Origin: Tubiluchus corallicola
Lineage: Eukaryota; Priapulida; Priapulimorpha; Priapulimorphida; Tubiluchidae
Reading direction: 5' to 3'
DNA: 47,750 bases
Assembly (NCBI GenBank): GCA_030141605.1
Contig: JAQGDQ010001315.1
Location: 1-47,750 of the forward strand
Under the pieces are notes generated by a model that made no database searches, was not told where the DNA came from, and was given only the letters and a program-made list of their open reading frames with translations. Both the position numbers and the translations under genes were made by a program. Position 1 is the first letter of the stretch. Each line of letters opens with the position of its first letter. Shown here piece by piece: positions 1-47,750 of this stretch.

Positions 1-1238
1 TTAATTAATGGATTTAGAAAAAAAAATTTTAATGTTAGTTTCGAATTTATCTCTTAGTTATCTTTCGGTTCGACATTTATTTCACTGAATATTCACATAG
101 TCTAGGAAAAAAGATTCAGCATTATCCTTATTGTTTATCGCTGACCCACTTTCATTATTTTTACTGAAGTTATAATTTGTTCAATGTATCTGTAATCGAC
201 GTAACTTCGATATTGCTTTAGTTTTTTTATATTGTTTCTTATGTTGGGTTGAGTTTTGATTTATATGTAATTATTAGTTTTGTTTTTGATGAGTTTAAAT
301 TTTCTGTTTTGTTTGCTAATTTAAATCTTGTCTCTTCTCATAGCTAAACTTATTTACTGTTTCTAAATTTAAACTTATTTGAACTTGTTGCCTCATTTAT
401 TTTTATTTTATTTATTTTTTATTTATTTTGTTAAGTTGCTGATTATTTTCATTTGTACATACCTTACTTGACAGGTCACTTAATTTTCTTCAGTTTGGAT
501 AGGGGTGGTTGACTTGGTGACCCTTGGTCTTTTCGCCACCCCGTCTCTTTTCCGTCTTTATTTTAGTTTTTACCTTTTGTTTATGTTTATTTCGTAAAAT
601 TCTGAGACTAATAAATTTTTTACTTACTTACTTCATCACATATGATGGTACATGGTTTTTAAGTACAACACACGCAGAGTCAAAAAGAAACACTACTAGC
701 ACAACAGGGTCGCCCGTGTGTGAGCGAGAGTCCTCTCTCTACCTAGCGTGCGCAGCTTCTTATCTCAGACAACAACTAAATACTGAAAGGGCGGAAACTT
801 TGAAGCTCACTGGTCCGTCACAGGCTCTGGTTCCATACAGGGATTCACGAGTATGTACAAATATAAAGGAGGAATTAAAGAAAAAACTCTTTAAACAGAA
901 CGTTTTCGATGATGTCAAGCAAAAATAGGGGGCGCCGCAGTTTCACAGTGCCCATACACGAGCCGCCACTACAAGATTATGTTTCCACAAGCATGAAATA
1001 TGCACAATTATGCACCATTATTTGCATTTTGTGCATCGCACAGACATTATGGTCAACAAAGACAAGACACAAAATGTAAATAAGACAAGACTCATTTGGG
1101 ACTTAAAGAAGAAATCAAAAACACCCCAAGGCCACACAGTGTCCATATCAAACATTACAGCATTTGTGAATGGTACACCAGTCAAAAAAATCACTCCTCA
1201 AATTAGCTAAGTTTAAAGAAGCAAACGGCCCTGAACTT
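1..1238. other. intergenic or intronic sequence left of nischarin exon 3
   Basis: This is probably the next nischarin intron. I looked on the minus strand for the exon that should follow the PX segment and did not find it, so it should lie beyond the left edge. On the plus strand, the open stretches at about 630-928 and 1040-1210 read like protein (for example the segment ending NITAFVNG) and may be a decayed transposon, but I do not recognise the family. The rest is T-rich and featureless. Confidence 0.4.
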
Positions 1239-1240
1239 AC

Positions 1241-1420
1241 ATATTTATCGAAGTCTAAAAACAAGGCAAGATGGCGGGGTATCACAGGTATGTTACGCAT
1301 GACAATCTGCAGGTAGATTTCCAACTCTCCCAGCCGGCGGCGCACGAACGATTCGGACTGCTTTCCAAACAGCTTCTTAGGTGGCAGCAGCGTCTTTTCC
1401 AATTTGTATTCAGAGACGAG
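1241..1420 (-). CDS. NISCH: nischarin coding exon 3 (PX domain, second half)
   Basis: The exon has 60 codons between the acceptor TTTCTTTCAG and a perfect donor TAT|GTAAGT. It begins [16 protein letters not shown], carrying the PX proline-rich loop, then the helix [14 protein letters not shown], and ends [12 protein letters not shown] methionine start inside this exon would be spurious: the codon there is TTG, and the frame is open back to the acceptor. GC content is clearly higher than in the flanking introns. Confidence 0.85.
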
Positions 1421-1671
1421 CTGAAAGAAAGTGATTAGGAGATGTCATGAGTAAAACATTGATTCTCTGAACGTTTTAGCTGCACGGCAGCTGAACAATC
1501 AACTATGCCAATATGAACTCATGATTCAGTGTCATTGCAAAAATAAATTGATTTTTTACTTTTTAACTGCAAAATCCAGTCACTAAGAAAATTTTATTTA
1601 AAGTATGTTAGAAAAACAGAACCAAAAAGTAGTGTAATGTGTAATGAAGAGCAAATTCACATTTATCTATC

Positions 1672-1731
<60 letters not shown>

Positions 1732-4700
1732 ATAAAATTTACATGTGTGCCTGCAAATCAATATTGTCCACAAGCTGGCATAGTTAAAACTACGTTATGA
1801 TGTTTCAAAGTAGAATTTATAAAAACAAATGCTAAATATATTAAGCTTTCCTATTCTAACACCAAATTATCAAGAAAAAACACAAATCTAACTTTCTAAA
1901 TATAAAGCTGCACCCATTTTTCATGCTAGAAACTACTACTGCAATTCCAAAAAACTGGTTATTTCAAACTGAGATATTAGCTGGTGGAAGCAATCATTTT
2001 ACTGAATTTAAGCATAACTTCAATTTGCTCTTGCAAAATCTGTAGCAACAACATTTGTACGGTTGCTAAGTGTTTTCTAGAAATGCGACAAAAAACAATG
2101 GCTAATTTTAACAGCAATTTTCTCAAGATTAAGTTTTTCAGTGCGCAGCCTGCACCTCGACTTCAACGTGGATTATCTCAGCTTAGAAATAACGTAGAGC
2201 GATGAACTTGGTATCAAAATGATCCTCATGAAATGGAGATTCAGCATACGTGAATAACTAAAAAACCTTGATTGCTGACTTATGGACGATTTTGCTGTGC
2301 AAACACACATATAGAGCCCCAAGTATACAAAAATACTCAGTTGCACTTTACAATCAAGGATTTTACAAAACTTAAAATAAATCATGAAACTGTTTATACC
2401 GCTTATAAAGAAGCCTTAAAAAATTTAGATTAAGAAATTAATACAAAATCTAGTTAGCAGAATAAAAATGCAATTCAATTCCCACATTGTAATATAAAAA
2501 GGTATGTCTTGAACAATTTTTCAAACATAATTAAATTATAATTCTAAGTATCACAGCTTCTAATGTTCAATGGAAGTTTGTTCCAAAACAGCTGGAGAGG
2601 CAATAGAAAAGGCACATAAAGGTTTTGGTTGTGTCTGCCCATAAGAATGACAGTAACGCATATATTATGTCCAAAAAAGGCACAATGACCATTTTTTACT
2701 ATAATTGAAATTAATAAATACACCTTTGCACAGCAAAATAATTTGAAATTAGTACGAATTTTAGTATTTTGGCAATTTCACAAATTATAAAAAACACATC
2801 AAAGCCCGAATGGCTTTCCTGTCACAAAATGGCAAGTAAAAATTTTACTTTGAACAAAAAATTCACATAATATATACACCAAAAATGTACATAGGAAAAT
2901 TTACATAATATATACACCAAAAATGTACATAGGAAAAAATTTACCTACATAATAAAATATAAGTATTAGTGATAAAGGTTGTTAGCAAATATTCATGGAT
3001 TGTAAGTATTTGAACTAAGAGAATTTGCTTCTATTTATTATATACTACACTTATATTAAAAAAAGAGATTCAAATTCCATTACATATAAAATTGTTGTTA
3101 CAGTTTTTAACGCTCGCCATAAAAGAATACGCAGCTTCCTTTATTAAAACATCAAATTGCATAATTGTCTAGCACTGTAGTCATAATGTAGCAAAAATAA
3201 CGCTCTTTTGTATTTATTGTAAGTCACTTTAAAATCATTTTAAACGCACGAATGAAAATTTCTGCAAAGAGTGGCACCATATATACAAGTACAAAAGCTT
3301 CTGAGCAAATGTTTTTTAACTTCCTCGCTACAATTGCTAAAAATTCCGAATAAAAATATTTGCTCTAGCTGTCGAAAACACTTTTGTAAAGTAAATACTT
3401 TAGTACTAAAAGTGAATGATTGTTAAACCTTTTCATGTAGCTCATAAAATTCGCTGTATCTTCTGCGTACAGTCCACGTTGCTGCCCCTACTGTTACTTG
3501 AATGTTGTAAACCTGAAAGAAAGAATACACGCTTGATTAGTAAATAAATTACATTAAGACTTACAGGTGACTGGAAAATATTCTACTACATCTAACTAAG
3601 CTTCGTCTTTGAACAATTTCTAAGGCTCAATCACAAATAAGAAATAAGTCCAGGCTATTTCCAGGCTCAGATAAACCATGCGACTGCGAACTGTTGCAAT
3701 TACAAATGCCAGGTCTCAACACAACATATCTGGTATCATTCTAGCTGCGTAACGTTTATAATGCTTTCAATCTCACGAATCATGTCATGTTTAGATGGGT
3801 TCCAAATCACATCAGCATAATCTCAGACATGCCTTATCATAGACTTGTAAAGATTGATTAACATACTAGTGTCTAAAGTTAAAGATTGATTAACCTACTA
3901 GTGTCCAAGTATCTAAAGTCAAAGACTGATTAACCTACTAGTGTCCAAGTGTCTAAAGTTAAAGATTGATTAACCTACTAGTGTCCAAGTATCTAAAGTC
4001 AAAGATTGATTAACCTACTAGTGTCCAAGTATCTAAAGTCAAAGATTGATTAACCTACTAGTGTCCAAGTATCTAAAGTCAAAGATTGATTAACCTACTA
4101 GTGTCCAAGTATCTAAAGTCAAAGATTGATTAACCTACTAGTGTCCAAGTATCTAAAGTCAAAGATTGATTAACCTACTAGTGTCCAAGTGTCTAAAGTT
4201 AAAGATTGATTAACCTACTAGTGTCCAAGTGTCTAAAGTTAAAGATTGATTAACCTACTAGTGTCCAAGTGTCTAAAGTTAAAGATTGATTAACCTACTA
4301 GTGTCCAAGTGTCTAAAGTTAAAGATTGATTAACCTACTAGTGTCCAAGTGTCTAAAGTCAAAGACTGATTAACCTACTAGTGTCCAAGTGTCTAAAGTT
4401 AAAGATTGATTAACCTACTAGTGTCCAAGTATCTAAAGTCAAAGATTGATTAACCTACTAGTGTCCAAGTGTCTAAAGTTAAAGATTGATTAACCTACTA
4501 GTGTCCAAGTGTCTAAAGTTAAAGATTTATTAACCTACTAGTGTCCAAGTGTCTAAAGTTAAAGATTTATTAACCTACTAGTGTCCAAGTGTCTAAAGTT
4601 AAAGATTGATTAACGTTAATCTTCTGTGTGCTTCTTCTGCGAGCATCAGTGAATGTGATTTGTAAGTTTTACTGAGCTTGTTGTCCACAGTAATACCAAC

Positions 4701-7460
4701 ATGTTTTTCCTCAGATGCGTGATGGTCTGAGATTACTATTATGTGTGTTGAAATATGGTGATTCACTGGATATTTAGTGGTTACCTATTTTCATGAGTTT
4801 ACAATTATCAAGGTTGACATTCATCTGCCAAGTATTGCTCCACTAGTCTGGAAGATCTACATATTTTGCGCATGATATTGATCCTCAATGATGGACATTT
4901 ATTTTGGTGTCATCTGCCGACAGCTTGTATCCACAAGTGAATATGCTCGGTAAATCGTTAATGAACATTGTGACTAAAACTGAATTTAGAACACTTCCCC
5001 TTGGAATACCACTATCTCCATTCTGATTTACCATCAACATTTACTTTGCAATCTTACATACAGGAAACTGCGAATCAATATTAGTAAAAGCCTCTCACGC
5101 GGGACACGATCAAACACAGTCATAGTATATCACATCCATCATTCCATCTGTATCCAAGATTTCCAGCCAATCTTCTATGGCTTCTAAGAGATTAGTGACA
5201 CACGGATTTCTTGTTCTGAAGCCATGTTGGTTGTCAGACATTAAATTATAATTTACATCCAGGTGATTGACAATTTTGTCTCGTAGAATAGCCTCTAAGA
5301 TTTTGCAAACAACTGAAGTTAAATTAATTGGTCTATAGTTTTTTTGCCATGCTGCCATTCCCTGCTGTGACATACGCAGCTCTGCAGCTCATTGTAATGC
5401 TTCCTTCTCCTAAACTTTTATTCAAGACATACGGAAGAGGTTCCATTAGGCCATCTTAGTATAATACATATAGTATATATAATTATGTACATTTAGTACA
5501 TTTTGTTGTCTAACCTAGCCGCTGGGGTGGGGGCAAGCCAGCCCAACTCAGTGCCGGTCCCATTCCCAGACAAATAGGGATGGTTATGGTCAGGAAGGGC
5601 ATCCACCTGTAAAAACTGCGCCAAAACCTTCGATGAATGAGTCGGTGAGACTTAAAGGTAAAGTCCACAAAGAAGTGGTCAGACCCGCTCTAATCTATGG
5701 GCTGGAAGCAGCTTCTCTAAAGAAGACCGAAGAGAAGAGAATGGGTGTGGTGGAGATGAGGATGTTGAGATGGATGGTGGGAATAACAAGAAGAGATAAA
5801 ATTAGAAATAATAATATCAGAGGAACAGTAAAAGTAGTGGAAGCCTCGCAAGATCGCGATGGTATGGACACCTGAAAAGAAGAGTGGGTGAAGATCATGT
5901 GGGAGGGGAAGACATAAATGAAGAGATGGTCAACAACAGGAATGTGTGGAGAAGACTCATTCACAATGGCGACCCCACATAGGGAAAAGCTGGGAAGAAG
6001 AAGAAGAAGAAGGACATTTTGTTGTCTACTAAAACACTTGCATGGATCTCATCAGGACCTATAGATTTATTAGTTTGTAAGGATATAATTTTCTTAAATA
6101 GACAGATGAGGTATGTCATCTGTCTTACATCAAGCTTGACATCAGTTCACTGTGGAAAGATCAGAATGTGTGTTAAGTCTCTACTAGCGTAAGCAGAGCT
6201 GAAACAGTTTCACAGAATATTTGCTTTGTTGCTATCAGTGGAAGCAAAACTACCATCCTTGCATTTTAGTAGGTGAACATGTTCTTTCTTCACCACATTA
6301 GAGTTAATATATGACCAAAAAGCTTTTGATTGGTCGAACTTTCTCTAGAAAGCTTTTGTTCATAATTTTTTGTGAATAAGTCAAGCAAGTCCGGCGAAAT
6401 GTAGCACGACTTGTACGAAATGAATATATCAGAAATGCTGAAGTATCTAAGATGATCTCCGAACTCGGGCGGGAAACACTAGAAATTAGAAGCCGACAAA
6501 CGATACTAAACATCTTTCATGATAATAGTACATCACCGGATATAAATTTACCAACTTACATCACCCTGTCTCTCAAGGATACCAACTTACATCACCCTGT
6601 CTCTCAAGGATACCAACTTACATCACCCTGTCTCTCAAGGATACCAACAAATTTGTTCAGCGAGCAGCAAAAGTCAATATTTATATATACTCCTTCTACC
6701 CCAGAACAACACCCTTGTGGAACAAACTTCCACCGGATATCTGAGAAATCACTTCTAGAGATCACTTCTGAGCACTAGCTGTTTCTACCATTAGGGTGCC
6801 ATCCCATCCACCTGTCTGTAAATCTAACTGTGTTTTAGCCCGCACCCACCATGTTTGCTTTACCTGTTTCACCTCTTTTAATAACCTCTAACGCCATCAC
6901 CAGTTAGCGCGTTGCTTTTCTCACCATGCATATTAACCGTGCGCACCCCCAAACTTCTACTATGTCGTCAAAGACTTTCAGAAGTACATTTTTCAAGACT
7001 TTTGTTGCATTGCATATTCCAGCAGTTGCATTATTCCTAGCTACAGTATATGCAGCATAGTTGTTCACTGAGTTTGCTGTCGTATCCTCTCTATGCGCTC
7101 TTCTTTTCTTTTACTTTACGACGCACTTCTTCGTTGAACCCTCTAAGTTTAACTACTTTCACTTTTTGGTTAGGTATAAGACAAGATCAGGAAAAAAATC
7201 GGGAATTTTCTAAATTATGCTCAAAAATCAGTACATGATAAGTTATTGTTTATTATATTATTTACAACAACGGTAGTAGCGCACTGGTTTTATTTTAAGT
7301 TACTAGTTTATTTATTTAAAAATTATTATTATTGAATATACGAACAATTCAGTTAAACATGCATAAAATTTACCGTGTAGTTATTGACATGCTCAGTTCC
7401 AATAATTTTCACTGTTTGCCCAATATCAACTCCTTGCGGTGCTGGAACAAAGCTTGCCAT
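1241..7460 (-). CDS. NISCH: nischarin, N-terminal part (three coding exons, incomplete at 3' end)
   Basis: Nischarin is an endosomal PX-domain and leucine-rich-repeat protein that in vertebrates binds integrin alpha-5 and restrains PAK/Rac signalling; it is also known as IRAS. Three phase-0 exons (7460-7374, 3512-3429, 1420-1241) join into 29+28+60 residues. The product starts [10 protein letters not shown] and contains most of a PX domain from about residue 20: YNIQV strand, the phosphoinositide-binding RRYSEF motif, the proline loop LLPPKK, then the helix around LEIYLQ. From memory, the line-up with vertebrate nischarin is close without gaps across both exon joins, including the segment LHEK-LVSEYK and the downstream PRHLALFL. 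All three exons have GT/AG borders. The LRR, coiled-coil and C-terminal parts are outside the window. Plain PX sorting nexins fit less well, because the LPPKK...LE.YLQ...PR.LA.FL pattern is nischarin-like. Introns of 3861 and 2008 bp are filled with transposon remnants. Confidence 0.85.
1675..1732. repeat. (TAA)n microsatellite
   Basis: An uninterrupted trinucleotide run of about 18 units lies in nischarin intron 2, immediately left of a TIR element end. It may be the insertion target or a by-product of the element. Confidence 0.9.
1739..2317 (-). mobile_element. MITE-like TIR element, copy 1
   Basis: The left end (about 1739-1790) and the reverse complement of the right end (about 2273-2317) match over roughly 42 bp at about three quarters identity. 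Both contain ATGTGTG, then TGCA, then GTCCAnAAG and GCA. The interior between them also matches, in inverse orientation, the segment at about 16380-16755, so this is a dispersed family. No transposase is seen. The superfamily and exact target-site duplication are not determined. Confidence 0.6.
2318..3428. other. nischarin intron 2, remainder
   Basis: AT-rich intronic sequence. The only structure seen is a tandem duplication of about 36 bp at 2862-2936, two copies containing ATATATACACC and ATGTACATAGG. No exon or element is recognised. Confidence 0.6.
3429..3512 (-). CDS. NISCH: nischarin coding exon 2 (PX domain, first half)
   Basis: The exon has 28 codons between an acceptor preceded by a pyrimidine tract (TTTCTTTCAG) and a weaker donor AAG|GTTTAA. 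It encodes [13 protein letters not shown] and then [14 protein letters not shown], the beta strands and the phosphoinositide-binding RRYSEF segment of a PX fold. It is too short to show up as an ordinary open reading frame. Confidence 0.85.
3850..4613. repeat. 40-bp minisatellite inside the LINE remnant
   Basis: About 19 head-to-tail copies of a 40-bp unit containing ATTGATTAACC, the palindrome ACTAGT and GTCCAAGT. Two subtypes alternate in blocks: one ends GTCTAAAGTT, the other ATCTAAAGTC. A shortened first unit at 3850 is continuous with LINE coding sequence (minus-strand NLYKS), so the array grew out of the retrotransposon itself. Confidence 0.95.
5513..6013 (+). mobile_element. 5'-truncated RTE-type LINE insertion with 15-bp TSD
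   Basis: The 15-bp sequence ACATTTTGTTGTCTA flanks both sides (5498-5512 and 6014-6028), a clear target-site duplication. Inside is a segment with GGAAGGGCATCC typical of RTE/BovB-type elements. It is followed by an RT C-terminal frame: [20 protein letters not shown], then [16 protein letters not shown], then HNGDP in another frame. The right end is a short GAA run, fitting a microsatellite-like RTE tail. It interrupts the older CR1-like LINE. Confidence 0.85.
6441..6870 (+). mobile_element. LINE 3' end, plus strand
   Basis: The frame [17 protein letters not shown], then, after an internal repeat, a stretch reading [26 protein letters not shown] and [12 protein letters not shown], is the C-terminal tail common to CR1/L2-type reverse transcriptases (S-F-F-P-R-T-x-x-x-W-N-x-L-P). 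It is inverted relative to the neighbouring minus-strand LINE. There are stops and frame changes, so it is a dead copy. Confidence 0.7.
6549..6641. repeat. 31-bp tandem triplication
   Basis: Three exact head-to-tail copies of a 31-bp unit (TACCAACTTACATCACCCTG plus 11 bp) within the LINE tail. As 31 is not a multiple of three, each copy is read in a different frame. Confidence 0.95.
6871..7373. other. nischarin intron 1, remainder before exon 1
   Basis: No gene, element or repeat recognised. The plus-strand open frame at 7050-7238 has no protein-like character. Confidence 0.6.
7374..7460 (-). CDS. NISCH: nischarin coding exon 1 (start codon exon)
   Basis: The exon has 29 codons, from ATG at 7460 to a donor that reads ACG|GTAAAT. 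It encodes [10 protein letters not shown] and ends TEHVNNYT. The last residues align with the vertebrate segment just before the PX domain, and the phase-0 join continues directly into VYNIQV of the next exon. The upstream leader lies at higher coordinates and was not identified. Confidence 0.82.
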
Positions 7461-7939
7461 TATTCATAAAGTTTCGTTATTTTGTACAAAAAACTGTCTG
7501 TTATTTTCAGGAAGTTTCAACTACGATCCGCCATGACAGTTTACAAATGAAGAGTTTCGTGCTTCGTTGGCGCACTCAGTTGATTCAATTTTTATTGCGT
7601 TTTATTAACAAAAAGGTCGTACCTAGCTCAGTACCTCAAACATTAATTATTTTTATATTAGATCTAGAGTGTTTATTCCTGTCCCGTTTATCACATTGGA
7701 CGCAAAATTAACACCGTCTTCTCCGATTACCTATGATTCTTTAAGCATTTTGTCATAACTCACCTTTCACCTTTAACTCGTCTTTGCTGCTACCCCCATT
7801 ACTTTGGCTAATTTTGAGACTTTAATTTTGGTGGCAATTGTTAATGATTTGGCACATTATAATAATTATACACTATTACACGCATACATAGAGCAAAAAC
7901 TTGACAACAATAACTAAGGATTCAAGTACCATGCTGTAG
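7461..7939. other. region upstream of the nischarin start codon
   Basis: This should contain the 5' leader or a leader intron on the minus strand. No TATA box, CpG-rich block or clear acceptor was found, so the promoter position is unknown. Confidence 0.4.
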
Positions 7940-8930
7940 GTAGATATTTGCAGACATGTTTGCACTCATTGATCCAATCTATATTTCGTTTTTAATGGCA
8001 TTAACATACTTTTCAGTGGTCCCTTTAGACTGATTAACTGCAAATGCTCTGACAACCTTTTGAGGTAAACCATTCCATTATCTTATAGTTGAAAAATATT
8101 TTGTTAATCTTGCTTTGCTCTTTTATTGTACAGTTGTAACTGATATCCTCATATCATCCTCTCATGATTCTTGAAAGTGAGGAAGTTTCCAACATCTACA
8201 TCATCAATTCCTTTGATGATATTGAACCTTCTATTAAATAAGCACACGTTCTTCTAGTTAATGCGGGCCTAGACGCTTAAGTCGGTGACAATATGGAACA
8301 TTCTTCAGCCCTTCAAACATTTTTGTAGCCCTTCTTTGGACACCCTCGATCAAATATAATTATTATATATATCCGTCTTTAATAAAGTACGAATTCTAAA
8401 CAGGCCTGGCATATTCCACAATTGGACATACTTTGGAATTATATAACTTGACGAGTATGCTTGCATTTTTATGAATGAATGTTCTGTTTATCATGCCGAG
8501 TATCATGTTTGCTTTTTTGACTTTAATGGAGATGTGCTTTCCAGGTTTTACATCAAATGATATTATGACGCCTAAGTCAGTTTCTTCCTGGACATTAAAT
8601 TTTAATGATGTGTTATTAACCAAAATTATTATGACCTTGGCGTGGAGTTCAAAACCCCATATGCATTAATTTACATTTCCTTTCATTGAATAACATTTGC
8701 CATTCTTGTGCCCAATTAAAAAGCACTGGTAGATAGTTTCTTAGGAGCAGAATTTTATTATGTGCCTATTCTACTGCTGTGTCATCAACGATACTAATTT
8801 GCTTCAGGTTTTCTTCAAATGCCCTTGACCAGAAATGTTCTGGAAGGTCTGTGCCAGGCAATTATTGGCCTTAATATCGCTTCTGCTCTTCTTACAATAA
8901 AACCATTCGTTTTTCCCTGACCCTTTTTGA
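7940..8930 (-). mobile_element. CR1-like LINE 3' remnant
   Basis: On the minus strand this reads EETDLGVIISFDVKPGKHIS, then VKKANMILGMINRTF and LVKLYNSKVCPIVEYA (8623-8396), then EGVQRRATKMFEGLKNVPY and RLKRLG (about 8350-8270), ending with FNYKIMEWF near 8080. This is the standard order of the C-terminal part of a CR1/jockey-type RT. Several stops; the catalytic RT core is not present. Confidence 0.8.
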
Positions 8931-10060
8931 GTGGCAGTGTTCACGAAAATAAAGTTATAGCCAATCAGCTTCATTTACCCATAACCATCACTGGATCCAG
9001 ATAATGGATGCACTTTTGCCCTTCTGAAAACTTCTTCATTGATTTTAATCTCTGAGCATTGGGGATTTTAAAAAACTCATAATGCAGGTTCTTTTCCCTC
9101 ATCTTAAGGCTTTGCATTAAATTAAATTTTTTAAGTAAAATTTAATGTTTATGAATTGTGGGGTATCCATAGATGTATACCAAGACTTTCAAGAAAATGG
9201 GATTCTTTAAAAGCCCGAGATGGGAATTAAAATTAAGGCGTTCACTTTTAATTCATGTTAACGCACAAATGCAGAAGTCTATAGTCATGAAACTGACACA
9301 GTCAACATCTGTGGCAAAGACCTCAGAAATAGTAAGATATGTGAACAGTGACCTCAATCAAAGAGTTAACGAAATTTAATCGACATCAGATGTTTATTTG
9401 CATTCAAGTTTCTTAGGGTTTCGAGTTAAATCCACATATTTCGGTTTTGAGGCTTAATACTCTACAATTTTTTATAAATGTAAATAAATCACATGTATTG
9501 GACCAGGCACAGGCATATGATAAATGCAGTTAATCGTTCTCATAGATTTGGATGTGTATTCATTCAGTGGTGTTAACGTTTTAATAATAATGACTTCGTC
9601 TACCTTTCATCAGGATCCCGTTCATGGGAAACGTTTAATTTCTTTGTAATCCTAACTGTTTATCCACTAAAAACAAACTTTAAAGCACTTGGCAAATAGT
9701 GTTACGTGTTTATATTTAAACAGTAGTTGCCATTGGCAAAATTGAGCAATATTCTTGATTATTTAACGATTTTGATAAGAAGTATTCTGTTAATCAAATA
9801 TTTAGCCATATTAATTTCAGCATGTGCATCAATTCTATATCACAGTAAAATACAGCTGGTCGTATTCTTACAAATTTTCTCATGTTAATATTATCACAAT
9901 TTGTGCTAATGAGTAACAATTTGTTAAAACTCATTCGTGTGTGTAAATACATGATACAGCAGGACTCCTCTAATCACACAGCAGGAAATGGGTTTGTGTA
10001 CGAACAGAATTATATCATTTAATTAACTTCAATAAGTTAATAATCAACTAAAAAATTTAA
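8931..10060. other. unannotated stretch
   Basis: AT-rich and non-repetitive as far as I can see. An open plus-strand frame at 9173-9379 has no recognisable motif and is not supported as a gene. Confidence 0.5.
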
Positions 10061-10071
10061 ACTTACGACAA

Positions 10072-10125
10072 CATGCGGAGAGCCTACAGGTAGCTGATCT
10101 TCAACTAAGTATCTGTGGCCCTGAG
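10072..10125 (-). CDS. possible small exon of unknown gene
   Basis: A minus-strand segment between a fair acceptor (ATGCTTCTCAG, ending at 10126) and a perfect donor (GTC|GTAAGT) is open in one frame as GHRYLVEDQLPVGSPHVV. The frame is also open further upstream to about 10170. It lies 2.6 kb upstream of nischarin on the same strand, so it could instead be a non-coding leader exon of that gene. I do not recognise the peptide. Confidence 0.25.
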
Positions 10126-10179
10126 AAGCATGGTTGACGTAGATACACAGCAGTTTGATTTGTCAAAAGTGATATCACT

Positions 10180-10619
10180 TCTTTTTGATTTGTTAACTGT
10201 ACGTTATTTGAAAGTTGTGCTTACTGTGTTTTTTACGATAATGTAGAAAGGTGGAGCAAAAATAGAATAGACAAATAGAAAATTGCAAACATTGAAAGCG
10301 GCATAAAAATGATGGCGCCTGCCGTAAGTAATTGTGTGCTGAAGTACCGCTACTTTTGGTCTACTTTTGCAAATGAAAAGGGTATGGCATCGAGGTGAGG
10401 CTCACAAAAACGTTTTTAAAACTTTCGTTGTCACTTTACAGTTAATTTTTACTACGCATACGGAACTTTCGGCCATCTTACATGCAATTTATACCAAAAT
10501 CAAAATTTGGCTGAAAAATGACTTTTTTCGAAAATCAGCTGTAACTCTATAACTAACAAGCTGCAAGACAGTCGATTTTGAATAAAAACCCTTTATACCA
10601 GTACTTATTCATTTTGCCA
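10180..10619. other. spacer downstream of the 10-finger gene
   Basis: No recognised feature. An AATAAA on the plus strand near 10580 is on the wrong strand for the zinc-finger gene. A plus-strand open frame at 10367-10552 has no known motif. Confidence 0.4.
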
Positions 10620-12098
10620 TCACTGCTTATTATTATCCAGATCATTAGGCTCTGTTTTTATAACTGTAGCATTTGTGTTGTGATTTGCATTACTAATGCA
10701 GCTTTCTAAATCGTCCTCAAACGCAACTGTTTCGGTTTTGATAGGTGCATTATCAGTTTCTATGCCATGATCATCACCAGTCTTAAAATGTTCAAAGTGT
10801 TTGGATGAAGTGTCTGTCAGAGCACAATTAAATGGTTTTTCTCTACTTGAAGTTCTTAAATGCTTTGTTCTTTGATGTTTATTCAAACTGCCTAGTTGAG
10901 TGAAAGCGGCATCACACTTGTCACACTTGTATGGTCGTTCACCAGTATGAATTCTTAAATGTTGCTTCAGATTGCTTAACTGGGTAAATGCACTTTCACA
11001 CTCATTGCATTTAAATGGTCGCTCTCCCGTATGAGTTCTCGAATGAGATTTCAGATTTCCAGCATCAGCAAAGGCTCTATTACAAAAATTGCAATTAAAA
11101 GGCTTTTCGCCAGAGTGAGTTCTTAAATGTCGTTTTAACTCACTTGACTGGACAAAGTCAGCATCACAGTGAGTACACTGAAAAGGTTTCTTTTCTAAGT
11201 GCCTTCTCATATGCCTCGTTAACTCTCCAATTTGAAAAAAACCGGTATCACAATGATCACATTTAAAAGGCTTTTCTCCTAAATGGCTAATGAGGTGCCT
11301 TTTCAAAAGATACGGCCACGCAAATGCTATGTCACACTCGTCACAGTAAAAAGGCTTTTCTCCCGTATGATTCCTCACATGTACTTTTAGATTACCAAAC
11401 TGAGCAAAAGCAGCATCACAGTACTCACATTTGAATGGTTTTTCTCCAGAATGAATGCTCAAATGCCTTTTTAAATGATACGATTCAGCAAATTTGGCGT
11501 CACATGCTTCACACTTGAAAGGCTTTTCTTTTGTGTGCGTTCTCAAATGTCGTTTGAGAGCTCCTGACTGGCTAAACGAAGCATCACAGTGACTACACTT
11601 AAAAGGCCTTTCGCCTGTGTGAATTCTTAGGTGCCTCTTCAAGTGAAATGATTTAGCAAATGCAGCATCACACTGAAAGCATTGATGTTTTCTTTCTGAA
11701 TTTGTACGGCTGTCACAGTTCAAAGTATTGGAATAATCTAACATTTTTGTTACATCAGATGAAGCATTATGTTCTGTGTTTTTAGGTATGTCTTCACTTT
11801 GCGTGTCCTCATCGTCTGAAACATCATGTTCTAGTTTCACTGATGTTTTGCCAGCTTCCTCTGAAACATCATGTTCTAGTTTCACTAATGTTTTGCCAGC
11901 TTTCTCCGAAATATCGTGTTCCGTGTTCACTGATGCTCTTCTGGAATTCAACAAAGATTTTCTTGCGCAATCATCATTCGAATGACTCATGTCATCTTCT
12001 GCTGTAAGATTACCTTCACTATCTAGTGTTTTGTCACTGAAAGTATCATCTACTAGTTCAGTTTTTATAGGAAAGAAACCAGACTGTTCGACTTCCAT
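10620..12098 (-). CDS. C2H2 zinc-finger protein with 10 fingers
   Basis: Probable nuclear DNA-binding protein of 492 residues. Ten classical C2H2 fingers run from about residue 140 to 425 with TGEKPFKC-type linkers; the first is CFQCDAAF and the last, CDKCDAAF, has an extended His spacing (HQRTKH). The N-terminal 139 residues are acidic and contain an imperfect repeat (KLEHDVSEEAGKTSV). The tail after the fingers is also acidic. Five SUMO-consensus psi-K-x-E motifs flank the fingers: IKTE at 11, VKLE at 72 and 87, and two IKTE in the tail, several with acidic residues after them. The ATG at 12098 is chosen because the in-frame triplets before it include a stop (TAA at 12119-12117) and the earlier open codon is TTG. 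An acceptor (TTTTACAG) lies 26 nt upstream. No KRAB, BTB or ZAD domain is seen. It is probably a paralogue of the 16-finger gene. Confidence 0.93.
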   Translation of the reverse strand: MEVEQSGFFPIKTELVDDTFSDKTLDSEGNLTAEDDMSHSNDDCARKSLLNSRRASVNTEHDISEKAGKTLVKLEHDVSEEAGKTSVKLEHDVSDDEDTQSEDIPKNTEHNASSDVTKMLDYSNTLNCDSRTNSERKHQCFQCDAAFAKSFHLKRHLRIHTGERPFKCSHCDASFSQSGALKRHLRTHTKEKPFKCEACDAKFAESYHLKRHLSIHSGEKPFKCEYCDAAFAQFGNLKVHVRNHTGEKPFYCDECDIAFAWPYLLKRHLISHLGEKPFKCDHCDTGFFQIGELTRHMRRHLEKKPFQCTHCDADFVQSSELKRHLRTHSGEKPFNCNFCNRAFADAGNLKSHSRTHTGERPFKCNECESAFTQLSNLKQHLRIHTGERPYKCDKCDAAFTQLGSLNKHQRTKHLRTSSREKPFNCALTDTSSKHFEHFKTGDDHGIETDNAPIKTETVAFEDDLESCISNANHNTNATVIKTEPNDLDNNKQ

Positions 12099-12116
12099 TT
12101 GAAAACACAGGAGCAA

Positions 12117-12122
12117 TTACAT
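12117..12122 (-). promoter_or_regulatory. start-stop upstream ORF (ATGTAA)
   Basis: Directly after the predicted acceptor, the leader reads AT-ATG-TAA, in frame with the main ATG 24 nt downstream. A minimal start-stop uORF of this kind can stall ribosomes and lower translation. It also shows that the main frame cannot extend upstream through this exon. Confidence 0.4.
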
Positions 12123-12124
12123 AT

Positions 12125-12190
12125 CTGTAAAATGAGTAAATGAAATATAAACTGTAGTGACAACTTTGTTTTATTAAAATAATTACATAC
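12125..12190 (-). other. possible 66-nt leader intron
   Basis: GTATGT donor and TTTTACAG acceptor on the minus strand, T-rich, length divisible by three and free of stops in the upstream-exon frame. It would join the segment at 12191-12315 to the zinc-finger exon. Confidence 0.4.
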
Positions 12191-12315
12191 TGTGAATGTA
12201 GGGCATATTGACTTTCATGCACTGACTTTAGTATTTCCATTATTCTAGTATTAACTACTTCAGGACCATAGGCATTTGCTGCATTTTGCATAGGTTCATT
12301 ACGATGGATTTTCAT
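12191..12315 (-). other. possible upstream exon with uORF
   Basis: A protein-like open frame (MKIHRNEPMQNAANAYGPEV, then TRIMEILKSVHESQYALHSQ) ends at a GTATGT donor. Spliced or not, its frame runs past the zinc-finger ATG in another frame and stops inside that coding region. It could therefore be an overlapping upstream ORF or the 3' part of another small protein. I do not recognise it. Confidence 0.3.
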
Positions 12316-14190
12316 GCAAAATTATACATGAAATGCACTTTCTTGCCTAAACAAATTGAAAATCGACTTTTGAGGAAAAAATTGGTAAAAAGCTTTCAGT
12401 TACTGCAATGTGCAGTATCACTTTGTTGGAAATCGGGTAATGCAGAAAATTTCACTTATCCGGAAACAGAACACTCTGATACACTTCGGCCTCAAGTCTA
12501 CTCTACGTTTAAGGAGAAATTTCTGATAAAAGATAAAATTTTGTCTTTAGCTAATCGGTTGGTTTTTCAGCTTGAACTCTGTACAGCTGATAGTTCTCTA
12601 GGGCTGTAGTAAGCAGGCGATCAACAAAACAGTGTGTTCAATCGATCATGCAAGTGTACACCAGCCTAAATAGCTACTGAATAGGTAACTTTGAGTGCTT
12701 GAAAAGGGTGCATTTTCTTAATTGTATCACTTGTTTTTCTTAATTTTATCCAATTAAATCACTTATAAATGTTTAAACAAATAGCATGATTGGATAGCCG
12801 AGCTTCTCTTGAATAGCACAGTACCAAATTTGTAATCATTAAGTTATTTTCGTGCTCGCACAGTAGCAGAAAAGTCATAGGTCTTACAAGACCTATTCTG
12901 AATGGTGTGATCCTGCTTTAGTTTTGAACGGGTTATTTTTTATTTTTGTTTAGCTCCGATAAACTAATATTAATGAAGATATGTCTTGAGTATACAAGTC
13001 AAAGTCTTATTTTTGGTACTTTGATTAATCTCCCACATGTTTTGGTTTTTTGGCTACAAATTTGGTTGTTACCAATAGCTTATTTTAAACCTCAACTGTG
13101 CTAACACGATCATGCACTGTGTGTTTGTATTGTTCTTCTTGTTGTATGGTCATATGTCTAATTATGAGTGCTAGAATATTCATTCATGTTGTTCTGAATA
13201 ATTAGCAATTCTTTTAACAGCAGGTATCTATCAGGCGAAACAATCACAAATCAGTTTGCAAATGACACCTCATCATAAGAGCAATTTATCAGACCTTCCT
13301 CCTAATATCTTTGTTGAGCTAAATAAAAAAGCTTAACTCCTGGTTTTTTCCGGAATCAACACCTAACCACCTGAATTTTGTATTTTGCAGAATAAAAATA
13401 ATTTATTTGTTTGCCTTGCAAACAAATACAAAAAACTATAATTATAGCAATATTCAACAATATTTAAAGAAGAACAGGAGGGTAAAAGACCAAAATGGTT
13501 ATATGGTCTGCCATCCCTAAGGGGACCATCCTTAAGAAGAAGGCAGTTTTCCACAAGGCAGTTTAACTAATGGTCCCTCGTAATTTTTTAACTATACCCT
13601 ATGCTTAGTCTATATACTAATGCACACTATTCCTAATAATTATTAAATAAAATCCTCACTTAAAATTACACACTAATCATAAATGAACAAATTATCATCA
13701 TCATCATTATCATCATCATAATTTGCCATGCCTATTAGGATATACAGAATTCTAAAATGAAAGAAATTTGCAATACATGTAACCGCAGCAGTTAATCCAA
13801 CAAATTCAACTAGATACTATTATGCCAGTGGCTTATCAGCACCACATCCGAGCGATTACCGAAATATTACTTCAATTCTTCATTTCTGTAGTCACATATC
13901 CTCTGACATGATTCTTGCAATCACTTTAAGCAATGTCTAATGGTGTGTTGATAAGATCTTTTTGAATGAAATTAATGTAAGTCAGCAACTGTCTTTCTTG
14001 CGGTTTCTTTTCCTACTTCAGTGTTTCCTTGAAAACTAATTATATCAACCTGTCGTCTGGTAGTCGTATAACAAGACACGTCCTTCCTAATTTTGTCTTT
14101 TACCAGATTGGCGTCTATTTCTTATTGCGTTATTTTTTCTTCTATTTAAATATTTACATGAGCTACACACATCAACATCATAGCGCCGTT
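12316..14190. other. spacer between zinc-finger genes, left part
   Basis: No supported gene. It holds a perfect 9-bp inverted repeat at 12877-12896 (ATAGGTCTT, AC, then AAGACCTAT) and a short CAT/TCA repeat near 13690-13725. A minus-strand open frame at 13363-13554 may be an old repeat but is unidentified. Leader exons of the 10-finger gene may lie here. Confidence 0.4.
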
Positions 14191-14915
14191 GGGCGCCCAG
14201 TAATCCACTAGCCGAAGTAGGACAATTGGCGTACATGGACAAGCGCAAGTAGGATGCGTCGTACATGGGCTAGACCAAGTAAGACACATCCTAAGGACCC
14301 TTGACAGTCGTTAAGCGTACTGGCACGTCCATTTATGTAACAATAATAATTAAACACGTCATTACACGTTGAATAATTTATTATACATCTGATAAAATAA
14401 AAGGATTTTATTCTGAGCTAGAAGAATTAATATTTGCCAATATTAATCTTCTTTGAAGTAAAATAAGCGCACTTTTTAGGCGATTCCAACATTGTTCAAG
14501 GTATATCATTTTTTTATTTTGTCTTGCTTCAAAGACAGGAAACCCTTTTCACTCCCTCTTGAACAAATAATTGTTTTCTACTAAGTAAATGGGTTAACGA
14601 CTTATGTGCTTTACATAGTTTCTCTCTTTAAAATCATTAGATTCTTAGTTTAATGTTATGATGATATTAATGGAGCTAATAATAATGATGATATTGTTGT
14701 GAAAAGTAAATTGTCAAGGACTATCCATCATTATTATAAAGTTACTTTTTTCTAAAACAAATTTAGTTTTACGTTTTATTATGTCATAGATCTCGATTCT
14801 TGACAGAAATCGCTAGTGCCCTACTTGGGCTACCCATGTGCGACACTGCTTTTCCGCAAATTTAGCACTTGTTCTACAGGAAGCCCTATTTCGGCTAGTG
14901 GATCACTCGGCGCCC
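14191..14915. mobile_element. non-autonomous TIR element, about 725 bp
   Basis: The left end (GGGCGCCCAGTAATCCACTA, continuing GCCGAAGTAGG) and the reverse complement of the right end (GGGCGCCGAGTGATCCACTA, continuing GCCGAAATAGG) match at 28 of 31 positions. The interior is AT-rich with no transposase. No clear target-site duplication was found, so the superfamily is open. Confidence 0.7.
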
Positions 14916-16379
14916 TACAGCAATCATCATCCAAACGTTCCAATGTGGGAAATCAACATAAATTTGCCAGAATTCAACGCCGTGGATAGATTTAGCTGAA
15001 GCGCATACAGACGCACCGGAAGCAACGAAACTTACACTAAATGAAACAATGGAGTAGATATTGAAATAGCTATAATATTTTATCAACTAAATAAATATTA
15101 AACTGATAAAAACTTTTTTCATTAATTAGATAGGTTTAGTCTGTACAGACTAGTTGCGCATGGTGTGCACAACTGTTGAATAGGGCTAAGCATTCTCTAC
15201 CAGAACGCGAATTCGAATTTGTGGCTTTCGAATTGAGATTGAAAAACTTTCGAGTCACCAGTAAAAATTAATTTTGCAGAGATCATGCATATTACTCTGC
15301 TCTAAAAACGCTTGAAATTGTTTACAGAACTCGCAGCAAAATTAGTTGCATGATGTTTCAATCATTTTAATGATAAAGAATTGTTGTGACTGAAGTGCTA
15401 AATTATTCGAATCTATAGTTATAAGATCTATAGTGCTAAAAACCTGCAGAAGGAGAAATGTCAGCACACTTAGATTTTGCACAGAAAGATTTAAACACTT
15501 CAGCAATGATCCTGAGAAATAAATGCACTTTATGAGCCCTGGCATAGGGAGGTGAACAGAATCATGTCCCTGGACGTATGATTCATTAGATGATGATGAT
15601 TCTGATTCCTGAAAATAAGTTAGGTTATGGCTGTCTATGCTAAGGGCCCCGCCATTAAGGGCTAGCTGGTGCCAATGCAACTGTGATGTTGGTTAGTTTT
15701 TTATTGTTCAGTAAAAATCAAAGACAATACCAAACATTTGTCTACTTTCCTACAAATCTTTTTGTAGCTAAACAAACATCATTACACTGCAGGTGATTGC
15801 AACACATGATTATTATTACAACTGTTACAAGATTATATTACTCAGATGTACTGTAAATGTGTGTTATTACAGAGTCAGTCAAAGAGAACAATGATCTTTT
15901 ATTGACCTCACATTTAGTACACACACGATGATTGTTATAAAACAAAGTAATAATAAATAGTAACAAAAGCTTTGAAAAGGACAATAACAATAAATACCTG
16001 CTTTATAACTAATGTTTTCAGAAGAAAAATAGTAGCAACAATCTGATTTGAAAAGAAAACAATGTTTTTTTGCTATTAGCTGTCCTTTTTGCTGTTTTAT
16101 TTCTTCTGAGATTAAGATATTCTAGACACTTATCTCAAAAATTTCATTTTGCTCAACATCTGCCGTAAAAATATACGTAACTTATAATAATAATACTTTG
16201 TTCATAAAAAAAAATTGTAGCCGGCAACTCACTTAAAAAAGTTTATTAGAAGATTTCTATTTAAAAAGATATTTTTCATACTGCTGTACATTTGCGAAAC
16301 ACAAAAAGTAGAGAATTTACTTACAAAAATATAGTTTTTCAACATTTGTGCAGTTTTCATTCATGTGAAGCTTTGAAAA
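14916..16379. other. spacer between zinc-finger genes, right part
   Basis: No supported gene. A minus-strand open frame at 15342-15680 contains a Ser-rich stretch (ESESSSSNESYVQGHDSVHL) that might be an exon but has no known motif. The rest is AT-rich. Confidence 0.35.
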
Positions 16380-16755
16380 ATGGCTCTTGCTGACGAAGAT
16401 GTGGACTTGGAAACAGACAAAAAAACCAAGCAAAATGGTAGCTTCCAGAAGCTACTATCAGAATAGTATAAGAATTAAGAATAGGAGCTTTTTACAATTG
16501 CTGTACTCGTTTCTAGACAGAAAAGGGTGTAATGAGTTGTAAAATTAGATTTTTGGTGTTTTTTTAACATTTTCTTGATAATTTGATGCTAGAATATAAA
16601 AGTCCAATATATTTAGCGTTGATTTTTATAAAATGCAAGAAATTGACATTTGACCAAATTCTTGGGTCATTCCACTTTGAAGCATCACAACATAGTTTTA
16701 ACTATGCTGACTTATGGACGATTTTCGTATGCAAGCAAAAGTACATATCTCAATA
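16380..16755 (+). mobile_element. MITE-like TIR element, copy 2 (left part decayed)
   Basis: The segment is similar to the reverse complement of 1739-2100: shared blocks include TTTCTTGATAATTTG, then TATATTTAGC, then TTTTAACTATG and the terminal GCTGACTTATGGACG. The right end is clear near 16750. The left terminal repeat was not located and may be decayed or further left, towards 16000. It sits just downstream of the 16-finger zinc-finger gene. Confidence 0.55.
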
Positions 16756-16907
16756 ATACAAACATTGACAATGTGCAGTCATCCATTTGTTAATTACTTA
16801 AACAACAGAGTCAATACACATGATAACAACAGAAAATAACTGTGTAAGGTCTGTCACATGGATGAGAAGATAGCACTGAGTTGTTAAGATTAAATAGTAT
16901 AGTTTTC

Positions 16908-18692
16908 TTATTTGTGAGTCTTCAGGTGACGCTTTAAACCAGTAGATCGGACAAAAGCCGCACTGCACAGATCACACTTAAATGGCTTTGATCCAGTGTG
17001 AACTAGTAAATGTTGCTTCAAATGGCTTAAGCAAGTATATCCAGCATCACACTTCGTACACTTAATGAGTTCACCAGTGTGAAGTCGCAGATGACGTTTC
17101 AAATGATTAGATCTAGAAAAAGCCATATTACACTGAATACATTTAAATGGCTTTTCTCCTGTATGAATTACAAGATGGCGTCTCAGGTCAGCTGCTCGAT
17201 AACAGGCGAATTTACATTGAGTACAGTTAAATGACTTTTCTCCCGTGTGAGTTTTTAAATGATGTTTAAATGAACCTGAAAATGTAAAAGCTGCACCACA
17301 CTGAAAACATTTGAAAGGCTTCTCTCCTGTATGAATTCTAAGGTGCCTCTTCAAATGACCTGAATTAGCAAAAGCAGCAGCGCAGTAACTACACATGAAA
17401 GGTTTTTCTCCTGTGTGAGTTCTTAGATGTACTGCTAATGACCCTGACTGTGTGAAAGTTGCTTCACACCTGTCACATTTATAAGGCTTTTCTCCAGTGT
17501 GAATTCTTACATGTCGTTCCAAACGGCTTAAATAAGTAAAGGATGCACCACACTGGTCACACTTTAGAGATTTTTCTTTATGACTTTTTTGATGTTTCCT
17601 CAAATAGCCTGGCTGACTAAACTCCGCATCACACTGACCGCATTTAAAGGATTTCTCAGCTGTGTGAGTACTTCGGTGACACTTCAAATCATATAAACGA
17701 GTGAAAGCAGAATCACAGTGGTTACATCTGAATAGTTTTTCTCCAGTATGAGCTTTTATGTGTCGCTTCAGATTACATGACCATGTAAAAGCAGCATCAC
17801 ACAAACTGCACTTAAATGGCTTTTCAGCCGTGTGGATTCTTAGGTGTGCCTTCAGGGTAGCCTGTTGAGTAAAAGAGCCATCACATTGGTTACATTTAAA
17901 AGGCTTCTCCCCTGTGTGAGTTCTCAAATGACGCTTCAAATGGCTAGACCTGGCAAAGGCAGTACCACATTCACTGCACTTAAATGGTTTTTCTTGTGTG
18001 TGAGTTGATAAGTGTTGTTTCAAAACACTCGCATATGTAAAAGCAGAATCGCATTGACTGCATTTAAATGGTTTCTCTCCTGTATGAATTCTCAAATGTC
18101 GTTTCAAGTCACTTGACCAACTAAAAGCAGCTTCACAATGGTCACACTTAAAAAGCTTTTCCCCAGTGTGGTAGCTTGTGTGGCGCTTCAAAGAGCCAGG
18201 GTGAGAGAACTGAGCATGGCACCACTCACACTCGAAACATTTTTCAGCTGTACAAGTTTTTAGACTTTGACTTAAATTGTCACCGCCGTTTCCGGCCGAA
18301 GCATCGGGCTGTGTCAAAGGCTTAGTCTTGGCGCCTGTAACTTTATCACAGTCAGTGGAAATATTGCAATCATTTTCGATAGACAGAAAGGCAGCTTGAA
18401 TACCATGATACATTGCTTCGTCATTCCTAGTGTTTTCTATGTTAGCCAATGAAACACTGAGTTCACTTTTCATAGGTATAAAATTAACTTGGGAATCCAG
18501 ATCACATGATTTGCCGCTTTTGAAATCTTCAACATCATCTTCTGAATCACAAGGTTGAGATTTTACTCGTGCAAAATCAGTTTTTGTGTCCTGGACTTTT
18601 GACTTATCATTATCACAATCTTCGTCGTTGTTCGTCACATGATTAGGTTCAGTTTTAACAATTGCAGGATCTGATAGCTTGGCCTGTTCCAT
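16908..18692 (-). CDS. C2H2 zinc-finger protein with 16 fingers
   Basis: Probable nuclear DNA-binding protein of 594 residues. A 154-residue acidic N-terminus is followed by 16 tandem C2H2 fingers from residue 155 to the C-terminus, which ends KTHK right after the last His. Linkers are mostly TGEKPFKC. Fingers 8 and 9 are joined by a shortened linker (KEKSLK), and fingers 14 and 15 by TGELIK. Finger 13 (CTQCKFACY) lacks the usual first Phe. SUMO-consensus motifs VKTE (residue 12) and MKSE (residue 74) sit in the acidic region. The ATG at 18692 is preferred to an earlier open TTG codon. A splice acceptor (TTACAG, exon edge at 18716) lies 24 nt upstream, as in the 10-finger gene, pointing to shared ancestry. 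No KRAB, BTB or SCAN domain. Confidence 0.93.
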   Translation of the reverse strand: MEQAKLSDPAIVKTEPNHVTNNDEDCDNDKSKVQDTKTDFARVKSQPCDSEDDVEDFKSGKSCDLDSQVNFIPMKSELSVSLANIENTRNDEAMYHGIQAAFLSIENDCNISTDCDKVTGAKTKPLTQPDASAGNGGDNLSQSLKTCTAEKCFECEWCHAQFSHPGSLKRHTSYHTGEKLFKCDHCEAAFSWSSDLKRHLRIHTGEKPFKCSQCDSAFTYASVLKQHLSTHTQEKPFKCSECGTAFARSSHLKRHLRTHTGEKPFKCNQCDGSFTQQATLKAHLRIHTAEKPFKCSLCDAAFTWSCNLKRHIKAHTGEKLFRCNHCDSAFTRLYDLKCHRSTHTAEKSFKCGQCDAEFSQPGYLRKHQKSHKEKSLKCDQCGASFTYLSRLERHVRIHTGEKPYKCDRCEATFTQSGSLAVHLRTHTGEKPFMCSYCAAAFANSGHLKRHLRIHTGEKPFKCFQCGAAFTFSGSFKHHLKTHTGEKSFNCTQCKFACYRAADLRRHLVIHTGEKPFKCIQCNMAFSRSNHLKRHLRLHTGELIKCTKCDAGYTCLSHLKQHLLVHTGSKPFKCDLCSAAFVRSTGLKRHLKTHK

Positions 18693-18716
18693 CTTTGCCA
18701 CCAAGATGTGTGAAAT

Positions 18717-19677
18717 CTGTAAAACAAACTAATAATGATCACTGATTCTCTTGCAAAAAGATGTCACGAACTTAAATTTCGTTTTCAGTTGATTCTGTTT
18801 TCCAACAATGGATGTATGTTAAGAATAAAAGCAATTGATGTAATGTGGTCTTACAAGTAGACAGCAGCCTCATGGTACTTTAAGAATAGGGGTGTAGCCG
18901 TTTCTAAAGCTCGGGGGAGCAAGTGCAAAAAAGGCATGAAGACACATGAAGCAATTATTTTTTAATTTTCTATACCACAACAGACAGTATCTGTGTGAGA
19001 AGAAGATATAATAGTAATTAGATGTGGAACAATTTGATAGTTGGTTCAATTAAACAACCTTGACAAATGAGTAGCATAAATGCATGGCCATTTTAGAAAT
19101 ACGGAGGCAGGTTGGTTGAATGAAGTAACAATTCAATTCTTCCAAGACCGAGGCGAATAATAAAGGGTTCACTTTTATCGCACAAATAAGCTAAAGAGTA
19201 AAAAAAATTGTTAAAAGTTGCCATTTTTGAAAAATGTGCTCAAGGGAGGGACTGTTCTCTTTGCTATCCTAACTAAAAAGGTTAACTGGCGTAGAAAAAT
19301 TGTATGATAACAACGATGACATATTTGCTGTGTAACAAATATGTAACCTGCCAAAGTTTCAGTTTTCTTAACAAATAAAATGATGCCAGCCACTGTAGCC
19401 ACATGACTACTTAAGTGTAACTTATGACTAAAAAACTTACTTTTCACATTTTTTAACAATATTCTTAAATAGTGAATTTTAATTAAGTTCTTATTTACCG
19501 TTCTATGGTACTTTTATGTACTAAAATAAATGTGATATAAAGTGGATAAAAATAATAGCTTTTAGTGATTCTGACGTTCATATCGTCTTATTTCATTAAG
19601 TCAGTAATTTCTCCGACGATTCTAGATCAAAGTTTAAATGATTCTTGGGCCAGTCTCTGCTCCTTCCTGGTCAGTAC
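18717..19677. other. region upstream of the 16-finger gene
   Basis: Should hold the leader intron and possibly promoter of the zinc-finger gene. No exon could be assigned. A fragment near 18890-18925 (GGGGTGTAGCCG ... CGGGGGAGC) may be a decayed DNA transposon end. Confidence 0.35.
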
Positions 19678-19685
19678 ATGCATAA

Positions 19686-20101
19686 CGGGGGCGGAACTTG
19701 GAGGGGGCGAAGGGGGGCGGGCGTCCCCCCGTCAAAATTTGCGCCCGCCCTGCCAAATCGGACAAACAATTTTTTTTGCAGTAGCCCAATAATATTTTTA
19801 ATCATTAAAGTTTGTCACCGAGTTAAATTATTCTGACTCGGTTTGGGAGATACAAATTGATGAGCCACCTCCTGATTGGACATTACCGACTCTTTGCTAC
19901 TCCTTAGCGACTCTTTCCCACGAGTTTGCTGCATAAAAGGGCGTGATTTTTGAGCACATTTCATCATTTTAATGCAGTATTTCAATTATTTCATCATTTT
20001 TATAATTTCCAGTATAAAAGGGGTTAAAAATTGGCTTAACCACTATTTAACCACTTCGGATACCTCCCCCCTCCTGCTTGCCACATCTAGTTCCGCCCCT
20101 G
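19686..20101. mobile_element. hAT-type MITE with 8-bp TSD
   Basis: The 416-bp element is flanked by a perfect 8-bp duplication ATGCATAA (19678-19685 and 20102-20109). The terminal repeats are CGGGGGCGGAACTTG at the left and CAGGGGCGGAACTAG at the right (reverse complement), matching the CAGGGGCGG ends common in hAT MITEs. No transposase inside, so it is non-autonomous. The perfect TSD suggests fairly recent insertion. Confidence 0.88.
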
Positions 20102-20109
20102 ATGCATAA

Positions 20110-23100
20110 TATCTATACCTGTCAACTGAAAGTTTCATGGATTTTGCTTGCGACATCCAGCATTCCCAAATGTAGAGTCCATGACTGTCAACAACCCAAT
20201 GATGTCAAAAAGACGAGCTTCTTACTAAAATGGAAATGGTGTTTAATAGAATTATTTTAAATTGCACAAATTCCGGGTTGAAGTTAAGGGGACTAATCAT
20301 TAATGCAGAAGCAAAAGCGCAAAAGCAGAAAAATTAAAAAATAATCCAACGAAATGAGACACCAGGCAGCTAGTGCAGCCGGATTTGCAGACTTTTGACT
20401 TTTGCAATAAACAAACAAATTACTGTTTCTGTTAATGAGCAAAATTAAATACGACCGTAGCAGTTTTTAACGTCTTTATCTACAGTAATAGACAAGGCAA
20501 CAAAGTCTATAGTAATAGGCAAAGCAATGCATTTAGCAATAAAATTTTGCCAAAAGTATTGATAGTAAAATAAAAAAAGTTCTATTACGAGATAAGGAAA
20601 GAAGTATGTAATACAAAACTTTCTAAACAGTTATGTTATATCGCATTACACTTACCTGTTTGAATGACTTTCATATTTGGAAAAAAAGTTGTTCACGCAA
20701 GTTAGTAAACATCACTGACTCACCTTCCCAGTGTGCATCACTGATTCACCAAATACATATATATATTAGTCTTATTCAGCTGTGTATATAAATCTCAATT
20801 CAAAGAAATCTAAAAATATTGAAAAGTAGTGTAGCTACTACTAAATGCATTGTTTGAAACTGGAACAAATGAATACTTTGTGTGGAAATTTCTTCACATA
20901 GAAGATGAAAACTGTCTGCTATGACAGACAGACAGTTTATCATATCCATTTGTATCATAAAACCAAATTGAAATCTTCCATGACAAAAAAAAATGGATTA
21001 ATTAAACATTATGCATTTTCTAGCAATGTGGGAAATCTTGGGGACGATGCTGAGAGTCACGAGCAGCTTTCACTGTGAGCGCCATCACCTACTGTTGTAT
21101 CGCCAAACAGATACGTTCTTAACATGATGTCGCATCCAGTTATATGTAAGCAGTTATCTAAACATGTTGATGCTAGTTTAATTGGTGTTGATTGTTTTGT
21201 TGTTTTTCCATTAATTACTTGCATCCCTCTCCAATGAAGGGGGAAAATGATTTACAACCATTTACAAACAGCATTTATAAACACTATGTTGAACGTTCAC
21301 ACTTGTTTGAAATACGATGCACCGCAAGTGGTACATCTAAAGGTATACACAGTGAGGCAACACAATATGCTGAGGTACTTCGCGAAATGGAAGGCCTACA
21401 GCCCTACAAGGTGAGGCGGCAGCAAGATGTCGAGCAAGCATGAACGTCTCACATAGTGCAAAAGAAAGGTAAACAGTTCAAAATAGTGAGTTATCAACAT
21501 AAGAAGCTATGCCTAATTATAGCCCCCGCTATGCCCGACAGACCTACCACTATATATATTACTGTTTATTCGCTAAGAACCGGAATTGTTTGTAGCCATG
21601 GTTTTACTAGGTGGTTTAGTCTAGTGGTAACGTGCTATTTGTAGCTACTATTTAGGGTAACAGTCGGGTAATAATTTTGTGTGTGCATGTATATGTGCTT
21701 GTGTGTACATATATAATTTATATACACTACATCTGCAGTAGTGATATTAGTTAACATAAAAAGACTAAATACTCCCTTTTCATAAATATTATCATTAGTA
21801 TACCCTTCCTGTTCTGATTTGTGTAAATTGACATTACAAGTTTTAAACTGATTCAGTTTTACCAACCGTTGCCTACTGGTAATCATTATGTTTTGATGTA
21901 ATAGTTATATAACAGCTGTATTTTTCCACAGCCAAACATGTGCTAATAATACCTTGTAGTTGTACTGCTGTAGTATGTAACCAGAGCGTGTAAATGAACA
22001 TGTAAATAACAACATAGAATTTGTTATGGTTGATAATATGATATAACTTTTCTATTTTTGTATGAAATAAATTTCCTAGTTATAGTCCCCGTTGTGTAGT
22101 TGCAGTTTGTTATCTCTCTGGAGCTAATGTTAATTGTTCTTACAAAAAGCCGAATTTATATAAAGATTATTATTATGACAAGTAGAATCAATGCATTACG
22201 GTGAATCACTTATTCACTTAAGCTGCAAACATGCCTCAGTTTATCATATAGCGGTTGAACAAAATGCAGATCTTCAGGAAATGAACCACAAGGAAAAATT
22301 TATAAAATTAAATAAATTACGCTTTCAGGCTTTTTGGTTCCAGCAACATGGAAAATCATCATAACCAGTTAAGCCCTGACGCTCAGACGTTAACAACTTT
22401 TTCCCCGACTGATTTCATGTATTACCCATGTGCCATGAAATCTGTACTTTTAATTGATTGGCTAATGTTTCATCCAGGCAGGTTTGAAATTAGTCGCAAC
22501 GCGCATGCGCTGCTTTAAAAGCAACATCGTCGCTGTATCTCTCCGGAAAACTACAACAGTGCTCTCTCTCTCTCTCTCTCTTTCTGTCTCGCAACAACTG
22601 CTACACTGCTACAAGAATTACCCCCTCTTTCTCACACACACTCTCATTTTCTCTCTTAACCACTGCTACGGTGCTACAAGAATTACCAAGCATGCGCAAA
22701 ATCTCTCCCTATATCTATCCTTTACACCTCCATCCCTCTCTCTAATGCTGCTACAAATGCAACACTGTAAGTTTCTCACGAACAGCTGAGATGTGAAGAG
22801 TTACAATAGCGAAGTTATGAACGTAGTTTATATGCTGTACCTGTGGTCTCTCTCCCCCTGTCTTCCTTGTAACTTTTATAAGTTCTGCGCATGTGCATAT
22901 GCGTGCGCGTGTTTCTCTTACTTCATCTCTCCCTTTTCTTTTTACTTATAAAACAAAGCACGAGTAAATGAATAAAAAACTCATTCTCTAATCGTTCACC
23001 TTACAAACATCATAAGACTTCGACATTTTTCTCTCATGTTTACACTTAACTGTATTAAAGTAGAGTTTAAAAGAATCCAGGTAATAAAGTCACAGGTAAC

Positions 23101-24430
23101 CCTGCGAATTCAAGTAAATCAGTTGCTTTGTTTAAGAAAGGTATATTAAGAAAGGTATAAATGTAAAATTGAAGTTATTTCAAAGCAATCATTGAATGAT
23201 ATGTAGTTCTAAAGGCTAGGTTCAGAAACGACAGTCTAAAAGGCTATGTACACTGAATTTATTTCTTTGAAGATTGTTTGAAACCTTCGTATGTGACAAG
23301 TGTGCATCTTCCTTGCTCTTTTTATTTCATATTAAAATACAACAACCACTGTAATATCATATTAAATACATTTGAGTTTAAGTTAAAGGAACAATTTTCT
23401 GTCTGGTTGCTAGGTTTTTTGTTTCGTTTTTAAAAAAATGTTACCTTAGAAATAAGCTGAAACGGTTTTAATTGTGGCCAATACCTTGCTATATTACGGC
23501 ACTTAGGGTTTTGTATTTAATTATACTTAAGCGAATTTTGATGAATGTAAAATTGTATAGGTTAAGTGAGTTTCCACACTTGCGACAAACAACAAACTTA
23601 TTACACAAGTGAAACCATTATGCACTGAGAATGAGAAGAAAAAGCAAACGTATTCTGCTTGTCAAGAAGATTACTAATAAATTTGATTTATTATTATACA
23701 TGAATAAAAATCCAAAATAATAATATCGCAAAAAATGCATTACATATGTTGTAAGTCTACTCCGTGAAGGTAATCACAGTAATGTATAGACGATTAGATT
23801 ATTATGTATACCTTTATTACATCAACTTTATATAATATATAAAAGATTAAAATTCACTGAAAACACAATGACAGAAGAAGAGACACTTAAATGATCAATG
23901 TTGTAATAACAGTTTTGTATAATAATTATTAACAGTGGTAATATCGATATTGGTTAATGAATATATTACTAAGCAGAGTAAATATGTACATGAATATTGT
24001 TTGCATTTCTAGGCAGAAAAATGATAAATTTCCACTCTATTTCCACTATGGGCTACCTAGCAAAAAACCTTGGCTGGTATGAACGAAGTAATATTAAAGC
24101 AATGGATTGTTAGACGTATCTCCTATGACACTATAATAATAAGGAAAAAATGAAGGAAGACTTTTAATATTGTATTTTGTTCCCTATTTTAGATGTTGTG
24201 TTTCGCGTCCCAGTGGAGAATTTGTTTGTGAAAATGTTGTCTGTAGTAAGTGTGGTATTCAGTTTGGTCCAATTCCAATTTGACGCATGCATCTTGCGCC
24301 AAATCTGCTGGTGACGTCTTGGATAAGGTTTTCGTTGAACTATTAAATTGCCAAATCCAAGGTTTTGCAGATCCGAGAACTTCGCTTCAATTTAATGGGA
24401 CGTGAGCCTTCTGAGAGTTGGATGCCCGTA
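20110..24430. other. long stretch without a supported gene
   Basis: AT-rich sequence. A plus-strand open frame at about 21225-21440 ends in a protein-like stretch (SEATQYAEVLREMEGLQPYK) next to GTGAGG and might be an exon of an unknown gene. A pyrimidine-rich tract with a CT run lies at 22561-22583 and continues weakly to about 22930. No transposon core, tRNA or conserved exon was recognised. Confidence 0.4.
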
Positions 24431-25018
24431 CTACTTTATTACGCGAGCTTTAATTCTAGCACCTGGAAACACAAGTATTAGTCGTAAGATTTCCACATTA
24501 CTAGGTGCATCGACAGTTTTCGTAGCTAAGACCTGGCTTCTTTTCTCATCTATTAACTCAAAGAAAACTGATGATACAGTTTGTGCGTATGTTATTAGGT
24601 GTTCCGCTTGTTTGACAAAACATTCTGTGACAATCCTGTCGACGTCTGCGTCTTCTTTAAATATTGCATCATGCAATATCTTGTTCAAGACAGCTACTCG
24701 AATGATGAGTTCAGTGCTTTTAAGATCTTTCAGTTTTTCCCCTGCTTTCAACTCTTTGTTGTATTCAGTGTGGCTTTCTCTTATCAATTTATTTAACCGC
24801 TGATTTATCATCAAACTCCTAAGTGATACCTTCAGCTTGGTGATGTCGAAATAGAGCGTCCTCAACGAACTTCTCTTCTCTGTAGTTTTTCTCTTCAAAT
24901 TTTTTGGCCGCTTGTTCTGACTCTTCTGGCATCGGCAATACCGCCAAAGGATTAAGAAAATGAATCCGTCAATAAAACCGTCACCTCGGCAGGTTGTTTG
25001 GAGACGTTCGCAGTACAA
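24431..25018 (-). CDS. hypothetical protein segment, helical
   Basis: A minus-strand open frame, about 195 codons, ends at TAG at 24431. The last 140 residues look like real protein: charged, helix-prone and without repeats (for example STELIIRVAVLNKILHDAIF and VFFELIDEKRSQVLATKT). A hydrophobic stretch (GFIDGFIFLILWRYC) lies near the start and could be a membrane segment. There is no in-frame ATG near the 5' end (the first codon is TTG and the frame is open back to about 25110). It is therefore either an internal or last exon or a broken gene. A different frame over 24890-24985 also looks protein-like, which could mean a frameshift. Family not recognised. Confidence 0.35.
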   Translation of the reverse strand: MYCERLQTTCRGDGFIDGFIFLILWRYCRCQKSQNKRPKNLKRKTTEKRSSLRTLYFDITKLKVSLRSLMINQRLNKLIRESHTEYNKELKAGEKLKDLKSTELIIRVAVLNKILHDAIFKEDADVDRIVTECFVKQAEHLITYAQTVSSVFFELIDEKRSQVLATKTVDAPSNVEILRLILVFPGARIKARVIK

Positions 25019-25406
25019 ATCTGTTTGTATAGCCCCAGCTATTGAGATGTTGCATGAGATCAGCGATATTCGCTTGCCAACTGGAGACGGACTGGTTCAC
25101 TGCTCTAAGCGCTAGCAAACAACTGCACCTCCCCAGAACCATCTCATTGCTCTCTAAGGTACATCCATACTTCGTCGCTACTAATAAGCACGTTTCAATG
25201 TTCGTTCTTTGGCTACTTGCTTCAGTAGTCCCTCTTTGGTACCACTTTTGAACAATATGTTTACCTCTCAGGTTTTCTTTGTATGAGCCAGCGGCTTTGT
25301 AATCACTGTACTCTCAGCTCTCGTTTTCCCGCATGATGGTGGCCCAGCATCGATAATGAAAACAGAAAGTAGTTGGGTTTGTCTGAAACAAAAAATAGTA
25401 CAATAA

Positions 25407-25580
25407 TGTTAGCAAAGAGAATCATTGCTTTGTTAGTTAGCAGTAAATCAGATAGCCAGACATGGGCCAAACATTCAAATCTACGTTAAGTAGTGTTAGC
25501 AAAGAGAATCATTGCTTTGTTAGTTAGCAGTAAATCAGATAGCCAGACATGGGCCAAACATTCAAATCTACGTTAAGTAG
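25407..25580 (+). repeat. 87-bp tandem duplication at the start of LINE ORF1
   Basis: Two near-identical 87-bp copies (25407-25493 and 25494-25580), each containing ATGGGCCAAACATTCAAATC. Only the second copy leads into the long ORF1; in the first, the same ATG soon meets a stop. This resembles monomeric 5' repeats of some LINEs or a simple local duplication. Confidence 0.9.
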
Positions 25581-26277
25581 CAAAGTCTCGAAAATTGACC
25601 AGGAATTGGATGCCATATCAAAATCACAGGAAGTTATTTCAGACATGTTTGATGGTTTTAAATCTGAGCTTGATGCAGCCAATCAAGACATTGCCAGACT
25701 TAAAACAGAAAACAACTCGCTTAAAGCAACAGTTAGCAAGCTACAAAAACAGGCACAGACAAATGCAATTGAGATCGACAAACTTGATCAGTACAGTCGT
25801 CGAGACTGCCTTGAAATATCAGGAATTCCGGTAATTGAACATGAAAATACAAATGCAATAGTTCTTAGTGTTGCCCGCAATATGGGAACTGCATTATCAC
25901 CAGAAGAAATTAGTATCTCCCACAGGCTCCCTAAGCCAAGAAAGGGTTACCCTAAAATTATTGCGAAATTTACCCAACGTGACAAACATGATGCAATGTT
26001 CAGAGAGAGAAAGAAAGCAGGGAACACATCGACCTTGGATTATTCTCGCTATACAGACAGTAAAATCTACATTAGTGAATCACTGACACAGAGACGACGT
26101 GAACTCTTTCGGATAGCGCTCAACTACAAAAAGCAACACAACTTTGCACACATTTGGACTGTCAACGGCAGGATTTTTCTGCGAGCCCATGATAATAGCC
26201 AGAAACTTACGATAGATTGTGTGTTAATGACCGTATGGTACACGAAAACACGTGGAAATGAAAGAATTGCAGGTTAG
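25549..26277 (+). CDS. LINE ORF1 protein (RNA-binding chaperone-like)
   Basis: 242 residues, starting MGQTFKST in the second 87-bp repeat. Residues about 10-75 form a heptad-rich coiled coil (KIDQELDAISKSQEVISDMF and following). Then comes DQYSRRDCLEISGIP, the hallmark of the RRM-like domain of LINE ORF1 proteins in many invertebrate elements, a central segment (EEISISHRLPKPRKGYPKII), and a C-terminal segment (IYISESLTQRRRELF, then WTVNGRIFLR). ORF1 proteins of this kind coat element RNA and help target-primed reverse transcription. No ORF2 follows: the sequence runs into a GA repeat within 130 bp, so the element is incomplete even though ORF1 is open. Confidence 0.82.
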   Translation: MGQTFKSTLSSKVSKIDQELDAISKSQEVISDMFDGFKSELDAANQDIARLKTENNSLKATVSKLQKQAQTNAIEIDKLDQYSRRDCLEISGIPVIEHENTNAIVLSVARNMGTALSPEEISISHRLPKPRKGYPKIIAKFTQRDKHDAMFRERKKAGNTSTLDYSRYTDSKIYISESLTQRRRELFRIALNYKKQHNFAHIWTVNGRIFLRAHDNSQKLTIDCVLMTVWYTKTRGNERIAG

Positions 26278-26404
26278 AGAAGGAAGAGTTAAAAAGAAGA
26301 TGTGATCAAGAGGAAAATGATAAAAAAGGTAAAAATAAAACAAACTTTTGAGAAAGACGCTAGGCCAGCAAGATGGAAAAATGCATGGGAAAGTGGGAGA
26401 GATA

Positions 26405-26637
<233 letters not shown>

Positions 26638-26929
26638 TTTAAAATCTTTATTAATAAAACCTCTATTTGCAGGTACAAAATTAGCATAAGTATAAATTTT
26701 ACAAATTTTCTAATAAAATAATAAAGTAAGGTAATTCTAGGCACAGTGTAAATTACTAATTAAAATTACAAAGATAGCAATAGTACAACCGCTAGTTTAG
26801 TAACACGTAGCATAATTCTCCTGACATTTGCTGTCTAATGAAGTCATCCTTAATTACTTCAACAAATGATCTCAAAGTGCTGCTATCATTTTGCTTTTGA
26901 ATTAACACAGGAATATTAGTGGTGTTAAT

Positions 26930-27780
26930 GTTATTCTTAAAAAAACATGCGCTTTTGTGAGCCTACGAAAGGGCAGTCGAAAAGTAGATGTTCGCAAGTT
27001 TGAGAAAGACCACATAAACAAGAATTGTCAGGTATGAGTCCTAATCGGAATAAAAAATGTTTAAAAAATCCTTGTCCATGAATAATACTTAGAGCAATGG
27101 ATTCAAACTCTCTATATGTAGGTGAAATTGGTAAATTAAAGGGCTTGAGCTGTGGGATTATGCCAAACCATTCATTTCTGTTTTCTAACAAAGTATAAGT
27201 ATTGAATTGTCTGTGCCAAAGAGTTTGCTTGAATTTATCCAGATCAGATTTTGTTACAGACTAATTATCTACAGAAAGTTCTTCGTTGTTAATTCGCCCT
27301 GCATCTCTAGTAGTAGCTAATAATTGCCTTAAATCTCTAGCATAATATTTTACAAAGTGGTTATATGACAGATAAAAGTTAGTATTAAATACATACAAAA
27401 GTTCTTTCTTAACCAGATCACCATCACCACTCTGCAATATTTTACTTAGGAATCTTACATTATGAGCTTTCATTTCGATTTCTAAAGGAGGCAAACCACA
27501 TAAAATTTCTAACAATACCCTGCAAGGTTTAAAGGATGAACCCGTTGCAGTTCTGAGGACATCATAATGCAAGTCATCAAATAATGAATGTTTTTAGCTA
27601 ACCAAACACTGGCACTGTATAGTATAACAGGTAGTACAAATGTTTTAAACAGTTGTATAATAGTTGCCATTCTCATTCCTCTGTATTTAAAACACAGTTG
27701 TTTAATTTGTGTCCATTTGTACCATGCATTTTTGTAACTCGCCGCATTATAAGAGTAAAATAATTGGTATAGTGGTGGCG
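26930..27780 (-). mobile_element. LINE RT C-terminal remnant
   Basis: On the minus strand: KQLCFKYRGMRMATIIQLFK, then VLPVILYSASVWLAKNIH (about 27720-27590), then HYDVLRTATGSSFKP (27572 on), and FKHFLFRLGLIPDNSCLCG with SQTCEHLLFDCPF (about 27060-26950). The Cys-His end (CxC...HLLFDCP) is typical of I/jockey/R1-type LINE C-termini. The catalytic RT core is absent, so it is 5' truncated, and frames change at least twice. It lies convergent with ORF1 at 25549-26277 across the GA repeat, so the two are separate insertions. Confidence 0.78.
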
Positions 27781-28364
27781 TTAAAGTCTGTTTATTATAG
27801 TGGTTAAAGCTGCTTGCTGATTATTGTTGTTTATTGTGTGGCGTGTGAGGTAGCCACGATGGGCATGGCGAACTATCAAGACTTTATTTAAGAAACTACA
27901 CATTTATTAAATATCAAACACAACACGGTAAATATAAGAGGATAGTGATGTCAGCCCTCCGTGTTGAAGTCGTAATAAGATAAAAATGCTAAACTGCCAG
28001 GTGCCAGGTTGAGGTCACTGAAAAACTGTTTAGTTTTGAACAAGGTGAGTTACCGAACTCAAGTCAGTGTAAACAATCATGTTTGATTCAGCAAAAACAA
28101 TGACTGTTTACAATATGAATAGCAATTAGCTGATTAAATTTTCTCAGCAGACAATAAAAACTTAAACACCTATAAAAACGTCACCGAAAATTGTTGTTTT
28201 TCACACACAGGAAATTGTTGAAATTCAAAATCAGACAGGATGTGTAAACATTCTCAGAGTTATTTATGCCAGTTTACAACAAATTTGCTGACATTGCTTC
28301 TAACACTAAATACCAGACATTTCAAAAAACTGCGATATAGAATTAATTTGGGTCGAACCTGTTA
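27781..28364. other. spacer
   Basis: No supported feature; AT-rich. Confidence 0.5.
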
Positions 28365-28368
28365 TTAA

Positions 28369-28826
28369 CCCTTTCATACCCGTTGTATCCCATGTGATAC
28401 GAGAATATTTTCTGGCTTTTAAAATTCATATAATTTTAAAACTGACATTTATTTGATCTAATAGTTATTTTGATTTAAGTCAATAATAATAGACTAAAAT
28501 GGTGATAAAATGGCAAACTAGAAAATCTACATAGCATAAAAAAACGGCGCAATGTACGGTACTTTAGAGATGACTTTGTACAGATCAGCATAGCGTGCAT
28601 ACTAAATGTCTTAAATACTTTAAAAAATTATCAGCAGTTGCAAAATGAAGCACATTTTATGCTTCCATTGAATCCCAATGTATCCCGTGGGATACAGGCT
28701 ATATTTAGCACGCGGGCACAGGTAGAAAAAATAATTATTATGTGTAAACAAGATGGACATACTGAACAGAAGTACCAAGCCAAAAAATTTTTTCTTATTA
28801 AAAAAATAATTTGGGACTGAAAGGGT
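28369..28826. mobile_element. piggyBac-type MITE flanked by TTAA
   Basis: The 458-bp segment is bounded by TTAA on both sides (28365-28368 and 28827-28830). The ends are CCCTTTCATACCC at the left and, as reverse complement, CCCTTTCAGTCCC at the right. Subterminal palindromes (GTATCCCATGTGATAC near 28383 and GTATCCCGTGGGATAC near 28682) support a paired structure. TTAA target and CCCTTT ends fit piggyBac-type elements. No transposase. Confidence 0.72.
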
Positions 28827-28830
28827 TAAT

Positions 28831-29786
28831 GTAACCTTTAGTAAGGAAGACAACTCACACCGGAGTTTTTCTATGCAACGTCTGTGTTTGAAAGTAGCAG
28901 AATTCAAGTCCAATGGCCGAATAAAGACGCCAAACTTCTGTACAATAACCATTAGTGTGCAGACAGACAGAAGTCATTAGTAAAACACTTGGGTAAACAA
29001 AGAAGGCTTTATTCTGTGAAGTATGTGATCAGCAAGAAAGGGGAGTCATTACAGCAGATTAGCTGATTAGCTGATTAGCAGATTAGCTGACCGTATAGTA
29101 AGTTTTTATCCTCTTTGGCTGTTTAGTTTGGCACCATTACTGACCGGCTGTTTGCAAAGAGGGCCTTGTCTACTTTTCTCAATGACTGGCATGCTGATCA
29201 GATTTAGACTAATTCAACGTGTGTCAATGCACAAGTAGGTTGTGTTTAGTAAAAATCTCTGTTGCTCGCTCTAGTTATGAATTTCCACAAGATACGTTTC
29301 TGGTCATGTGTAATTGAAGGCGCAGGTAACGAAATGTATTAATATGTCAGCATCAGAAACTAGACTTACTTATGCATTGTTATTTAGTCGTCAGTACAGC
29401 TCAATAGCCAATGGAAATGCGGACCCTGCCAATACAGGGAAGTACCGGTACCTATTTCTCTATAATTATACTCTTGTTAAGTTATGCGAGTTGCCAAAGA
29501 CCTAATAATTTCACAAAATAGAAATTCTGAGCAATTATCCGCAGACTCTGCCATGACAGTAGATTAGTGTTAAATGCGCGCGCATATTCAAAATGTTATT
29601 CAACGGTTACTCTGAATGACATTTTGTAGGGAAGTCTGTTCGCTAGTCAGTGTTGAATTATTTTCACTGACATTTTATACAGGATACTGATTATGTCATC
29701 TAATGTACTGCAACTGTTTTCTAATCAAATATTTCTCCACCGCAACGCAACAGCGGAAAGACCGAAATGCTAAAAAACTAATTAAA
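28831..29786. other. spacer
   Basis: Contains a short GATTAGCTGATTAGCTGATT tandem at about 29058-29090. Nothing else recognised. Confidence 0.5.
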
Positions 29787-29790
29787 TTAA

Positions 29791-30399
29791 CCCTTATAGG
29801 CTCACCAGGGGGTAAACAATTCCCCCCAGACCGGTTTTTTGCATTTTACCCTTTTACCATATGCATCCCAGTAAACCTTTTCTATGACTTTTTCTAAATA
29901 TGTTTTGTGCACAAAATACTTTCAGTTATTTACTTTAGGTGCATTGTCTCACCACGAAATAAAAGTGAAAATGCAATATGTAGATTTTTTTAAATTGCCG
30001 AAACTTTACTTCGCTTGTCTACCTCATCATCTTCAGATGTGGCAAACGGGCAAGCAATGCAAGAATATGTGAATAAGAAGAAAGTAGTAGACAATAAATT
30101 CAAAATAACAATGATTTTTGCACACGCGCTAGCAATGTCCCTGTCTACAGTTATTCCAGCATAGACAAGGGAACGTAACTAAGTGAATTTAAATTTCGTA
30201 TTACTAGTAAGTCACATGTCTTTAAGCAGAGGTATAATGTATCCTATGGTGGTCAGCATAAGCACAAATTATGCTATTGCTGTTTACTAATGAAACACGG
30301 CAGTTTAGCAAAAGTAATTTACGAATTATGGTGGGGGTAATTTTTTACCCCTCCCCCGGTACCAAAATCGGTTGTAAAAAATCGTCACGCTCTAAGGAG
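29791..30399. mobile_element. probable second TTAA-flanked MITE
   Basis: Bounded by TTAA at 29787-29790 and 30400-30403. Left end CCCTTATAGGCTCAC; right end as reverse complement CTCCTTAGAGCGTGAC. They match only with a gap, so the terminal repeats have decayed or are imperfect. G/C runs near both ends (CACCAGGGGG; TACCCCTCCCCCGG) support a relationship. No transposase. Confidence 0.45.
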
Positions 30400-30748
30400 T
30401 TAAGGAAAAGGCTACAGCATAGCCAGTCTCTAAATTTAGGCGCAAATTTAGGTGCAAGCGCACAAAAAAGCTATGTGATTAACGCACTGATTATACATTT
30501 TAGTTGTGTGTTTAGAATGAAAACACGAGAAAGATGCAATTTCATCTGTACATGCAAATAACAGGCATATTCATTACTTTTATATAATTGACAGCAGGCC
30601 TACTACTGGACCAATCGTGTGACAACAGTGCAATTATATTATTAGATTTTGTGCAATTTGATCTTTGGTTCAATCCAACGCCATACCATTAAAAAAATAT
30701 TCACAAGTGAACTAAAGACTAAAGTTAATGGAAGTGGTGCTGACAAGT

Positions 30749-30978
30749 CACTGGCGTAGCAGTGTCTAGTTTTTTGCTGGATTACTGCTGCGTTTACCTG
30801 TCTGAAGGCAGATTTCTTTTATTTTAAAATTCTGCCTGCCCAATGTCTACAATAGACGTGACGGGCGTATGATGATGATAAAGACTAAAAATATTGTTGA
30901 AAAGCCGTCAGTTTGGAAAAAAATCTGCTAGGGGGAGCGGCTTGCTCTCCCTGTTACCCCCTAATAGCTACGCCACTG
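30749..30978. mobile_element. possible decayed hAT-like MITE
   Basis: The left end CACTGGCGTAGC and the reverse complement of the right end CAGTGGCGTAGC form 12-bp terminal repeats with one mismatch, like common hAT ends. The flanking 8-mers do not match, so no target-site duplication supports it. Confidence 0.4.
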
Positions 30979-31410
30979 GCTACCATGAGCATAAGTTCCA
31001 AAGCGACATGAACTAAAAAGTATTTACAAAAAAAAAGGAGACAGACAGTTAAAACTGCTGGTTTTCAAAGTGTTAAATTTGATAGAGAATCATTAAATTG
31101 ACAGATAAAGTGATCTGCGGCCAATTTGTAGAAGTTTATGATAGCTGTCAGTTGCAGCTGCCAAATGAGTGATACATCAGGCTTCCCATCTGAAAGCTCT
31201 CCAGCTTGCGCCTCCGCTTGCCTTCCAGTAAGACGTCTTGCGCAAAACCATGAGAAAGAATGATAAGAGATGAACTAGTTAAGTTAAGTTAAATTTATTT
31301 ATTTCTACTCTGCATCTGACAATTATAATAAAAATACAGATAATTTCACTGAAGCAAATATAAATATATATGCAATATTATCCTGAAATTACAACATTTT
31401 TAATTCTCCC
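30979..31410. other. spacer before the GA repeat
   Basis: No supported gene or element. Confidence 0.5.
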
Positions 31411-31419
31411 TTCTTTTGT

Positions 31420-31464
31420 AGAGAGAGAGAGAGAGAGTGAAAGAGAGAGAGAGAGAGAGAGAGT

Positions 31465-31513
<49 letters not shown>

Positions 31514-31587
31514 CAAGAGAGTCAGTGAGGAAGAGAGAAAGAGAGAGGGAGAGAGTAAGAGAGAGAGAAAGACATAGAGAAACAGAA

Positions 31588-31630
<43 letters not shown>

Positions 31631-31631
31631 A

Positions 31632-31669
<38 letters not shown>

Positions 31670-31716
31670 CGAGGGAGAGAAAAAGAGGGAGAGAGAGAGA
31701 GAGAAAGAGAGAGAGA
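31420..31716. repeat. degenerate (GA)n microsatellite
   Basis: About 300 bp of GA broken by GTGAAA, GAAA, GCAA and GGGA variants. It lies immediately before a truncated LINE. Open frames through it (Glu-Arg, Ser-Leu) are not genes. Confidence 0.97.
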
Positions 31717-31729
31717 TCGTATCGAAGAC

Positions 31730-33014
31730 TGATACATACATGTCTCACATTACTGTACACGAAGATTTAGTGAAAACACTATTAAATAACGTCAATACGA
31801 GCAAATCTGTAGGTCCTGATGGAATAAGCAACAAAGTACTTAAGCTTTGTGCAGATTCATTATCAAGCCCATTAACCCGATTGTTTAACTTCTCATTACA
31901 GTCAGGTCATTTTCCTAGCTTGTTGCAAATGTCTGCCCCATACACAAAGGGGGAGATAGACAGCTTGTTTCGAACTACAGACCCGTGGCGCTACTTTCAT
32001 GTATGTCCAAGATTCTAGAACGCGTTGTCTTTAATCAGATGTATAACTACTTTGCTATTGATAATAACTTTTTGACGGAAAAGAACTCGGGGTTCAAATC
32101 AAACGATAGCACCATCAACCAGCTAGTTTCAATCGTTCACAATTTGTATACAAGTTTAGACGACGGTGCTGAAATCTGTAGCGTTTTTCTGGACATCAGT
32201 AAAGCTTTTGATAAGGTGTGGCATGTAGGCTTGATATTCAAATGAAAGCAGTATGGAGTAGGTGGCCAAGTTCTGTCTTGGCTATCATCTTACCTTCGAA
32301 ACCGAACACAAAGAGTAACGAACACAAAGGCAGATCTCAGAATAATTGAAAACTAGGCCAAACGTTGGATGGTTAAATTTAATCCTAATAAGACCGAAGT
32401 CATGCTTTTCTCCCGTAAATCCAATGCTCCTCAATATCCTACTCTGTATTTATCTAATACTCCACTGAAAACTGTAAATGTTCACAAACATTTAGGTATT
32501 GATCTTACATCTGACCTGAACTGGAACTATCACGTCTCAAAAATGGTAGACAAAGCAAATCTAAAGCTAAACAACTTTCGACGTGTGTCAGTTAATAGTT
32601 AATCCCAGAGCTACGCGGGAACGATTATTCATTACGGCTATTCTCCCTGCCATCGAATATGGTAACGTAGTATGGTCAGGATGCAGTGAATACAGTATAC
32701 GTTTGTTAGAAAATATTCAGCTAACTGCTGCTAGAATCTGTTCTGGCGCTATGTTTCGATCTTCCCCTGCAAGTATCTTGTCTGACAGCGGCTTCACTAA
32801 ATTAGTGACACGCTTTCATTATCATCGCCTATGTCTTTTTTACAAAATAATCAATGACTTAGTGCCCCACTATTTAAGTGCAATTCTGCCGCCAAAGGTT
32901 AACGAAGTTACCCCCTATTATATACGCAGTGGTACTAAATACAGAAATTTTAATTGCCGTTCTGTTAGCTGTGAAAAATCGTTTTTCATATCGACCATTA
33001 ACATTCTCGTGTGA
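31730..33014 (+). pseudogene. broken LINE reverse transcriptase
   Basis: RT fragments are in correct order but in different frames: NTSKSVGPDGISNKVLKLCA (about 31795), LSCMSKILERVVFNQMYNYF (about 32000), VFLDISKAFDKVWHVGL (motif A, about 32190), LSWLSSYLRNRTQRV (about 32275). The next piece is MVKFNPNKTEVMLFSRKS (32369), then VNVHKHLGIDLTSDLNWNYH (about 32480), then AILPAIEYGNVVWSG (about 32640). The region between about 32340 and 32369 has lost the PQGS and YADD motifs, so a deletion removed the catalytic core. At least three frameshifts. Confidence 0.85.
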
Positions 33015-35202
33015 TTATTCTGATCATGATTTTATAATAATAGTAGACAAAACAAAACCAACCAAAAACAATACAGGCACAGTCTGGAAAACAGTCAGAG
33101 ATTATTCTACATATAATAAAGATATATTTCAAGATACTTTAACCAAATTGGACTGGAGTAATATTTACACAATGACTGACATTGACATGCAAATAAACAC
33201 ATTAATAAATAATATGGAATACTGCCTGGATATCTATGCACCGTATAAAAAAATTAAAATACATCAGCAGCAATTTAATGCAAAATCTGCCTGCCCTTGG
33301 GCGGATACAGAATTCGCAAAACTAAGACACAATAAAAATGAATTATATAGAACATATTTACATTTAAAAGGTAAAATCAATTACAATAATTACAAAAAGG
33401 CACGAAATAAATTTAATAGCTACAACAGGAAACTCAAAAATAAATATTATATTAATAAATGCAATGATGCAACTACACCTAAACAAAAATGGCATTTAAT
33501 TAATGACGTACTTAACAGATACAGAAACGATCAATTACAAATAAATAGTTTACGAGAAAATGACAGTATAATATCTGATCCAGTTGACATTGCTAACAAA
33601 TTAAATTCCACATTTATCAATCTTGGAAAATTTGACAACTTGCCACACCAACATAATGCAAATATACACAATATATACAAAAACCAATCAGTAATACAAT
33701 CCACTTTCTCATTTACTAGCGTCACAGAATACGACATCTTTAGAATATTAAACAGTTTAAATATAAATAAAGGAAGTGGACCCTCAGACATGCCAATAAA
33801 GATCTTAAAAGACTGTGCCAGCATCATTACTCCTCATCTAACATATATCACAAACCAAGTCTTAATGCGCTCAGAATTTCCAGCAGTGTGTAAACAAGCA
33901 AACATAACTCCAATATACAAGAAAGATGCTAAAGATGATGCTAAAAACTACAGACCAATCTCAGTAGTGCACGTACTAGCCAAAGTATTTGAAAGAGTTA
34001 TCTACAACCAAATAAACCATTACATTGAAAATAATAAGTTACTGTCAAATCATCAATTTGGTTTTAGAAAACTACATTCTACAATAGACGCGATAATTGA
34101 TGCCACTGAAAAGTGGCGTTACAACTTAAATAAAAATAAATATATAACAGCAGCATTTTTAGATCTAAGTAAAGCTTTTGACAGCCTCGATCACAATTTA
34201 CTACTAGACAACTTACGCCAACTAGGATTCGATTATACTTCTCTCAAACTAATTAATAATTACCTACACAATAGAAAACAAAGAGTCAAACTGAACAAAC
34301 ACACTTTTTCAGCATGGGACACACCACAGAGAGGCATCCCACAAGGTACGATATTAGGTCCATTACTCTTTTGTTTATACGTTAATAAAATTCATTTAGT
34401 TTTACATAATTCAGACTTAACACAATATGCCGATGATACAACACTCTATACAGCACACGCAGACTTTCTAACATCAAAAAATAATCTAGAAAAAGACATA
34501 ACAAATATAAATGCAGCATTTAACTATTTTGGTTTAAAAATGAATGATGATAAGACAGAATTTATGGTAATATCACCCAAATCCAATGACATTACTTCTA
34601 ATGCAACACTAAAAGTAGGTGACTGTTCCATAGAACAAGCAAAAACTGTAAAATTTTTAGGCATTACTGTCGACAATAAACTCACTTGGGATGAACAGTT
34701 TCATCAAATACACAACAAGATGGCATTAAGCACGACATTCTTACGCCAAACCAGAGGCCATCTAACCAAGAAAACAAAAATTCTCATCTACAAAAGTCTA
34801 ATATTACCACATTATCTATATGGTTGCACTTTACTTCAAAACGTTAAATATGAAAACTTTAGAAAACTAAATACAATGCAAAACTACGCACTTAGATTAA
34901 TTCATGGCTACTCTAACAAAACTGCTAAACAACATGCTGCTTCTGCAACAAGCTTAAGAACGTCCACAAAAATACCAATATTAGAAGCCTATCGAGATTA
35001 CAAAACACTGATATTTCTTTATAAATATATAAATAAACTGAGCATTCCATTTATAAACAATCCCTTAGCATTTATTCCTGATACCACATTGAACACTAGA
35101 ACATACAATTTAAAGCAAATTACAGTAAACAATAAATTTGGAAATAACTCTATATATCAAAACAGGCCATACATTTATGGAACTTACTACCCAGTGAAAT
35201 AA
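33015..35202 (+). CDS. LINE reverse transcriptase, 5' truncated, nearly intact
   Basis: A long open frame of a CR1/jockey-like ORF2. It begins at the very end of the endonuclease domain (CDYSDHDFIII, with the SDH motif) and continues through a linker (KARNKFNSYNRKLKNKYY) to a complete RT domain. The RT motifs are SGPSDMPIKILKDC, KNYRPISVVHVLAKVFERVI, HQFGFRK, motif A TAAFLDLSKAFDSLDH, motif B GIPQGTILGPLLF, motif C QYADDTTLY and motif E VKFLGITVD. The catalytic Asp pair is intact. The upstream part of the open frame (32878-33014) belongs to the older LINE, so the apparent 774-residue protein is a chimera. It stops at 35202 because of one frameshift near 35155; another frame continues LWNLLPSEIKQIESLHHFKK to about 35280, the real C-terminus. 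Endonuclease is lost, so it is not autonomous. Confidence 0.88.
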
Positions 35203-35283
35203 AACAAATAGAATCTCTCCACCACTTTAAAAAGAAATTAAAAGAATATCAATATAACAGGTTTCAACTTCCACATTGTGCAT

Positions 35284-35890
35284 CTGATACTAATTACACC
35301 ACACCATACCACTGCAGCACACCACACCACCCACACCATACGACTCCACCACATCACACCACACTGCACCACACCATACCACTGCACCACACCGCACCAC
35401 CCACACACCACACCACACCATACCACTCCACCAGACTGCACCACACAATACCACTGCACCACCCACACACCACACCACCCACACCATAATACTCCACCAC
35501 ATCACACCGCACAGCACCACACCATAACACCACACTGCACCACACCACCCACCCCATACCACTCCACCACATCACACCACACCATACCACTGCAGCACAC
35601 CGCACCACCCACACACACACCACCCACACCATGCGACTCCACCACATCACACCACACTGCACCACACCATACCACTGCACCACACCGCACCACCCACACA
35701 CCACACCACCCACACCATAATACTCCACCACATCACACCGCACTGCACCACACCATAACACCACACTGCACCACAACACCCACCCACACACCACGCCACC
35801 CACTCCATACCACACTACCCACACCACAACCCACACACCCTATCACCCCACCACACCATCCATAGCACAACACACAAAGCACACCACCAC
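35284..35890. repeat. CCACA-type satellite, block 1
   Basis: About 600 bp of short degenerate units (CCACA, CCATA, CTGCA, CCGCA, CCCACA), with strong strand bias (C and A on plus, almost no G). Larger blocks such as CCATAATACTCCACCACATC recur. It starts directly at the 3' end of the LINE. His/Thr/Pro and Gly/Val/Trp open frames here are artefacts. Confidence 0.95.
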
Positions 35891-35899
35891 CACACCACA

Positions 35900-36840
35900 T
35901 CAAATCCACCACCTCACGTGGTGATCATGATGTTGATGATGATGATGATGATGGTGGTGGCAACGATGACGACACCTATAGCACAAGCACCAACAGCACA
36001 GCATTACAACAAAACCATTCCAAACATTTTTCACAAAGTTGAAACTATGTGCTATAATATAATAAATAGCAAAGGCCCCGCAAAAGATTTTGCGTAAAAA
36101 ACCACGTATAATCAATAATACGCGAACATCCTACCTAGTCCACATTTATAACGCAAAGCCCGTAACATCATGCCTACTGTTTGTTTAACTAACGCAAACC
36201 CGTAGCAGGCAGCTTTTTGCTGAATTAAAGTTATAAGATTACAGCAGAGTACAATGGATGACGTCACAACAATGCCTTTGCGTCAACAGTTTTCTAAGCG
36301 AAAATTGCCGAAAATAGAACATCTAATTAACTCGCCAATACTCCTCTCGGTGGACTTGCCCTAAAATATAACCCACACCATCGTGTAGCCCTGTCCTTCC
36401 TCTTTGTAAAGAGCCCCATATCTCCTTCCTAGAGTGCCACCGGGAGACGCTAGAACGTTTTTTCCAAAGGCTATTTAGTCAAAATTTCGAAAAAAATCGC
36501 GAGTTGGGTCCGGGAAAACGCCCGTTACGGGACGCCGTGGCCCTCTCGCGAATTCTAAATAGGCCTATGACACCCATCGCTGAACCCGTTCCCGTTCTCT
36601 ACATCTCAGCCGTATAACTTTTGCAAAAAAACAGCCGAAAAATGGCCATTTTTGGAGGTTTTTTGCCGCCCGTTCCTCCCGGTGGGCCCGATTCGAAAAA
36701 TAAACCATCAATGAGATGACACTAGATCGAGACCTTTCGTTTGATATATAGATCGCCGCAAATGGTGCCCTCGTCTGGGCTGTAGCCTCGAATCTTATAT
36801 ATATACCAAGAATATTAATATAATAGACTAGCCAAACCCC
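35900..36840. repeat. 0.9-kb tail unit, copy 1
   Basis: Non-coding segment repeated at 37690-38640. Landmarks: CACCTCACGTGGTGATCATG, a GAT run, the block TGCTATAATATAATAAATAG, a perfect CRE palindrome TGACGTCA at 36259-36266, AATTGCCGAAAATAGAACAT, a GC-rich part (CGGGAAAACGCCCG), and CTAGATCGAGACCTTTCG. Several blocks recur in the 2.1-kb units further right. Confidence 0.85.
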
Positions 36841-36865
36841 ACAAAAAGAATTTTGTGCACAAATC

Positions 36866-37690
36866 AACACACAACCCACACCACACCACTCCACCTCATC
36901 ACACCACACTGCACCACACCATACCACTCCACCTCATTGCACCACACAATACCACCACACCGCACCACACCATACCACCTACACACCACACCACCCACAC
37001 CATACCACTCCACCACATCACACCACACTGCACCACACCATACCACTGCACCACCCACACACCACACCACACCACCGACACCATAATACTCCACCACATC
37101 ACACCGCACAGCACCACACCATAACACCACACTGCACCACACCACCCACCCACCTACACACCACACCATACCACTCCACCACATCACACCGCACCGCACC
37201 ATACCACTGCAGCACACCGCACCACCCACACACCACACCACACCACCCACACCATACGACTCCACCACATCACACCACACCGCACCACACCGTACCACTG
37301 CACCACACCACACCGCACCACCCACGCACCACACCACACCACCCACACCATAATACTCCGCACTGGACCACACCATAACACCACACTGCACCACACCACA
37401 CCACCCACACCATACCACTCCACCACATCACACCGCACCACACCATACCACTCCACCTCATCGCACTACACTGCACCACACAATGCCACCACACCGCACC
37501 ACCCACACACCACACCACACCACCCACACCACCCACACCATAATACTCCACCACATCACACCGCACTGCACCACAACAGCCACCCACACACCACGCCACC
37601 CACTCCATACCACACTACTCACACCACACCCTATTACCCCACCACACCATCCATAGCACAACACACAAAGCACAGCACCACCACACCACA
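36866..37690. repeat. CCACA-type satellite, block 2
   Basis: Same composition and block structure as 35284-35890, about 820 bp long. Together with its tail it forms a second copy of a unit of about 1.79 kb. Confidence 0.95.
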
Positions 37691-38640
37691 TCAAATCCAC
37701 CACCTCACGTGGTGATCATGTTGATGATGATGATGATGGTGGCAACGATGACGACACCTATAGCACAAGCACCAACAGCACAGCATTACAACAAAACCAT
37801 TCCAAACATTTTTCACAAAGTTGAAACTATGTGCTATAATATAATAAATAGCAAAGGCCCCGCAAAAGATTTTGCGTAAAAAACCACGTATAATCAATAA
37901 CACGCGAACATTCTACCTAGTCCTCATTTTTAATACAAAGCCCGTGCAGCTTTTACTGAATTACAGCAGCGTAGCAGCTTTTTGCTGAATTAAAGCTATA
38001 AGATTATAGACAGAATACAATGGATGACGTCAGAACAATGGTTTTGCGTGAGCAGTTTTCTAAGTGAAAATTGCGAAAAATAGAACCTCTAATTAACTCG
38101 TCGGTGCTCCTCTTGGTGGACCTGCCCTAACATATAGCCCACATCATCGTGTAGCCCTGTCCTTCCTCTTTGTAAAAAGCTATATATCTCCTTCCGAGAA
38201 TCCCACCAGGCGCCGCTAGAACGTTTTTTCCGCAGGCCGTTTGGTCAAAATTTCGAAAAAATCGCGAGTTGGGTCCGGGAAAACGCCCGTTGCGGGGCGC
38301 CCTGGCCCTCTCGCGAATTCTAAATATGCCTACTACACCCACCGCTGAACGGGCTATCTATCCATACCCAGCACCCCCCTCGGCCTGTTCCCGTTCTCTA
38401 CATCTCAGCCGTATAACTTTTGCAAAAAACGGCCGAAAAAGGGCCATTTTTGGAGGTTTTTCGCCTCCCGTTCCTCCCGGTGGGCCCGATTCGAAAAATA
38501 AACCATCAATGAGAAGACACTAGATCGAGACCTTTCGTTTGATATATAGATCGCCGCAAATGGTGCCGTCGTCGAAGCTGTAGCCTCAAATCTTATATAT
38601 ATATAAAGCCCATACCAAGAATATTAATATAAGAGTATAG
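37690..38640. repeat. 0.9-kb tail unit, copy 2
   Basis: Direct duplicate of 35900-36840 with small differences: an added stretch containing CCCAGCACCCCCCTCGGCC near 38365-38395, and loss of a few trinucleotides in the GAT run. The CRE palindrome TGACGTCA is kept at 38025-38032. A minus-strand open frame at 38127-38342 is not recognised and is broken in copy 1, so I do not call it a gene. Confidence 0.85.
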
Positions 38641-38800
38641 ATATAGATATATATTAAGATACCAAGAATATTAGTATAAGAGATATTAATATTGAAAAGT
38701 CAGAAGAATTCTGTTTTAATTTGGTTAATTTAATTTAATGATAATACTAATAATAGTAATATAAATTGCAAATCAGAATTTTCTTTCGGATAAATTTTGT

Positions 38801-38816
38801 GGCCCTGAAAAGGGCC
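38801..38816 (-). terminator. histone-type 3' stem-loop after A1
   Basis: The minus strand reads GGCCCT-TTTC-AGGGCC: a 6-bp stem and 4-nt loop, preceded by AACCAACC and followed by ACAAAA. This fits the metazoan histone consensus (GG-YYY-TTYN-RRR-CC with a CA just after the stem). About 12 nt further is CCGAAAGAAAATTC, resembling the purine-rich histone downstream element bound by U7 snRNA. Confidence 0.7.
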
Positions 38817-38989
38817 GGTTGGTTATATTTAAGGGCCTGTAGCACCGTTCTTCCTCTTTCTGATGAGCCATATATCTCCTTCCGAGAGTCCCACCAGGCG
38901 CCGCTAGAACATTTTTCCGCAGGCTGTTTGGTCAAAATTTCGAAAAAATGTTCGTAAGCAGTGGTGGTTCTCGATGATTCATATGAAGT

Positions 38990-39597
38990 TCAGTTGAAGA
39001 AATTGTACACGCAGTTGGATCCACGTCGTCTGTTTTGAATAGGATGTATATTTTGCTGTTGTGGTAATTGTTGCTGTTGTTGTAATAGTTGTTGCTGTTG
39101 TTGTAATTGTTGTTGTTACTGTTGTTGTATGCGTGAAATGCTTTCAAGTTGTGTTTGCACATGTGCCATGAAATGTCCAAGAATTTGTTGTTGTTGTTGT
39201 TGATGTTCCTGTTCCTGTCCTTGTTCCTGTCCTTGTTCTTGTCCTTGTTCCTGTCCTTGTTCCTGTCCTTGTTCCTGTCCTTGTTCCTTGTCAATTGGAT
39301 TCAACTGCAATTTTTCCATTTTCTGTAACATAGACATATTTTGTTAAAAAAACAAAGATTTTTCAAACAATATGGAAAATTATTCTTCATTTCATTTTAT
39401 GCATAACATAACATGTATGAAACCAAACATGTTATTCAGAAAACTTTAGACTTAAATAGTTTTAGATATTTTGATAATAAATGCTAATGTAAATTAATAT
39501 AAGAGAAATTTATTACCTTCGAAATACTGTTTTTTCCTCCGAAGACAAGACAAAGATAAAGAATGCCAAAAAATAATAATGTCAATGTGAAACGCAT
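38990..39597 (-). pseudogene. gene A1: secreted Gln-rich protein, broken copy
   Basis: Same two-exon layout as the intact copies: exon 1 at 39597-39517 (27 codons, signal peptide), intron 39516-39323, exon 2 from 39322. A single C-to-T change turns a Gln codon into TAA at 39118-39116, inside the glutamine tract. Beyond it the frame continues to the usual ending (GSNCVYNFFN, stop at 38992-38990), but with 33 bp missing from the Arg-rich part. The missing segment lies between two 11-bp repeats (CGTCGTCTGTT), which points to slippage. The Gly-Gln-Glu-Gln repeat is expanded to about seven copies. If translated, it would make only the signal peptide and the first part of the Gln-rich region. Confidence 0.8.
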
Positions 39598-39707
39598 CTT
39601 GTGATTGTTTATTAGACTTGTGAAGCAAAAATTGCCAAAAATAGAACATCTAATTAACATTTACAGTCTGTGCGTTAGGTAAGTGCTGAAAGTTTGGCGG
39701 CTACAGA

Positions 39708-39715
39708 TTTTTATA
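39708..39715 (-). promoter_or_regulatory. TATA box of gene A1
   Basis: TATAAAAA on the minus strand, 118 nt before the A1 start codon, in the context GAGCTATAAAAATC. The expected start site is near 39680. Confidence 0.65.
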
Positions 39716-40032
39716 GCTCGCCAGGGATTAAAGACGAGTGAATTGTTACATTGCGGACGTTAGAGTACACGTCTTAATTGTTCTTGTTACGCGGAAGTTA
39801 GAGTATTTTTTTTTGAAATTTTGACCGAAATTGAACGATATTATTTGATTGAATATTAACCACTAAACGGTTAAAACTGAGTTTTATTTGACATATGCAA
39901 TGTGTATATTATTGTTATGAAGGAAACAAAAATAAAAAATATTGTGTTTGAATTAATGTTTAAAATTAAATTTTAATAATTAGGAGACAGTTGAATTTGC
40001 AAAATCAGAATTTTTGTTCGGATAAATTTTGT

Positions 40033-40048
40033 GGCCCTGAAAAGGACC
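40033..40048 (-). terminator. histone-type 3' stem-loop after B1 (variant)
   Basis: GGTCCTTTTCAGGGCC: one C-to-T change gives a wobble U-G pair, so the hairpin can still form. The downstream element has changed to CCGAACAAAAATTC, losing the GAAAGA core. Confidence 0.6.
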
Positions 40049-40181
40049 GGTTGGTTATTTTATGCAGATCTCTATGCAGAAGTGGTGTATTTCCTGTTGG
40101 TTATTTTATGCAGATCTCTATGCAGAAGTGGTGTATTTCGTCGTGGTGCTCTCACTGACAGCGTACTGGTGTTTGGATTCC

Positions 40182-40370
40182 TCATTGTGAGTTATAGAAA
40201 TTGTAAATTATACAATTGTTCCCTCTGGTTGGGCGCCGTCTTTGTGGAAAGTATGGCCGTTGTCTGTATTGTCTGTTTCTGCGATTTATTTTTTGCTGTT
40301 GTTGTAATTGTTGCCGTTGCTGTTGCTGTATGTGTAAAATTCGTTCAAGTTGTGTTTGCACGTGTGCCAT
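40182..40370 (-). CDS. gene B1: short paralogue of A, status uncertain
   Basis: 62 codons from ATG: MAHVQTQLERILHIQQQQRQ, a short Gln tract, then NRRNRQYRQRPY, FPQRRRPTRG and the ending NNCIIYNFYNSQ. The order matches gene A (MAHxQTQLERI, Gln tract, YRQRPY, Arg run, N-C-x-x-Y-N-F), so A and B are old paralogues. Upstream, the A-like frame continues a few codons (HQQQILGQF) and then hits TAA at 40400-40398, again a Gln codon changed to stop. No signal peptide exon was found, though a TATA-like TATATA lies near 40515-40521. It is either a decayed copy or a truncated protein. The long-kept C-terminal motif argues that it was coding until fairly recently. Confidence 0.45.
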   Translation of the reverse strand: MAHVQTQLERILHIQQQQRQQLQQQQKINRRNRQYRQRPYFPQRRRPTRGNNCIIYNFYNSQ

Positions 40371-40941
40371 GAATTGTCCAAGAATTTGTTGTTGGTGTTA
40401 TTGTTGTTAATTATTATCATTTTTCGCAGTTACTATTTTCTTGTTTTTCGCGCCAAATCAAAGCCGTACTGCATTTTGGCTATATATAACTTGTGTATGA
40501 GTTCTCAGCTTACAGTATATAGAGGCAAATAATGGCCAATACGTTCAAAACGATATTATTTGATTGAATATTAACCACTAAACGGTTAAAACTAAGTTTT
40601 ATTTGACATATGCAATGTGTATATTATTGTTATGAAGGAAAGAAAAATAAAAAATATTGTTTGAATTTTAAATTTTAATAATTAGGGGAGAGTTGTTCAA
40701 TGGCACGACACTAGATCGAGACCTTTCGTTTGATGTATAGATCGCCGCAAATGGTGCCCTCGTCGGGGCTGTAGCCTCGAATCTTATATATAAATATATA
40801 TATTAAGATACCAGCGAAATTAATATAAGAGATATTAATATTGAAAAGTCAGAAGAATTCTGTTTTAATTTTGTTTTTTAAATTTAATTTAAATTAATTT
40901 AATAAATTGCAAATCAGAATTTTCTTTCGGATAAATTTTGT

Positions 40942-40957
40942 GGCCCTGAAAAGGGCC
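40942..40957 (-). terminator. histone-type 3' stem-loop after A2
   Basis: GGCCCTTTTCAGGGCC on the minus strand, 177 nt after the A2 stop, followed by ACAAAATTTAT and the purine-rich CCGAAAGAAAA. Confidence 0.72.
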
Positions 40958-41133
40958 GGTTGGTTATATTTAAGGGCATGTAGCCCCGTTCTTCCTCTTT
41001 CTGATGAGCCATATATCTCCTTCCGAGAGTCCCACCAGGCACCGCTAGAAGGTTTTTTCCGCAGGCTGTTTGGTCAAAATTTCGAAAAAATGTTCGGAAG
41101 CAGAAGTGGTTCCATCATATCATCATGATATCA

Positions 41134-41737
41134 TCAGTTGAAGAAATTGTACACGCAGTTGGATCCGCGTCGTCTGTTGTTGTATGGGCGTTGTCTATAT
41201 CGTCGTCTGTTTTGTCTGGGATGTATATTTTGCTGTTGTGGTAATTGTTGCTGTTGTTGTAATAGTTGTTGCTGTTGTTGTAATTGTTGTTGTTGCTGTT
41301 GTTGTATGCGTGAAATGCGTTCAAGTTGTGTTTGCATATGTGCCATGAATTGTCCAAGAATTTGTTGTTGGTGTTGTTGTTGTTGATGTTGTTCCTGTTC
41401 CTGTCCTTGTTCGTGTCCTTGTTGCTGTTCAATTGGATTCAACTGCAATTTTTCCATTTTCTGTAACATAGACACATTTTTGTTAAAAAAACAAAGATTT
41501 TTCAAACAATATGGAAAAATTATTCTTCATTTCATTTTATGCATAACATAACATGTATGAAACCAAACATGTTATTCAGAAAACTTTAGACTTAAATAGT
41601 TTTAGATATTTTGATAATAAATGCTAATGTAAATTAATATAAGAGAAATTTATTACCTTCGAAATACTGTTTTTTCCTCCGAAGACAAGACAAAGATAAA
41701 GAATGCCAAAAAATAATAATGTCAATGTGAAACGCAT
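41134..41737 (-). CDS. gene A2: small secreted Gln-rich protein, two exons
   Basis: Unknown family; predicted 135-residue precursor. Exon 1 (41737-41657) encodes MRFTLTLLFFGILYLCLVFG followed by GKNSISK, a classic signal peptide. The intron (41656-41461, 196 nt) has a GTAATA donor and a TTACAG acceptor, phase 0. Exon 2 (41460-41134) encodes KMEKLQLNPIEQQQ, Gly-Gln-Glu repeats, a helical segment (QILGQFMAHMQTQLERISRI), a long Gln tract, then an Arg/Tyr-rich basic stretch (QNRRRYRQRPYNNRRR). It ends GSNCVYNFFN with the only mature cysteine. A TATA box lies 118 nt before the ATG. A histone-type stem-loop follows 177 nt after the stop, and no AATAAA is seen before it. The CAA repeats also open an Asn-rich frame, which I take as an artefact. 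Function unknown: an extracellular structural or adhesive role, or a cationic peptide cleaved at the Arg stretches, are only possibilities. Confidence 0.75.
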
Positions 41738-41847
41738 CTTGTGATTGTTTATTAGACTTGTGAAGCAAAAATTGCCAAAAATAGAACATCTAATTAACAT
41801 CTACAGTCTGTGCGTTAGGTAAGTGCTGAAAGTTTGGCGGCTACAGA

Positions 41848-41855
41848 TTTTTATA
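41848..41855 (-). promoter_or_regulatory. TATA box of gene A2
   Basis: TATAAAAA, 118 nt before the ATG, predicting a leader of about 85-90 nt. Confidence 0.65.
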
Positions 41856-42172
41856 GCTCGCCAGGGATTAAAGACGAGTGAATTGTTACATTGCGGACGT
41901 TAGAGTACACGTCTTAATTGTTCTTGTTACGCGGAAGTTAGAGTATTTTTTTTTGAAATTTTGACCGAAATTGAACGATATTATTTGATTGAATATTAAC
42001 CACTAAACGGTTAAAACTGAGTTTTATTTGACATATGCAATGTGTATATTATTGTTATGAAGGAAACAAAAATAAAAAATATTGTGTTTGAATTAATGTT
42101 TAAAATTAAATTTTAATAATTAGGAGACAGTTGAATTTGCAAAATCAGAATTTTTGTTCGGATAAATTTTGT

Positions 42173-42188
42173 GGCCCTGAAAAGGACC
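42173..42188 (-). terminator. histone-type 3' stem-loop after B2 (variant)
   Basis: Same wobble variant and changed downstream element as after B1. Confidence 0.6.
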
Positions 42189-42321
42189 GGTTGGTTATTT
42201 TATGCAGATCTCTATGCAGAAGTGGTGTATTTCCTGTTGGTTATTTTATGCAGATCTCTATGCAGAAGTGGTGTATTTCGTCGTGGTGCTCTCACTGACA
42301 GCGTACTGGTGTTTGGATTCC

Positions 42322-42510
42322 TCATTGTGAGTTATAGAAATTGTAAATTATACAATTGTTCCCTCTGGTTGGGCGCCGTCTTTGTGGAAAGTATGGCCGT
42401 TGTCTGTATTGTCTGTTTCTGCGATTTATTTTTTGCTGTTGTTGTAATTGTTGCCGTTGCTGTTGCTGTATGTGTAAAATTCGTTCAAGTTGTGTTTGCA
42501 CGTGTGCCAT
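42322..42510 (-). CDS. gene B2: short paralogue of A, status uncertain
   Basis: The predicted 62 residues are identical to B1, with the same upstream in-frame TAA. Followed by a stem-loop with a G-U wobble pair at 42173-42188. Confidence 0.45.
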   Translation of the reverse strand: MAHVQTQLERILHIQQQQRQQLQQQQKINRRNRQYRQRPYFPQRRRPTRGNNCIIYNFYNSQ

Positions 42511-43081
42511 GAATTGTCCAAGAATTTGTTGTTGGTGTTATTGTTGTTAATTATTATCATTTTTCGCAGTTACTATTTTCTTGTTTTTCGCACCAAATCA
42601 AAGCCGTACTGCATTTTGGCTATATATAACTTGTGTATGAGTTCTCAGCTTACAGTATATAGAGGCAAATAATGGCCAATACGTTCAAAACGATATTATT
42701 TGATTGAATATTAACCACTAAACGGTTAAAACTAAGTTTTATTTGACATATGCAATGTGTATATTATTGTTATGAAGGAAAGAAAAATAAAAAATATTGT
42801 TTGAATTTTAAATTTTAATAATTAGGGGAGAGTTGTTCAATGGCACGACACTAGATCGAGACCTTTCGTTTGATGTATAGATCGCCGCAAATGGTGCCCT
42901 CGTCGGGGCTGTAGCCTCGAATCTTATATATAAATATATATATTAAGATACCAGCGAAATTAATATAAGAGATATTAATATTGAAAAGTCAGAAGAATTC
43001 TGTTTTAATTTTGTTTTTTAAATTTAATTTAAATTAATTTAATAAATTGCAAATCAGAATTTTCTTTCGGATAAATTTTGT

Positions 43082-43097
43082 GGCCCTGAAAAGGGCC
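43082..43097 (-). terminator. histone-type 3' stem-loop after A3
   Basis: Identical stem, loop, flanks and purine-rich downstream element to those after A2. Confidence 0.72.
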
Positions 43098-43273
43098 GGT
43101 TGGTTATATTTAAGGGCATGTAGCCCCGTTCTTCCTCTTTCTGATGAGCCATATATCTCCTTCCGAGAGTCCCACCAGGCACCGCTAGAAGGTTTTTTCC
43201 GCAGGCTGTTTGGTCAAAATTTCGAAAAAATGTTCGGAAGCAGAAGTGGTTCCATCATATCATCATGATATCA

Positions 43274-43876
43274 TCAGTTGAAGAAATTGTACACGCAGTT
43301 GGATCCGCGTCGTCTGTTGTTGTATGGGCGTTGTCTATATCGTCGTCTGTTTTGTCTGGGATGTATATTTTGCTGTTGTGGTAATTGTTGCTGTTGTTGT
43401 AATAGTTGTTGCTGTTGTTGTAATTGTTGTTGTTGCTGTTGTTGTATGCGTGAAATGCGTTCAAGTTGTGTTTGCATATGTGCCATGAATTGTCCAAGAA
43501 TTTGTTGTTGGTGTTGTTGTTGTTGATGTTGTTCCTGTTCCTGTCCTTGTTCGTGTCCTTGTTGCTGTTCAATTGGATTCAACTGCAATTTTTCCATTTT
43601 CTGTAACATAGACACATTTTTGTTAAAAAAATAAAGATTTTTCAAACAATATGGAAAATTATTCTTCATTTCATTTTATGCATAACATAACATGTATGAA
43701 ACCAAACATGTTATTCAGAAAACTTTAGACTTAAATAGTTTTAGATATTTTGATAATAAATGCTAATGTAAATTAATATAAGAGAAATTTATTACCTTCG
43801 AAATACTGTTTTTTCCTCCGAAGACAAGACAAAGATAAAGAATGCCAAAAAATAATAATGTCAATGTGAAACGCAT
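43274..43876 (-). CDS. gene A3: small secreted Gln-rich protein, two exons
   Basis: Exon 1 is at 43876-43796, the intron is 195 nt, and exon 2 is at 43600-43274. The predicted 135-residue precursor appears identical to A2: signal peptide, Gly-Gln-Glu repeat, Gln tract, Arg/Tyr-rich stretch, terminal GSNCVYNFFN. Differences from A2 lie in the intron (one base shorter). The same TATA spacing (118 nt) and the downstream stem-loop at 43082-43097 are kept. An open frame that starts upstream of exon 2 and reads through the acceptor is intronic and should be ignored. Confidence 0.75.
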
Positions 43877-43986
43877 CTTGTGATTGTTTATTATACTTGT
43901 GAAGCAAAAATTGCCAAAAATAGAACATCTAATTAACATCTACAGTCTGTGCGTTAGGTAAGTGCTGAAAGTTTGGCGGCTACAGA

Positions 43987-43994
43987 TTTTTATA
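43987..43994 (-). promoter_or_regulatory. TATA box of gene A3
   Basis: TATAAAAA at the same 118-nt distance from the ATG as in A2. Confidence 0.65.
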
Positions 43995-44305
43995 GCTCGC
44001 CAGGGATTAAAGACGAGTGAATTGTTACATTGCGGACGTTAGCGTCTTAATTGTTCTTGTTACGCGGAAGTTAGAGTATTTTCTTTTGAAATTTTGACCG
44101 AAATTGAACGATATTATTTGATTGAATATTAACCACTAAACGGTTAAAACTGAGTTTTATTTGACATATGCAATGTGTATATTATTGTTATGAAGGAAAC
44201 AAAAATAAAAAATATTGTGTTTGAATTAATGTTTAAAATTAAATTTTAATAATTAGGAGACAGTTGAATTTGCAAAATCAGAATTTTCTTTCGGATAAAT
44301 TTTGT

Positions 44306-44321
44306 GGCCCTGAAAAGGGCC
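44306..44321 (-). terminator. histone-type 3' stem-loop after B3
   Basis: Canonical GGCCCTTTTCAGGGCC with the GAAAGA-type downstream element, unlike B1 and B2. Confidence 0.65.
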
Positions 44322-44454
44322 GGTTGGTTATTTTATGCAGATCTCTATGCAGAAGTGGTGTATTTCCGGTTGGTTATTTTATGCAGATCTCTATGCAGAA
44401 GTGGTGTATTTCGTCGTGGTGCTCTCACTGACAGCGTACTGGTGTTTGGATTCC

Positions 44455-44643
44455 TCATTGTGAGTTATAGAAATTGTAAATTATACAATTGTTCCCTCTG
44501 GTTGGGCGCCGTCTTTGTGGAAAGTATGGCCGTTGTCTGTATTGTCTGTTTCTGCGATTTATTTTTTGCTGTTGTTGTAATTGTTGCCGTTGCTGTTGCT
44601 GTATGTGTAAAATTCGTTCAAGTTGTGTTTGCACGTGTGCCAT
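44455..44643 (-). CDS. gene B3: short paralogue of A, status uncertain
   Basis: The 62 residues are identical to B1 and B2. The downstream stem-loop at 44306-44321 has the fully paired canonical form and an intact purine-rich element (CGAAAGAAAA). Confidence 0.45.
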   Translation of the reverse strand: MAHVQTQLERILHIQQQQRQQLQQQQKINRRNRQYRQRPYFPQRRRPTRGNNCIIYNFYNSQ

Positions 44644-45208
44644 GAATTGTCCAAGAATTTGTTGTTGGTGTTATTGTTGTTAATTATTATCATTTTTCGC
44701 AGTTACTATTTTCTTGTTTTTCGCACCAAATCAAAGCCGTACTGCATTTTGGCTATATATAACTTGTGTATGAGTTCTCAGCTTACAGTATATAGAGGCA
44801 AATAATGGCCAATACGTTCAAAACGATATTATTTGATTGAATATTAACCACTAAACGGTTAAAGTTTTATTTGACATATGCAATGTGTATATTATTGTTA
44901 TGAAGGAAAGAAAAATAAAAAATATTGTTTGAATTTTAAATTTTAATAATTAGGGAGAGTTGTTCAATGGCACGACACTAGATCGAGACCTTTCGTTTGA
45001 TGTATAGATCGCCGCAAATGGTGCCCTCGTCGGGGCTGTAGCCTCGAATCTTATATATAAATATATATATTAAGATACCAGCGAAATTAATATAAGAGAT
45101 ATTAATATTGAAAAGTCAGAAGAATTCTGTTTTAATTTTGTTTTTTAAATTTAATTTAATTTAATTTAATAAATTGCAAATCAGAATTTTCTTTCGGATA
45201 AATTTTGT

Positions 45209-45224
45209 GGCCCTGAAAAGGGCC
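45209..45224 (-). terminator. histone-type 3' stem-loop after A4
   Basis: Identical stem, loop, flanks and purine-rich downstream element. Confidence 0.72.
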
Positions 45225-45400
45225 GGTTGGTTATATTTAAGGGCATGTAGCCCCGTTCTTCCTCTTTCTGATGAGCCATATATCTCCTTCCGAGAGTCCC
45301 ACCAGGCACCGCTAGAAGGTTTTTTCCGCAGGCTGTTTGGTCAAAATTTCGAAAAAATGTTCGGAAGCAGAAGTGGTTCCATCATATCATCATGATATCA

Positions 45401-46015
45401 TCAGTTGAAGAAATTGTACACGCAGTTGGATCCGCGTCGTCTGTTGTTGTATGGGCGTTGTATATATCGTCGTCTGTTTTGTCTGGGATGTATATTTTGC
45501 TGTTGTGGTAATTGTTGCTGTTGTTGTAATAGTTGTTGCTGTTGTTGTAATTGTTGTTGTTGCTGTTGTTGTATGCGTGAAATGCGTTCAAGTTGTGTTT
45601 GCATATGTGCCATGAATTGTCCAAGAATTTGTTGTTGGTGTTGTTGTTGTTGATGTTGTTCCTGTTCCTGTCCTTGTTCCTGTCCTTGTTCGTGTCCTTG
45701 TTGCTGTTCAATTGGATTCAACTGCAATTTTTCCATTTTCTGTAACATAGACACATTTTTGTTAAAAAAATAAAGATTTTTCAAACAATATGGAAAATTA
45801 TTCTTCATTTCATTTTATGCATAACATAACATGTATGAAACCAAACATGTTATTCAGAAAACTTTAGACTTAAATAGTTTTAGATATTTTGATAATAAAT
45901 GCTAATGTAAATTAATATAAGAGAAATTTATTACCTTCGAAATACTGTTTTTTCCTCCGAAGACAAGACAAAGATAAAGAATGCCAAAAAATAATAATGT
46001 CAATGTGAAACGCAT
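45401..46015 (-). CDS. gene A4: small secreted Gln-rich protein, two exons
   Basis: Exon 1 is at 46015-45935, the intron is 195 nt, and exon 2 is at 45739-45401. The 139-residue precursor has one extra Gly-Gln-Glu-Gln repeat compared with A2 and A3, and one substitution in the basic stretch (RRRYIQRPY instead of RRRYRQRPY). Insertion in whole codons and the otherwise perfect frame fit purifying pressure on the protein, though the copies are too young for this to be strong evidence. Confidence 0.74.
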
Positions 46016-46125
46016 CTTGTGATTGTTTATTATACTTGTGAAGCAAAAATTGCCAAAAATAGAACATCTAATTAACATCTACAGTCTGTGCGTTAGGTAA
46101 GTGCTGAAAGTTTGGCGGCTACAGA

Positions 46126-46133
46126 TTTTTATA
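46126..46133 (-). promoter_or_regulatory. TATA box of gene A4
   Basis: TATAAAAA at the same 118-nt distance from the ATG. Confidence 0.65.
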
Positions 46134-46450
46134 GCTCGCCAGGGATTAAAGACGAGTGAATTGTTACATTGCGGACGTTAGAGTACACGTCTTAATTGTT
46201 CTTGTTACGCGGAAGTTAGAGTATTTTCTTTTGAAATTTTGACCGAAATTGAACGATATTATTTGATTGAATATTAACCACTAAACGGTTAAAACTGAGT
46301 TTTATTTGACATATGCAATGTGTATATTATTGTTATGAAGGAAACAAAAATAAAAAATATTGTGTTTGAATTAATGTTTAAAATTAAATTTTAATAATTA
46401 GGAGACAGTTGAATTTGCAAAATCAGAATTTTCTTTCGGATAAATTTTGT

Positions 46451-46466
46451 GGCCCTGAAAAGGGCC
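46451..46466 (-). terminator. histone-type 3' stem-loop after B4
   Basis: Canonical form with the GAAAGA-type downstream element, although the B4 coding frame is broken. Confidence 0.65.
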
Positions 46467-46563
46467 GGTTGGTTATTTTATGCAGATCTCTATGCAGAAG
46501 TGGTGTATTTCGTCGTGGTGCTCTCACTGACAGCGTACTGGTGTTTGGATTCCTCATTGTGAG

Positions 46564-46752
46564 TTATAGAAATTGTAAATTATACAATTGTTCCCTCTGG
46601 TTGGGCGCCGTCTTTGTGGAAAGTATGGCCGTTGTCTGTATTGTCTGTTTCTGCGATTTATATTTTGCTGTTGTTGTAATTGTTGCCGTTGCTGTTGCTG
46701 TATGTGTAAATTCGTTCAAGTTGTGTTTGCACGTGTGCCATGAATTGTCCAA
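46564..46752 (-). pseudogene. gene B4: frameshifted copy
   Basis: Relative to B3, one A is lost near 46709 (GTAAATTCG instead of GTAAAATTCG) and bases are lost upstream near 46770. The B frame is therefore broken just after MAHVQTQLE. The C-terminal codons are still present in another frame. The downstream stem-loop is intact. Confidence 0.7.
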
Positions 46753-47305
46753 GAATTTGTTGTTGGTGTGTTGTTAATTATTATCATTTTTCGCAGTTAC
46801 TATTTTCTTGTTTTTCACCAAATCAAAGCCGTACTGCATTTTGGCTATATATAACTTTTGTATGAGTTCTCAGCTTACAGTATATAGAGGCAAATAATGG
46901 CCAATACGTTCAAAACGATATTATTTGATTGAATATTAACCACTAAACGGTTAAAACTAAGTTTTATTTGACATATGCAATGTGTATATTATTGTTATGA
47001 AGGAAAGAAAAATAAAAAATATTGTTTGAATTTTAAATTTTAATAATTAGGGGAGAGTTGTTCAATGGCACGACACTAGATCGAGACCTTTCGTCTGATG
47101 TATAGATCGCTGCAAATGGTTCCCTCGTCGGAGCTGTAGCCTCGAATCTTATATATAAATAATATATATTAAGATACCAGCGAAATTAATATAAAGATAT
47201 TAATATTGAAAAGTCAGAAGAATTCTGTTTTAATTTTGTTTTTTAAATTTAATTTAAATTAATTTAATAATTGCAAATCAGAATTTTCTTTCGGATAAAT
47301 TTTGT

Positions 47306-47321
47306 GGCCCTGAAAAGGGCC
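47306..47321 (-). terminator. histone-type 3' stem-loop after A5
   Basis: Identical stem, loop, flanks and purine-rich downstream element. Confidence 0.72.
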
Positions 47322-47497
47322 GGTTGGTTATATTTAAGGGCATGTAGCCCCGTTCTTCCTCTTTCTGATGAGCCATATATCTCCTTCCGAGAGTCCCACC
47401 AGGCACCGCTAGAAGGTTTTTTCCGCAGGCTGTTTGGTCAAAATTTCGAAAAAATGTTCGGAAGCAGAAGTGGTTCCATCATATCATCATGATATCA

Positions 47498-47750
47498 TCA
47501 GTTGAAGAAATTGTACACGCAGTTGGATCCGCGTCGTCTGTTGTTGTATGGGCGTTGTATATATCGTCGTCTGTTTTGTCTGGGATGTATATTTTGCTGT
47601 TGTGGTAATTGTTGCTGTTGTTGTAATAGTTGTTGCTGTTGTTGTAATTGTTGTTGTTGCTGTTGTTGTATGCGTGAAATGCGTTCAAGTTGTGTTTGCA
47701 TATGTGCCATGAATTGTCCAAGAATTTGTTGTTGGTGTTGTTGTTGTTGA
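47498..47750 (-). CDS. gene A5: 3' part of exon 2, cut by the window edge
   Basis: Same frame as A4, with the RRRYIQRPY variant and the terminal GSNCVYNFFN. Exon 1, the intron and the promoter would lie to the right of the window. Confidence 0.72.
   Translation of the reverse strand, partial: QQQQHQQQILGQFMAHMQTQLERISRIQQQQQQQLQQQQQLLQQQQQLPQQQNIHPRQNRRRYIQRPYNNRRRGSNCVYNFFN

What the first reader, a model, noticed from the sequence alone, without database searches (positions are those of the whole stretch)
38766..47750. Tandem family of secreted Gln-rich genes with histone-type mRNA 3' ends
Nine times, downstream of every A and B copy, the minus strand carries a 16-nt hairpin with the exact layout of the replication-dependent histone stem-loop: 6-bp GG...CC stem, TTTC loop, pyrimidine then purine arms, ACAAA after it. 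Seven of the nine also have a GAAAGA purine-rich element a dozen bases on, where U7 snRNA would bind. No AATAAA is visible between the A2 stop and its hairpin. The genes are not histones: A has a signal peptide, an intron and a Gln-rich body. Histone-type ends on intron-containing secreted-protein genes would be very unusual and would tie expression to S phase, oocytes or early cleavage. The link between hairpin and gene is inferred from position and strand only.
Basis: partly seen in the sequence, partly recalled or inferred. Interest (0 to 1): 0.9.

Follow-up and report, generated by a model that had tools for sequence, protein, structure and literature searches.

The report
Secreted-protein genes with histone-gene ends
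In this animal genome a family of small secreted-protein genes appears to have been built inside a duplicated pair of histone genes and kept histone control signals, so genes that are not histones probably make tail-less, histone-style messenger RNAs, something thought to be reserved for histones.

Summary
All nine minus-strand hairpins exist; Rfam scores seven above the Histone3 cut-off and two just below.

Of 66 Histone3 matches genome-wide (a lower bound), 27 belong to the Gln-rich family, 37 to histone genes (one a pseudogene), 2 are unresolved. A divergent H2A/H2B variant pair (contig C752, L030) supplied both ends. Upstream regions of eight dispersed copies match its promoter at 81-87% over 116-240 nt; window A copies match over only 24-30 nt. 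Two copies keep an H2A coding relic before the ATG. Several, including window B copies, keep final H2B codons after the stop (87 of 87 nt identical in C75).

The 47-nt hairpin-to-purine core is exact in 10 of 11 copies with an intact gene model and altered in 7 of 16 without. A2-A4 are intact; A1 and B copies are decayed.

No RNA data exist here: processing, secretion and S-phase expression are inferred. U7 search did not complete; SLBP search was inconclusive.

The parts
45401..46015 (-). A4 gene: exon 1 46015-45935 (hydrophobic N terminus), intron 45934-45740, exon 2 45739-45401, 139 aa
43274..43876 (-). A3 gene: exon 1 43876-43796, intron 195 nt, exon 2 43600-43274, 135 aa
41134..41737 (-). 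A2 gene: exon 1 41737-41657, intron 196 nt, exon 2 41460-41134, 135 aa
39116..39597 (-). A1: same structure, premature stop after 95 aa (pseudogene at array edge)
47498..47750 (-). A5: 3' part of exon 2, cut by the contig end
   Evidence: contig length 47750
40182..40370 (-). B1: 62-aa relic frame homologous to the C-terminal half of A, no signal peptide (same in B2 42510-42322 and B3 44643-44455; B4 frameshifted)
38801..38816 (-). histone-type hairpin after A1
40033..40048 (-). histone-type hairpin after B1 (GGTCC variant, G-U pair kept)
40942..40957 (-). histone-type hairpin after A2
42173..42188 (-). histone-type hairpin after B2 (GGTCC variant)
43082..43097 (-). histone-type hairpin after A3
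44306..44321 (-). histone-type hairpin after B3
45209..45224 (-). histone-type hairpin after A4; 13-nt spacer 45208-45196, purine element GAAAGAAAATTC 45195-45184
46451..46466 (-). histone-type hairpin after B4
47306..47321 (-). histone-type hairpin after A5
46490..46539 (-). relic of H2B variant C-terminal coding sequence and stop in the 3' region of B4 (others: 44440-44391, 42307-42258, 40167-40118, with a 46-nt duplication in B1-B3)
46124..46137 (-). TATA-box-like GAGCTATAAAAATC upstream of A4 (also 43998-43985, 41859-41846, 39719-39706)
   Evidence: function inferred
46171..46188 (-). GTGTACTCTAACGTCCGC upstream of A4, element shared with the H2A/H2B variant promoter on C752 (also 41910-41893 for A2 and 39770-39753 for A1; no exact copy for A3)

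Best explanation
The A genes are chimeras made inside a duplicated, divergently transcribed H2A/H2B variant gene pair. A coding unit for a small, apparently secreted protein (hydrophobic N terminus, one roughly 195-nt intron, Gln-rich body, Arg-rich C terminus with a conserved C..YNF end) lies downstream of the pair's promoter in the H2A direction and upstream of the last H2B codons and the H2B 3' end. Leftover H2A and H2B coding pieces became 5' and 3' UTR. Inferred mechanism: pol II transcribes the gene under control it shares, or shared at birth, with the variant histones; the transcript is spliced; SLBP binds the hairpin, U7 snRNP pairs with the purine element, and the mRNA is cleaved after ACAAA without a poly(A) tail, giving S-phase- or germline-linked expression of a secreted product. 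The chimera then multiplied by tandem and dispersed duplication, leaving copies that look functional (A2-A4 and others) and decayed ones (A1, B). Shown: structure, histone origin of both ends in dispersed copies, identity with the species' own histone signals. Inferred: secretion, cleavage, expression timing.
For: Same hairpin in 35 of 36 histone genes of this genome; AATTC of the purine element 18-22 nt after the stem in 26 of 28 tabulated histone genes, the other two having been misread by the search pattern. H2B relic after the Gln-rich stop: C75 87 of 87 nt (28 codons and stop) identical to the C752 H2B variant; shorter relics in C44, C795, C1891, C1432a, C927 and window B1-B4. 3' block best matched by that variant among 36 histone genes in 26 of 26 family copies, one (C1891) tied with H1. 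5' side: H2A/H2B variant promoter 87% identical over 240 nt, E 1e-78, in C927a, and 81-86% over 116-240 nt in seven further dispersed copies (C927b1, C1427, C1432c, C1409b, C1209, C44, C567); window A copies keep only 24-30 nt. H2A-variant coding relic before the ATG in 2 of 11 upstream regions tested, C927a (50.0 bits) and C44 (42.8 bits); best of 100 codon-shuffled controls 32.8 bits. Of 27 copies examined, 15 allow a signal+intron model and 11 are intact. dN/dS 0.19-0.60 over all codons in 14 of 15 pairs, the closest pair 0.72. 47-nt core exact in 10 of 11 intact copies, altered in 7 of 16 without an intact model; hairpin altered in 0 of 11 against 4 of 16 (near-identical copies counted singly, so 6 distinct intact types). 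Core 0 of 41 variable sites in six distinct intact types against 34 variable and 133 constant intron columns, Fisher p 2.7e-4; hairpin alone p 0.03. No AATAAA/ATTAAA between stop and hairpin in 11 of 11 intact copies.
Against: No RNA evidence of any kind. AATAAA or ATTAAA occurs within 250 nt after the hairpin in 10 of 11 intact copies (three with less than 250 nt to read), so read-through polyadenylation is possible; 15 of 25 histone genes show the same, so it does not discriminate. The C75 H2B relic is unchanged while promoters differ by 13-19% from the donor and introns by up to 16% between copies, so the 3' block may be young or homogenised by gene conversion, which would weaken the inference of selection. 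The spacer, variable among histone genes, is also invariant in intact family copies, which fits recency as well as constraint. One intact copy (C1432c) has a 6-nt insertion at the purine element. 9 of 16 copies without an intact model still have the exact core. The H2A relic was not detected in 9 of 11 upstream regions. SLBP domain search found nothing, with no positive control ringing; U7 search did not complete. Introns are unusual beside this 3' end. With Q-rich columns left out dN/dS is 0.23-0.81 in 14 pairs and 1.41 in the closest. No signal-peptide predictor was available.
Confidence: 0.77

Rival explanations
1. The histone ends are passengers. The chimera carries the H2B 3' end by descent, but the mRNAs are made with poly(A) tails from downstream signals, and the hairpin is conserved only because the capture is recent or gene conversion keeps copies alike.
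For: AATAAA/ATTAAA within 250 nt after the hairpin in 10 of 11 intact copies; H2B relic unchanged in C75; invariant spacer in intact copies; exact core also in 9 of 16 copies without an intact model.
Against: Hairpin alterations (4) lie only in copies without an intact model; deletions and other rearrangements come within roughly 10-20 nt of the stem but spare it in intact copies; introns of the same copies vary; an H2B pseudogene of the same genome has a damaged hairpin; downstream hexamers are also common after true histone genes (15 of 25).
Confidence: 0.17
2. The hairpin-bearing units are all dead: a satellite-like array and scattered relics derived from histone DNA, with no functional protein.
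For: A1, C567, C927b1 and C927c have premature stops and B copies lack exon 1; 12 of 27 copies gave no complete model; several copies lie at contig ends.
Against: Eleven intact copies of six distinct types with conserved splice sites; dN/dS below 1 in most pairs; conserved FMAH.QTQL, RQ.PY and YNF motifs.
Confidence: 0.08
3. Chance or convergent hairpins unrelated to histone processing.
For: None beyond the general possibility.
Against: Rfam scores, identity with the species' histone genes, adjoining H2B and H2A coding relics.
Confidence: 0.01

Closest known systems
Replication-dependent histone genes of animals (SLBP/U7 3'-end processing; Rfam RF00032 Histone3)
   Same: Hairpin identical to, and purine element, flanks and spacing like, those of this species' own histone genes; upstream region of dispersed copies in part from a histone variant pair.
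   Different: Product is not a histone; has an intron and a hydrophobic N terminus; family spread as tandem and dispersed copies.
[quoted passage not shown] passages of PMC8857922)
   Same: An H2B variant keeps the stem-loop, as the C752 variant does, and stem-loop and poly(A) signals can coexist.
   Different: Those are histones; here the ends serve a non-histone reading frame.
Chimeric genes formed by capture of another gene's regulatory ends (general class, recalled)
   Same: New gene with borrowed promoter and terminator, relic coding pieces turned into UTR.
   Different: The donor is a histone pair and the captured 3' end is the non-polyadenylated type.

Membership tests
Replication-dependent histone-type 3' end | 16-nt hairpin, 6-bp stem with GG..CC, 4-nt pyrimidine-rich loop, consensus flanks | tested here: met
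   same hairpin in 35 of 36 histone genes of the genome
Replication-dependent histone-type 3' end | Purine-rich downstream element about 13 nt from the stem, as in the species' histone genes | tested here: met
   10 of 11 intact copies exact, one with 6-nt insertion
Replication-dependent histone-type 3' end | No AATAAA/ATTAAA between stop and hairpin | tested here: met
   none in 11 of 11 intact copies; such hexamers do occur after the hairpin in 10 of 11
Replication-dependent histone-type 3' end | mRNA ends after the stem without poly(A) | not testable with these tools
   no RNA data
Replication-dependent histone-type 3' end | U7 snRNA complementary to the purine element in this genome | not tested
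   RF00066 search of the genome was asked 17 times between and never answered
Replication-dependent histone-type 3' end | SLBP present in the genome | tested here: inconclusive
   PF15247: no match, but the control rang nowhere and introns are not handled
Replication-dependent histone gene | Encodes a histone | tested here: not met
   no intact histone in the window (best E 0.056); A protein has no Pfam match above cut-off
Replication-dependent histone gene | Intronless | tested here: not met
   one intron of 186-198 nt in all 15 copies with a model, by sequence only
Secreted protein | N-terminal signal peptide | tested here: inconclusive
   hydrophobic N terminus kept in 6 distinct copies; no predictor run
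Derived from the C752 H2A/H2B variant pair | Coding relics of both genes in the UTRs | tested here: met
   H2B; H2A in 2 of 11 upstream regions

The most novel reading that the evidence does not exclude
A foreign secreted-protein reading frame took over a duplicated H2A/H2B variant locus and runs on histone control at both ends, giving a multigene family of animal non-histone mRNAs that are spliced yet end in the histone stem-loop and are made with S phase, endocycles or the germline. This would be an exception to the rule that only histone mRNAs end this way.
Probability: 0.68. Interest if true: 0.93.

Novelty: new variant of a known kind. Interest (0 to 1): 0.87.

Why it matters
[quoted passage not shown] A non-histone family with the complete sequence signal, in many copies and from a visible donor, would show that this 3' end is portable. 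It gives a natural test of whether the hairpin alone imposes S-phase control, whether SLBP/U7 processing works on spliced transcripts, and how histone-type mRNA is translated and stabilised without a histone product. Poly(A)-selected RNA-seq under-represents such transcripts (passage of PMC8857922), so similar cases may be overlooked elsewhere.

Tried and rejected
Searched for relatives of the A protein and of a five-member family alignment among 5.8 billion proteins: none at E 0.01 (3795 and 7968 candidates scored); Q-rich sequence limits this. Pfam: nothing above cut-off. A reverse-transcriptase protein search to place the organism gave 794 hits but no organism names in the rows shown; the species stays unknown. 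The 19-mer core in viral contigs: 0; in prokaryote genomes: 3. Shared 9-mers of 13 histone promoters (12 canonical, one L030): 0 of the top 40 in the family upstream regions, so the link is to the variant pair; GTTAGAGTACAC is absent from the C1834 variant pair, C177 and C2279. Gln-rich fragments without a hairpin beside them exist (L034:6664-6819, L035:7521-7589). Coding dS was first read as high divergence; introns differ by 0-16%, so dS values are taken as inflated by the Q repeats. The poly(A)-hexamer count was dropped: B4 and A3 were mis-anchored there, and in copies with a repeated C terminus or early stop it began after the true stop; one search replaces it for the 11 intact copies. Literature: eight searches listed no title or abstract start on a non-histone gene with this 3' end; most subscription journals are not held.
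Full report
WHAT WAS CHECKED. All nine are there, all on the minus strand, and Rfam scores seven above and two just below the Histone3 cut-off. Folding of three window copies and the donor gives the bare 6-bp, 4-nt hairpin. The array has a unit of about 2.14 kb holding one A (about 1.23 kb) and one B (about 0.9 kb). The main alignable stretches between A and B are a coding one (125 nt, 90%), one upstream or between genes (160 nt, 87%) and the hairpin block (68 nt, 96%).

STATE OF THE COPIES IN THE WINDOW. A2 and A3 encode 135 aa and A4 139 aa across one 195-196-nt intron; the stop is 176 nt before the hairpin. A1 has a premature stop. A5 is cut by the end of the contig, so the array is probably longer than seen. 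B1-B3 hold a 62-aa frame without the N-terminal exon; B4 is frameshifted. So the title 'tandem family of secreted genes' fits A, not B.

THE WHOLE GENOME. The window is contig C222 of a 343.5-Mb assembly. Rfam finds 66 Histone3 matches, 54 over cut-off; this is a lower bound, since 75 of 58413 first-look candidates were scored. I fetched the surroundings of all 66 (the window itself for nine). By locus, 27 belong to the Gln-rich family (9 in the window, 18 on C1813, C927, C75, C567, C795, C1209, C1409, C1427, C1432, C1883, C1891 and C44), 37 to histone genes, one of them an H2B pseudogene, and 2 are unresolved. Most histone genes lie as divergent H2A/H2B and H3/H4 pairs; the one H1 found lies apart. 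In 36 histone genes with a readable hairpin, 35 have GGCCCTTTTCAGGGCC and one a C in the loop, followed by a closely similar purine element.

ORIGIN OF THE 3' END. In family copy C75 the Gln-rich stop codon is followed after a few bases by the last 28 codons and stop of that H2B, 87 of 87 nt identical, then its hairpin and purine element. Homology with the donor runs from about 130 nt before to about 65 nt after the start of the hairpin. C44, C795, C1891, C1432a, C927a, C927b2 and the window's B copies keep shorter pieces with different deletions, and B1-B3 a 46-nt duplication. In the A copies only a short ACCACTTCTGC remains, before a stretch that also lies at 38.2 kb outside the array; I infer that an inserted or recombined dispersed repeat replaced the relic. 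Among 36 histone genes the donor is the best match to the 3' block of 26 of 26 copies, with one tie.

ORIGIN OF THE 5' END. I first missed this, because one search compared one strand only. On both strands, the intergenic promoter of the same variant pair matches the upstream region of C927a over 240 nt (87%), C567 over 240 nt (82%), C927b1 over 190 nt, C1427 and C1409b over about 157 nt, C1432c and C1209 over 130 nt and C44 over 116 nt; the A copies match over 24-30 nt only. Next to it, before the ATG, C927a and C44 keep 49 and 35 nt of H2A-variant coding sequence at 84% and 89%, scoring 50.0 and 42.8 bits against a best of 32.8 bits in 100 codon-shuffled controls; the other 9 of 11 upstream regions gave no such hit. 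GTGTACTCTAACGTCCGC occurs upstream of A1, A2 and A4, in L030 and in family loci, and in none of the six canonical histone loci scanned. The order is promoter, H2A relic, Gln-rich gene, H2B relic, H2B 3' end. Histone coding relics on both sides fix the direction: histone to chimera.

IS IT FUNCTIONAL? Of 27 copies examined, 15 allow a signal-intron-frame model and 11 are intact, of six distinct types, 124-178 aa. Over all codons dN/dS is 0.19-0.60 in 14 of 15 pairs and 0.72 in the closest; with Q-rich columns left out it is 0.23-0.81 in 14 and 1.41 in the closest pair, which has few changes. The hairpin-to-purine core of 47 nt is exact in 10 of the 11 intact copies; C1432c has a 6-nt insertion. 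It is altered in 7 of 16 copies without an intact model and exact in the other 9; the copy cut by the contig end is exact. The hairpin itself is altered in none of 11 against 4 of 16. 'Without an intact model' includes copies for which my strict pattern found no first exon, and near-identical copies are counted singly. In six distinct intact types 0 of 41 core sites vary (the insertion of C1432c set aside) against 34 variable and 133 constant intron columns, Fisher p 2.7e-4, p 0.03 for the hairpin alone; recency or conversion could contribute. An H2B pseudogene on C1834 shows that an unused hairpin can decay here. Between stop and hairpin 11 of 11 intact copies lack AATAAA and ATTAAA; one or the other follows within 250 nt of the hairpin in 10 of 11, as it does in 15 of 25 histone genes.

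HOW IT MOST LIKELY WORKS. From known histone biology (recalled; passages): SLBP binds the hairpin, U7 snRNP the purine element, and the pre-mRNA is cut a few bases after the stem, leaving a tail-less mRNA. The cis-elements for this are present in the A genes and match those of the host's histone genes. The promoter relation suggests joint expression with the H2A/H2B variant pair, at least at birth; the tissue of that pair is unknown. Variant histones are often of the germline (recalled), so a germline or early-embryo product is my guess, an endocycling secretory tissue the alternative. What the Gln- and Arg-rich protein does is unknown; no relative was found.

COMPARED WITH WHAT IS KNOWN. It should work like a replication-dependent histone gene but is not one: the product is not a histone, and there is an intron. 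[quoted passage not shown] My eight paper searches listed no exception.

LIMITS. No RNA data; species unnamed; genome searches for U7 and for all family members by protein did not complete, and SLBP was searched only once without a working control. The number of copies is a lower bound.

Noticed in passing
L030 (C752:28000-37999): A divergent H2A/H2B variant pair, the apparent donor; another divergent variant pair (H2A 83%, H2B 80%) lies on C1834 (L049) without GTTAGAGTACAC.
   Followed up: partly
L044 (C341) and L046 (C1409:125300-127300): Histone hairpins without a recognised histone or family gene; the L046 3' end is 91% identical over 93 nt to an H2B variant 3' end. Possibly further displaced histone ends.
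   Followed up: partly
L048 (C1834:245400-247000): H2B pseudogene with broken frame and a damaged hairpin (last base C to T) and altered purine element.
   Followed up: yes
C1209, C1409, C1883 contig ends (L032, L033, L037): The same 178-aa family gene sits close to contig ends, on C1409 as an inverted pair, so longer arrays probably broke the assembly.
   Followed up: no
L022:4400-5000 (C1813): A 3' fragment of the family with two hairpins (the second damaged), flanked by a direct repeat of local sequence, looks like an insertion.
   Followed up: no
window 36245-36810 and 38011-38608: Segmental duplication beside CACAC arrays (35296-35899, 36868-37690); part of it recurs in the 3' UTR of the A copies.
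   Followed up: partly
window 10620-12116 and 16908-18728, minus strand: Two long C2H2 zinc-finger reading frames (Pfam zf-H2C2_2, zf-C2H2).
   Followed up: no
window 32878-35202, plus strand: Reverse transcriptase reading frame of 774 aa (RVT_1, E 4.2e-36), best found relative 39% identical over 97% of the part searched.
   Followed up: no
window 3868-4614: Tandem array of a 40-nt unit, 18.7 copies, 97% matches.
   Followed up: no
L034:6664-6819 and L035:7521-7589: Gln-rich coding fragments without a hairpin beside them.
   Followed up: no
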